Assembly: GCA_028386065.3 (NCBI GenBank)
Contig: JAKUCV010001993.1
Span: forward strand, 1 to 64,000
DNA from: Turnera subulata
Lineage: Eukaryota > Streptophyta > Magnoliopsida > Malpighiales > Passifloraceae
Reading direction: 5' to 3'
Length of the DNA stretch: 64,000 nt
Shown piece by piece: positions 1 to 64,000 of the stretch. Every line of letters starts with the position of its first letter. Position 1 is the stretch's first letter. The position numbers were made by a program, and so were the translations under genes. The notes under the pieces were generated by a model. The model saw nothing but the letters and a program-made list of their open reading frames with translations. It was not told the origin of the DNA and did not search any database.

Positions 1-1366
1 TCCAGGGTGCATAGCATACGGCGTCATATGTCCTTCTTCTAGAATCTGACTACGCAGATCACCAACATTGGGTACACATAGACGCTTTCCTAGCATCAAT
101 GCACTATCCTCCGCTATGTGGAACTTATCTTCCTTTCCACTACGGACTGCTTCCTTCAGCTTGATCAGGTCGGAATCTCCATCTTGTAACTCCACAATCA
201 ATCCTCTCAGGTTAGACTTGACTTCAATATGTGTCAACAAAGCTCCTGTCTCATCCACTGACAAATCAACTCCCATCTTCCTTAACTCGATGAGTGAGGA
301 CATCAAGTAGGTCGTGGAAGCATCTTCTGGTTGTCTCCGACTCAGAGCATCTGCTACAACATTAGCTTTTCCAGGATGATACTCAATAGTACAATCATAA
401 TCATTCAACAACTCAACCCAACGTCTTTGTCGCAGGTTGAGTTCCTTCTGGGTCATGATGTACTTGAGACTCTTGTGATCTGTGAAAATCCGGCATCTTT
501 CTCCAAACAGATAATGTCGCCAGATTTCCAAAGCAAGAATCACCGCAGCCATTTCTAAGTCATGTGTCGGATAGTTCTTCTCGTGTGGCCTCAACTGTCT
601 CGAAGCATAGGCTATCACTCGGCCTTCTTGCATCAGAACAACTCCCAAACCAAGTCCTGAAGCATCACAGAACAGTACGTACTCCACTCCTGGCTTAGGC
701 ACTGTCCAGACTGGTGCTGTTGTCAGCTTCTTCTTCAGTTCTTCAAAACTCTTCTGACAATCCTCACTCCAACAAAGGCTTGATCTTTCCTCAATAGCTT
801 GGTCATGGGACTGGCTATCAAGGAAAAACCCTCGAAGAATCTTCGATAATATCCTGCAAGGCCAAGAAAACTCCTGACTTCAGGTACCGTCTTGGGCGGC
901 TCCCACTCCAAAACAGCTTTTACTTTAGCAGGATCAACCTTAATCCCATCCCCGGATACAACATGTCCAAGGAATGCAACTTCTTCAAGCCAGAACTCAC
1001 ATTTGCTAAACTTAGCATACAACTCTTTCTCTCGCAATCTCTGTAATACTACTCTCAGGTGTTCTTCACCGTCACTTTGGTCAACTGGTGGTAGTCCACA
1101 CACATTCGCAAACTACCATCCTTCTTCTTCACAAAGAGGACTGGTGATCCCCAAGGTGAAATGCTAGGTCTGATGAAACCTTTCTCCAACAGCTCATCCA
1201 ACTGTTTCTTCAACTCTTGGAGTTCTTTCAGTGCCATCCCGTATGGAGCCATCGATATGAGTGTGACTCCTGACATCAGGTCGATGGTATACTCAACCTC
1301 TCTGTCGGGTGGCAAACCTGGCAATTCATCTGGGAGAGCATCAAGAAACTCCTTCACTATAGAATT
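1..1366 (-). pseudogene. Ty3/gypsy chromovirus pol fragment (RT - RNase H - start of integrase)
   Basis: Read on the minus strand this aligns to the pol of the full chromovirus at roughly 11425-13080. It starts in the RT N-terminus near 1357 ([16 protein letters not shown], then FIRPS and [17 protein letters not shown]) and runs through the RT thumb ([20 protein letters not shown]) and RNase H to the first residues of the integrase zinc-binding region (the MHPG region) at the window edge. Around 1070-1078 it jumps from the VTVKN block straight to [11 protein letters not shown]. This loses about 330 bp that hold the catalytic IDD motif. A frame change lies at the same place and further stops fall in 1-735. 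Gag and protease are missing: homology ends abruptly near 1366. It is a dead fragment of the same family as the 7028-16869 element, in the opposite orientation. Confidence 0.9.
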
Positions 1367-1422
1367 TATAATAGGTACCGCAAGGTTTCAGCTTACTTTC
1401 CCTACAAGTAAAAGGAATCCTA

Positions 1423-1708
1423 CCTAGGCTAGGTTTCTCCTTACTTGTCCACGCCAACTCAAACTTAAGGCGGCCAACCCTAGTCCAAGTCAGAATGGGC
1501 CAGCCCACACGCACACCTACTCAAACTAGGAATCCTGTGTGCCTTGGAATTCCTAGTGCGTGGCCAACCCTAGGCTAGGTTTCTCCTTACTTGTCCACGC
1601 CAACTCAAACTTAAGGCGGCCAACCCTAGTCCAAGTCAGAATGGGCCAGCCCACACGCACACCTACTCAAACTAGGAATCCTGTGTGCCTTGGAATTCCT
1701 AGTGCGTG
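1423..1708. repeat. Tandem duplication, two ~140-bp copies, period 146
   Basis: The block 1423-1562, from CCTAGGCTAGG to AGTGCGTG, is repeated at 1569-1708 with no difference that I could find by eye. A 6-bp spacer separates the copies. The unit is GC-richer than its AT-rich surroundings and has no reading frame. Near-identity implies a recent duplication or an assembly collapse/expansion. Confidence 0.93.
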
Positions 1709-2390
1709 ACACATAACTCCTAATTTCATTAAGTCTTTTATTAAATTAATTTGAAGTTGTTTAATTATTTCTCCGATGGACTAAACGCAAGTGAAGGTCC
1801 CCTAGGCTTAATTTCCTAATTACGTTAATACGTTTCTAATACGTTTAACTACCGTTCCTCTGGGCTAAATGATAATAGGCCCATACCTTATTTATTTATC
1901 AATTTCAATCTTATATAAATATTACTATACCTATATTTTCATCGGCTAAATAATAAAAGATCGTAATTTATATTCTTGGCTATATATATATACGAGTTTA
2001 TTTTGGACTAAAATAATAATAGTTTAATAGCAATTATTTCTACTGATTTTATTTTCACATATAACCCGTGCAAATTTATTTTGAGGCTAATAGTATTTTA
2101 TTTTATTAACGGTAATATTATTTTGAAATATCAATTCATTAACAGTTATAATATTTCCGTCCAATGATTTTGCTATACATTAAATCTAACTACTTAGTAT
2201 GTACAAGTTTTGAATTGTTATATTATTAAATAACCGTTGGATTAAATTAGTTACCACCAAGTTGGAAGAACTGTTTGGTAATAAGATAATTATGGATATA
2301 ATAAAATGAACAACTAAGCCGTCTAAATACAATTAAACTGGTATCATGCATAATCATTTTTGTTGTGCATTATAAGTGATTATTGTGTTC

Positions 2391-2393
<3 letters not shown>
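1709..2393. other. AT-rich non-coding stretch
   Basis: No open frame, RNA gene or transposon terminus was recognised. The sequence is AT-rich and may be a decayed part of the LTR whose 3' portion follows at 2468-3546, but I cannot align it to the intact LTRs. Confidence 0.5.

Positions 2394-2467
<74 letters not shown>
2394..2467. repeat. (TA)n microsatellite, 74 bp
   Basis: An uninterrupted TA dinucleotide run. The apparent IYIYIY reading frame across it is a translation artefact. Confidence 0.98.
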
Positions 2468-2472
<5 letters not shown>

Positions 2473-3546
2473 TCGAGGTTTGACCGGATAGCAGTTTCAG
2501 AGACACATCAGGTGAGGATGGATTTCCTTCAATATGTGCCTGTATTACTCGGTTATTGTGTTTGTTGATTATTGCATTGTTGGATGTTGCATTTGCTGTG
2601 GTTGGATTCGGGATGTTTATCCCATGGTCTTGATTGTTGTCGGGATGTTTATCCCATGTTGGTTTTTGGACGTTTATCCTTGAGTCTTTTTGGCATTACA
2701 TAAAATGGATTAAATAATAAATTGTGATAAGGATGTCGATCCTCGGTTTTGGATATGGATGTCTATCCCGGTATTTTGGTTAGGGATGTTGATCCCTGTG
2801 ATTTGGTTTTGATGATAATATAATTGTCACGTGATAAGTAGTGGTACGACTCGATGGTTTAAGACTATTTCGTGGTGGCCGTGACCTGGGTTACTTGTGA
2901 TAAGCATGTCTATGCTTGGGATGTCTATCCCGTGATTATTTTTGGGATGTCGATCCCTGGGTTCTCTTGATTTGGTCTGGCCCCCGGAATATGTTGATAA
3001 CCAGGTCTGACCCCTAGCTTATCCGTGACGGGGCCCGGAAAGATAAAATTGGAAAATGGGATTTTTATTTGAGTCTTTTGGTCTTGGACCAGTTTTGGGT
3101 CGAGTCTTTGGATTGTCTTGTTTTGGCTGTTATGCCTGTGTTTTCGCCTTGAGTAATTTTAGTGTTGCATATTGATCGTCTATCCATGGTTGTGAGCACT
3201 TCGGACTCACCCCTCACCTGCGGGCTTTCATCCCGTAGGATGGATTATTTGTGGTACAGGATTGGTGCATTCCAGACAGGCTGTGGCGTTATCCCTTGGA
3301 CAGGGCTCGGATCCATAGTTTGCATCAGTGTCGCATACAGTGTCTTGTGAGTTATTAAGTCTTCCGCTGTGCATTGTTTTACTATTGTTGGGCCACTGGG
3401 CCGGATATGATATTATTGTTGCTTTATTTTGGGCTGTTGTGCCCGAGTTTCTGTTGTATACATTGTAAGCTGGGCTTGGTTTGATTGAGTCGTCACAGTT
3501 CCGGCACGTGTTTACTGTGTACGGTAAATACGGGTCGGGGCGTCTC
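2468..3546 (+). mobile_element. 3' part of a Tekay-like chromovirus LTR
   Basis: Shares order and sequence with the last ~950 bp of the LTRs at 7028-9567 and 14334-16869: GTGAGGATGGAT, the GGGATGTCTATCCC hairpin series, ACCAGGTCTGACCCC, the block GTGAGCACTTCGGACTCACC, and the terminal GGTAAATACGGGTCGGGGCG ending in CA at 3546. It is a different subfamily from the full element because the hairpin region is longer. The right end joins tandem unit A exactly at CATCTCTTGTAAC, so 3546/3547 is a true LTR boundary. The left end and the matching target duplication were not found. The adjacent pol fragment at 1-1366 lies in the opposite orientation, so the region is rearranged or nested. Confidence 0.85.
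2610..2957 (+). repeat. Array of micro-hairpins GGGAT-GTNN-ATCCC in the LTR
   Basis: Nine short inverted repeats with a four-base loop GT(C/T)(T/G): 2610-2623, 2642-2655, 2668-2679 (degenerate), 2730-2743, 2757-2768, 2782-2797, 2902-2917, 2918-2931 and 2944-2957. Arms differ but stay complementary: GGGAT/ATCCC, AGGAT/ATCCT, AAGCAT/ATGCTT. Four equivalents occur in the intact 5' LTR at 8884-8970. Confidence 0.85.
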
Positions 3547-4831
3547 ACATCTCTTGTAACACCATTATACTTCGTCTAAAGTGGGGTTGATCTAAGTAGT
3601 AAGCAACTTAGTTTTGTTCATGCACGCTTCAGGTTTGAATCCTTGTGTATGCATAAAGTCTCCAATTGGCGACACACCGACCATAACTTGGTGCACGAGC
3701 TGTTGGACAATGAAAAAAAAAACATAGCAATCAAGAATCTAGTAGCAGTGGCTAGATTTTATTTTTTATATCAAGAAATGTATAAATAATATTTCTTCCC
3801 AACAACATTGCAATTTTATCTGCGGCTGGTGCAGTGAACTAAATTTAATTATATTGATTTTAGTAGGCATTATTTTGTTACATTTTTTGAGTCAAGGCTA
3901 ATTAAGTTTAAGGGTGAATACCTTGTCTTTGTAGGTAGATATGTTTTGTTTTTTGGATTTATTAGTGTAGCTGTTGTGAAGAAAGACAAATAAGTATATA
4001 TATAGTAGGTTGCTTGTGGCAAGGTATCCAATTAAAATCTGGGCAAAGATTGACAAGAGTTTCATATTAATATACATACAACAACTTACATATAATTTTC
4101 CTTGGCAAATACAGTGGAATCGGATTCTTTGGATTGTGAAATCTGATATACAAATTCACGTCTTTGTTTAGAATCCTAGGACATATTGTCGATCAAATAT
4201 CACCACTAAATGTGAAAATGAAGATATGCGTGGTCAAATAGATTGGTTTATGGAAATAAGTACTAAATTGATTTTGTATGAACCAATTACAAAATCAATG
4301 AAGAGGACCATATATCAGATTAAACACCTTTTATTATATCTAGAGTTTTCCATTTGTTCCAATGATATACTTCAAAGTTTTGTGTCCCTTCAAAGTACAT
4401 GGAGTTTTAATTTTTGTCCTTTTTGTAAACATCAGGCAGCCCATGTGATGACGTTGTAATCTCTCCGGGTCCACTTGACATGTGGTCTAATGCAATTGGT
4501 GCCATAAATGGTTATCACAAATAACCAAAAAGAACAATAAAAAATTGCCTACATCACAATTAATAAATAAAAATAAAAGTATAATTTAGTAATTGTCTTC
4601 ATTAATATTATAATTTAACAATTAAGATTATGTAATTTAAAATATCAAACGATTAATAAATACCATTAACAATAATCGATTTATATATGCTTATTCCACC
4701 GAAAAATGTGCATCTGTTTGCCTAGATTATATATAAAAAAAACTTCTCTTTATTAGATATAAATTCTTCTCAAGATAATGATTAGTACTATACCATGCCA
4801 TTTAAATAATACAATATAATACTGTACCACT

Positions 4832-5527
4832 TAGGGATGGCAATGGGTGTTTGTTAACCAGGAATCCGTGGGGAATCCCCGAATGGGGAACGGGGATGGG
4901 GGCAATTTTTCCCCCGCGGGGGTGGGGACGGGGGACATTTTGGCCCCGTGGGGAATTTGGGAATGGGGGCGGGGAGTGCTCCCCCGACCCACGGGGACCC
5001 CGAAATAAGCAAATATATAAAAATGCCCTTGAGTCATTATCCGATTAACCAATAAGTTAGAAATGGAGAGTAGGAAAAATTTTTGAGATGCAATTGTTGA
5101 GTTAGTTGAATGCAACAACTGGATTTTATTTTAGTGTTCTAGTATGTAATCAAGAGTGAAGACAATGAACTAGTAACAATTTTTAATTTTCTTGTCTTAT
5201 ATTTTGAATCATGTAAGCCAAAACAATTAAACTAATAATAATTTTTAATTTTATTGTCTTATACTTTGAATCATGTAAGCCAAAACAATTAAATTTGTTT
5301 ATAAGTTAGCTTTGATTACTTTTTAAAATATATATATTTTACCAATTTTTATCCGTCACATTGGAGAATGGGGTCCCCGTGGGGATCTGATTCCCTGCGG
5401 GGAACGGGGATGGGGGCAATTTTCCCCCCGAACGGGGAATGGGGATGGGGACGGGGGAACATTTCGAAAACGGGAGTGGGGGTGGGGAACCTTCCCCCGC
5501 GGGGACCCCGACCCATTGCCATCCCTT
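4832..5527. mobile_element. Non-autonomous hAT-like element (MITE), 696 bp
   Basis: Terminal inverted repeats of 17 bp, TAGGGATGGCAATGGGT at the left and the reverse complement of AAGGGATGGCAATGGGT at the right, flanked by a perfect 8-bp target duplication GTACCACT (4824-4831 and 5528-5535). An 8-bp duplication is the hallmark of the hAT superfamily. Unit B lacks it: the site near 23230 reads straight through. Both subterminal regions are packed with runs of four to six G (GGGGATGGGGG and similar). No transposase frame exists, so mobility would depend on a transposase from elsewhere. The short proline/glycine-rich frames here are not genes. Confidence 0.93.
5176..5297. repeat. Internal ~62-bp tandem repeat of the hAT-like MITE
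   Basis: The unit TTTTAATTTTCTTGTC...CATGTAAGCCAAAACAATTAAA occurs twice, with the matching points at 5181 and 5243. It has a few substitutions and lies in the AT-rich core between the G-rich ends. Confidence 0.8.
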
Positions 5528-7643
5528 GTACCACTACATTGCACGTGCTGAAAAAAACTAGTTACAAAAAAAATCTTATCACAAGATTTTTACACTCTCT
5601 TTCCTTTACAAATCTTCTTTTGCCTATAATTTTTGCTATTTTTTCCCTTCCTTTTTTATTTCCTTCATCCATTTACAATTTTCTCCACATTATCTTTTTA
5701 TTTGTCATTTTTTCCAATCTCCTTCTTCTCTCAAATTTGTATCACCATGTTTTCTCGTTTTCATGCTAACAGAATAACTTAGAATGCAAACTCTATAATT
5801 TAATGACCCTAGAAAAGAGAGATTGGGAGAAGTGACATGAAAACTAAAGGAAAAAAAGTATAATAGAAGTCAAAAGAATACAACAAGCCCAACTGATTAT
5901 GATGAAGGTCTAGGGATCATTTGTTTGTATATTTTCATCGTAAGAATTGTAATTAATCAAGGGAAGAGGTATACGAAACTTAAATTTGAAAAAAAAAACA
6001 TCAACATATTATAATAAACAAAAACCCTAAATTTGATAAGGGTTAATGGTATATTTGGTACCCTTACTCTTTCAAATTCGTCAATTGTATACCTCAACTT
6101 TTTTTTCCGTCAATTATATACTAGTACTTTTGAATTTGGGTCAATTGTGTACCCCGGACAGCATTTTGATGACGTGGCAAGCTGCCCGCCCAAAGTATGT
6201 ATCAATTTGGTCCCTAAATTTTTAATTTAATCAAGTAGGTCCTTTATAATTATACAATTAAGTCCTTAAAAATTATTTGTATTCAATTAAATCCCTTTTT
6301 TCAACGATCCGACTTTTATTTAAAATTTTAGTGTTATATATAATTAATAATTTTGGCAATACTTGATGTTATAATTATTGCTTATGTATGACTAATTCTA
6401 ATTATTCTAGTAAAATGTAATTAGTCATAAAAAAAAATTCTTATAAATATTCTCTTACAATAATAATAATAATTGATTATTTTAAGTTTATTATTATAAA
6501 TTTAATAATATTCATACACAATTTAATTTAATAGTAGACATATTTATTATTGTTATTCACCTTAAAATAATTTATAACTTTGTAAGTACCACTTGGTACT
6601 GGGGCATGAATTTGATCTTAAAAAAAAATCATTGTATTTATATTTTTTTGAAATTTTAAATTCCTAAATTGTCAAAATTAATAAAACATGACATATTTTT
6701 AAAATTTGAAATCATTCAATAAAATTTTATGTGATAAGTAATTAAGTAATATAATTGAATAATTCTTATCACCAGGTAATATACGCACAATAATTTATAA
6801 ATAAAACTACTCATGTACTACAAAATTTAGTGTAATAAAATAATTATATACCTACTATTATAAAAAAATATTATTGTGTATTAAATGTAATTTGGGAATG
6901 AAATATTATATAAATAATAATTACATATAATACTACGGGTTAAATTGTGGAAAACAAAAATATATGGAATGGATTGTATATTAATAAAGGACTTATATGA
7001 TTAATATAAAAACTTAGGGACTAAATTTGTAATGGCCCGGGTAAAATTCATGTTTTTACCGGGACTGTAAAAGCTTTGTACAGTAATTTACCTAATGAAA
7101 TTAATCTTGGGTAATTATTTCAGGGTAAATTATGCATCGGATTCTGAAACCGACCCTTACCCCACATTGTAGATTTTTCTGCGGATTTTACGGACCAGAG
7201 TTGGTGTTTTTCGGGTCCAGGGATTTCGAGGAAAGACAGGTTTAACCTCGAAAGAACGGACCAGAAATAAAGTAATAGGGGTATTTTAGTTATTTGCTGG
7301 TCCGGACGATACCCGCTCAAGTGTGTGTAACACACTTGCACCACGTTTTTCTCCTGCCATGTGAAGCTTCCTCTTCACCATGAAGCTTCACCCGACAATC
7401 TTCTCCTTCTCCAGCAAGACAATCAAATTCTTCCTCCTCACACTTTTTCAGCCTGAAGCCTCCCTTGAAATTTCTTTGCAGCTTCCACGCTTGTGCCTTT
7501 CTTCATGCTGCAAAAAAATAAAAAAACCTACCTCTGCCTTTGTTTCCTGCAAACAAACACTGATAGCCTACGTTCTACCCTCTGCACAAAAATCTCTGCC
7601 CAGATATTATTTACACTACAATATTACTAGTTTTACGTAAATA

Positions 7644-7843
7644 AAAAAAAAAAGAGAAGAAAAACAAAAACACAACAAGACGCACACCACCACCGTCGCG
7701 CCGCCACATCTGGGTCGAGTCATGGGTCAGGACGCTGGGCCACGCCTTGGCACGGGCCTTGGCACGGGCCCAAGTTCTGGGTTTGTGACCAGGCCTGGGC
7801 CTTGGTGCTTGGGCCGCGGCTGGACCTGCTGGGTTATTGGATT
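7644..7843 (+). other. 200-bp block related to the 3' LTR by complement without reversal (5' copy)
   Basis: If each base here is replaced by its complement while keeping the left-to-right order, the result matches 14954-15152 at all but about five positions and one homopolymer base. Example: GACGCACACCACCACCGTCG here corresponds to CTGCGTGTGGTGGTGGCAGC there. Flanking LTR sequence on both sides (ACGTAAATA / ACGCAAATA, and CAGTTTATGGGCTGG) matches normally. Confidence 0.93.
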
Positions 7844-8883
7844 CAGTTTATGGGCTGGCACAAATGGCCCAGTTTAAAAAAAAAAAGAGAGAAAGAAAAG
7901 AAAATAAAAATAAATATATACTTCTGGAAAAAAAATATAAATTTAGGGGAATATAGGAATATACTATAGGAAGAGTAACTTATGGTATTTTGACAGGTTG
8001 AGGTAATTAAGATAATAATTGTTGCTTTTGAAATTATAATATAGTAAACACCCTTGATATATTATGAATAAGTACATGCAAAATTTCCAAGAAAATCATA
8101 TTATGGTAAGTAATTCTGGTGGGTGTATTTTAAGGAATATATATATATGTTACCATTATTTTTGGAAAAAAAATTATCTTATGGTATAGAATAATTATGG
8201 AAAAATGATAAATAACAACTTTGGAAAAAAAATGGGGGAATTCTAGTGGTAAGTATATTTTGGAAATATATAATACATCGTGTGAAGAATAATTATTTTG
8301 GAAAGTACATACTTATGGAATAAATAAGGAAAGGGTATTATCAAAGTAATACCAGAATAATAACCGGGTATAAATACAGTATGGTATTTAGACACAGGAA
8401 TAATAAATGGTGAATGATAATGATAACGGGGTTTACCGGGACGTAGACGAATCAGTTTAGCTTTATTTTTACGGTATAGCATCATTTGCATTTATGTGCA
8501 TCTTATGTGAGTATGTGTTACTATTTGCTATATAGGAGCCAATAAGGAACAGTATCCCGAGGAACCGGAGCCGGGACAGTTTGAGGACTTCCAAGTGTAG
8601 GGAAATCGGCTAAGGTGAGGATGGATAACCTTTAGTATGTTGCACATGATACTGTATTTGTTTTTATGTGATTATTTGTCTGATTGAACCGCTGAGCCAA
8701 TTGAGTTTGATTGTGGTATCATTGCTGTTATTGTTGATTTGTTGATTGTGGATTTACCGATATGATGAGATAATTGGATAATTGGAAGTTGTGTTGACGA
8801 CTTATTTGTCACTAGGAAAGTAGTGGTACGACTAGTTGGTTAGAGACTGTTTTGTGGTGGCTATGATCTGAGTTACTTGTGTT

Positions 8884-8970
8884 AAGCATGTCTATGCTTG
8901 GGATGTCTATCCCGTTATTATATTTTTGGGATGTCTATCCCTGGTTCTATATTTTTGGGATGTCGATCCC
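8884..8970 (+). repeat. Four micro-hairpins in the 5' LTR
   Basis: AAGCAT-GTCT-ATGCTT (8884-8899), GGGAT-GTCT-ATCCC (8900-8913 and 8928-8941) and GGGAT-GTCG-ATCCC (8957-8970). The loop is constant and the arms vary together. In the 3' LTR one copy has lost pairing (TGGATGTCTATCCC near 16229). Confidence 0.85.
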
Positions 8971-9570
8971 TGGATTGATCTAGCACCCAGAACATGTTAA
9001 TAACCAGGTCTGACCCCTAGCTTGTCCAGTGACAGGGCCCCGAAAGATAAAACTGATAATAATTAAGTATTCTTTTGGTCTTGGCTCAGTTAATTACTAG
9101 TTGTTTCTCTGTTATGTCTTTTGCTGGAGTTTTACTTCGAAAGTATTGTGTTGCCTACATATTACTGTTTATCCTTCGTCGGTGAGCACGCCGGACTCAC
9201 CCTTCGCCTGCGGCGTTTCATCCCGTAGGATGAGTTGCTCGTAGTACAGGTACGTGGTTCAGCCAACTGCTGTTTCTACTCTACCAGACCCCGGATCCAT
9301 ACCTTCGTTGCATCTCATTCTAAGTCCTCCGCTGCTGATATTTTATTTGTTGTTGTATCATGTATTATATGTTTTGCAATATCACGTATTGTATGTTTCT
9401 GCTACTGCTGTTGTGGTTTGAATAATGGTCCCCGAGATCGGGTGACGGATGTTGTATTTGAGATTGCTTGTATTGTATTTTATAATGTATGTACTGTCTG
9501 CTACTGTAATAAGAACAGTTCTGGCACGTGTTTACTATGTACGGTAAATACGGGTCGGGGCGCTTCAGTT

Positions 9571-9582
9571 TGGTAGCGGAGC
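9571..9582 (+). other. Primer binding site TGGTAGCGGAGC
   Basis: Lies 3 bp after the 5' LTR. It starts with TGG, the complement of the tRNA CCA end. It differs at two positions from TGGTATCAGAGC, the usual plant initiator-Met PBS. The same variant serves three other elements in this window. Confidence 0.85.
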
Positions 9583-9691
9583 AAGCAGTAGGTCCTTAGG
9601 GTGATAATTGTGCTTGTTTGTTGCCTATATGTGCATAGTCTGGTTACTTCCTTGTCATAACATGCATGCATATATTCTCATATAGGTACGA

Positions 9692-10819
9692 ATGGATCCG
9701 GTGGGAGGAAACCAGCATGCTGAGCAGTGTTTGGAAGATGATCAGGTATCGGTCGATCAGCCGCAACCGGTCGTGGGTGGACAAGTACCCGCGGTAGTAC
9801 CGGGAGACACAACACAGATCTTGCATACTATGGCGCAGATTCTGCAGCATCAGGAAGCCAGGGATGCTCGTTTAGAGGCCAGGGAAGCCCATGAATAGGA
9901 GAATCAGGGACCTGTTGAGGATCCTATTTACACCAAGCTGTCTAAGCTAGGTCTTGATGCTTTCACAGGGGTTACTAACCCACAGGCAGCTGACGAATGG
10001 CTCCGTCAAGCTCACCGAGTGATGTTGAAGCTGAGATGCACAGAAGACAGGTGGGCTAGGTGTGTTGCATCTATGTTCCGCAATATTGCTGTGGATTGGT
10101 GGGATTCGGCAACACGTGACATGGCGAAACCAGTCACCATGCCTTGGGCACAGTTCACTGAGATGTTCCGGAGGAAGTTTGTTACCGATGTCTACCAGGA
10201 CCAACTCAAGTGAGAATTCCTGAGTCTGCGAAAGCGAATTGGACAGTCGGTGAACGACTATGAGATCCAGTTTGATCGTTTGTCCATCTATCCATCGGAG
10301 TATGTATCCACACCAGAGGCCAGATGCAAGCGTTTCTGGGATGGCTTGTGATCCTGCATCCAGACAGTCATGGGATGCAAGGTTTATGAGACTTATCAGG
10401 ATATGCTTGCAGATGCTCTTCGAGCAGAAGTTATTTGGATGGGGAACGAGAGAGAGATGGAAGAAGTCCGGAAGAGGAAATTTGCACAGAATGCTGGGAA
10501 TCAGAACCAGAGGTTCCAGAATGCCGGTAACAGGTCAGGGTATGGACAGACTCAATCCATGCCAGTGTCCCAGGGTCGAGGCTACAACAACAATCGTGGG
10601 AGTTCATGGACCCAGTCTGGAGGAACTTCATCCGGAGACACTCGCCCTAGACCTCCTTTGTCTAAGGTGAGGTACTTTGAGTGCAATGAAGTTGGGCACT
10701 ATCGGAGTTCATGTCCTAGGTTGGGAAGATCCGGAGTTCCTGTTCCTGCTCAAACCGTACAAGCATCAGTGGCCAGTGTACCTAGTGGTTCTAGAGTTGG
10801 TCGAGGCCGTGGACGTTGA
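9692..10819 (+). pseudogene. Chromovirus gag (capsid and zinc knuckle), interrupted by stops
   Basis: The frame opens at ATG 9692, 124 bp after the LTR, and continues without frameshift into pol. Retrotransposon Gag signature runs over about 9930-10260 (KLSKLGLDAFTGVTNP, then ADEWLRQA and WAQFTEMFRRKF). A glycine/asparagine/glutamine-rich linker follows. A zinc knuckle at about 10671-10720 has lost its first cysteine (YFECNEVGHYRSSC instead of C-x2-C-x4-H-x4-C). In-frame stops are at 9896 (TAG), 10211 (TGA), 10349 (TGA) and 10817 (TGA). Gag would form the virus-like particle and bind genomic RNA. The four stops rule out a functional product without extensive readthrough. Confidence 0.9.
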
Positions 10820-10846
10820 GCTGCTCCTACTCAGACACAGTCAGCT

Positions 10847-13800
10847 ATGAACCAGAGTGTAGTCGCTCCGAGGGCATTTATGATCACGGCTGAGGATGAT
10901 CCCGAGAATGCTGATGTTATTGCAGGTACCTTTACAGCTTTCGGTAGTATTGCATACACTTTGATTGATCCTGGTGCCACACATTCTTTTATCGCTCAGA
11001 GTTTTGCCATACAACATAGCTGTAAGGAAGAGAGTTTAGCAAGTCTGCTGAGGGTTAGATTACCCGCGGGCATAGTGGAGAGATTAACACAAGTGTGCAA
11101 GGGTGTCCTCCTTTCTTATGATGACGAGGTTTTCTTAGCACGTTTGGTGGTGATGAACATGGGGGGATTTGACATAATCCTAGGGATGGATTGGTTGTCA
11201 AGGTATAATGCCCTAGTGAACTGTCGGACTAAGGAAGTGCTGCTGACTTCCGATAATGGACGACAAGTTTTGGTAACCGGTATTAGGAGAGCTGCTGCCA
11301 CGTGTAGCATATCCGCTATGCAGGATTCTAGAGCGAAGTCGCATGGTCCAGATATTTTGTTGAACCACATCACAAGTGAAGAAGTACGGGATCCTACCCT
11401 AGGAGATATATCAGTAGTAAAGGAGTTCCTTGATGTCTTTCCAGATGATTTGCCAGGATTGCCACCTGACAAAGAGGTTAAGTATACCATCGATTTGATG
11501 CCAGGGGTCACACCCATATCGATGGCTCCATACAGGATGGCAGCAACGGAGCTTTAGGAGCTGAAGAAGCAGTTGGATGAGCTGTTAGAAAAGGGTTTCA
11601 TCAGACCCAGTACTTCACCATGGGGTGCACCAGTTCTGTTTGTCAAGAAGAAGGATGGTAGCTTGCGGATGTGTGTAGATTATCGTCAGCTGAACAAGGT
11701 GACAATTAAGAACAAGTACCCGTTGCCTAGGATTGATGATTTGTTTGACCAGTTGCAAGGATCCACTGTGTTTTCCAAGAATGATCTTCGGTCGGGGTAT
11801 CACCAGATCAAGATTGCTGAGAAGGACATACCGAAGACTGCCTTCCGCACACGGTATGGTCATTTCGAGTTCACAGTGGTACCGTTCGGATTGACCTACG
11901 CACCAGCAGTGTTTATGTGCTTGATGCACTTGGTCTTGAATGAGTTTTTGGATAAGTTTGTTGTGGTGTTCATCGACGATATCCTCATTTACTCAAAGAG
12001 CAAGGAGGAACATGAAAAGCATTTGAGGATAGTGTTACAGAGGTTACGGGAGAAGCAGTTGTATGCCAAATTCAGCAAGTGTGAATTTTGGCTTGGAGAA
12101 GTTTCTTTCCTTGGACATATGGTTGGCGGGGATGGAATAAAGGTTGAACCTGCCAAAGTGAAGGCCGTGTTGGAGTGAGAACCACCTAAGAATGTATCCG
12201 AAGTCAGAAGCTTCCTTGGACTTGCAGGATATTATCGGAGGTTCATTGAAGGTTTTTCCCTGTTAGCCAGTCCCATGACCAAGCTATTAAGGAAAGAACA
12301 GGCATTTGTTTGGAGCACAGAATGTCAGCAGAGTTTTGAGGAGCTTAAGAAGAAGCTGACCACAGCACCAGTTTTGACAGTACCGAAGCCTAGTGTTGAG
12401 TATGTATTGTTTTGTGATGCATCGGGACTTGGTTTAGGAGCCGTGCTGATGCAAGTAGGATGGGTGATTGCCTATGCCTCTAGGCAATTAAGGACTCACG
12501 AGAAGAATTATCCGACGCATGATCTTGAGATGGCAGCTGTGATCTTGGCTCTGAAGATTTTGAGACACTATTTGTTTGGAGAGAAGTGTCGGATTTTCAC
12601 TGACCACAAGAGTCTTAAGTATATCATGACTCAGAAGGAGCTTAACCTACGACAGAGACGTTGGGTTGAGTTACTTAATGATTATGACTGTACTATCGAG
12701 TATCACCCAGGAAAGGCTAATGTGGTAGCTGATGCCTTGAGCCGGAGACAACCAGAAGACGCTTCCACTAGTTACTCGATGTTTTCACTCATCGAGTTAA
12801 GTAAGTTGGGAGTCGGTCTGACAGTTGATGATACAGGAGCTTTACTGGCACACATGAGTGTCAAGTCTAATCTGAGAGGATGGATAGTGGAGTTACAAGA
12901 TGGAGATTCCGACCTGGTCAAGCTTAAAGAAGGAGTAAGGAGTGGAAAAGGAGATAAGTTTCATATAGCTGATGATGGAGCACTGATGATTGGGAAACGG
13001 GTATGTGTACCCAATGTCAGTAATCTACGTAGTCAGATCCTGGAAGAAGGTCATATGACGCCATATGCGATGCATCCTGGAAGCACCAAGATGTATCAGA
13101 ACCTGAAGAGTCATTTCTGGTGGCCTCGTATGAAGAAGGATGTAGCTGAGTATGTTGCAAAATGTCTCACTTGCCAACAGGTGAAAGCTGAGCATCAAGC
13201 TCCAGCAGGAAAGTTGAGATCCTTGACAGTGCCAGAGTGGAAATGGGAGATGATCACTATGGATTTTGTGATTGGTTTACCGATGACTCGGAGGCAGCAT
13301 GATGTTATTTGGGTCGTCGTTGACCGATTAACAAAATCGGCACATTTTCTACCTATCCGCCAAACTGATACCAAGCGGGTAAGTATGTTGCTGAGGTTGT
13401 GACACTACATGGGATTCCGAAGTTTATAGTTTCAGACAGGGATCCGAGGTTCACATCACGTTTCTGGAAGAGCTTACAAGCAGCTTTGGGAACTAAGTTA
13501 AGCTTCGGTACTGCTTTTCATCCTCAGACAGATGGACAGTCTGAGAGGACCATACAGACACTGGAGGATATGTTGAGGGCTTGTGCACTTAGCTTCAGTG
13601 GGAGTTGGGATAAGTATCTACCCCTGGTAGAGTTTGCTTATAACAACGGCTACCATTCCAGCATTGGTATGCCACCTTTTGAGGCCCTCTACGGAAGAAA
13701 GTGTAGGAGTCTAGTGTGTTGGGATGAAGAAGGTATGAGACTGATCGTTGGACCGGATCTAGTCCAACAGACAATAGATAAGATCCAGACGGTGAGACAG

Positions 13801-14292
13801 TGTATGAGAGCTGCTCAAGATCGGCAAAAGAGCTACGCTGACAAACACCATCGAGAGATGGAGTACAATGTTGGTGAGAAGGTTTTCCTCAGAGTAGCAC
13901 CTTGGAAGGGTGTGATTCGGTTCGGCAAAAGAGGGAAGCTGAGCCCGAGATATATCGGACCCTATGAGATCGTGGAGAGAATTGGACCATTGGCTTACAG
14001 GTTGTCCTTACCTGATGAGCTATCACGTATTCATGACGTGTTTCATGTCTCTATGCTGAGGAGATATCGATCGGACCCTAGCCATATTGTGGCCCCAATG
14101 GACGTTGAGGTAGCAGAGGACCTCACCTACACAGAAGTGCCGGAACAGATTCTTGCTCGAGAAGTTCGGCAGTTACGGAACCATACCATTCCCATGGTTA
14201 AGGTCAAGTGGAGTAAGCATTCCGCTAACGAGTCTACTTGGGAAGTTGAAGAACACATGCGGTCCCAGTATCCACATCTCTTCACAGAGTAG
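10847..14292 (+). pseudogene. Chromovirus pol (protease, RT, RNase H, integrase, chromodomain), degenerate
   Basis: In the same frame as gag up to 13402. The aspartic protease active site reads DPGATHSF (Asp codon 10967-10969). RT begins near 11560, with [18 protein letters not shown] and the catalytic F-I-D-D at 11969-11980. RNase H starts near 12400 ([12 protein letters not shown], Asp 12416). The integrase zinc-binding region is at 13070-13180, and its D-D-E triad lies near 13262, 13438 and 13541 (SERTIQ). The C-terminal chromodomain is at about 14130-14289 ([16 protein letters not shown] and [10 protein letters not shown]), which in related elements targets integration to heterochromatin. 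In-frame stops: 11555 (TAG) and 12176 (TGA replacing Trp). A frameshift with a short loss at about 13380 moves the rest into another frame. Confidence 0.93.
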
Positions 14293-14320
14293 GAATGAAT
14301 TTCGAGGACGAAATTCCTTT

Positions 14321-14333
14321 AATGGGGGTAGAC
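14321..14333 (+). other. Polypurine tract of the chromovirus
   Basis: AATGGGGGTAGAC lies immediately before the 3' LTR start TGTAAC. This is the expected plus-strand primer position. It follows the gag-pol frame by 28 bp. Confidence 0.85.
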
Positions 14334-16869
14334 TGTAACGGCCCGGGTAAAATTCATGTTTTTACCGGGACTGTAAAGGCTTTGTACAGTAATTTACCTA
14401 ATGAAATTAATCTTGGGTAATTATTTCAGGGTAAATTATGCATCAGATTCTGAAATCGACCCTTACTCCCACGTTGTAGATTTTTCTGCGGATTTTACGG
14501 ACCAGAGTTGGTGTTTTTTGGGTCCAGGGATTTCGAGGAAAGACAGGTTTAACCTCGAAAGAACAGACCAGAAATAAAGTAATACGGGTATTTTAGTTAT
14601 TTGCTGGTCCGGACGATACCCGCTCAAGTGTGTGTAACACACTTGCACCACGTTTTTCTCCTGCCATGTGAAGCTTCCTCTTCACCATGAAGCTTCACCC
14701 AACAATCTTCTCCTTCTCCAGCAAGACAATCAAATTCTTCCTCCTCACACTTTTTCAGCCTGAAGCCTCCCTTGAAATTTCTTTGCAGCTTCCACGCTTG
14801 TGCCTTTCTTTATGCTGCAAAAAAATAAAAAAAAAACCTACCTCTGCCTTAGTTTCCTGCAAACAAACACTGATAGCCTACGTTCTACCCTTTGCACAAA
14901 AACCTCTGCCCAGATGTTATTTACACTACAATGTTATTAGTTTTACGCAAATATTTTTTTTTCTCTTCTTTTTGCTTTTGTGTTGTTCTGCGTGTGGTGG
15001 TGGCAGCGCGGCGGTGTAGACCCAGCTCAGTACCCAGTCCTGCGACCCGATGCGGAACCGTGCCCGGGACCGTGCCCGGGTACAAGACCCAAACACTGGT
15101 CCGGACCCGGAACCACGAACCTGGCGCCGACCTGGACGACCCAATAACCTAACAGTTTATGGGCTGGCACAAATGGCCCAGTCTAAAAAAAAAAAGAGAG
15201 AAAGAAAAGAAAATAAAAATAAATATATACTTCTGGAAAAAAATATAAATTTAGGGGAATATAGAATTATACTATGGGAAGAGTAAATTATGGTATTTTG
15301 AAAGGTTGAGGTAATTAAGATAAGAATTATTGCTTTTGAAATTATAATACAGTAAACACCCTTGATATATTATGAATAAGTACATGCAAAATTTCCAAGA
15401 AAATCATATTATGGTAAGTTATTCTGGTGGGTGTATTTTAAGGAATATATATATATGTTACCATTATTTTTGGAAAAAAATTTATCTTATGGTATAGAAT
15501 AATTATGGAAAAATGATAAATAACAACTTTGGGAAAAAAAAAGGGGGGAATTCTACTGGTAAGTATATTTTGGAAATATATAGTACATCGTGTGAAGAAT
15601 AATTATTTTGGAAAGTACATACTTATGGAATAAATAAGGAAAGGGTATTATCAAAGTAATACCGAAATAATAACCGGGTATAAATACAGTATGGTATTTA
15701 GACACAGGAATAATAAATGGTGAATGATAATGATAACGGGGTTTACCGGGACGTAGACGAATCAGTTTAGCTTTATTTTTACGGTATAGCATCATTTGCA
15801 TTTATGTGCATCTTATGTGAGTATGTGTTACTATTTGCTATATAGGAGCCAATAACGAACAGTATCTCGAGGAACCGGAGCCAGGACAGTTTGAGAACTT
15901 CCAGGTGTAGGGAAATCGGCTAAGGTGAGGATGGATAACCTTTAGTATGTTGCACATGATACTGTATTTGTTTTTCTGTGATTATTTGCCTGATTGAACT
16001 GCTGAGCCAATTGAGTTTGATTGTGGTATCATTGCTGTTATTGTTGATTGTGGATTTACCGATATGATGAGATAATTGGATAATTGGAAGTTGTGTTGAC
16101 GACTTATTTGTCACTAGGAAAGTAGTGGTACGACTAGTTGGTTAGAGACTGTTTTGTGGTGGCTATGATCTGAGTTACTTGTGTTAAGCATGTCTATGCT
16201 TGGGATGTCTATCCCGTTATTATATTTTTTGGATGTCTATCCCTGGTTCTATATTTTTGGGATGTCGATCCCTGTATTGATCTAGCACCCGGAACATGTT
16301 AATAACCAGGTCTGACCCCCAGCTTGTCCAGTGATAGGGCCCCGAAAGATAAAACTGATAATAATTAAGTATTCTTTTGGTCTTGGCTCAGTTAATTACT
16401 AGTTGTTTCTCTGTTATGTCTTTTGCTGGAATTTTACTTCGAAAGTATTGTGTTGCCTACATATTACTGTTTATCCTTCGTCGGTGAGCACTTCGGACTC
16501 ACCCCTCGCCTGCGGGGTTTCATCCCGTAGGATGAGTTGCTCGTAGTACAGGTACGTGGTTCGGCCAGCTGCTGTTTCTACTCCACCAAACCCCGGATCC
16601 ATACCTCCGCTGCATCTCATTCTAAGTCTTCCGTTGCTGATATTTTATTTGCTGCTGTATCATGTATTATATATTTTGCGATATCACGTATTGTATGTTT
16701 CTGCTACTGCTGTTGTGGTTTGAATAATGGTCCCCGGGATCGGGTGACGGATGTTGTATTTGAGATTGCTTGTATTGTATTTTATAATGTATGTACTGTC
16801 TGCTACTGTAATAAGAACAGTTCTGGCACATGTTTACTGTGTACGGTAAATACGGGTCGGGGCGCTTCA
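14334..16869 (+). repeat. 3' LTR of the chromovirus (2536 bp)
   Basis: Matches 7028-9567 over its full length except for the complement-type block at 14954-15152 and scattered substitutions, mostly C/T and A/G. Ends GGGGCGCTTCA before the MULE sequence resumes. Confidence 0.95.
14954..15152 (+). other. 199-bp block related to the 5' LTR by complement without reversal (3' copy)
   Basis: Counterpart of 7644-7843. Starts in a run of nine T, where the 5' LTR has ten A, and ends at CCAATAACCTAA, where the 5' LTR has GGTTATTGGATT. Neither direct nor reverse-complement alignment works; position-by-position complement does. The 5' version may be the original: its A-rich start (AAAGAGAAGAAAA) resembles the A-rich tract just downstream in both LTRs. 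Confidence 0.93.
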
Positions 16870-17956
16870 AAATCGCTACATACCATTAAAAGGGTAGCAT
16901 GCCACGTCATCAAGGTGCTGCCCGAGGTACACAATTGACACAAATTTAAAAGTACGGGTATATAATTGACGAAAAAAAAAGTTGAGGTATACAATTGACG
17001 AATTTGAAAAAGTATGGGTATCAAATATACAATTAACCCATTTGATAAAGAGAAGAAGTAAAAAAAAAATAGATTGAAAAGAGAAAGGAGGAAAAGAAAT
17101 GGATTCGAAACGGATGGAAGGCGCCGCAAAAAAAAATGGAATGGAAAGAGATGGTCAAAATCTTGGTGATAACATTTTTTTATAATGAAAACTCTAATTG
17201 TATAATTTTTTAGTGAAAGAAAGGACGATGTTAAATTTAAATAAAATCATCCAATGTACATATGTCACGCATGTTTATAAAAATTTTCTAGTAAGAAACT
17301 GTTTAGAACTCTAGCATTTGATAGATAAATTTACAAATAATCCTTGGCAAAAAAAACTGGTACATTAGAGAACTTCTACCAAAAAAATTATGTTAGGTCC
17401 ATGCCATTTGGATAATATCAAAGTGAAGATCTAGCACCAAATAGGTTTAGCCTGACAAGATTTTCATATTTATATACAGAAATTTACAAATAATATTCCT
17501 TGGCAACAATATTGTAATTGGATTCTTTGGATTGTAGGATCTGATATACCAGCTCACATGTTTGGAATCCTTCAACATATTATTCCATCAAATATCACCA
17601 ATAAAATGTGAAAATTAAGATGTAGTCAAATAGACTTTCTAATATTTGAATAACAAACTTATTTTTCACGAATTGGTATCTGTGAAATTTTCATTACACC
17701 TAAATTTTATTCCAGCAATCTGTTTGAGTTTAGTAAGAGGAGGACTATATCTCCACGATTTCAATTTCCTCCTCCATGTTATATAGGTCTCCTATTTTTT
17801 AAATTCAATTTTACAAGTCATCTGTGTCATTTATGGAAAATAATATTTTAAATATAAACAACACCACATATCATATTCTGTTGGCCATACATAGATAAAT
17901 TAGAAGATTGCCTTAAATGAAATAAATTATAAATCCCATCTCTTCCTCATTCACAC

Positions 17957-17964
17957 TATAAATA
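17957..17964 (+). promoter_or_regulatory. TATA box of the PMEI gene
   Basis: TATAAATA, 89 bp before the ATG, in a block (TTCACACTATAAATACAAACC) that is conserved in the unit B pseudogene (25009-25016) and recognisable in unit C (28634-28641). Confidence 0.75.
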
Positions 17965-18045
17965 CAAACCATATGTTCTTAGTTTTCTCATATTTCTTGT
18001 GACAACTTACTTATTTTTTTTGAACATATTTATTCTTATCATTTG

Positions 18046-18600
18046 ATGAAGAAAATGTTATCTTTTACTAGTTGTCACAAATATTTTTGTGTTTTTTTGC
18101 TTGCAATATTCATCACGATCATTGCAGTCTCGGGCGATCAAGAAACCCAAGACCGGATCGACAAGATCTGTCGCCAGATGGAAGACTATGGCTTTTGCAA
18201 CAAAGTCTTTAATGACAATTTAAGAGCAACCTCAACGGATTTTGTTGGTTTAACAGCAATTACGTTGGACCAAACCATACAAAATGCAACTAGCACACAT
18301 CAATTTATCGTGGATCTTCTACCGAAAACAACTGATCCAGCTTTGAAGAATGCACTTATAGCTTGCGAAAATGGTTACCGTGTGGTTCAACAAGCTTTCC
18401 AGGAAGCCAAAGGATTTTTCCAGCACCATGATTATGACAGTGTCCAAAAATCAGAAACGATAGCACCTAGGGCACAAGGAAGTTGTGATACTACTTTCAT
18501 AACACCACCAGCTCCTGCAAGTCCACTTGTTGAGAGGAATAGACAAATGAGGATCCTCATTGCCATGGCTCTGTTCACTGCCCATCAACTCTCCCCTTGA
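18046..18600 (+). CDS. Pectin methylesterase inhibitor / invertase inhibitor-like protein (PMEI domain)
   Basis: A 184-residue, intronless secreted protein. I start it at ATG 18046; the next in-frame Met is three codons on. Residues 1-31 form a signal peptide: basic start, hydrophobic core FCVFLLAIFITIIAVSG. The mature part shows the family pattern: a first cysteine pair in a helical hairpin (ICRQMEDYGFCNKVF, C-x7-C), later cysteines in ALIACENGY and GSCDTTF, and the helices around DPALKNALIACENGYRVVQQ. Members are four-helix bundles that inhibit pectin methylesterase or acid invertase in the wall or vacuole; the sequence alone does not tell which. The length fits the family. It resembles the pollen allergen-type invertase inhibitors. 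It has its own TATA box and poly(A) signal. It is the only intact copy among three tandem units. A role in the flanking array is not implied. Confidence 0.9.
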   Translation: MKKMLSFTSCHKYFCVFLLAIFITIIAVSGDQETQDRIDKICRQMEDYGFCNKVFNDNLRATSTDFVGLTAITLDQTIQNATSTHQFIVDLLPKTTDPALKNALIACENGYRVVQQAFQEAKGFFQHHDYDSVQKSETIAPRAQGSCDTTFITPPAPASPLVERNRQMRILIAMALFTAHQLSP

Positions 18601-18667
18601 TGGGACTTCAATATTGTGAACTTGCTTTTGTTATGAACTTTGCTGCATTTTTGTACCTCATTTATTA

Positions 18668-18673
18668 AATAAA
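18668..18673 (+). terminator. Poly(A) signal AATAAA of the PMEI gene
   Basis: AATAAA, 68 bp after the stop codon, within TTTATTAAATAAACCC. The same block is kept in the unit B pseudogene near 25674. Confidence 0.6.
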
Positions 18674-19264
18674 CCCATTCGCCTATTGATTATTCCATTG
18701 AAATGAATTAGATGCGTCATTTATGATGGTTAATTAGCTTCTCATTCTTTTCGATAACAAACTTTTAGAAAAATTCGTTTTTTAATTGGCAATAGTTCAA
18801 CACCTATATGTATAAATTTACAATCACCCATCTCTTGTAACACCATTGTACTTCATCTAATGTGGGGTTGATCTAAGTAGTAAGCAATTTAGTTCTGTTC
18901 AAACACGCTTCGGGTTTGAATCCTTGTGTATGTATAAAGTCTCCAATTGGAGATACACCGACCATAACTTGGTGTGTGAGCTAATGGACAACAAAAAAAA
19001 AAACATAGCAATCAAGAATCTAGCAGCCGTGCCTAGATTTTAACTTTTAAATCAAGAAATGTATAAATAATATTTCTTCCCAACAACATTGCAATTTTAT
19101 CTGCGGCTGGTGTACTGAACTAAATTCAATTATGTTGATTTTAGTAGGCTTTATTTTGTTACTTTTTTGGAGTCATGGCTAATTAAGTTTAAGGGTGGAT
19201 ACCTTGTTTTGTAGGTAGATATGTTTTTTTTTTTGTTTTATTAGTGTAGCTGTTGTGAAGAAAC

Positions 19265-19268
<4 letters not shown>

Positions 19269-19305
<37 letters not shown>
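19269..19305. repeat. (AT)n microsatellite, 37 bp
   Basis: An uninterrupted AT run, followed by more imperfect TA-rich repeats to about 19350. Confidence 0.95.
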
Positions 19306-19307
<2 letters not shown>

Positions 19308-19465
19308 AATAAACATGTATATATATATTAGTATGGATATATATATTTATAGTAGGTTGCTTGTGGCAAGGTATCAAATTAAAATCTGGGCAAAGATTGA
19401 CAAGAGTTTATTATTAATATACATACAACAACTTACATATAATTTTCCTTGGCAAAAACAGTGGA

Positions 19466-19861
19466 GTCGGCCTATCTCTCTCTGCTTTCTAGCTCTCCTA
19501 CCACTCTCCAACCACTTGTGTGGCTGGGATTTGCACCTTCTAAGATTGAGTTCTTTCTATGGTTGGCTATGAATGAAGGGGTCATAATTAGAGAGTTTCT
19601 TGGCCACAAGGGCTTCATACCAGTAGGGGACATGGTTTGCCCTTTCTGTCAAATTGATTTGGAGGATATCCATCACTTGTTGCTTCTTTGTCCGATTATT
19701 TTGCCATTATGGCAACGCCTCTGTCGTTGGTGGGGAGTTTGTTTGATCAATCCGGGTAGTGTTGCTGCTTGGTTGGTGCACTGGCCCGGCATTGCAGGAA
19801 GCCGTCATGCGGAGCAAGCATGGTTCCTGTTGGGTCTTGCGCTTATGTGGTCGATCTGGCA
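19466..19861 (+). pseudogene. LINE fragment encoding the RT zinc-binding (zf-RVT) region
   Basis: The translation has the plant L1 zf-RVT pattern: GFAPSKIEFFLWLAMNEGV, then CPFCQIDLEDIHHLLLLCP (C-x2-C ... H ... C), then LWQRLCRWWG and LLGLALMWSIW. It replaces about 150 bp of the unit's spacer (compare 26285-26440 in unit C). It is not flanked by a poly(A) tail or a clear target duplication. The right junction falls at TGAACGA, which is present in both LINE and spacer contexts. It is therefore more like a repair patch than a simple insertion. Confidence 0.8.
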
Positions 19862-19899
19862 TTTGAACGACTATCTGTGACATTTTTATTGATGATAAG

Positions 19900-20173
19900 T
19901 GTTGGGTATTAAACTAAGCCCAATTAGTTTGGGTTTAAGAGTCTTTATATTATTGGATTTTAAGAGTCCAAGTCCGGTACGGTTTAGGAGTCGGTCTTGT
20001 CCGTTAAGTCAGAGTCTGTTATAAATAGGTGTGTCAGGGTTTTATTATTAGGTGTAGCTGTGTAACACATTAAGAATTGTGAGTGTGACTACCGTGAGGG
20101 GCACCGAGGTGTCGCCTAAGTTTCAAATTATATAATAAAGTTTGTGTGTTGAGTGAATTTCTTATATTCTACA
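19900..20173 (+). repeat. 5' LTR of the gag-only element
   Basis: 274 bp, TGTTGGGTATTAAACTAAGC to TTATATTCTACA, with a possible TATA-like TTATAAATAG near 20020. Confidence 0.93.
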
Positions 20174-20175
20174 AT

Positions 20176-20197
20176 TGGTAGCGGTGGTAGCGGAGCC
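20176..20197 (+). other. Duplicated primer binding site
   Basis: TGGTAGCGG (20176-20184) is followed directly by a second, full copy TGGTAGCGGAGCC (20185-20197). The first copy lies 2 bp after the LTR end. A single PBS would be normal. Confidence 0.85.
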
Positions 20198-20949
20198 TGT
20201 GAGGATCCCTTGAAGGCGCTGCGCAAAGAAGGCGCTGCGCAAAGAAAAAATTGTTCGCGGTGGTGTTCGTGAGCAAAGGAAGCATTGTGTTCGTGTGGAA
20301 AGAAAACAAAAACAAAACAACAGTTGGATTGTGTTGTTTGTGGAGTTCATCGATTCAGGAGTAAAAAAAAAAAGAATTGTGTTTGTGGTGTGAAGCGCGT
20401 GTTGGTGGTGAAAAAAAAAAGAAAATTGGATTTGTGGTAGAAAAAAGTGTTGCAGGTGAGAAAAGGAAACTGGGTTCGTTGTTTTAAAAAACAAAAAAAA
20501 AAGGTTAGGCAAGGAAAGAAATCACAGTATATTGTTTTTGGAGGAAACGTAGAGATAATTGAAGAATTTGTTTGTTCACGTGGCAAAAAGTGGGCCAGGT
20601 TGATTGTTGGTGGCGTGTGGCAGTGTGCGAAGGGGTGAAAAAAAATAAGCGAGTAAAAGAACTTGTAGTTGGTGTGTCGTGAAAAAAAAAAAGAATTGTG
20701 AAAGGAAGAGCAAGCAAGCAAAAAAAATAGTGCGCAATTCGTTGGCCAGAAAATTGATTTGCAGAGCAACAGGTTAGTCATACACTTGTTTCTTTGGTTT
20801 CAACAATTCAAGCGGTGTCATTTGGTGTTTTATTATTTTGAAGAAATAAAGTATTCGTGTAACAAGTTGGTGGCTTTGCCCGGGTGATTTTGTGCGTGTA
20901 TGTTTTTTTTACCCTAAAGGGAGGGGCAGTAGCGAGAAGTTTAAATATC

Positions 20950-21666
20950 ATGGTTATACGGTATGTGGAGTGTCTTGTTTTTAAGTTTAATGGTAAAGAC
21001 TATTTCGAGATATGGTGGAGGCAAATGAGGACTTTCTTCAAGCACGTTAAAGTATGGGATGTTATTGAGTGTGGGATTCAAAGTCATGCACAAGAAGAGG
21101 TGGAAAAGAATGATGAAGCACTGTACTACCTCAAACAACAGGTAGATTTTCATGTCTCTCAAAGATTCTAACATGCTGAAACTGCAAAAGGGTACTGGGA
21201 TGCTTTGCTGAAAACTTATGGTGGTGGAGAGAATGTGAAAAAGGTCAGTTTGCAAGAGTTGAAAAAAGAGTTCGAGCTTCTCCACATGGGAGAGGAAGAA
21301 ACAATTGATGGTTATTTCTATCGGATACAGAAATTCGTCAACAATTTGAGAGCAAATGGTGAGAAGATTAAAGATCTTCAGGTTGTAAGGAAAATTCTCC
21401 GAAGCCTACCATCCAGTTTTGATTGCAAGGTGAAAGCTATTGAAGAATTCCAAGATCTCAAGACTTTGACGATTGACGTGTTAAAAGCTAAACTGATTGT
21501 GCATGAGAAGCGCCTCAATTTCAGGAAGGGGAGGACAAGTGAACATCAACAATGTGACAATCAAGTAGATGCTGTGAAGAGTGGAGTGAATAATTCTTGT
21601 GGTTCAGACACATTGACAAGTTGCGACATGGAAGACAAGTTTGATGACAAGTCAGAAGATTGGTAA
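20950..21666 (+). pseudogene. Copia-type gag of the gag-only element, one in-frame stop
   Basis: Opens at ATG 20950. The first block (FKFNGKDYFEIWWRQMRTFF) is the N-terminal gag pattern of copia elements. After a single TAA at 21169 the same frame continues with AKGYWDALLKTYGG, ELLHMGEEETIDGYFYRI and ILRSLPSSFDCKVKAIEE, a UBN2-type gag, to TAA at 21664. No zinc knuckle is present. Gag would package the element's RNA. One stop inactivates this copy unless it is read through. Confidence 0.85.
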
Positions 21667-22340
21667 GAATTGAGGTAGAAAATTTGTCACTGCCAGATTG
21701 CAGTCAAGATTCAAAGTTTCATGGTGAATGGTATAGGTTGACAAGAATCAAGATAGAAGAAATATTTTCTCATGAGGAGGAGAAGGAAGAGTTAATGGTT
21801 AAAGAAAATAACTTTTCTTTCCAGGAAGACAATGAAGGCGAACAGATAGAAGCTAAACAAGTAGAGGAGAAGAAAGATGTGATAATTGTTGAAAATAATT
21901 TGTTGTTTCTGGGAGACAAATTGGCAAAAGTTGAACAAAGAGAGGAGAGAAAGTTAGCAGAGATTGAAGGGAAGGAAATTGAAGTAATTGATTTTATCTA
22001 TGGTGAGAAAATTGATTTTATTGGTGTGGATCAGTTTTTCTTAACCAAGGATGTGAACAATATTTTTATAAGCAACTTTGTTAAGAGTGTTCTTGGAAGC
22101 AACAAAGAATGGGAGAGTGTCCTTGGTAGTAGTGAAGGATGGAAGACCACACAAGATTTATTTGGCAAGCAAGATGGAGCATGGAATAAGCATTTGAAAC
22201 AAAGCATGCGATATGGAAAGGAGGTGAAGCTGAAGGTTTGGTTCGATTCAAGGAAGATGTTACTGTTCGAAGCAATGCTTGAGTTAGTCACTGCAACAAC
22301 AATGGCGCTGAAGACACTTGCAATTGATGGGATTGGGTAG
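21660..22340 (+). CDS. Unrecognised 226-codon frame downstream of gag
   Basis: An open frame overlapping the gag end in the -1 frame, without an ATG near its start; the first Met codon is at about 21795. The product is charged and lysine/glutamate-rich (EEEKEELMVKENN, KLAKVEQREERKLAEIEGKE), with a hydrophobic C-terminal stretch (MLELVTATTMALKTLAIDG). No protease, RT, RNase H or integrase motif is visible. It either extends gag through a -1 frameshift or is a former ORF of a partner element. It is unusually long for a non-selected frame in a dead element. I do not recognise the family. Confidence 0.5.
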   Translation: MVRIEVENLSLPDCSQDSKFHGEWYRLTRIKIEEIFSHEEEKEELMVKENNFSFQEDNEGEQIEAKQVEEKKDVIIVENNLLFLGDKLAKVEQREERKLAEIEGKEIEVIDFIYGEKIDFIGVDQFFLTKDVNNIFISNFVKSVLGSNKEWESVLGSSEGWKTTQDLFGKQDGAWNKHLKQSMRYGKEVKLKVWFDSRKMLLFEAMLELVTATTMALKTLAIDGIG

Positions 22341-22369
22341 AGTCATGTTTTTACTTGCAAGCTTAGTTT

Positions 22370-22380
22370 AAGGGAGACAT
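22370..22380 (+). other. Polypurine tract of the gag-only element
   Basis: AAGGGAGACAT directly before the 3' LTR. Confidence 0.7.
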
Positions 22381-22679
22381 TGTTGGGTATTAAACTAAGC
22401 CTAATTAGTTTGGGTTTAAGAGTCTTTATATTATTGGGTTTTAAGAGTCCAAGTCCGGTACGGTTTAGGAGTCAGTCTTGTCCGTTAAGTCAGAGTCTGT
22501 TATAAATAGGTGTGTCAGGGTTTTATTATTAGGTGTAGCTGTGTAGCACATTAAGAATTGTGAGTGTGACTACCGTGAGGGGCACCGAGGTGTCGCCTAG
22601 GTTTCAAATTATATAATAAAGTTTGTGTGTTGAGTGAATTTCTTATATTCTACAATTGGTAGCGGAGCTATATTCTACA
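22381..22679 (+). repeat. 3' LTR of the gag-only element plus a 25-bp extension
   Basis: LTR proper 22381-22654. Then come ATTGGTAGCGGAGC (a PBS copy, 22655-22668) and TATATTCTACA (22669-22679), a second copy of the LTR end. The target duplication ATAAG follows only after this extension, so the extension was present on the integrating DNA. Confidence 0.85.
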
Positions 22680-24527
22680 ATAAGTTATTTTTTGTATGGA
22701 GTTTAGTATGGAGAGGGCCATATATCGGATTAAACACCTTTTATTATATCTGGAATTTTCCATTTGTTCCAATGGTATACTTCAAAGTTTTGTGTCCCTT
22801 TTATATACATGGAGTTTTAATTTTTGTCCTTTTTGTGAACCTCAGACAACCCATGTGATGACGTCGTAATCTCTCCGGGTCCACTTGACATGTGGAATAA
22901 TACAATTGGTGCCGTAAATAGTGATCACAAATAACCAAAAAGAACAATTAATAATCACCTTCAACGCAATTAATAAATAAAAACAAGTATAATTTAATAA
23001 TTGCCTTCATTAATAATATAATTAAACAATTAAAATCATGTAATTTAAAATATCAAAGGATTAATAAATATAATTCACAATAATCAATTTATAATTTCCT
23101 ATTCCACTAAATAATGTGTATCTATTTGCCTAGATTATATATAAAAAAAACCTTCTCTTCATTAGATATAAATTCTTCTCAAGATAGTGATTAGTACTAT
23201 ACCATGCCATTTAAAAAATATAATATAATACTATACCATAGTGCATTGCAGAAAAAACTAGTTACAAAAAAAATCTTATCACAATCACAGTCTCTTTCCT
23301 TTACAAATCTTTTTTTACCTATAATTTCTGCTATTTTTTCCTTTCCATTTTTTATTTCCTCCATCCTTTTAATTTTTTTTCACATTATTGTTTTATTTAT
23401 CATTTTTTCCATTCTCCTTCATCTCTCAAATTTATATCACTATGTTCTTTTTCATTTTCATGCTAACAGAATAACTTAGGATGCAAACTCTACAATTTAA
23501 AGATCCTAGAAAAAAGAGAATGGAAATTGAGACATGAAAACTAAAGGAAAAAAAGTATAATAGAAGTCAAAAAAATACAACAACCACAACTGATTGTGAT
23601 GAAGGTTTAGGGATCATTTGTTTATATATTTTCATCGTATGAATTGTAATTAATCAAGGGAAGAGGTATACGAAACTTAAATTTGAAAAAAAAAACATCA
23701 ACATATTATAATTAAAAAAAACCCTAAATATGATAAAGAGAAGAAGTAAAAAAAATAATGATTGAAAAGAGAAAGGAGGAAAAGAAATGGATTCCAGAGG
23801 AAGGCAACATAAAAAAATGGAATGGAAAGAGATGATCAAAATCTTGGTGATGATATTTTTTTATAATAAAAACTCTAATTATATAATTTTTTAATGAGAA
23901 ATGGATGATGTGGATTTTAAATAAATTCATCCAATGTACATAAGCCACACATGTTTATAAAACTTTTCTAGTAAGAAACTGTTTAGAGCTCTAGCATTTG
24001 ATACATAAACTTACAAAAAATCCTTGGCAAAAAGCTGGTACATCAGAGAGCTTCTACCAAAAAAAATTATGGTAGGTCCATCCCATTTGGATAATATCAA
24101 AGTGAAGATCTAGCGCCAAGATTTTCATATTTATATACAGAAATTTACAAATAATATTCCTTAGCAACAACATTGTAATTGGATTCTTTGGATTGTAGGA
24201 TCTGATATACCACCTCACATGTTTGGAATCCTTCAACATATTGTTCCATCAAATATCACGAGTAAAATGTGAAAATTAAGATGTAGTCAAATAGACTTTT
24301 TTAATATTTCAATAACAAACTTATTTTTCAGGAATTGGTATGTGTAAAATTTTCATTATACCTAAATTTTGTTCCTGCAATCTGTTTGAGTTTAGTAAGA
24401 GGAGGACCATATCTCCATAATTTCAATTTTCCCTCCTCCATATTATATAGGTCTCCTATTTTTTTTAATTCAAACTTAAAGTCATTTGTGTCATTTACAG
24501 AAAATAATATTTTAAATATAAACAACA

Positions 24528-24903
24528 GCTTGGATGACTTTGGGTTTTTCCATGTTGTGGTCCATATAGTTAGCCCGGAATGCTTTGATTTTCACTCACA
24601 AGCCTCTTCATTTGGATTTGTTATTTGATGTGGTTCTTATCAGGGCTCTAGGGTGGTTTAAAATTTTGCATCCTTGTTTCCCCTACAGCGCTGGTGCGAT
24701 ATTGTCCTCTTCTGAACCTTTCAAGGGTTGGAGTTCTGGTAACTCTGTAACCATAGCATATTCTAAGTAGTGGTTGTAGGGGGTGTCGTTGCTTTCTGGT
24801 GTTGTTATTCTTCGGTAGCCATAGCGTATGCCCTGGGCTCCGTATTTTTTTTGTACATATTGTTTGGATATAATAAACTCATTCGATTATCATCAAAAAA
24901 AAA
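24528..24903 (+). mobile_element. 5'-truncated LINE 3' end (376 bp) with poly(A)
   Basis: Flanked by the 12-bp target duplication ATATAAACAACA (24516-24527 and 24904-24915). It ends GGATATAATAAACTCATTCG plus an A-run, a typical plant L1 3' UTR. Units A and C show the uninterrupted site. No significant coding capacity. Confidence 0.9.
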
Positions 24904-25008
24904 ATATAAACAACACCATATATCATATTCTGTTGCCTATAGACAGATAGATTAGAATGTTGCCTTAAAAGAAATAAATTGTAAATCCCATCTCTTCCTC
25001 ATTCACAC

Positions 25009-25016
25009 TATAAATA
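25009..25016 (+). promoter_or_regulatory. TATA box of the PMEI pseudogene
   Basis: TATAAATA in the same conserved context as at 17957. Confidence 0.6.
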
Positions 25017-25101
25017 CAAACCATATGTTCTTAGTTTTCTCATATTTCTTGTGACAACATATTTTGTCTTTTCTTTTTAACATATTTACTCTTATCATTT
25101 G

Positions 25102-25608
25102 ATGAAGAAAATGTTATCTTTTACTAGTTGTGACAAATATTTTTGGGTTTTTTGCTTGCACTATTCATCACGATCATTGTAGTCTCGGGCGATCAAGAAA
25201 CCAAAGACCGGATCGACAAGATCTGTCACCAGATGGAAGAGTGTGGCTTTTGCAACAAAGTCTTTAATGACAACTTAAGAGCACCCTCAAACAGATTTTG
25301 TTGGTCTAACAGCAATAACGTTGGACCAAACCGAAAACAACTGATCTAGCTTTGAAGAATGCACTTATAGCTTGCGAAAATAGTTACCGTGCGGTTCAAC
25401 AAGCTTTCCAGGAAGCAAATGGATTTTTTCAGCGCCATGATTATGACAGTGTCCAAAAATATAAAACGATAGCACCTAGGGCATAAGGAAGTTGGGATAC
25501 TACTTTCATAACACCACCAGCTCCTGCAAGTCCACTTGTTGAGAGGAATAGACAAATGAGGATCCTCATTGCCTTGGCTCTGTTCACTGCCCATCAACTA
25601 TCCCCTTA
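25102..25608 (+). pseudogene. PMEI pseudogene (tandem copy of the 18046 gene)
   Basis: High nucleotide similarity to 18046-18600 and its flanks. Lesions: a 1-bp loss in the T-run of the signal peptide (near 25145), which leads to an early stop; a second 1-bp change near 25290; and a 47-bp deletion after TTGGACCAAACC (near 25332), flanked by an ACC microhomology. There is also a TAA at about 25483 (GGGCATAAGG), and the normal stop is lost through a 1-bp deletion at the end. The mature N-terminal cysteine pair is still readable (ICHQMEECGFCNKVF). No plausible product. Confidence 0.92.
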
Positions 25609-27979
25609 TGGGACTTCAATACTGTGAACTTCCTTTTGTAACGAACTTTGCTGCAATTTTGTACCTCATTTATTAAATAAACCCTTTTGCCTATTGATTA
25701 TTCCATTGAAAAGAATTAGATGCGTCATTCATGATGGTTAATTAGCTTCTCATTCTTTTCGATAACGAACTTTTAGAAAAATTCGTTTTTTAGTTGGCAA
25801 TAGTTCAACACCTATATGTATAAATGTACAATCACCCATTTCTTGTAACACCATTGTACTTCATCTAATGTGGGGTTGATCTAAGAAGTAACCAACTTAG
25901 TTCTGTTCTAGCACGCTTCGGGTTTGAATCCTTGTGTATGCGTAAAGTCTCCAATTGGAGACACACCGACCATAACTTGGTGCGCGAACTAATGGACAAC
26001 AAAAAAAACATAGCGGCAATTTTATTTGCGGTTGGTGTACTGAACTAAATTTAATTATAATGATTTTAGTTGTTTTTATTTATTACATTTTTGGAGTCAA
26101 GGCTAATTAAGGTTAAGGGTGAATACCTTGTCTTTGTAGGTAGATATTTTTTTTTTTGGTTTTATTAGTGTAGCTGTTGTGAAGAAAGACAAATAAATAT
26201 ATATATAAGATTGACAAGGTTTTTATATTAATATACATACAACAACTTACATATATTTTTCCTTCGCAAAAACAGTGGAATTGGATTTTTTGGATTGTGA
26301 AATATGATATACAAACTCGCGTATTTGTTTAGAATCCTAGGACATTTTGTCGGTCAAATATCACCAATAAATGTGAAAATGGAGATATGCACAGTGAAAT
26401 AGAATGGTTTATGGAAAATAAGTACTAAATTGATTTTGTATGAACGAATATCTGTGACATTTTTTATTGTCGATAAGTTTTTTCATATGGAGTTTAGTAT
26501 GGAGAGGACCATATATCGGATTAAACATCTTTTATTATATCTAGAGTTTTCCATTTGTTTCAATCGTATACTTCAAAGTTTTGGTCAAAAGAATACAATA
26601 ACCCCGACTGATTGTGATGAAGGTTTAGGGATCATTTGTTGGTATATTTTCATTGTCTGAATTGTAATTAATGAAGAGAAAGGCAAATAAAACGTAAATT
26701 TGAAAATAAAACATCAGCCTATTATAATGAAAACAAAAACCCTAAATTTGATAAAAAGAAAAGTAAACAAAAATTAGATGGAAAAGAGAAAGGGGGAGAA
26801 AAATGGATAGGAAAGGAAGGTGGCGCAAAAATTGGAACGGAAAGAGATGATCAAAATCTTGGTGATAACATTTTTTTATAATAAAAACTCTAATTATAGA
26901 AATTGTTAATGAAAGAAAGGATGATGTGGAATATAAATAAAATCTCACACATGTTTATAAAAATTTTCTAGTAAGAAACTCTCCACAGCTCTAGCATTAT
27001 TGATAAAGAAATTTACAAATAATCCTTGGCATAAAGCTGGTACATTTAAGAGCTTCTACCGGAAAAGAAATATGGTAGGTCCATGCCATTTGGATAACAT
27101 CAAAGTGAAGATTTAGGGCCAAATACGTTTAGCATGACACGATTTTCATATTTATATACATAAATTTACAAATAATATTCCTTGACAATAAAATTGTAAT
27201 TAGATTCTTTGGATTGTAAGATCTGATATACTAACTCATGTCTTTGTGTAGAATCCTTGGACATACTGTTCATCAAATATCACAAATAACTGTGAAAATG
27301 AAGATATAAATGGTCAAATACATTGGTTTTTGGAATATACGTACTAAATTCATTTTGTATGAACTAATATCTCTGACATTTTTTTTGTTGTTGATAAGTT
27401 TTTTTCATATGGAATGGAGAGGACCATATATCAGATTGAACACCTTTTTATATATCTGGAGTTTGCCATTTGTTCCAATCCTATACTTCAAAATTTTTGC
27501 GTTCCTTTTATGTACTTCGAATTTTAATTTTTGTTTCTTTTGTGAACCTTAGGCAGCCCAAGTGATGACATGGTATTCTGTCCGGTTTTACCTTGACATG
27601 TGGCACAATATAATTGGTGCCATGTGGAAAATTTTGTAGGACTCACAAGCAGAGAAATTTAAAAAATAAGGTGGGAACCACACTTGTTTCTTGAATCGCA
27701 ACTCGTGTCAAGTGATATACAAAAAGGACAAAAAGGACAAAGTTGAAACTCAAGGTATGTAAAAGGGAACCCCAAAAACTCTAGATACACATTGAGACCT
27801 ATAAAAAACTTCAGGAATATAAAAAGTGTTTATTCCACCATACATCCTAACATTTGGATTTGAATTTCCTCTTTTATGTAGATATCTTTCCTTTATTCTA
27901 GCTTAGCCGATTGCACAAGTCATTTGTGTATGTATCATTTTAAAAAAATTAAAATTTCAAATACAAAGGACACCATAAA

Positions 27980-28517
27980 ATCCACTGTCTCATTGGATTC
28001 CTCCTCCGACAGGTTTCAAGAAGCTCAATACGGATTGGTCCCCCAGGACACCCTCTGGATCCGGTTTTGGAGCTATTCTCAGGGATGAGGCTGGTACATT
28101 AGTAGCTGCTCAATCAATTTTTTGCAACTCTTCTTATGACGTGCAGGTTGGGGAAGCACTGGGGCTCGGATTGGTATTCAGCTTGCCTATTCACTGGGTA
28201 TTGAAAACTTGATCCTTGAATCAGATAGCTTGGTGGTGGTCCAGGCGCTTCAGGCTCGTCGGACTGATCCCTCTCCTTTTGGTCTCGTTATTAGAGACAT
28301 TCTTCATTTTTCGTCTTTCTTTTCTGCAATTCAGTTTTGTTATATTCCCCGTCATGTAATAAGGTGGCCGATGCCATCAGTAGACATGCTATCAGTTTTG
28401 TTTCGAACTTGTTATGGGTGGAGTCCTTACCAGCTGAACTTTCAATTTTGGTGATGGATGATGCTCGGCCTTCCATATGATTATGAATGCAATATGCCGT
28501 TTTCCAAAAAAAAAAAA
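27980..28517 (+). mobile_element. 5'-truncated L1 LINE: RNase H domain and poly(A)
   Basis: Flanked by a 15-bp target duplication AAAGGACACCATAAA (27965-27979 and 28518-28532) with a poly(A) run at the right. The translation shows a plant L1 C-terminal RNase H: LNTDWSPRTPSGSGFGAIL, then VQVGEALGL, LILESDSLVVVQALQ and AIQFCYIPRH. Frameshifts occur near 28170 and 28355. This is a typical incomplete target-primed insertion. Confidence 0.93.
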
Positions 28518-28633
28518 AAAGGACACCATAAATCATATTTTGTTGCCCCCAACATGGAGAGATTAGACGCTTGGTTTTACTTGCAAAAATTTATGGATCC
28601 CATTGTATTTTAAACATATTTCCTCTATCACAC

Positions 28634-28641
28634 TATAAATA
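28634..28641 (+). promoter_or_regulatory. Orphan TATA box of unit C
   Basis: CACACTATAAATAC as in units A and B, but no PMEI frame follows. Confidence 0.5.
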
Positions 28642-29390
28642 CTACTTTTTAACGGAAAAAAATGTATCAATAGTGTCATCGTCTATAATAAAACACTTAA
28701 TAAAAGGAGTACTCTTAATATACAAGATGAACTAACCAAATTCAAGACTCTTGAAAGATAATAAGTTAATGGTATATTTGGTACTTATACTTTTTCAAAT
28801 TTGTCAATTGTATACCCCGACTATTTTTTTCCCGTCAATTCTATACCCGTACTTTTGAATTTGTGTCAATTGTGTACCTCGGGAAACATTTTGATGACGT
28901 GTTGTACTGCCCTTCAACGGTACTTATGAATTTAGTCCATGAGTTTTTAAATTAATCATATAAGTCCTTTCTTAGTATACAATTTACTCCATATATTTTT
29001 TCATTTTACAATTTAATCCAAGATATTATATGTAATTATTATTTATTAAATATTTGATTCCCAAATTATATTTAAGGTATAATAATATTTTCATTAAAAT
29101 AGTAATTATATAAATTATTTTTTACAGTAGGTTCTCTCATACATAACCAGTTATATTAATAAATTAATGTGTATATATTACCTAGCGATAAGAATTATAC
29201 AATTATATGACTTAATTATTTGTCACATAATTTTTATTGAATGATTTCAAATTTTAAAAACATGTTTCATTTTATTAATTTTGACAATTTAGCAATTTAA
29301 AATTAAAAAAATAATAAAAAAATAGGTCCCACTTACCGTGTATCATAATAACACAATGATAGTGTTTTAAGATCAAATTCATGTCCGAAC

Positions 29391-30567
29391 TGATGACCTA
29401 AACATGAGCTTAATATGGATTATTAATGACTAATCATGTTTAATGAATAATTATCTATTGATTTTGATGATTAACAAACCTGGTTAGAAGTTTGCATATG
29501 TTTGTGTTGAATAACATGCAGCGTGGTTTCTTACAAGAACCACACAAAAACCACGAGAGTTGGTTTCTGTAAGAAACCACATTTTATTGTCAACATCTGA
29601 AGTGGTCCTGCTGCAAGTTGCTGGTGGCCCAGGTGGTCCTCACAACGTTAATGCTCAACCCCCAACTACTCCAACGGGCAGAGAAAGTGGTCCATGACAG
29701 AGATGAAGACCTGCAACACTTATCTCTCACCTCCAAGCTCAATTATCAATTGTGGTCCACACTTATGGTCCCGGATTGCTAAAAATGGAATGTTTTCAAG
29801 TAATTGAGCTGCAAAGAGAGTGGACTTCCTGAAATGAACCCAACACTAGCTAGTGGATTGTGGAGTCAACTCTGAAGACTGATTTGTACCACATAGCCGT
29901 TGGATGAAGAGCTAAAGAGTACTTTAGAGTCGTTGGATGAAGATCTTCTTACCTACTCCCACTTGCTCAAGTTCTATATAAGGAAGAGGAATGCTTCTTG
30001 GAAAAGCATCCCAGCCAATTTGAAAAGTGCTTTGAAGTCTGCAATTGTGCTTACACCTGAGTTATTTGTCGAGCTTACACTTGAGTTCATTCTTGTTCAA
30101 CAAGTTGTTCCAAAGGGTAGTGTTTTAGGCAAGACTAGTGTGTAGTTTTGCTGGGATCTCAAATCTAGGATTAGAATTGGGGAAAGGTTAGAGTTTAGCA
30201 TGGAAAAACTTGTAAAGGTTTGAGCTGAGCCTGCAAAAGCTTGTTTCTTGTAAAGGTTAGAGTTTACCCTGGGAAAAACTTGTAAAGGTTAGAGCTTAGC
30301 CTGCAAAAGCTTGGTTTCTGTAATAGGTTGAGGTTGATCCCGCAAAAGACTAAGTTAGTGAGGGTTTGAAATCCTAAAGGAGGGTCCTTTAGGTAGTGGA
30401 GTACCTGGTGAGGGGGAACCACTCTAAAATCACTGTGTCATATTCCCTCTTCCCTCTACTCTCTTATAATTCTGCTTGTGATCACTGTCTGTTCTGCGGG
30501 TGAGTGGCTTGTGAAGAAACCATTTGTTTTTTCAGAAACCAACTGCGATTAAGGGGTAGCCTGATTC

Positions 30568-30655
<88 letters not shown>

Positions 30656-30678
30656 TCTCAGGCCTATCTGGGCTAACA
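29391..30678 (+). repeat. 5' LTR of the Sirevirus-like element
   Basis: 1288 bp, TGATGACCTAAACATGAGC to GGGCTAACA. It is 78 bp longer than the 3' LTR because of the poly-C tract and a short CTCCTCTCAGG insertion. Contains the palindromes TGGTTTCTTACAAGAACCA and TTGGTTTCTGTAAGAAACCA near 29525-29580. The short frame at about 29900-30145 recurs in the 3' LTR and is not evidence for a gene. Confidence 0.93.
30569..30652 (+). repeat. 84-bp poly-C homopolymer
   Basis: An unbroken run of 84 C in the 5' LTR. The 3' LTR has six C at the same place (48975-48980). Confidence 0.97.
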
Positions 30679-30680
30679 AT

Positions 30681-30693
30681 TGGTAGCGGAGCC
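30681..30693 (+). other. Primer binding site TGGTAGCGGAGCC
   Basis: Lies 2 bp after the 5' LTR. Same variant PBS as in the three other elements. Confidence 0.87.
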
Positions 30694-30734
30694 ACGTCCT
30701 CAGTACAAAGGAGTAACATCTGGAGGCAAAGATC

Positions 30735-32580
30735 ATGGCTTATGAGGGAAATAACATCAACAAAGCACCCTACTTCGATGGTGCAAACTTTGATTACTGG
30801 AAGTTCTAGATGAAGATCTTCCTCGAAGGTAAAGATCTGGAGATGTGGAACATAGTTCTATATCCTTATGCCAGACCACTGAGGGACATGCAGTTTTGGT
30901 CAGAAGAGGAGCTAAAAAAGGCTAAGCTTGATGCTTAAGCCAAGAATGTCCTTCTTTGTGGCATAAGTGAGAGTGAGTTTCAAAGAGTCAGATCTTGTGA
31001 AACTGCCTATGAGATCTAGAGGCTTCTATGTGTCCCTCATGAAGGCACAAACCAAGTGAAGGAGTCAAGGCTCAATCGTCTCATGAGGGACTATGAACTA
31101 TTTCAGATGGTTTCTGGTGAAACTATACAGAAGATGGATACTCGCTTCACAATTATGTGCAACAACCTTGCAACTCTTGGGAAGGTTATCACACACAGAG
31201 AGAAGGTTGCAAAGGTACTTAGGTCTCTACCTAAGGAGTGGGAGCCCAAGGTTACTACCATAGAAGAAGCTCAGAACATGAACACTCTCACATGTGATAA
31301 GCTGATTGGCAAGCTTATAGTGCATGGTTCCAAGCTTGAAACCAAGGAACCAAAGAAGAAGGACCTGGCCTTAAAATCCCAAGAATCTGATGATGACAGT
31401 AATTCAGATGTTGCACTCCTTACAAAGAGATTTGTAAGATACTTCAAGAAGAAGCAACTCAAGGGAAGAAGTCCTAAAGGTGTAAAGATTGATGAGCCTA
31501 AAAAGGACTCCCTGATAAGCTTTGGTTGCAACCGCCCTAGTCAGATCAAATTAGAGTGTCCTTACCAAAAGAAGAACAGATATGATTCTTCAAAAACCAA
31601 AGGGAAGAAGTTCATGGTTGCTTGGGATGACTCGGATTCTTTAAGTGATTCTGAGACAGATGAGGATGCAAACTTGTGTCTCTTGGCTCAAGAAGATTCT
31701 GAGGTAGATGACTCACCTGACTTTACTTTTGATGAATTACAAGATGCTTTTGCTGAATTGCATGATACTTTACTTAAAAAGAACAAAGCATATAAGAAAC
31801 GCATTGATTTACTTGAATATGATGCTAATGCACATAGAAATGCATATGAAAAGCTTGATACTGCTCATACTGAAGTTTGTAGGTCATATGAAACTCTGAA
31901 AGCTGAAAAAGTTGCTCATAGTGAACTAGAAAAGTTAAATGCTTCTAGTGTTGCTAATAGTGAGTTATTGGTTATGAAAAATAGTAAGCTAAAAGAGGAA
32001 GTTAGAGATCTTAAACATTCTCTTGAGAAATTTACCAGTGGAACAGAAAACCTAAATATATTGTTAGGATAACAAAGACACTCTGTGCAGAAAGAAGGAA
32101 TAGGGGCTACACATGTGGTTTTTGAAAAACCAAACACTTATGTGTATTTTTTCAAGGCAGGATCTGATGTGCCTGTTACTACTCATGTGCATGCTAACAA
32201 ACAATATCAGACTGCTAAGAATGCTAAGATAGGATCTAGAATGTAATATAGACACAGATCTCCTAACAAGGCATACAAACCAAATAATTCCAATGTGGTT
32301 TTTAACAAACCAAACCAGTATGTGCCATTTGTTTGAACTAGGTCTGGAAAACCATATGCACCTAAGACAAACATATATCCACCTAGGAGAAACTATCATA
32401 TGCATTCACATGGATTCAATGCATCTCATATTATATGCTATTGTTGTGGTAAAGCTGGTCATGGTATTAGAACCTGTTAGTTTAAGAAGAGAAACAGTAA
32501 TGTGAAGTATGTGTGGATTCCGAAAGAAACCAAGCCTAACCCTGAAGGACCTAAGTTAGTTTGGGTACCTAAAGCCTGAT
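30735..32580 (+). pseudogene. Sirevirus-like gag (capsid, coiled coil, zinc knuckle), broken
   Basis: ATG at 30735, followed by APYFDGANFDYWKF, the copia gag start. In-frame stops break the first 300 bp. From 31056 a long frame continues with ETIQKMDTRFTIMCNNL and VLRSLPKEWEPKVTTIEEA (UBN2-type). Then come a first zinc-binding-like segment (FGCNRPSQIKLECP, with its Cys/His pattern decayed), an acidic segment, and a long heptad-rich coiled coil (about 31720-32060). After TAA 32070 the same frame reaches a good zinc knuckle, CYCCGKAGHGIRTC (about 32434-32475). Length and coiled coil are typical of the Sirevirus lineage. Several stops make it non-functional. Confidence 0.88.
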
Positions 32581-33948
32581 CATATTGATAGGATACTAGG
32601 GATGAATAGATCTTTGACAGTGGGTGTTCAAGGCATATGACAGGAGACTTATCCATGTTTTCATCCCTAACTGAAAAGGACCGAGGTAATGTAACTTTTG
32701 GTGACAAGTCAAAAGGAAAAATCCTTGGTCTTGGTAATGTTGGTTCTAACCCTGTTATTGAGCATGTTTTATTGGTTGATAATCTAAAGTATAATCTGCT
32801 AAGTATTAGCCAGTTATGTGACAAAGGATATAGCGTTGTTTTTTAGGCTTCTAAATGTTTGATTTTAGACAAAAACTAAGTGGTTTTTGTTGGCAACAGA
32901 AAAGGCAACATATATTCTATAAATCTATGCAATGTTTCTGACCCAAAAGGCTTGGCCATGCAAATTTAGAGCTCATCTCAAATTTGTCCAAAAAGGAGTT
33001 GGTAAGAGGTCTGCCTAAGCTCAAGTATGAGAAAGAAACCACATGCAGAGTCTGTCAGCTTGGAAAACAGGATAAAAGTTTCTTTAAACCTAAGCATACT
33101 ATTTCTACAACTAGACCCCTTGAACTGTTGCATATTGACTTATTTGGACCTATGAGAACAGTAAGTTTAGGTGGTAAGAGTTATGTATTTGTGGTTGTGG
33201 ATGATTATTCAAGGTATACATGGGTATTATTTCTTGCATAAAAGGATCATGCATGCTATGAATTTGGCACTCTTGTTAGGCGTCTACAAAATGAAAAAGA
33301 CTACAAGATTTTAAAAATTAGAAGTGATCATGGTGGAGAATTTGATAATCTTATATTTAAACACTTCTATGAACAAAGTGGCATTGAACACACCTTTTCG
33401 ACTCCTAGAACACCTCAACAAAATAGGGTTGTTGAAAGGAAGAATCGAACTTTGCAAGAAATGGCTAGAACTATGCTTAATGAGCATAAGTTACCTGCCT
33501 ACTTCTGGGCAGAGGGTGTAAACATAGCTTGTTACATTTTAAATAGAGTATCATTACGTCTTTTGATTGAAAAGACCCCCTATGAGATTTGGTTTGATAA
33601 GAAACTAAGCATTGGTTATTTTAAAGTATTTGGATCTAAGTGCTACATTCTTAATACTAAGGACAATCTTGATAAATTTGAGGCTAAATCTGATGATGGT
33701 ATATTTTTTGGATACTCTCTAACTAGTAAAGCATATCGAGTCTATAATAAGAGAACCTTGGTTGTTGAAGAAACCATGCATGTTGTTTTTGATGAGATTG
33801 ACCCATGTGATACATGTGATGATATAGTCACAAATACTGCACCTGGAGATCAACCACAGATCATAAGCATTAATGGGACTGCTGAAAAAGAGGAAGAATC
33901 TCCTGAATTGGAGCCTCTTCCAATAACCATGCAAGAACCAACCGTGTG
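32581..33948 (+). pseudogene. Sirevirus-like protease and integrase, broken
   Basis: Protease active site DSGCSRHMTGD near 32615, followed by VLLVDNLKYNLLSISQLCDK, the standard copia protease end. After stops and a frame change near 32850-32960 come the pre-integrase zinc region (RLGHANLELISNLSKKEL ... CRVCQLGKQ) and the integrase core: HIDLFGPM, RSDHGGEF and the glutamate in PQQNRVVERKNRTLQEM. The C-terminal block has YEIWFDKKLSIGYFKVFGS and FFGYSLTSKAYRVYN. Stops near 33240 and in the segment before 33452 interrupt it. Confidence 0.9.
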
Positions 33949-34045
33949 ACCATGTTCACAACCAAACATGTAACCAATGGTGGAACCACGTGGTTCTCGG
34001 GAGAAACCAAACGATGCAGAATAGGGATCTACATCTCATGGAAAT

Positions 34046-34521
34046 GTGAGAGCACCTAGGGGACACTCAACAGAGGTTATACTTGGAGATTTATCCAGAG
34101 GGGTGACTACCAAATCCTCACTACACAATGTCAACTCACATCTTGTATTCCTCTCACAAGTGGAACCCAAAAGTGCAAAAGAGGTCATTCTTGATGAAAA
34201 TTGGGTAATGGCGATGCAAGAAGAGTTAAATCAGTTCAAGAGGAGTGATATTTGGGAACTTGTGCCTAGACCTGCTGAGCATCCAGTCATTGGAACCAAA
34301 TGGGTTTTTAGAAACAAACTTGATGAGGCTGGTGTTATGGTAAGAAACAATGCAAGGTTAGTTGCTCAATGGTATAATCAAGAGGAAGGTATTGATTATG
34401 ATGAGACCTTTGCTCCTGTTGCTAGATTAAAGTCCATTAGTATGCTACTTGCATTTGCATCATATAAATCCTTCAAGTTATATCAAATGGATGTTAAGAG
34501 TGCATTCTTAAATGGACATAT
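34046..34521 (+). pseudogene. Sirevirus-like RT, N-terminal half (split by nested element)
   Basis: Contains WVMAMQEELNQFKRSDIWEL, VIGTKWVFRNKLDEAG and YDETFAPVARLKSISMLLAF. It ends in VKSAFLNGH, where the Tork/Angela-like element starts at 34522. The other half resumes at 42850. The 5-mers CATAT and CATAC at the two junctions are the target duplication. Confidence 0.93.
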
Positions 34522-36077
34522 TGTTAGTGTAATATGCCCAAAAGCCAATCATTGGATGATTATATATAGTCATGTATATACATTAAGGTTATTCCAAAAA
34601 ATATGTTTATGTGATAAACGCTTGCACATATTTATAACCCTAGAATATTTTATATTCTTAAAATATCCCTAGTCGATTATTATTATGAATGGGTTGTAAT
34701 AATAAATTAAGACTAGCGTATGTTGAGAATTATATAAGATATGAATTCTACATACGGGTACAAGTTAGAGAACTTGTGGTCTGGACTGACCTGACATAAG
34801 AACACTACATGGAACGTTATATGATTGTCATTAGTGGTTCTTATATGTATTGTCTTTAGACCTGAGATCATCAAGGTTCCCAACATGTGAGTCATATACT
34901 TTGATATTACTCTTGGCTATTTTTAACTGAGTAGACCTTAGTGTAATCATTAGGTATATGATATAATATGTAGTGGGTTTTGTATGATCAAGATGGAATT
35001 CGTCCAACCCATATAACGGGTATATTATCACTTGGGCCTCTTGATAGAGTTGAACTGTAAATGCATGGCCATGCTCGGATTATGTGATATGGTGATATCA
35101 TTAGTATCCGTTTTACACAGTTAACTCGGGGATCAAGAAACTTAGATTAAACATATACGAGATTGACTTATTCCATGTCTCATGTTTAATCTTGATAATG
35201 TGACGAAAGGATAATGACATGTTTCCAAGGCATAATGAAACAGTACTGATCTTGTCGTTTGGGTAGCAATGATGTGTTGCTAGACGCCGCTCATTCTTTA
35301 TAAATGTAAATGAGTTTACAATTATTGCCAAACGTTACAAGAGCCTACAGGGTCACACACTTAGAACTGTTGATTCGAGCTGGTGGTTAAACCATGGTTG
35401 GACCGTGGTTCGACCAGTATTTGAGCTAGTGGTTAGACCATGGTTGGACCGGGTCGTTTGGGTTGGTTCGGTTCAATAGTTATCATAATTATTGAACTTG
35501 AATTATTGTCCCAAAGGCATGAAAGGATGTGTTGTTTTATATATATGTTGATATATATAATTGAGTTAGTGGAGACATGATTATGTAGATGATTGTGACT
35601 AAAGTATAGATAATGAAAAAACACAATTATGCATGATAAGATGTATGTATGATTGGTTGGCCATTTTCTATATTAACTAACATGTAAACATATATGTGAT
35701 ATATGTAAGAGTGTGAAGGATGAGCAGATTTTGTGAGAGCTTAACACACAAACACATTCACAAGAGTTGTGAGAAAAACACTCTAGGCTCTCTTGCTCTC
35801 GGAAATTCTGCAGCTAGCACTGCGGTTCGAGAGTGCTCGAGTTAGTGATCGTGAGACGGTTGCTAGCAGTCATCGACGGTTCATGTGGATACCCTAGAGG
35901 AGTCGGAATTCTGTCCGGTTCTTGCTGATTCGTATCATCAGTTGAGTGAAAGATCTCAACCAAACCAGGTACGAAATTTTTGTTATTCAGTTTACCCCGT
36001 TTCACATGGATCCTCCATTAGTCCGGGTTTTTCCACTGCGTATATTGTTTCTTTGTTTGCATACCCAGATACTTACA
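34522..36077 (+). repeat. 5' LTR of the Tork/Angela-like element (1556 bp)
   Basis: Matches 41281-42849 closely, with scattered substitutions. Near 35390-35460 it holds a cluster of GGTT-NN-ACC palindromes (TGGTTAAACCA, GTGGTTCGACCA). Confidence 0.94.
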
Positions 36078-36078
36078 G

Positions 36079-36091
36079 TGGTAGCGGAGCC
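36079..36091 (+). other. Primer binding site TGGTAGCGGAGCC
   Basis: Starts 1 bp after the LTR end (CTTACA G). Identical to the Sirevirus-like PBS although the elements are of different lineages. Confidence 0.87.
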
Positions 36092-36363
36092 TCTTGTGAA
36101 ACATTAAACCGAATTCGTTGTTTATATGTATGATATGCTATATGTGATATGGCTTGATCATGATAGTATAAGCAACATAACCTGATCATAGTTTATAATG
36201 CTTATGTTGATAGTGTTTAAACTAGAACATTATGATTCTAATGTATGTGATATGTTGAAGTCGGATCCGTCAAAGGTATTTGACAGCAAGTTCTTGATTG
36301 GTATATGATATCAATCAAAGTGTATGAGTTCGACAAGATTGATTGAATGGTATATGATACCAA

Positions 36364-36865
36364 AACATCGATGTTTAAGATGTAAACATCGATGTTCGCT
36401 TTGGTCGATAATCCGCCGAGGGGTTCAAACATCGATGTTTAAGTTCAAACATCGATGTTCAAGGTCAAAATATCGATGTTTAAGATTTAAACATCGATGT
36501 TTTGAACATTCGGCCAATTGTTTGGAGTTCCAGAAACTTTAAACATCGATGCTTAAGGGTTAAACATCGATGTTCTGGAATCCAGAAACTTCAAACATCG
36601 ATGTTTAAGTGTCAACATCGATGTTCTGGAATTCTGAAACTCCAAACATCGATGTTCATGACCAAACATCGATGTTCTGAGATTCTGCCAACTGACTTGA
36701 AGTTCCAGAATTCTCAAACAACGATGTTCTAGGGGTAAACATCGATGTTCTGAAATTCTGCCAAATAGTTTGGAGTTCCAGATTCTCAAAACATTGATGT
36801 TCTGAGTCAAACATCGATGTTCTTTTTTTGCCGATTATTGGCCGCGTAGTCAAAACATCGATGTT
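36364..36865 (+). repeat. Array of the self-complementary 12-mer AACATCGATGTT in the leader
   Basis: Thirteen exact copies and four one-base variants (near 36470, 36542, 36716 and 36790) in 500 bp. The 12-mer is a perfect palindrome. Many copies are followed by TCTGGAAT or preceded by CCAGAAACT, themselves inverted repeats. Spacing is irregular (19 to about 75 bp). The array is between the PBS and gag. It has no long reading frame that looks like protein. Confidence 0.95.
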
Positions 36866-37042
36866 TATATTATCGGCCGCAGGGGCGCTGCCCCTTGACC
36901 CTGCCCGCTAACCGGCTAGCGGGATCGTCGTGCTACCTCTGCGTAGCGGCTTATATTGCATATGATGCATAGTTATTGTATATGCGATATATAATATGTT
37001 AATCACATGCATAATTGTTATGTATAGAAATAATTCGGTGAC

Positions 37043-37232
37043 AAGCACTCATCTATGCTTAGATCAACACTTGGTAGGTTTGCCAAAGCAAAGTGCCAAT
37101 GTTTATCCTAGGAAGATGCTAAATATTAAGTTCCTCTTGTGTTGCCTTCCATTGATAAGCACTCATCATTGCTTAGATCAACACTTGGTAGGTTTTGCCA
37201 AAGCAAGGTGCCAATGTTTATCCTAGCAAGGT
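37043..37232 (+). repeat. Direct repeat in the leader, ~75-bp units, period 114
   Basis: AAGCACTCATC...GCTTAGATCAACACTTGG...GCCAATGTTTATCCTAG at 37043-37117 and again at 37157-37232, with a few changes. Confidence 0.88.
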
Positions 37233-37598
37233 GCGATGGGATAATTGTAATATCCAAACTGCTTATTATGTGTTGAACTTAACTAGGTCATCTCAATAGG
37301 AATGAGGACTTAGAGGCAAAGAGTTGAGCTAAGTCTATGAGATAGACAAGAACAAGTGTTGTTCACTCAACTATCCAAGAGTTACATGAGATGTAATTGA
37401 CAAGAGTTGTCTACCTAAATAACTATGATGTAAGCGATTAGCCAAAGCTGACTTATCTTGTAGTGAAATATGGATCTTGGCCTACTTATCATTATCTTGA
37501 TTCATAGTAGGAGCATCATTTAATAGAATTCCTTGTTAAATAATTTTATGTATGTATGACTCTAATTTGTGTGAGTTGATCATTGTTGTAGAGTAATC

Positions 37599-38515
37599 AT
37601 GGCACAAAACACAAGTACACTATCACTGCGATCTGTCCTTGAGAAGGAAAAACTTAATGGGAATAACTTCCTTAAGTGGCATCGCAAGGATAGTTCTCAA
37701 ACAAGAAAAGAAATTTTATGTCTTTGAAGGGCCTGTTCCTATTGAACCGACACCTAATGCTCCTAGGGCGGAAAGAGATGCTTACAAGAAGCATGCCGAT
37801 GAGGCATTGGATGTCGCTTGCCTTATGCTTGTTAACATGGACTCTGAGCTTCAGAAGCAACATGAGAACTTGGGTGCTTTCGATATGATCGAACACCTAA
37901 AAATGCTCTTTGAAGAGCAAGCTAGGCATGAGAGTTATGAGACCTCAAAGGCATTGTTCCAATGCAAGATGGCTGAGTCATCACCTGTCAGACCTCATGT
38001 GCTCAAGATGATTGGATACATTGAGAGCCTTGAAGGTCTGGGTTTTCCTTTGCAGAAGGAGTTGGCTGTTGATCTAGTCCTGCAATCGTTGCCGGATAGT
38101 TACAGCCAATTTGTCATGAATTTCAATATGAATCGTCTTGAAAAATCCTTGTCTGAGTTGCTTAACATGTTAGGAACAGTTGAGCAACAGATGAAGGCAA
38201 ATAAATTCAACAGCATATTGATGGTTGGAAATAGAAAAGGAAAGGGAAAAGGCAAAAAGAAGAAATCTGCCAAAAAGTTTGGTTCATCTTCTTCACAAGT
38301 GCTGAAACCCAAAGGTGGTGTTGCAAAGGAAGGACAATGTTTCCATTGCAAGAAACCTGGCCACTGGAAGAGTAACTGCCCTATTTACCTTGAAGAGGTG
38401 AAGAAACAGAAGGGAAGTAAGACTTCCGCTTCAGGTATTTTTGTTATAGAAGCTAATATCTCTATCTCTGCATCATGGGTATTAAGATACCGGATGTGGT
38501 TCTCACATTTATGTA
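37599..38515 (+). pseudogene. Tork/Angela-like gag, frameshifted
   Basis: ATG at 37599 opens LEKEKLNGNNFLKWHR. An extra base near 37690 throws the frame, and the gag continues in the next frame with IVLKQEKKFYVFEGPV, ESYETSKALFQCKM and LVLQSLPDSYSQFVMNFNM. Then come a Lys/Gly-rich RNA-binding stretch and a perfect zinc knuckle CFHCKKPGHWKSNC (about 38338-38380). A second +1 base near 38483 breaks the link to protease. Confidence 0.9.
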
Positions 38516-38800
38516 AATATGCAGGATCTGAGAAAGAGTAGAAGATTAGCAAAGGGTGAGATAGACCGGTGCGTTGGAAATGGAGCAAGAGTTGCTGCAT
38601 TAGCCGTAAGAACTTACTATCTATCCTTACCGAGTGGTTTGGTTTTAGAACTTGACGATTGTTATTATGTACCTACCATAAGCAATAATTTGATTTTTGT
38701 TTCTTGTCTGGACAAGAAAGGTTTTTCTTTTGTAATAAAGAACAACTGTTGTTCTAGTCATTTCAATGATATTTATTATGGTAGTGCATATTTGAGCAAT
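38440..38800 (+). pseudogene. Tork/Angela-like protease, frameshifted
   Basis: In the frame after the extra base near 38483 the active site reads DTGCGSH, followed by LRKSRRLAKGEID, VGNGARVAALAV and LELDDCYYVPTISNNLIFVS. This is the copia protease pattern. A further frame change near 38800 leads into integrase. Confidence 0.85.
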
Positions 38801-39749
38801 GGTTTGTACGAAGAAGGTTAGATTAAACGATTCTAATGAAACCTATCTCTGGCATTGTCAATTGGGCCATATAAACGAGACTCGTATTTCTAAACTCCAT
38901 AAAAAGGGACTTTTAGACTCATTTGATTTTGAATCATATGAGACATGTGAGTCATGTTTATTAGGCAAAATGACGAAGGCTCCTTTTGCTGGTAAAGGTG
39001 AAAGAGCTTCGGACTTGTTAGGTCTTATACATTCTGATGTATGCGGACCTATGTCAACACAGGCTAGAGGTGGATTTCAATACTTCATTACATTTACTGA
39101 TTATTACAGTAGATATGGCTATGTGTATCTAATGAGACACAAGTCAGAATCCTTTGAAAAGTTCAACGAATTCAAGAATGAAGTACAGAATCAACTCGGC
39201 AAGAGTATTAAAATGCTTCGATCTGATCGAGGAGGTGAATACTTAGACCGAAACTTTCTTGATCATCTAAAGGAATGTGGTATAGTATCACAACTTACTC
39301 CACCAGGAACACCTCAATGGAATGGTGTATCCGAAAGGAGGAATAGAACTTTGTTAGACATGGTTCGTTCCATGATGAGTCAAGCTAACCTTCCTTCTTC
39401 ATTTTGGGGACATGAATTATTGAGTGCTGTATTTACACTTAACCATGTTCCATCTAAATCACTTGAAAAGACACCATATGAGATATGGAATAGGAAGCGT
39501 CCCAATTTGTCTTTTATGAGGATTTGGGGTTGTGAGGCTTTCGTGAGACGAGAAGCATTAGATAAACTCGGCCCTAAATCGGACAAATGCCTCTTTGTTG
39601 GATATTCTAAGGAAACTAAAGGATATTATTTCTATAATCCTACAGAGCACAAAGTGTTTGTTGCTTATACTGCTATTTTTCTAAAAAGAGAATTTATTTC
39701 TAGAGAGATCAGTGGGAGGAAAATAGAACCAAAAAAATTCGAGATATAG
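38801..39749 (+). pseudogene. Tork/Angela-like integrase
   Basis: The longest clean domain of the element. The pre-integrase zinc finger reads LWHCQLGHINETRISKLHKK ... CESCLLGKM. The integrase core has its three acidic residues in HSDVCGPM, MLRSDRGGEY and NGVSERRNRTLLDM. The C-terminal block has TPYEIWNRKRPNLSFMRIWG and LFVGYSKETKGYYFYNP. It ends at a stop at 39747. The frame differs from both protease and RT. Confidence 0.9.
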
Positions 39750-39870
39750 AGTCTGAGATGGAACAAGGACAGGAACCACAAGTTGTTGTGGGTGAGAATC
39801 CTGTACCTGTAACAATGGACCGCGTAGGTCTGATAGGACTCGGTATGAGCCTGAGAGATATTGATTTCTT

Positions 39871-41056
39871 ATGACTCATACTGGAGACGTGATGCTCATA
39901 GATGATGATGAGCCCACTTCCTATCAGCAAGCTATTACGGGTCCAGACTCTAAGAAGTGGCTAGAAGCCATGAATTCGGAGATGGAATTCATGTATGAAA
40001 ATAAGGTATGGACCTTGGTTGATCCACCTGAAGGGGTAAAACCCATAGGGTGCAAATGGGTCTTTAAGAAAAAGACCGACATGGATGGTAATGTGATTAC
40101 CTTTAAAGGGCGATTGGTTGCGAAAGGTTTCGAGCAAGTTCATGGTATTGACTATGTTGAAACTTTCTCGCCAGTTGCCATGGTCAAATCCATCCGGAAT
40201 CTATTGGCTATAGTAGCATACCATGATTATGAGATATGGCAAATGGATGTCAAAACTGCTTTCCTTAATGGAAATCTTTTAGAGGATGTGTACATGACAC
40301 AACCTGAAGGTTTTGTCACTCCAGAGAATGCTAATAAGGTATGCAAATTATAGAGATCCATTTATGGATTGAAGCAAGCTTCTAGAAGTTGGAATCTTCG
40401 TTTTAATGAAGTGATCAAAGAGTTTGGTTTCATTAAAAATGAAGATGAGCCATGTGTTTACAAGAAGGTTAGTGGGAGCACTATCGTTTTCTTGTTATTG
40501 TATGTTGATGACATTCTTCTCATTGGGAATGATATTCCAAAACTACAGTCTGTAAAGACTTGGTTAGGAAAGAATTTCTCAATAAAGGACTTAGGAGAAG
40601 CTGCCTATGTGTTAGGCTTAAAGATCTATAGAGATAGATCCAAAAGACTTCTTAGACTAAGTCAAAGTACATATATTGACAAGGTGCTAAACATGTTTAG
40701 CATGCAAGATTCCAAGAAAGGTTTCTTGCCCATATCACATGGCATATCTCTCTCAAAGAATCAATATCTTAGTACATCTAAGGAGAGAGAGCGGATGAGT
40801 AAGATCCCTTATGCATCTGCAATAGGATCTATCATGTATACCATGCTATCTACTCCACCGGATGTCGCATATGCTTTGAGTGTCACAAGCAGATATCAAT
40901 CTGATCCCGGTGAAGGTCACTGGACAGCGGTTAAGAACATCCTTAAGTACTTGAGAAGGACTAAGGATGCATTCCTTGTATACAAAAGCGTTGATGAGCT
41001 TGTTGTAAAGGGTTACATAGATACTAGCTTCCAAACCGACAGGGATGACTTTAGAT
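39871..41056 (+). pseudogene. Tork/Angela-like reverse transcriptase
   Basis: KWLEAMNSEMEFMYENKVW, WVFKKKTDMDGNVITFKGRL, YVETFSPVAMVKSIRNLLAI and WQMDVKTAFLNGNL. A TAG at 40351 interrupts just before SIYGLKQASRSWNLRF. The catalytic YVDD is in LLLYVDDILLIGND (about 40498). It continues through LGLKIYRDRSKRLLRLSQ and GSIMYTMLSTPPDVAYAL to a TAG at 41059. Confidence 0.92.
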
Positions 41057-41059
41057 CGT

Positions 41060-41266
41060 AGTCAGGTTATGTGTTTTGTCTTAGAGGTGGTGCTGTTTGC
41101 TGGAAGAGTTCCAAGCAAGAAACAGTCGCCGACTCTACAACTGAGGCCGTGCAAAGTTCCTTCTGAGAACTATGTAGTAGATCCATTGACTAAGCCTTTC
41201 ACACAACGGAAGCATGATGGTCATGCTACATCAATTGGTATTAGATACATGGATGATTGGCTTTAG
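41060..41266 (+). pseudogene. Tork/Angela-like RNase H remnant with internal deletion
   Basis: SGYVFCLRGGAVCWKSSKQ and ADSTTEA are the normal RNase H blocks. The sequence then jumps, with a frame change near 41148, to KVPSENYVVDPLTKPFT, the C-terminal block. Around 100 residues of catalytic domain are missing. Confidence 0.88.
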
Positions 41267-41269
41267 TGC

Positions 41270-41280
41270 AAGTGGGAGAT
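41270..41280 (+). other. Polypurine tract of the Tork/Angela-like element
   Basis: AAGTGGGAGAT directly before the 3' LTR start TGTTAG. Confidence 0.8.
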
Positions 41281-42849
41281 TGTTAGTGTAATATGCCCAA
41301 AAGCCAATCATTGGATGATTGTATATAGTCATGTATATACATTAAGGTTATTCCAATAAATATGTTTATGTGATAAACTCTTGCACATATTTATAACCCT
41401 AGAATATTTTATATTCTTAAAATGTCCCTAGTCGATTATTATTATGGATGGGTTGTAATAATAAATTAAGACTAGCGTATGTTGAAAATTATATGAGATA
41501 TGAATTCTACATACGGGTACAAGTTAGAGAACTTGTGTTCTGGACTGACCCGACATAAGAACACTACATGGAACGTTATATGATAGTCATTAGTGGTTCT
41601 TATATGTATTGTCTTTAGACCTAAGATCATCAAGGTTCCTAACATGTGAGTCATATACTTTGATATTACTCTTGGCTATTCGTAACTGAGTAGACCTTAG
41701 TGTAATCATTGGGTATATGATATAATGTGTAGTGGGTTTTGTATGATCAAGATGGAATTCGTCCAACCCATATAACGGGTATATTATCAGTTGGGCCTCT
41801 TGATAGAGTTGAACTGTAAATGCATGGCCATGCTCGGATTATGTGATATGGTGATATCATTAGTATCCGTTTTACACAGTTAACTCGGGGATCAACAAAC
41901 TTAGATTAAACACATACGAGATTGACTTATTCCATGTCTCGTGTTTAATCTTGATAATGTGACGAAAGGATAATGACATGTTTCCGAGGCATAATGAATC
42001 AGTACTGATCTTGTCGTTTGGGTAGCAATGATGTGTTGCTAGACGTCACTCATTGTTTATAATTGTAAATGAGTTTACAATTATTGCCAAACATTACAAG
42101 TGCCTACAGGGTCACACACTTAGAACTGTTGATTCGAGCTGGTGGTTAAATCATGGTTGGACCGTGGTTCGACCAGGTATTTGTGCTAGTGGTTAGACCA
42201 CGGTTAGACCATGGTTGGACCGGGTCGTTTGGGTTGGTTCGGTTCAATAGTTACCATAATTATTGAACCTGAATTATTGTCCCAAAGGCATGAAAGGATG
42301 TGTTGTTTTATATATATGTTGATATATATAATTGAGTTAGTGGAGACATGATCATGTAGATGATTGTGACTAAAGTATAGATAATGGAAAAACACAATTA
42401 TGCATGATAAGATGTATGTATGATTGGTTGGCCATTTTCTATATTAACTAACATGTAAACATATATGTGATATATGTAAGAGTGTGAAGGATGAGCAGAT
42501 TTTGTGAGAGCTCAACACACAAACACATTCACAAGAGTTGTGAGAAAAACACTCTAGGCTCTCTTGCTCTCGGAAATTCTGCAGCTAGCACTGCGGTTCG
42601 AGAGTGCTCGAGTTAGTGAACATGAGACGGTTGCTAGCAGTCATCGACGGTTCGTATGGATACCGTAGAGGAGTCAGATTTCTGTCCGGTTCTTGCTGAT
42701 TTGTATCATCAGTTGAGTGAAAGATCTCAACCAAACCAGGTACAAAATTTTTGCTATTCAGTTTACCCAGTTTCACATGAATCCTCCATTAGTTCCGGGT
42801 TTTTCCGCTGCGTATATTGTTTCTTTGTTTGCATACCCGGATACTTACA
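41281..42849 (+). repeat. 3' LTR of the Tork/Angela-like element (1569 bp)
   Basis: TGTTAGTGTAATATGCCC to GGATACTTACA, then the Sirevirus RT resumes. The frame that begins near 42717 in this LTR runs into the RT and is a junction artefact, not a fusion gene. Confidence 0.94.
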
Positions 42850-44093
42850 CATACCTTAAAAAAGTTTATATTGAGCAACCACCTGGTTTTGAATGTCATG
42901 ACCATCCTGAGCATGTTTATAAGCTTAAAAAGGCACTATATGGACTTAAACAAGCTCCTAGAGCATGGTATGATAGATTAAGCTCTTATCTTGTGTCTAA
43001 AGGCTTCTCTAGAGGCAAAGCTAATTCAACATTGTTTTTTAGAACTAATAAAAGTGATGTTATCATTGTGCAAATCTATGTTGATGATATTTTGTTTGGA
43101 GCTACTAATGATTTGCTTTGCAAGGAATTTGAGAAGCTTATGCATATTGAATTCGAAATGAGCATGATGGGTGAGCTTAATTACTTTCTAGAATTTCAAG
43201 TTAAGCAGCTTGATGGTGGTATTTTCATTAATCAAGCTAAGTACACTCGGGAGTTGTTGAAGCGCTTTGGTTTGAGTGAAACCAAGCCTAGTGCCACCCA
43301 AATGAGCGCATCCACCGAACTTGACAAGGATGAACACAGTAAGGATGTTGATATAAAAATGTATAGAGGCGTGATAGGTAGTCTTCTTTACCTTACTGCT
43401 ACAAGACCTGATATAATGTTTAGTGTATGTTTATGTGCAAGATTTCAATCATGTCCTAAAGAGTCTCACCTTAAAGCAATTAAGCACATATTCAAGTATC
43501 TTAAGGGAACATCCTCTCTTGGTTTATGGTATCCTAAAGTCAGCACTTTTGAGCTAACAAGTTATTCAGATGCAGATTTTGCAGGGTGCACATTAGATCG
43601 AAAAAGCACAAGTGGGACATGCCAATTACTTGGACAGTCTCTTGTGTCTTGGTCAAGCAAGAAGCAAAATTCTGTTTCAACCTCAACCACTGAGGCTGAA
43701 TATGTTGCAGCAGGAGCTTTTTGTGCACAAGTCCTATGGATGAAACAAACTTTAAGTGATTATGGACTAACATTTAGTTGTGTGCCAATCTATTGTGATA
43801 GCTCTAGTGCTATTAACTTGACCAAGAATCCTGTACAACACTTTCGGACCAAGCACATTGAAGTAAGGAATCATTTTATCCGAGACCATGTGTTGAAGAA
43901 GGATGTGGCAATTGAATTCGTGAAGACTGAAAATCAGCTTGTTGATATCATTACAAAGCCACTCAAAGAGGATCAATTCACCAAGATTAGACTTGAACTT
44001 GGAATGTGTAACTTACCTAGACTCTTTTGCTTACTTGGTTTGATGCTTGGTTTTATGCTTGGTTTCATACTTGGTTTTATACTTGGTCTTTGA
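42850..44093 (+). pseudogene. Sirevirus-like RT C-terminal half and RNase H
   Basis: Resumes with LKKVYIEQPPGFECHDHPEH and YGLKQAPRAWYDRL. The catalytic motif is IYVDDILFGATN (about 43077), then GSLLYLTATRPDIMF. The RNase H acidic residues are in SYSDADFAGCTLDRKST, STTEAEYVAAG and IYCDSSSAINL. The half is open to a TGA at 44091. The last 18 residues are an odd hydrophobic repeat, (G-F/L-M/I-L-G)n, coded by a 15-bp DNA repeat at about 44035-44090. Without the N-terminal half it cannot be expressed as an enzyme. Confidence 0.93.
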
Positions 44094-44810
44094 ACAAACC
44101 ATGCATCCTCTTATTATGTGCATACATGACCATATTAGTTTTGTTGCATTCATTACACCTCATACACACACGTTGACATTGCATTCTGGCATATGAGAAA
44201 ATGTCTTGAGGCATTATGATCATCAGTTAAAGAAAATGGAAGAATGGATAATCTTGATCTTTGGAGAAATAAAATATTCTGCAGTCATTATCCAATGGAC
44301 AAAAGCATCTCTTCAGGCGAAAATTCTAAATCAGAAGGACTCTGATAAATTCAAATGAAAATAATTTGAATTTTGGGCGCCTTGGAAGCTGGCAGATTGT
44401 GGACAAAAGGTATCTTGGCAAGTTGGGGGAGCAAATCTGAGTACTTTGGGAAAGTCAAAAAGAAGATATCTGGTGGGGTTAATCACAGGATCTTTGCTGG
44501 TATAAGTTGAAGGTCAAAGTGGTCCAAATAATTCAAAAAGTTGGGGACCACAGTGGGTCATACCCGATAAAAGCTGAAAAGGTGGGGGAAGAAGTAAATG
44601 CATTTAACCGTTACTTCCACCCGTGATCTGTTCCGATTCCTTTGCCACTCTCTCTCCAATAATCCATTCCCTTAACCAGTCACATCCACTTCTTTTTAAA
44701 ACCCCACACACACTCCTTCCTCAACACAAATTCTCATTCACTCACAACTCTATCCCTAAACCCTTCTCTCTTCTAAACCAGAGTTGCTTTCAAACCCTAA
44801 CACTCACAAG

Positions 44811-47195
44811 ATGAGGAAGAGAAACACCAAAACAGCCAAGTCTAAGAAGCATGTTTCTAAACAAACCTCTTCTACCTCAAACACTACCAAACCTAAGCCA
44901 CAAAATCGAGAAGAGATTGAGGCTGCCAAACTTGCATACCTCAAGAAGGTGCATGAACAAAAAGAGATGGAGGAGCTCACTACCACTCCATATGCTGCTA
45001 CAGAGGCTGATGAATCAGAGAAGTTCAATGAGGCTTGGGAAAAGCAGGAAAGTCAGAAGGGGTCTGAAAAAGTTTGGCTTGATCGAGAGCCTTGGCCAAC
45101 CATAGAGAAAAGCACTGTTCCTGAAGGGTCTTCTGTACCCTTATGGCTCAACTAACTGGTAATACACCTTAAACTGACCTCTTATGTCCAGATCCTATCA
45201 GTTATCATGTTCCTATACCTGAAGACAGTGAGAAAACCATCCCACACACCACCATTGATAAACCTAGTGCTAGCACAACCACCATACTTACAGAAGACCC
45301 TCCTGTGCTTACCCTCAGTATGGTCACATCAATGATTGATAACTTTGTTAATCATATAGTAATTCCACCAGGTCATGATCCCAAAATATTTCGTGAAAAG
45401 AAAAGAGAGGAATTTGGGGATATGATTTCAGATTTTATCATCAAAGGCCATACTCCTCCAGAAAGCCTCATCCGAACACCCTCTAAAGAAGAAGAAGAAG
45501 CCTACTACAAAGCATTGCGTGAAGGAACTGAACTGCTAGATACTACTGAGAAGGCAAGTCGTGAAGTTGGTGATAAGGCCAACTTTGTTTCCGTTGCAGT
45601 TTCAGCTGTGGTTCCAGAGGTGGTTTTAGCTGTGGTTTCACCTGCCAAAACCATGCCACAGACACACACTGTTGATCTCAATTTGCCTCAGCAAGAGCTA
45701 GAAGAGGATGAAGAAGGCTGATGGCGATTGTGCTGAAAGTAAGCAAAGAAGCTGTTGCTTCTATTGTTGAGAAGAATCCTGTGGTTTCTAAGAAACCAAC
45801 TGAGATACCAAAGGAGACACATATTTCGGAGTCAGTCACCAACATTGAGGCTACTGGACAGAAGAAAAGGAAGTGGCAATCAACCACTCCTAAGAAGAAC
45901 ACTGGGATTTCCATTTAGGAACCAACTGTTGAGGTGGTTTCAAAGAAACCAACCCCAAAATCAATGTCCAAGGTAGAAGGGAAAAGAAAGGTTGGTGAGC
46001 CCGAACCAGAACCAGAGCCAGAGTCAGATGATGATTCAGAGGATGAATCAGAATTAGAGAATGGCGAGTCTGAGGCAGAGGCTTCTGATGATTCAGAGGC
46101 TTTAAAGAAAAGGAAAAGAAGTGATGAATCCGACAATGACTCAGACTTTGAAGATGACAATGATGATGAAGAAGATAAAGGGGGCTCTGCTGAAGACAAT
46201 GATGATTGTAATGAAGATGATGAAGAAGATGATGACCCAAAAGGTGATGAAGAAACTCCTGCAAAACCACCAAAGAAGAAGGCCAAAACAGATCCTAAAT
46301 ATGCTAAGAAGAAGCGCAAAGTTAAGACTTCTGCTTTCTATTCATCACACACTGTGGTGATGGAAGACTTTGAGGAGCTTGGTGTGTCACAAATTCTAAA
46401 GAAGGTTAATCTTGGCTATATGGCAACTCTCAAAGCCAAGGCATACAAGACTGTGACAAGGGAGTTCTATAAGAATCTAAAGCCAACCATGAATACTTCT
46501 GGTGCTACCAAGACAATTACAACCAGCATCAAGGGCAAAACTATGAAGATCACTGCTGATGACATCATTAAAGTGCTTAAGCTCAAGCACGACAAGCTTA
46601 AGGTTGTCTATGAATTATAAGAAGCATCGCAGGGGAACCCCTACTGACACTGAAGCCAACAATATTCTGTTTGGATCCTCCAATCGAAGGGGCAAGTACA
46701 GAGCTCTGTCTCCTCAGCATAGAGTTCTCATGTACATGATCACCAAGGTGGTTTTACCTCGACCTTATCATCAAACCACTGTCAAACTCTATGATCAGTG
46801 GACTTTGGCCTGCATCCTGAAAAGGACCCCATTTGCTGTGGGACTCTCATCCTATGGCCACATGCAGAGTGCCATGTCTCGGAGGCTTAATCATACTGCT
46901 GGCCCGCAAATTTTCCAAGACTCCTACTGAGGCAGATGAACCCGAGAACCCTATCCAGATCAGTGCTCAAACTTTGTCCAAAATGAGTATCAAACCTGGT
47001 GTAGATGGGAAATTTGGTGTAGTAAAGAAGACCAAGGGTAAAGTATCTAAAAAAGATTATCTGATGGTTCGGATGGATGCTATTGAGGGTACCTTGGAGG
47101 AAATCAAGGAGCAAATCGATGATCTTGAAGAAAAAGTGATGGACTCTCTGGATCAGATTGTCTCTCTTCTTGAGTCTGATAGTGATGATGAGTGA
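44811..47195 (+). pseudogene. Envelope-like region of the Sirevirus-like element, degenerate
   Basis: Lies after pol, where Sireviruses carry an additional 'env-like' gene of unknown function. ATG at 44811 opens a basic N-terminus (RKRNTKTAKSKKHV). The reading then moves through at least three frames: 44811-45155, 45305-45721, 45721-45918 / 45934-46620, and about 46833-47195. Features are a very acidic Glu/Asp/Ser stretch (about 46000-46260), a basic nuclear-signal-like KKRKVK, and a conserved-looking block ADDIIKVLKLKHDKLKV. The end is a coiled coil (IEGTLEEIKEQIDDLEEKVM) with an acidic tail. No signal peptide or clear transmembrane segment. Multiple stops and shifts make it non-functional. 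Confidence 0.75.
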
Positions 47196-47466
47196 TGCAC
47201 TCAATTGCCTGATGCCCCTAGGACATGCATTTGCAATTTGCGTACTTTATGGTTTCACGCATGGTTCCTTACTTGGTTTTTACGCTGGTTTATTGTTGGT
47301 TCTTATGTTGGTTTTTATCGTGGTTTCTCTTTCGGACCTTGTTTGGTTCTGTTATCTGGTTGTTACCTTATGTTATCTGGTGTTCATCTTTTGAATATTA
47401 ATCTTATGTTCCTATTGCACTAATCTTGTCTCTTATTCTACCCTTTACCCTTATACTTTTTGTTGA

Positions 47467-47784
47467 TGCCAAAAGGGGGAGAAAAATGGTGTTATGATTA
47501 TGAAAAGGGGAGAAAAATGAAAAGGGGAGAAAAATGTTAAAATTTAAACTATTTCTTGTTGTTGTGCTATACTCTGCTAAAAATTATTTGCAAGAAGATG
47601 TTGTTATTTGCAGGGGGAGTATTTTGCCTACGCAGACTAGCCAATGGCGCTTAGAGCACAAAAATGTTTGATATAGAGGGAGCAATAATTCAGGAGGAGT
47701 GTGCTTACTTTTTGTGATATCTTAACTAACCCTGGTTTTTGCAGTAATCAACACAATGTTTGTCATCATCAAAAAGGGGGAGAT
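47467..47784 (+). other. Multiple polypurine tracts before the 3' LTR
   Basis: The PPT proper, AAAAAGGGGGAGAT (47771-47784), abuts the LTR. Upstream copies: AAAAGGGGGAGAAAAATGG (about 47471), GAAAAGGGGAGAAAAATG (about 47502), AAAAGGGGAGAAAAATG (about 47520) and CAGGGGGAGT (about 47612). The 47196-47466 part is a TGGTTT-rich non-coding stretch. Confidence 0.85.
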
Positions 47785-48994
47785 TGATGACCTAAACATG
47801 AGCTTAATATGGATTATTAATGACTAATCATGTTTAATGAATAATTATCTATTGATTTTGATGATTAACAAACCTGGTTAGATGTTTGCATATGTTTGTG
47901 TTGGATAACATGTAGCGTGGTTTCTTACAAGAACCACACAAAAACCACGAGACTTGGTTTCTGGAAGAAACCACACTTTACTGTCAACATCTGAAGTGGT
48001 CTTGCTACAAGTTGCTGGTGGCCTAGGTGGTCCTCACAGCGTTAATGCTCAACCTCCAACTACTCCAACGGGCAGAGAAAGTGGTCCATGACAGAGATGA
48101 AGACCTGCAACACTTATCTCTCACCTCCAAGCTCAATAATCAATTATGGTCCACACTTATGGTCCCGGATTGCTAAAAATGGAATGTTTTCGAGTAATTG
48201 AGCTGCAAAGAGAGGGGACTTCCTGAAATGAACCCAACACCAGCTAGTGGATTGTGGAGTCAACTCTGAAGACTGATTTGTACCACATAGCCTTTGGATG
48301 AAGAGCTGAAGAGTACTTTAGAGCCGTTGGATAAAGATCTTCTTACCTACTCCCACTTGCTCAAGTTTTATATAAGGAAGAGGAATGCTTCTTGGAAAAG
48401 CATCCCAGCCAATTTGAAAAGTGCTTTGAAGTCTGCAATTGTGCTTACACCTGAGTTATTTGTTGAGCTTACACTTGAGTTTATTCTTGTTCAACAAGGT
48501 GTTTCAAAGGGTAGTGTTTTAGGCACGACTAGTGTGTAGTTTTGCTGGGATCTCAAATCTAGAATTAGATTTGGGGAAAGGTTAGAGTTTAGCCTGGAAA
48601 AACTTGTAAAGGTTTGAGCTGAGCCTGCAAAAGCTTGTTTCTTGTAAAGGTTAGAGTTTAGCCTGGGAAAAACTTGTAAAGGTTAGAGCTTAGCCTACAA
48701 AAGCTTGGTTTCTGTAATAGTTTGAGGCTTATCCCGCAAAAGCCTAAGTTAGTGAGGGTTTGAAATCCTAAAGGAGGGTCCTTTAGGTAATGGAGTACCT
48801 GGTGAGGGGGAACCACTCTAAAATCACTGTGTCATATTCTCTCTTTCCTCTACTCTCTTATAATTCTGCTTGGGATTATTGTCTGTTCTGCGGGTGAGTG
48901 GTTTGTGAAGAAACCTTTTGGTTTTTCAAAAACCAAACCAGAAACCAACCGCGATTAAGGGGTAGCCTGATTCACCCCCCTACTTGGGCTAACA
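47785..48994 (+). repeat. 3' LTR of the Sirevirus-like element (1210 bp)
   Basis: TGATGACCTAAACATGAGC to TTGGGCTAACA, then CGAAC, the target duplication. Near-identical to the 5' LTR apart from the poly-C expansion. Confidence 0.94.
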
Positions 48995-49591
48995 CGAACA
49001 ACTAGCAGCACTTGCAAAGTTAGAAATTATTTTAGGTGAATAAAAATAATAAATATGTGTACTATTAAATTAAATTTTATATGAATATTATTTAAAATTA
49101 GCATAATTAACTACATATAATTAAATTATTTTTATTTTTATTATTATAAGAGCATATTTATAAGAATTTTGAATTTTTTATTTTCTTTTAGTGATTAATT
49201 ATAATTTAGTAGAATAGTTAGAACTAATCAAACATAAGCAATAATTATAACATCAAGTATTGCTCAAGTAATAATTATATATAATATTAAGAATCTAAAT
49301 AAAAGTGTGATCGTTAAGAAAAAGGATTTAATTGAATATAAATAAAATTTGAGGGCTTAATTGTATAATTATAAACGACTTATATGATTAAATGTAAACG
49401 TTAGGGGGCAAATTAACACACACTATGGATGGGTAGCATGCCACATCATCAATATGTTGCCTCAGGTATACAATTGACACAAATTAAAAAATACCCGTAT
49501 ATAATTGACGGAAAAACATAGAGGTATACAACTGACGAATTTGAAACAATTAGGAGTACCAAATATACCATTAACCAAACTAAAGATAATG

Positions 49592-50171
49592 CACGATAAA
49601 ATGAGTTCAAAGATATGAAAACAACTACACATTACATGTGCTTACTGACGGAAAATTAAAGCAAGGACCTCCCTCCTTTCTGTTCAAGCAAGGTATCTAA
49701 ATTAATATCTCAGTTCCATCCCATGATATGACAACTCCCATTAATCATATTGTCTTGCATTACTTGGAACCACTTGAGTGGCCCCATTAGAGGATATTGT
49801 TCTGTGTGAAGCCTGTAAACTCTTGGCTTGGAAGAGGCAAGCCCGAAATTTTGCCACTTCTCCATCACCTTTGAGAAGTATCACGATAAAATGAGTTCAA
49901 AGATATGAAAACAACTACACATTACATGTGCTTACTGACGGAAAATTAAAGCAAGGACCTCCCTCCTTCCTGTTCAAGCAAGGTATCTAAATTAATATCT
50001 CAGTTCCATCCCATGATATGACAACTCCCATTAATCATATTGTCTTGCATTACTTGGAACCACTTGAGTGGCCCTAATTAGAGGATATTGTTCTGTGTGA
50101 AGCCTGTAAACTCTTGGCTTGGAAGAGGCAAGCCCGAAATTTTGCCACTTCTCCATCACCTTTGAGAAGTA
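49592..50171. repeat. Recent tandem duplication, two 290-bp copies
   Basis: 49592-49881 and 49882-50171 both run CACGATAAAATGAGTTCAAA ... CACCTTTGAGAAGTA. I see only two or three differences, for example CCTTTCTG/CCTTCCTG and CCCCATTAG/CCCTAATTAG. It begins 1 bp after the target duplication of the second MULE. No gene recognised. Confidence 0.95.
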
Positions 50172-51170
50172 TAGGCCATGTTTTCATCCTATTGACACTA
50201 ATTAAGTGTTTGTCCTTTTACATATCAGTGTCGATGCCTTGCACGTCTTTTTCGTAGTTGTGGTCTGTAATTATAGATAAAGGCCATAAGAGCAACTACA
50301 TTAGCTGGGTACATAGTATGGAGGTTACTTTGTGTAAAATTGGGTTGCATGATTAATTTATGTGCAGATCTCTAAGGCAGCTTGTTTGCTACCAAAATTG
50401 TGTTACAAATAGTTGCCTGCCATTTTCCCTTTGCAAGGACCAGGCAGCAAGCTAAAGGATATATATATTTCTTTTTGGTTGTAACCCGGAAGTATATTAA
50501 CAAATATACGTGAGCTAGGTACATGATTAGAAGTCATTAGCTCAGGTCGACTTCTATCTCATACAAGAGACATGACGATCGTAATAAAATAATACATTAT
50601 GAGGGATCAGAATCCCAAACAAATTGGACAAGAAGAAACAATGTGAACGGCTGGAACCACCACTGCAAGACTGGGTGTATAAACCCAGGGACATGACTGG
50701 TCAACAGGGATGAGAAATGTCCGGTAGTCGATCCATATTTATAACGGAGCTAGATGCATCGGGAGAGAAAATCATGCGATGGCAGTCTTCGGTAAGAACT
50801 ACTGCCGTGTGGTTCTGCTTTCTTATCCTAATATATGCAAAATGACACAATAAAGCCTTCCTATACTGTGAAAGGGTCCAGTCTTTTGCTCACATGATCA
50901 GCAATAATAATTAAGAGAATTGGAGCAGCTCATTTGCCACTGCTATTATTTATTTCGCTAGTACCATATAGCATGATAAATTATACAAATCTAAAAACTT
51001 TTAGGTTGAGTGGAGGTTTAATTATTTTCCAATCCTCAAAAAAGAACAGGAAACTAAATACTTCAGCTACCTAAGCAAAGCAAGTCCAGTGATTGATTCG
51101 ACCAGGGGAAAGGTCCAAAAATCCTGGTGGAATTGTTGACTACTTTTCACGCCACAAATTATGTCTTAGT
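50172..51170. other. Non-coding stretch without recognised features
   Basis: No sizeable open frame, transposon end or RNA gene could be identified. The part at 50470-50860 could be a minus-strand LINE 3' region (GGTTGTAACCCGGAAG context), but it has no poly(T) or target duplication. Confidence 0.4.
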
Positions 51171-53040
51171 GTCCAAAATTGGATTTGCATATAGAGATTG
51201 TTTCTTGAGTGAGTACTGACAGCCAAATAATTGATGGAAGAAGTATCATTGTCCTTAATTAGGATGGTCCTTAACCTACGAAGACGATTTATCATACAGC
51301 TGAGCTGTATTACATTGATATATAAACGACGAAATCACATAAAGGATTCACATTTCACACACAAAAATGGATAAGCTTTGAATTTCCTTTAATGGAAATT
51401 GCACCCACAATTTTTTTTTTGTTATAATTAAACCAGAATGATTGTTTCTAAACCCATTTAATTTGGGGGCAAAAGTAAAGTCTTATACTTCTCTTATTTT
51501 ATTAACACTTCCATTTTGTTTTCTTGTAAATGGAGGTGATAAAAAAGCATGGAGGGGAGGGGTTGAAGCTTGTTTCTTTCTTTTGATAGAAAGGGTGTGA
51601 ATTTTTTTTTTTTTATTGCAAACCTAATACTACCCAAACCCCTCCCCTCCCAAGCGCCTGGATCGAATTAGGGCTCCTTTGGACTTTGCCAAAGGCGCAT
51701 GCCAGTGCAGGCGCCGGGGTAAAGTTTATTCCATGTTCTTGCTTTTTTCTATTTCTTAATTTGGTTTACACTTCAGAACTAGAAAGCTGACAGGAAATCT
51801 ATTTTCACCCAAACCACATTCATAATAAATGTAAATGGGGCCAAAATGCTCATGGGAGTCAGATCTGGACCGGCCCATCCGGTTCAACCAGGGTAAATGG
51901 GACTCGGAGGCCAAGCCGGTCCAAAAGTCCTCCTGATTCTTGTTGATTAAAGACCCGTCCTAGTCTGTTGGGTTTGCTCGGTTTTCCAATTTTGGTTGAA
52001 CCCAGAACGGATTTTTGTGGGTTCTCGAGTTGGTACCCAACATGTTAGCAAGCATTCCAATAAAAAATCTAAATATTAAGTTGCAAATGGTGGGATTTGA
52101 ACTATGGATTTTTTGCTTAATCTTGGGGGAGGGGGGAAACAACTACGCTAATGTTCAAATTATGATTTTTTCATTACGACATATAAGAAATACAATCTAT
52201 TGCAAAATATCAAATATTGGATAATTTGTTACAAATTTTTTTTTTTGTCTTTACACCCTTATGAAGAATTATGTGACATTTTTTACCCTCTATTGACCCC
52301 TTGTTGACTCCCAGTTGGACCCTTCAACCCTTGACCCTAAGCTAGGCCGGGTTTAACTACCTTGAAAATGCTTCCTTAACGTGAGAAAATCGTATACGTA
52401 CCTAAATCCAATATCCAATTTTGAAAATGGGAGGGACAGTGGTCCTGAGTTCCACAGAGTCAATGTTTTACATAACAACAGTTCTACGGATTGATTGAAC
52501 AAAGCAAGTGCCAAGTGGGTCTTACATCTTCCACTATAGTTCCAAAGCGTAGATGCCAATCCTTCCTCAATATTTTGATTGCGGTATCCAAAAACAAGTA
52601 ATCAGTCTCCAAAAAGCACATTTGCAAAGCTTATCTCTCCCGCGCCGTTATTATGGCAAGGATTTTGTAACACAGTGTTTTCTAATCCAGATCGGCCCGG
52701 TAGATCGAACCCGGATAATTGTGACTTGGTAGGTTTTTAGGTTAGCTCCTCTCTAGTAAATTTATGGTTGGATTCCAGTTGGGCCATTGTTAAATGAGAA
52801 CTATCGTCACATGATAGCTCGACCGGGTCAATGGTTGGTCCGGATTTATCAAACTTAGTAACACTTTAATAACACCACCCGATCGAAAAAGAGCCATCAT
52901 AACTTTTGAGCGCATCCGTCAATGGCACCACAGCCCAACAAAACGAACACCAGCTATATTGAGTTAATTAATCTTCACTAAACTTCTAGTACTAGGTTCC
53001 CAAGCATCACAAATTCGGCAGGTAGCTCTATTCTCTAGGT
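51171..53040. repeat. Segmental duplication, copy 1 (copy 2 at 62602-63990)
   Basis: Blocks in the same order in both copies: CCAAAATTGGATTTGCA, ATTGTTTCTTG, AAGAAGTATCATTGTCC, CATACAGCTGAGCTGTA, CACATAAAGGATTCACA, ACTAGAAAGCTGACAG, GGGAGGGACAGTGGTCC and CATCACAAATTCG. Diverged by many substitutions and indels. Copy 1 contains an extra 514-bp insertion (51851-52364). No gene is visible in either copy. Confidence 0.85.
51851..52364. mobile_element. Probable small DNA transposon (hAT-like), 514 bp
   Basis: Absent from copy 2 of the segmental duplication (site near 63343). Flanked by the 8-bp direct repeat AAAATGCT (51843-51850 and 52365-52372). Ends are CATGGGAGT and the complement of CAAGGTAGT, a short weak inverted repeat starting CA as in hAT elements. 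No coding capacity. Confidence 0.6.
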
Positions 53041-53700
53041 TCTTAAGAGGCTGTTGAATTGAATTAATTTTTCCGTACAAATAGAAGGATTTGTGTTTCA
53101 CATAACTCAAGTCCATCCGTTTAAAAGTATTAAGCAAGAATAACCACATAAAAATACTCCCACATAAAGAATACTCCCTCCGTTTTTTTTTTATAAGTCG
53201 TTTTGGGTTTGTGCATAGCACTTAAGAAATGCATTTAATTTCATCAAAATACTTATCCAAATGACAAGTTTAACCTTCAATAATTACAAAGATCAAATCT
53301 AATTTTTTGTAATTAGATAAGGGTCAAGAATGGAAAGAGTTATTAAATATCCATGGAAACTATCAAAGCGTCTTACAAATTGAAACAACCTAAAACTCCC
53401 AAAACGACCTAAAAAAAATGGAGGGGGTACCAAATTTAATAGCTGGTTCTCCAACTTTGTGATAGGTCCACTCCCCCAAGATCTCATTTGAGCATTAATG
53501 CCTTCACTAGCACGGTTTCTGACTCGCGAAACCCTACAACCAAATTTTGTTGGAAGAAAGTTTGCAATTTATACTCAAAAGTTAAGCAAAGCTTTGAATG
53601 CCTAATTCATATAAATAAGATTTCTTTTCTAAATCTCATTCCACACTGATTTTGTAAGAGACTCATCTTAAAGAAAGAAACCAAGAAGGGAACAAAGAGG

Positions 53701-53790
53701 ATGAAACTCTCAGTATTTCCTTGCTCCTTTGTGGTGGGATGCTTGTCCTTCAAATACACTAACAACTATAATATTACCATCAACAGTTAG
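53701..53790 (+). other. Possible short ORF with promoter, cut off by a LINE insertion
   Basis: ATG at 53701 opens 29 codons (MKLSVFPCSFVVGCLSFKY then NNYNITINS) with a hydrophobic, signal-peptide-like start. A TATAAATAA lies 91 bp upstream (53610-53618). The stop TAG (53788) falls just before the LINE target duplication. It could be the remnant of a secreted-protein gene or chance. Confidence 0.3.
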
Positions 53791-53807
53791 AAATTATCAA
53801 CAACTTT

Positions 53808-54285
53808 GTTTTTTTTTTTTATACTAATCATGTGAGTTTTATTGCTGGTTAGTCAAATATTAATGTACAAGTAAAGTCGGAATAACCCGACGAAAACATA
53901 ACCAGAAATCAAAGGACTACGCCATAAAAGAATTAAGAGACACTGCGATCACTGGGCATAGCGAATAATACAGGGTTTCCCATTGCCCCAGTGTTTGAGA
54001 GGCTCCGATGAGGGCATGACAGCCCCCAGGCTAAAAGGAAACTGAGGGTGTAGGAGCTTGTGCAGCCAGAAAGCCCTACGACTTAGGTATTATCAAAGAT
54101 ATCGTCGCCAAGCAGCTGTTTATCAGAGAAAACCAAGGGATTCCGGGAGAGCCATATTGACCACAAAGTGGCAAGCCCAAGTAGCAACCAGCTTTGTTGT
54201 GAATGTCGTGTAGCAGCAAGCAGGGGCCACTGCCTCAAACCATTCATGAACGTCGGCCGATTGCACCCAAAGGATCCCCCACCAG
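53808..54285 (-). mobile_element. Minus-strand 5'-truncated LINE with zf-RVT remnant
   Basis: Starts with a poly(T) run at 53809-53820. It is flanked by the 14-bp direct repeat TTATCAACAACTTT (53794-53807) / TTATCAATAACTTT (54286-54299). On the minus strand the frame reads GGGSFGCNRPTFMNGL and SWLLLGLATLWSIWLSRN, matching the zf-RVT tail seen at 19780-19860. Same LINE group, opposite orientation. Confidence 0.88.
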
Positions 54286-54414
54286 TTATCAATAACTTTG
54301 CGACTAGATTTGTACCAAAATTTGTATGGCTCCCTTATCAACAAAAAACGTGGAGGTGAAAATGATTGATTGCTGTTGAATGGTTTGGAAATTAGCAATT
54401 GAATTCTGTGTATA

Positions 54415-54535
54415 TGTAACCAAGTCCTCCGTACTCTGCACCATTTGTCATACAGCAATTAACAGGCCCTCCCTACTTTGCACCATCTTTATCATACAGC
54501 TGTATAACGTTATACACTTGTACAACGTTGATACA
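54415..54535. repeat. Short duplicated block with palindromes
   Basis: TACTCTGCACCATTTGTCATACAGC and TACTTTGCACCATCTTTATCATACAGC (under-spaced copies, about 45 bp apart). Next to them lie the palindromes TACAGCTGTA (54495-54504), GTATAACGTTATAC (54502-54515) and CAACGTTG (54523-54530). The rest of 54300-55118 shows nothing recognisable. Confidence 0.7.
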
Positions 54536-55123
54536 CATGAGCACATCCCTCTCACCATTTCTGGCACATATTGCTTTCCTCCAAAAGCTAATTTGTATTG
54601 AATTTCACGTTAAAAATATAGGATCAAAAGATAAAAAGAAAAGGAAAGAACGAAATCATACAAAAGTGGCGAGCAAAAGACTTATATGATTGATAGTGAC
54701 ATAAAGGAGCATTTTTAGTGGCAGTAGTGAGGCAAAAGAGTTGTTCTTCCATTATTTTCGTCATTGACCAACAAGTGGCTCAAGATTGAAAAGAGTATGG
54801 TAGAGAATACAGATTGTGTTCGTTAACATTCTTCTCTAAAAAAGTAGTAAAAAACATTAAAATAATGCATACAGATTATGAACTAATTATATCCAGTAGA
54901 TTATGAATCAATTATATCCAGTAGATTATGAATCATACATTGGAATAACATATTATTATTGTGAGTCGGTTAAATATTTTTATAAGATACTAATCTTATC
55001 AATCACATCACACTCAATTTGTTTTGTGTTAATTTTTTTTTATTTTGGTGCACTTGAAAAACCAACAATGGTAAGCTTCACATACAGATTAACTTGACCA
55101 AAATTTGTTAAGAACTCATTCAG

Positions 55124-55602
55124 TGTTATAAAATTGGGGAAGATTTTCACTATTTGATGGAATAATACAAACTTGATCAAAGTAATAATACAACTTTGGT
55201 AATAATAATACACTTTTGATAATAATATGTAGAAGAGAATAATAAATTTAGATGGAGGGAGAATGGAAGAGAAGTGTATGGAATGAGAAGAGAGTGAAGT
55301 TTATGGTGGATTGTAAGTATATGAAAGTGAAGGAATGAAGGGGTATTTATAGTTGGAAATGGGAGGATAAAACCAAATAAGTATGATTAATTTAAAAGGA
55401 TAAAATCAAAGGGATGTTAGGTAAAGGAAGATGATATTAGGATTAGGACAAATAGAATTATGGAGGGTAATTAGCCAAAGAGATAATTCCAAGTAGAAGT
55501 TTGGTGTATGGGTAAAGTATTTACCGGAGGTAAATTCGGGTATGGTAAAAATGAGTTTTACTGGATGGTAACAATGACATTCACCATAATTTATTTATAA
55601 CA
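55124..55602 (-). repeat. LTR of the minus-strand copia element (3' LTR in its own sense)
   Basis: 479 bp, matches 60892-61379 with a few substitutions and a 9-bp length difference (a GATCAAACTT duplication in the other LTR). Confidence 0.93.
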
Positions 55603-55611
55603 CTCCCCCTT
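55603..55611 (-). other. Polypurine tract of the minus-strand copia element
   Basis: CTCCCCCTT on the plus strand, AAGGGGGAG in the element's sense, next to the LTR. Confidence 0.85.
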
Positions 55612-55792
55612 GAATGTCATTGCACCTTAGATAGAATACGCTTAGGAAGTACTGCCTCGTTAAAAACCTTACCAAGAAAAACCCAGTGGGACAAAAACTT
55701 GGTGAAGGAAAAAAGAGTGCAGTGCGTATTCTACTCCCCCTGATTTTGGCATCCCTTGATATCTCGAATCCTCCATAAACCAATCCTCTTCA

Positions 55793-56071
55793 TCAATTCT
55801 TCAAAAGTTGTAGTAGGAACTGATTTTGTAAATAAATCTGCCAGATGTCACTTGAATGATTCTTGATGTATCCTCCCTTCAATTGGGCAATGCAGCTAGC
55901 ATTATCTTCATAAATCGTCATTGGAACATCTTCCTCGCTAACTAATCCATATGAATCTTGACTATGCTGCATCATCGATCTTAGCCAAGCACATTCTCGG
56001 CTAACTTCATGTATGAACACAATTTCTCCATTATTTGAAGAGGCAACAACGATACTTTGTTTTCTGGTCAC
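55793..56071 (-). pseudogene. Copia RNase H remnant
   Basis: Minus-strand frame with TRKQSIVVASSNNGE, ECAWLRSMMQHSQDSYGL and MTIYEDNASCIAQLKGGYIK, the copia RNase H block order. The normal upstream and downstream parts are lost to stops. Confidence 0.85.
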
Positions 56072-56712
56072 AATGATACTTTATGTATCTGCCTGTGCTT
56101 TATGTGGATCAAATAAAAGACCTACATCTGCAAAACCAACTAGATGCACCTTGGCCTCACAAGGTTAAAATAATTCCATATACCAAGATAATAGAATATG
56201 TATTTATATATTATATTCCAATATAAATACGTTAGAGCAAAATTATATTTTGCAAATAAATTTATAGCAAAAGCTTCAGGCTTTATGTTACTAGCAAGAT
56301 AAATTGCACTTAAATAGGGTACTTCAGGACCAATCTAATTCTTTATGAGATTTTTTATCATAGCATGGCATCTGGAAGCTTCTCCAGGAGTTCCAATAAT
56401 ATTTAAATTACAAAAACACATATGAATTATCAACATAAGCAAAAATAAATTCATGCACATACTTTATACTATGCACACGCAAATTGGTTTAAACCATCAA
56501 TTTAACTTAATTTTGTATATTCCCGGGAATTAGTTGCTTCAAGCAACTTGAATTCTTCAGGGATTCTCTTATATACGTCATGATATAGGGATCCATAGAA
56601 ATATAGGCTGTAAGGGCAACTATTAGATGTGTTTCTAGTTTTTCATATTATGCCAGACTTATCAAAAATAATTGCATCCACCACAAGGAAGTATATCTCC
56701 TCACAATTAATA

Positions 56713-56907
56713 TCAAGTCGTTTGGGTAAAACCTTGTGCGATAAGCCATGCTTTGAATTTCTCTATTATGATTTCCTTTTTGCACAAATACCCATTTTTC
56801 AATCGACTGGTTCTACACCATCTGGTGTATGGACTACAGGTCCGGAAAATATCTTGCTTCACTTGCGAGTCTAACACAGCCTTAATCATGCTTCTCAATT
56901 TGACCAA
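56713..56907 (-). pseudogene. Copia RT remnant
   Basis: Minus strand: SRLKNGYLCKKEIIIEKFKA followed by AQGFTQ, equivalent to the K-ARLVAQGF region of copia RT. The frame is otherwise broken. The region 56910-58780 on the minus strand should hold integrase and gag, but I find only decayed sequence. Confidence 0.7.
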
Positions 56908-58798
56908 TCATTCTACGTCTACATTGACCACTAGATGTAGGTTCATGATCCTCATTTTATTTAGCGCTATATTATAAATAAAACAAATATTCCGTCGACG
57001 GTTATTTCACATCGGTTCCATCACATTCCTGACACTGTAATTGAGATCTCATCATTTTCATTTATTTCAGATACCTGTGTTACTTCTGGAACTTTATCAG
57101 TTGTGTCTGAAGACCTCTTCTGGAGGACATTTAATATGAACCTCTACTGGAGGCCATCTTTTCTAACTGGGGCCATCTTATCTCTTTTGCTCCTTTCTCT
57201 CTATCGAGAATTTTGTTTTCTTTTGGAACCGAGTATATTCTACGCTTCTTGCGTACTTTAGATTCATTTGCATACTATTCTTGTTCTTCTGGAACATTAA
57301 TTTGAACAGGAGCATTTGCAGCTGGTATACAAGATTTGGTCACTTTATGTGTCTGGCACTTGCATATCAATTTTCCTACAAATGAATCATCTTTTGAACT
57401 TCAGGTTCACACTAATTTGTTTGAGGATCAACAACTATATATTGATAATATATTTCAATAATATCTTGATCCAGCTGCTTACTTTCTCCCCCTGATGTTG
57501 GGGAAACTCTATCGTCAAATTAACAAATCTCCAATCGTTAGTCAATGGTTTCAATTACTTTGTAATTGATGGAGATTTTTATACCCAACATCTATTCCCA
57601 ACCTTCTTTAAGGACCATATTTCCTATACTGTGGTGGAGCATTATATACTGTATAACCAACGGTCCGAAGATGGGAGTTACTAGGTTCGTGACCATGAAC
57701 CAATTAAATGGGGAGACCTTATGATAACTTGTTGGCTTGATGCACACAAGTGTTGTTGCATATAAAATACCATTTTCTCAAACAGTAATATTTCATTAAT
57801 AATGGTCCTGCAATTAATTATCAATATTCCCCCAGATCTATTTTGGTTTATTTCCAATGATATACATTATCCATTGAAGAAATATACCAGCATTATCTAG
57901 ACATATAGTCTAATAACATAAGTAGGGATATGTACCCGCAAGTGGCTTAATCATCAAAATAAGTGCGCACAATGCCAACTTGCGTCACACAATAGACCAT
58001 CTAGTCGATGCATCGTAAAAATTACCTAGATGGTCAACACAGCAGATTTATTAGTCCGTATACATGTCCCTGAATTATTTCTAAACTTGCTGGTGATTCT
58101 AGGCCAATCTCATCTTAGGAAGGCCGTATAATTAATTCCGCAGCAAACAAACACGTGGAAATTCATTGATTGTAAAACTTCTGGTTTTTCAATGAATGAC
58201 CAAATAAATTTCGTGCATCACTATTGACCTGGGATGGCCCATTCCGGTCATGCCAAACAATAAGTCCATGTACCAACTTCAAATTGGTGCCAGCTTCAGG
58301 CTGCTATTTATGTGCCAGCTTCAGGCTGGATATAACAACTTAGGAAAATTATTTACCAGCTTTTGGCTGGTGCATAGAAGCTATAAATCACATATCTATC
58401 AGCCAACTTCTAGTTGGTCTCAGCTGCGGGCTGTGCAAACTGTGTATTTAAACACTTAAAATTGCTAGCTTCCGGCTAGTGCATTCCAGCATCTGGCTGG
58501 ATATGGTTAGTTTCAATTACTCAATTGCTAGCTTTAGGCTGCAATACATATGTCAATATTAAGCTTATTTCTGCCACTCATGTCGGAAAAGATCAGAATT
58601 ATTGAGCAATAATTAAAGTAGTGGCAAACTTTTCCAAAAACAAAACCTCGAAGATTGAAAGCTTTGGAGTTTATCTGACAAATAATGCAAAGTTTTTAAT
58701 TACCGAAAAATCTTCTGGATCTTTTCGGAGACAGGAAAAGAGTCCACATTTGAAAAAATGACACCTAGCTGTCTAATCTCAGACTATAAGAAGGGGAG

Positions 58799-59527
58799 GT
58801 GGTTGAGACAGGAAGATGCAGAAAACTCAACAAGACAAGAAAAATTCCTTCCCCAGCTACTGTTTTCTTTGTTGAGGGTGCCTCTCTAGGAAGAAGGAAT
58901 AGGTTAGCTTATAGCATAGTGAATGAGCAGCAAGAGGAATTGCCAAATGATCTGGCGAGAATTCCTCGTTTAGTGTTTGTTGATGAACTTTATTCATCTA
59001 GGTTCTTTGTAACTCCTATGGAAGAAACATTCTTCCTAGAGGACCAAAGCAATCTATGGGCTTCCTTTTATGGCTCGGCTAACTCTATTATGTTTTTCAT
59101 ATCTAATAGACTGTAGGAATTTCAGCTAGAGCCTTCATGTCAAATTTTAAATCAAAGCAGTTATTATCAGGTTTCCATGATGGCTCGGAGCGTCCCAAGG
59201 GTGACTGGGTTACCACTTACATGGCCTAAGGTACGACTTCTACTATGGAATTGCAGGGGTGTAGCAAGAAGGTCCCAAGATTTTGTGCGCACCTTAAGGG
59301 ATCTGAAGAATCAGTACAAGCCCAACATGGTACTGATTACTGAGACTTTGTGGCAAGCAGGAGAAAATCATGGTGTAATCCCACTCCGTTTTCCTGCAAC
59401 GAATCGGTTTGAGATACCTGGAGAAAACAACATGGGTGGTATGTGGTTCTCCTGGAATGACAGTGTTAGGGCCAACATCAACAATGAGGCTCAGAGTTTT
59501 AGAGTCAATGTTGTACCCAACAGATAA
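58799..59527 (+). pseudogene. LINE (L1) fragment: end of ORF1 and start of ORF2 endonuclease
   Basis: The second frame starts at about 59177 and shows the AP-endonuclease opening of plant L1 ORF2: VRLLLWNCRGVARRSQDFV, then LRDLKNQYKPNMVLITETLW and GGMWFSWNDSV. The frame before it (58799-59116) is probably the end of ORF1 or spacer; I do not recognise it. The fragment stops abruptly near 59527. It has no poly(A) and no target duplication, and sits inside the decayed copia element. Confidence 0.8.
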
Positions 59528-60871
59528 ATATCTGTATAAACTTATGTATGAGGACAATTCCTCTTTGAATGTTCTCCAGTTATGGATCCATTATCCAATA
59601 ATAATATGCATATTTTCCCTTTGCCATTAAAACCTCATCCAGGGCCGTAAGCACAATTAATTATACTATCTTATTCGCTTCAGGGAATAGAGTAGAGTCA
59701 ATTCAACGGGATCCAAAATAATCTCTTTTATTACTGTAAATGGGGGTTTTTGTACTCTTCAAGAGTAATAGCTCTTCCAGAGCGTAAATATATGATCTTC
59801 TAGATCATAATAAAGCATGTGTTTTTTAGGAACATATTCAAACTTATGCTCTTCTGGAGCGTATTAAATTTTTTTATGTCGAGATTGTACTATCACATGT
59901 TATGTGAAATAGTTGACATCCACACATATAATTCTCCCCTTTAGATGTCAACTTGCATTGTCTTCAGGACAAATGCTTGAGCCATTATTCTAGAAAAGAT
60001 GATAAAATGCTGTAAAGTAAATAAAATAAAATAAAATAGCACATAATAATAAAACTAAAACATAAATTAAAATTATTCAATATATACTGGCTTGCACCTT
60101 CAGGGTAAGCAAGATAATAACAGTATCCATCATCGGATGGTCATACAATATCCACCTTCTGGTGGTCATACAACATCTTTCTTCAATTTTCCTCAAAGAT
60201 CTGTGGGATCTTTTGGCAATAAGACATCCAGTCTTTACTGTATATTCGCTTTTTATTGCGTCTGCCAAACAATTTGCATTTAAAATGCATTCAATGCCCA
60301 TAACAAATTTCTTCCGGAAATTTTAAGGGCCTTCAATTAACATAATTCTAAAATTTAAACGAATAATAGACTTAATTAAAAAATAAATAAACATGGGCCT
60401 TTTATAAATTAGCCAGTCAAAAATAAATAACCGAAAATTAAATACGATGGGCCTTATATGAGCCTAAGAATAACGTAAATGAAATTAAAGCGAATTAAAT
60501 GTAATGGGCCTTGTACGAGCCCAATCAAAACGTAAATGAAAACGAGAAATTAAATATAATGGGCCTTTCCGTAGCCCAATAAATAACAAAAAATTAAAGG
60601 CAATGGGCCTTTTATGAGCCCATTTGTAATTTAAATAAAAACATAAACATAAATTAAATACAAGCATAATAATAGATATAATATACACCTACTCGATAAA
60701 TCTTTCGGTAATAATAATGGCATAATAATAAAGAATATATAATGTATATATGCTTACTCGATAAATCTTTCAGCAATAATAATAGCATAATAATAAGGAA
60801 TGTATAACATATATAGAAAGGATGAAAGTAGTAATAGGAAAAATTTTAGAAATAAATACCTTAATAGAGTA

Positions 60872-60891
60872 GAGACTCGTGTTGATAACGT
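60872..60891 (-). other. Primer-binding region of the minus-strand copia element
   Basis: In the element's sense, CGTTATCAACACGAGTCTC follows the LTR end. This is not the TGGTAGCGGAGC type and suggests an internal-tRNA or other primer. Confidence 0.5.
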
Positions 60892-61379
60892 GTTATAAAA
60901 TTGGGGAAGATTTTCACTATTTGATGGAATAATATAAACTTGATCAAACTTGATCAAGGTAATAATACAACTTTGGTAATAATAATACACTTTTGATAAT
61001 AATATGTAAAAGAGAATAATAAATTTAGATGGAGGGAGAATGGAAGAGAAGTGTATGGAATGAGAAGAGAGTGAAGTTTATGGTAGGTTGTAAGTTTATG
61101 AAAGTGAAGGAATGAAGGGGTATTTATAGTTGGAAATGGGAGGATAAAAACAAATAAGTATGATTAATTTAAAAAGATAAAATCAAAGGGATGTTACGTA
61201 AAGGAACATGATATTAGGATTAGGACAAATACAATTATGGAGGGTAATTAGCCAAAGAGATAATTCCAAATAGAAGTTTGGTGTATGGGTAAAGTATTTA
61301 CCAGAGGTAAATTCGGATATGGTAAAAATGAATTTTACTGGATGGTAACAATGACATTCACCATAATTTATTTATAACA
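60892..61379 (-). repeat. LTR of the minus-strand copia element (5' LTR in its own sense)
   Basis: 488 bp, pair of 55124-55602. Confidence 0.93.
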
Positions 61380-61527
61380 TTCAGTATAATTCTTTTTTAA
61401 TGAAAAAACTCATTTACGTGTAATTAACTAACCAAATAAGGATCCTACGAGCATTTTTCAAGAGTTATACTACCTAAATAAGAATTGCATAAAAATATAA
61501 GAGTTGGGGAAGATATTTTAAGTGACA

Positions 61528-62549
61528 ACCTCAACTAGATTTTATAGCACTGTGGGTATTCAACAATATGCTCTCCATGGATTACTGTTCATCATCTTTC
61601 TCATCCCTTCTCTTCCCCTTCATGCTCTTACTCCCTCAACCCATTAGATTCAGTAACCCATATACAAGTGTCTTACAGAATTAAACAAATCCAAACCCAG
61701 TTATCTGATGTAAGGCTCATCATACTCTTTCTACGGTGGAATTTTGAGCAAATGCACACATTGTGTTCGACGGAATGCTCAAATCTAGTGTAGACTTTAC
61801 TCCTCCCTCTCTAGTGGGTTTGCTTGAGTTCTTTCAGAATCTTTGGAGACTTTCTTTTTAGTATCAAATTCATCTGATTATAGGGTCTTTTTGACCCCAA
61901 GTTTCACTTGTGGTTTTGCGAGAGTTGTATGGGGTTTAGATGTTGTAGTGGCAGCGGTAGAACAGTGATTACCGGAGATGGCAGTGGTAGGAATGACGGT
62001 GACAGCGATGGCGATGGCGCCGATCTTGTTCGGGGCTTGCCTATGGTTGAGCCTCAACTCCCACTTGGTGCCAACGATGATGGGGAGGGCGACACCAAGC
62101 CTAACCCTGTTCGGGTCCTGCTCATGGCTAAGCCTCAACTCTACTCGGTGAAATTTGGTTTAGGAACAAGACATCAAAATTTGTGTTGATTAAAATGCCA
62201 AACTTGAAAGGCATTCATACAACATCATGGAATTTGGGGACCTCGCTGGTATTAATTAATCAGTATCCGATCACCCACTTTTTTTATGATAAGTAAGTCT
62301 AATGTACTTGGCCTACATTTGAACTCTGAGCTGGAAAGAGTTGTCTTCTCCCTGAACCAAGTCTATCTTCTCATTAGTTAAGTGCTTTTTTCTTTTGTGA
62401 CGCTTATTTGGCCAGTTATATTTTGGTCTGTATTTATAATCGAGTTTGTACTTGTTAGGGTAGACATTAGGTTTATATGCTTTGTAATCATGCGTTATTA
62501 TGTTAATGAATGAAATACCCATGCTATTTGACAAAAAAAAAGGAAAAAA
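61528..62549 (+). mobile_element. Retroposed sequence with A-rich tail (LINE or processed copy)
   Basis: Flanked by the 17-bp direct repeat AGATATTTTAAGTGACA (61511-61527) / AGATATTTTAAGTCACA (62550-62566). It ends with an A-rich tail (ACAAAAAAAAAGGAAAAAA) after TTAATGAATGAAATACCC. The 1.0 kb contains a degenerate Gly/Asp-rich stretch (61920-62160) with two imperfect direct repeats (CTATGGTTGAGCCTCAACT / CTCATGGCTAAGCCTCAACT) and no long conserved frame. The tail resembles plant LINE 3' ends. A processed host transcript cannot be excluded. Confidence 0.75.
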
Positions 62550-62601
62550 AGATATTTTAAGTCACAAAAAGCAAGGCCGGAGGGGGAAGGAGCTTCGTGT
62601 G

Positions 62602-63990
62602 CCCAAAATTGGATTTGCACATCGAGATTGTTTCTTGGGTCACTACTGACAGCCGAATAATTGATCAAACGCATGAGTATTTCCGCCATTGGGAAATACC
62701 AGGAAACATTGATAAAAAACATTAGTATCTTATAAAAATATTTTACCAGGATAATAGCTGACAGCCGAATAATTGATCAAACGCATGACCAGGAAACATC
62801 TATATCTGATCAATAACTTTGTTACTAGATCTTTCCGCCATTGGGAAGAAGTATCATTGTCCATAATTAAAGATGGTACTTAACCATGAAAACAATTTGT
62901 CATACAGCTGAGCTGTAATACATTGATGTATAAGCGTACGGGATCACATAAAGGATTCACACACGAAACTGGACAAGCATTGAATTTCCATTAATGGAAA
63001 TTGTACCCATAATTCCTTTTTGTTACAATTAAACCAGAATGATTATTTCTGATCATGTAATTAGGGGGCCAAAAATAGAAAACCTTACTTCTTGTTTTAT
63101 TAACTCTTCCTTTTTGTGTTCTTGTAAATGGAGGTGGTAAAAAAAGCATGGATAGGCGGGGTTGAAGCTTTTTTCTTTTCTTTGATAGAAATATCAAAAG
63201 GGTGAAGGTTCTTCCATGTTCTTGCATTTTTGATATCTATATATTTTTTTTAATTTGGTTTACACTTTAGAACTAGAAAGCTGACAGCAAAACCATCTCC
63301 ACCAAAACAACATTCATAAGAAATGTACATGGGACCAAAATGCTTCCTTAACGTAAATCCAATTTTGAGAATGGGAGGGACAGTGGTCCAGCTACCCCTT
63401 CAGTCAACATTGGCATCTAAGTTTTTAGGCCACCTAGGCCCCCGGGTGCGAATCTGGATGCACGTGAAATTTATTAAATGAAATAAAGATAGAATTAGGG
63501 TATATATAGATATATATTAAACGAAATATCGAGCTTATTAGGATGATTAAAAAAATACTATAACAACAATTCTACGGATTAGTGAACAAAGCAAGTGCCA
63601 AGTGGGGTCTACAGTTCCATGGCGCGACCGGGTCAATCATAATAGCACCACCAAAAGAGCCATCATAACTTTAGAGCGCACCGTCAATGGCACCACAGCC
63701 CAGCAAAATGAACACCACTGCTCTATATGAGTTAATAATCTTCACCAAACTTCTAATACGAGGTTCCCAATCATCACAAATTCGATCGGCAGGTAGCACT
63801 ATTCCCTAGGTTTGGTGGCAGATTGGCTAGCTAAAGCCACAGGATCTAAGTATTTGTTCTGTTAACTGGATCTCCAACCTGCCACCCCCTTTGTATGTTT
63901 TGTGGCAGCGGAACTCTTCCCCTACAGTAACTGCATGAATATCATATATCCACCCGAAAAAAAAGAAGCACTATTCCCTAGGTTCTTAAG
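62602..63990. repeat. Segmental duplication, copy 2
   Basis: Direct counterpart of 51171-53040. It has its own internal duplication of CTGACAGCCGAATAATTGAT (62646 and 62758) and TTCCGCCATTGGGAA, and a LINE tail insertion at 63813-63966. Nothing coding recognised. Confidence 0.85.
63813..63966 (+). mobile_element. Very short 5'-truncated LINE (RNase H C-terminus)
   Basis: 154 bp between the 18-bp direct repeats AGCACTATTCCCTAGGTT (63795-63812 and 63967-63984). The translation starts VADWLAKATGSKY, the end of a plant L1 RNase H domain. It ends in an A-rich tail. Copy 1 of the segmental duplication lacks it (near 53000). Confidence 0.9.
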
Positions 63991-64000
63991 AGGAGGTTGA

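Follow-up and report, generated by a model that had tools for sequence, protein, structure and literature searches.

A complemented block in one LTR of a retrotransposon

In the window, by which we mean the whole 64,000-base stretch of plant DNA analysed here, a single LTR retrotransposon poses the question of how one slice of its 3' LTR came to be recorded as the complement of the homologous slice in its 5' LTR, with the left-to-right order of the bases kept. The element and its parts are as follows.

7023..7027, + strand: probable target-site duplication of 5 bases, AAATT (AAATC at 16870-16874, one difference)
7028-16869: insertion, one element carrying both LTRs
7028..9567, + strand: 5' LTR, starting with TGTAA and ending with TTCA
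7644..7843, + strand: version A, the homologous block in the normal form of the family (assembly matches, seven of seven other loci)
12275..13402, + strand: pol fragment with RNase H and integrase zinc-binding domain, Ty3/gypsy (PF17917, PF17919, PF17921)
13399..14292, + strand: C-terminal part of integrase, with Tf2-1-like SH3 domain and chromodomain (PF24626, PF00385)
14334..16869, + strand: 3' LTR, starting with TGTAA and ending with TTCA, matching the 5' LTR directly everywhere but at 14954-15152
14954..15152, + strand: version B, the altered block of 199 bases, an order-kept complement of the normal LTR (alignment, permutation test, assembly search)

As judged by its predicted products, the host element is a Ty3/gypsy chromovirus, because the internal ORFs match RNase H, integrase zinc-binding, Tf2-1-like SH3 and chromodomain families. 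With other LTR retrotransposons of this group it shares the LTR pair of the TG...CA type and pol domains with integrase and chromodomain. It differs from an ordinary chromovirus in the complemented block of one LTR, and no other peculiarity of the element was noted. For the product of 13399..14292, 7993 relatives were scored; of the 120 listed, those with the highest identities (73-75%) were mostly Sesamum proteins, from which the host would be a flowering plant, perhaps belonging to the order that includes Sesamum.

Several features elsewhere in the window were also noticed. A second LTR-like pair (34520-36077 and 41279-42849, 96% identical) lies around copia-type gag and integrase ORFs, and a direct repeat pair (29391-30574 and 47785-48980), 95% identical over ~1.2 kb, possibly represents the LTRs of an element that received the copia insertion. 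The adjoining stretches 49592-49881 and 49882-50172 form a tandem duplication of ~290 bases with 99% identity. At 30557-30667, an unfiltered complement scan picked out a stretch, 91% mirror-symmetric, that contains at least 48 consecutive C; so long a C run is unusual for a plant contig and is possibly a sequencing or assembly oddity.

Relation between the two copies of the block

When positions 7644-7843 of the 5' LTR were aligned with 14954-15152 of the 3' LTR, the complement-only, order-kept alignment scored 187, while the direct, reversed and reverse-complement alignments failed (-33, -4.5 and -20, respectively). The former alignment comprises 199 positions, 194 of which are identical; after re-complementing, the five mismatches are four transitions and one transversion, and the 5' copy carries one extra A (200 vs 199 bases). 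We also compared the two stretches under all 24 letter permutations in both directions. The exchange A<->T + C<->G read forward gave 194/199, and the runner-up rule gave 116. The initial annotation, which was made from the letters of the window, had described a match that exists solely as an order-kept complement, with failing direct and reverse-complement alignments and about five mismatches, chiefly transitions, plus one homopolymer base; all of this agrees with our alignments. On the other hand, its near-round length of 200 fits the unaltered 5' copy only, as the altered 3' copy is 199 bases long.

Both edges of the block are base-sharp (14953/14954 and 15152/15153), in line with the sharp edges noted in the initial annotation. 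A stretch-wide exchange of letters by a single rule with the order kept, and an abrupt return to normal sequence, are both true of the block. Substitutions after re-complementing amount to 2.51% of the 199 positions. The parts of the LTRs outside the block match directly, with 2.76% on the left (616 positions) and 2.86% on the right (1715 positions), and the earlier impression that the block had diverged about as much as its flanks was correct. The 50 bases to the left of the block (7594-7643) contain four clustered differences; this cluster looked odd at first sight and was then set aside, as ~10% of the 50-base windows in both LTRs carry at least four differences.

BLAST of the 64 kb window against its own complement recovered the pair of 7644-7843 and 14954-15152 at E 5e-93. 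At E <= 1e-3, the same comparison returned 46 rows unfiltered and eight with the low-complexity filter. The latter were the block pair (two rows) and six rows of 31-49 bases, which correspond to an AT-rich, mirror-like repeat piece (4051-4103, 19414-19462 and 26228-26276) at E 1e-6 or weaker.

The 3' copy is the altered one

The assembly searched comprises 518.7 Mb in 7125 contigs, and the window corresponds to bases 1-64000 of its contig C1803; bases 1-20000 of that contig are identical to the window, and the two may be the same file. With version A as the query, 91 candidates were obtained and 40 were scored, all 40 being matches, namely the block itself and 39 others. Each of these 39 covers the block partially, with 74-98% identity. 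With version B, the search returned a single candidate and a single match, which was the block itself; as this type of search skips simple repeats and very common words, the absence of further matches is not absolute. Version A was also present in seven of seven other aligned loci. The 5' version A is thus the normal sequence of the family and the 3' block is the altered one, because version A is common to the seven loci and the 39 matches and version B was found only here. The initial annotation had guessed that the 5' version was original, and had suggested searching the genome for other LTR copies of the family; version A proved widespread, being the norm in the 39 non-self matches among the 40 scored of 91 candidates.

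Base composition alone was rejected as a judge of the natural version because it was not decisive, and the other genome copies settled the question. In Markov models comparing version A with version B, order 1 favoured A (ratio 13-28), orders 2-3 weakly favoured A (1.6-3.3) and order 4 slightly favoured B (0.78). Without removal of homologous repeats, A was preferred at orders 1-3 and B at order 5, and order 4 gave a divided result.

Outside this genome, no relatives were found in viral contigs (protein search and a 32-base LTR pattern), in plasmids or phages (distant blastn), or in a separate genome-contig collection queried with a 20-base version A pattern. A protein search of the latter collection gave 15 matching loci, at 32-41% identity, which lie in bacterial bins and were left aside. 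Proteins translated from the version A and version B frames yielded 10 and three candidates, respectively, none of which was scored, and they favour neither version.

Version B derives from the element's own 3' LTR

At window position ~7701-7708, all seven other loci carry ~335-350 bases that are missing from both LTRs of the present element, and the resulting junction is also present in version B. None of the 39 non-self version A matches spans the block in one piece. Since version B shares this private junction, its source is the LTR of the present element. Position 7773 has, in the re-complemented 3' copy, the family state seen in seven of seven loci and, in the 5' copy, a private base, and version B was therefore not made from the 5' copy. 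Version B is thus the 3' LTR sequence of this element, complemented. The lineage of the element seems to have undergone a private deletion at 7701-7708. The extra ~335-350 bases of the seven other loci display a 7-8-base overlap at the junction (block positions 58-65), and the deletion perhaps took place at a short direct repeat.

Search for further complemented stretches and for traces of inversion

We used the complement of window positions 7201-8000 as a query against the 518.7 Mb assembly, both as a positive control and to detect any complemented parts of this region of the LTR. The search returned a single candidate, which was also the single match (C1803:14951-15152), and no second such place was found for the stretch searched. 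This corresponds, for positions 7201-8000, to the complement-only scan that had been suggested for the genome, and the block was its sole match. A broader set of 217,109 bases consisted of the window and 18 loci of the same genome (L026-L043), a non-random sample as 12 of the loci were picked for carrying this LTR family and the remainder adjoin such places. In this set, all complement-only matches at E <= 1e-8 with the low-complexity filter on involved the block, with the one exception of a self-mirrored stretch in L026 (5904-5990).

Inversion yields reverse complements. A small inversion would resemble the present case in being sharply bounded on both sides, within a pair of sequences that is collinear elsewhere; it would give a reverse complement, whereas that alignment fails here (-20 vs 187), and inversion as the written state is excluded. 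A comparison of the two 150-base flanks of the block found inverted matches of 7 bases at most, and 200 random places gave a chance mean of 7.4. As the inverted match at the edges is at chance level, there is no trace of inversion.

Mutation contexts and the age of version B

A block edited by computer would have acquired its point mutations while still version A; a real version B dating back to the insertion would have acquired them as version B. We polarised the differences between the two LTRs with the seven other loci. Among the five differences in the block, four are private to the 3' copy and one (7773) is private to the 5' copy. In version A letters, the 3'-private changes are 7666 A>G, 7741 C>T, 7759 T>C (polarised with a base present in just four of seven loci) and 7813 G>A. 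The flanks carry 66 differences, comprising 33 private to the 5' LTR, 31 private to the 3' LTR and two that could not be polarised. Summed over both copies, C-to-T-type changes in the flanks occurred at 12 of 118 CG, 15 of 180 CHG and 11 of 569 CHH sites, and the rates at CG and CHG are 4-5 times higher than that at CHH.

Two of the four 3'-private changes in the block are of the C-to-T type; read in version A, both sites are CHH, and read in version B, they are CHG and CG. The likelihood ratio for mutation in the version B context is 10.0 (95% range 3.3-33, from rate uncertainty), and a ratio this high was reached in 1.8% of simulated version A histories, although the test concerns two events only and was conceived after seeing them. 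This methylation-context result is the sole evidence here for the physical reality of version B, and it does not outweigh the lack of any chemistry able to produce a copy in parallel order. The 5' copy of the block has no private C-to-T-type changes; ~2.9 are expected per copy in the version A context.

Described parallels

The closest described parallel is the swinger DNA put forward by one group. Swinger DNA following A<->T + C<->G is said to have been detected in genes of both the nucleus and mitochondria, across many GenBank projects independent of one another, and Seligmann states that he alone describes such sequences as swinger, according to the parts of his account considered here (PMC4942731). 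A limited literature search found no criticism of the swinger claims. In the portions of that account drawn on here, the example of Kamimuria wangi 16S rDNA shares with our block a match that appears after A/T and C/G exchange, with the order kept, within regular sequence; the example concerns a mitochondrial rRNA gene, and here the exchange affects 199 bases of a plant retrotransposon LTR (PMC4942731). Our case also offers an internal reference, namely the sister copy at a distance of 7 kb. Both cases are known from written sequence. The Kamimuria wangi mitogenome was put together with ContigExpress and DNAMAN from clones that had been sequenced, and its lrRNA was annotated on the opposite strand, with a 44-helix fold consistent with other insects, as stated in the sections of the mitogenome paper considered (PMC3900512). 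From these sections, we infer that a complement-without-reverse slip in writing the gene is the plainer reading of the K. wangi 16S case.

Complement repeats, class C of REPuter, have the same formal relation as our block, that is, complement without reversal. In a survey of four plastomes, in the parts consulted, each genome contained 0 or 1 complement repeat of at least 30 bases, and repeats, whatever their class, were mostly 30-90 bases long (PMC5877577). The present block differs from such repeats in extending over 199 positions at 97%, and in being positionally homologous within a retrotransposon rather than a chance similarity.

Candidate explanations

The block is almost certainly not a biological feature. 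It is most probably an artefact of the record, in which 199 bases of the 3' LTR were complemented computationally while their order was kept. At some step between the raw reads and the file, the stretch 14954-15152 would have been complemented, not reversed, and rewritten in place, and the true 3' LTR at these positions would be version A with the few point differences of this copy. The step responsible may have been assembly, consensus or variant editing, or later file preparation, and was presumably computational in nature. The initial annotation had favoured an in-silico edit or a file or assembly error, and the single occurrence of version B in the assembly supports this preference without proving it; it had also reasoned that a local artefact would be less likely if both versions had many independent copies in the genome, and, with version B having one copy, the artefact reading survives. 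An artefact would explain why the block and its flanks have diverged to a similar degree, because a normally mutated LTR would have been edited afterwards, albeit a real event at insertion predicts the same. Against the artefact, the altered length of 199 is not round, and we know of no program that makes exactly this complement-without-reverse error. A literature search, judged by titles and the beginnings of abstracts, found no report of a complement-not-reversed assembly error. An alternative that also involves a faulty record is a real small inversion at 14954-15152 that was miswritten as a plain complement when a consensus was built or variants were applied. Such an inversion would account for the 199-base slice with its two sharp edges, and a single simple programming mistake would be enough for the miswriting. 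Nevertheless, we consider this improbable, as the inverted repeats at the edges are at chance (longest 7, mean 7.4), seven other aligned loci carry the block in normal orientation relative to the right flank, and two rare events would be required together.

A physical origin of version B would demand that, while the 3' LTR was being reverse transcribed or repaired near the time of insertion, 199 bases of new DNA were made as a complement in the same order as the template (the 'swinger' exchange A<->T + C<->G), and were then inherited and mutated as version B. The two 3'-private C-to-T-type changes fit the methylation contexts of version B (likelihood ratio ~10), and an event at insertion would also give equal divergence in the block and the flanks. 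Nonetheless, this explanation appears very improbable: copying in parallel would violate the antiparallel rule of base pairing, no enzyme is known to perform it, the assembly yielded a single case, and the context argument consists of two events recognised after the fact. To our knowledge, no polymerase copies a template in parallel orientation. A<->T + C<->G is the only exchange rule reported for swinger DNA in the parts of the account considered (PMC4942731), and yet its named example, K. wangi 16S, reads more plainly as an orientation slip, judging from the portions of the mitogenome paper at hand (PMC3900512). Finally, version B might have arisen independently as a natural variant of the LTR, or be an unrelated insert that happens to resemble a complement. 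The chance of this is negligible, as 194/199 positions agree under one exact rule (E 5e-93), a match that by itself excludes such an origin for practical purposes, and no other copy of version B was found in the assembly.

Implications

If the block is an error, as we believe to be most probable, a plant assembly, as published or as later handled, can carry complement-without-reverse stretches, which are invisible to ordinary direct or reverse-complement searches. Pairs of LTRs provide a ready-made internal check for errors of this kind. If raw reads supported version B, it would be the first case known to us of parallel-order DNA copying with an internal control, the sister LTR; a real version B would contradict a basic rule of template-directed synthesis and would be extraordinary.
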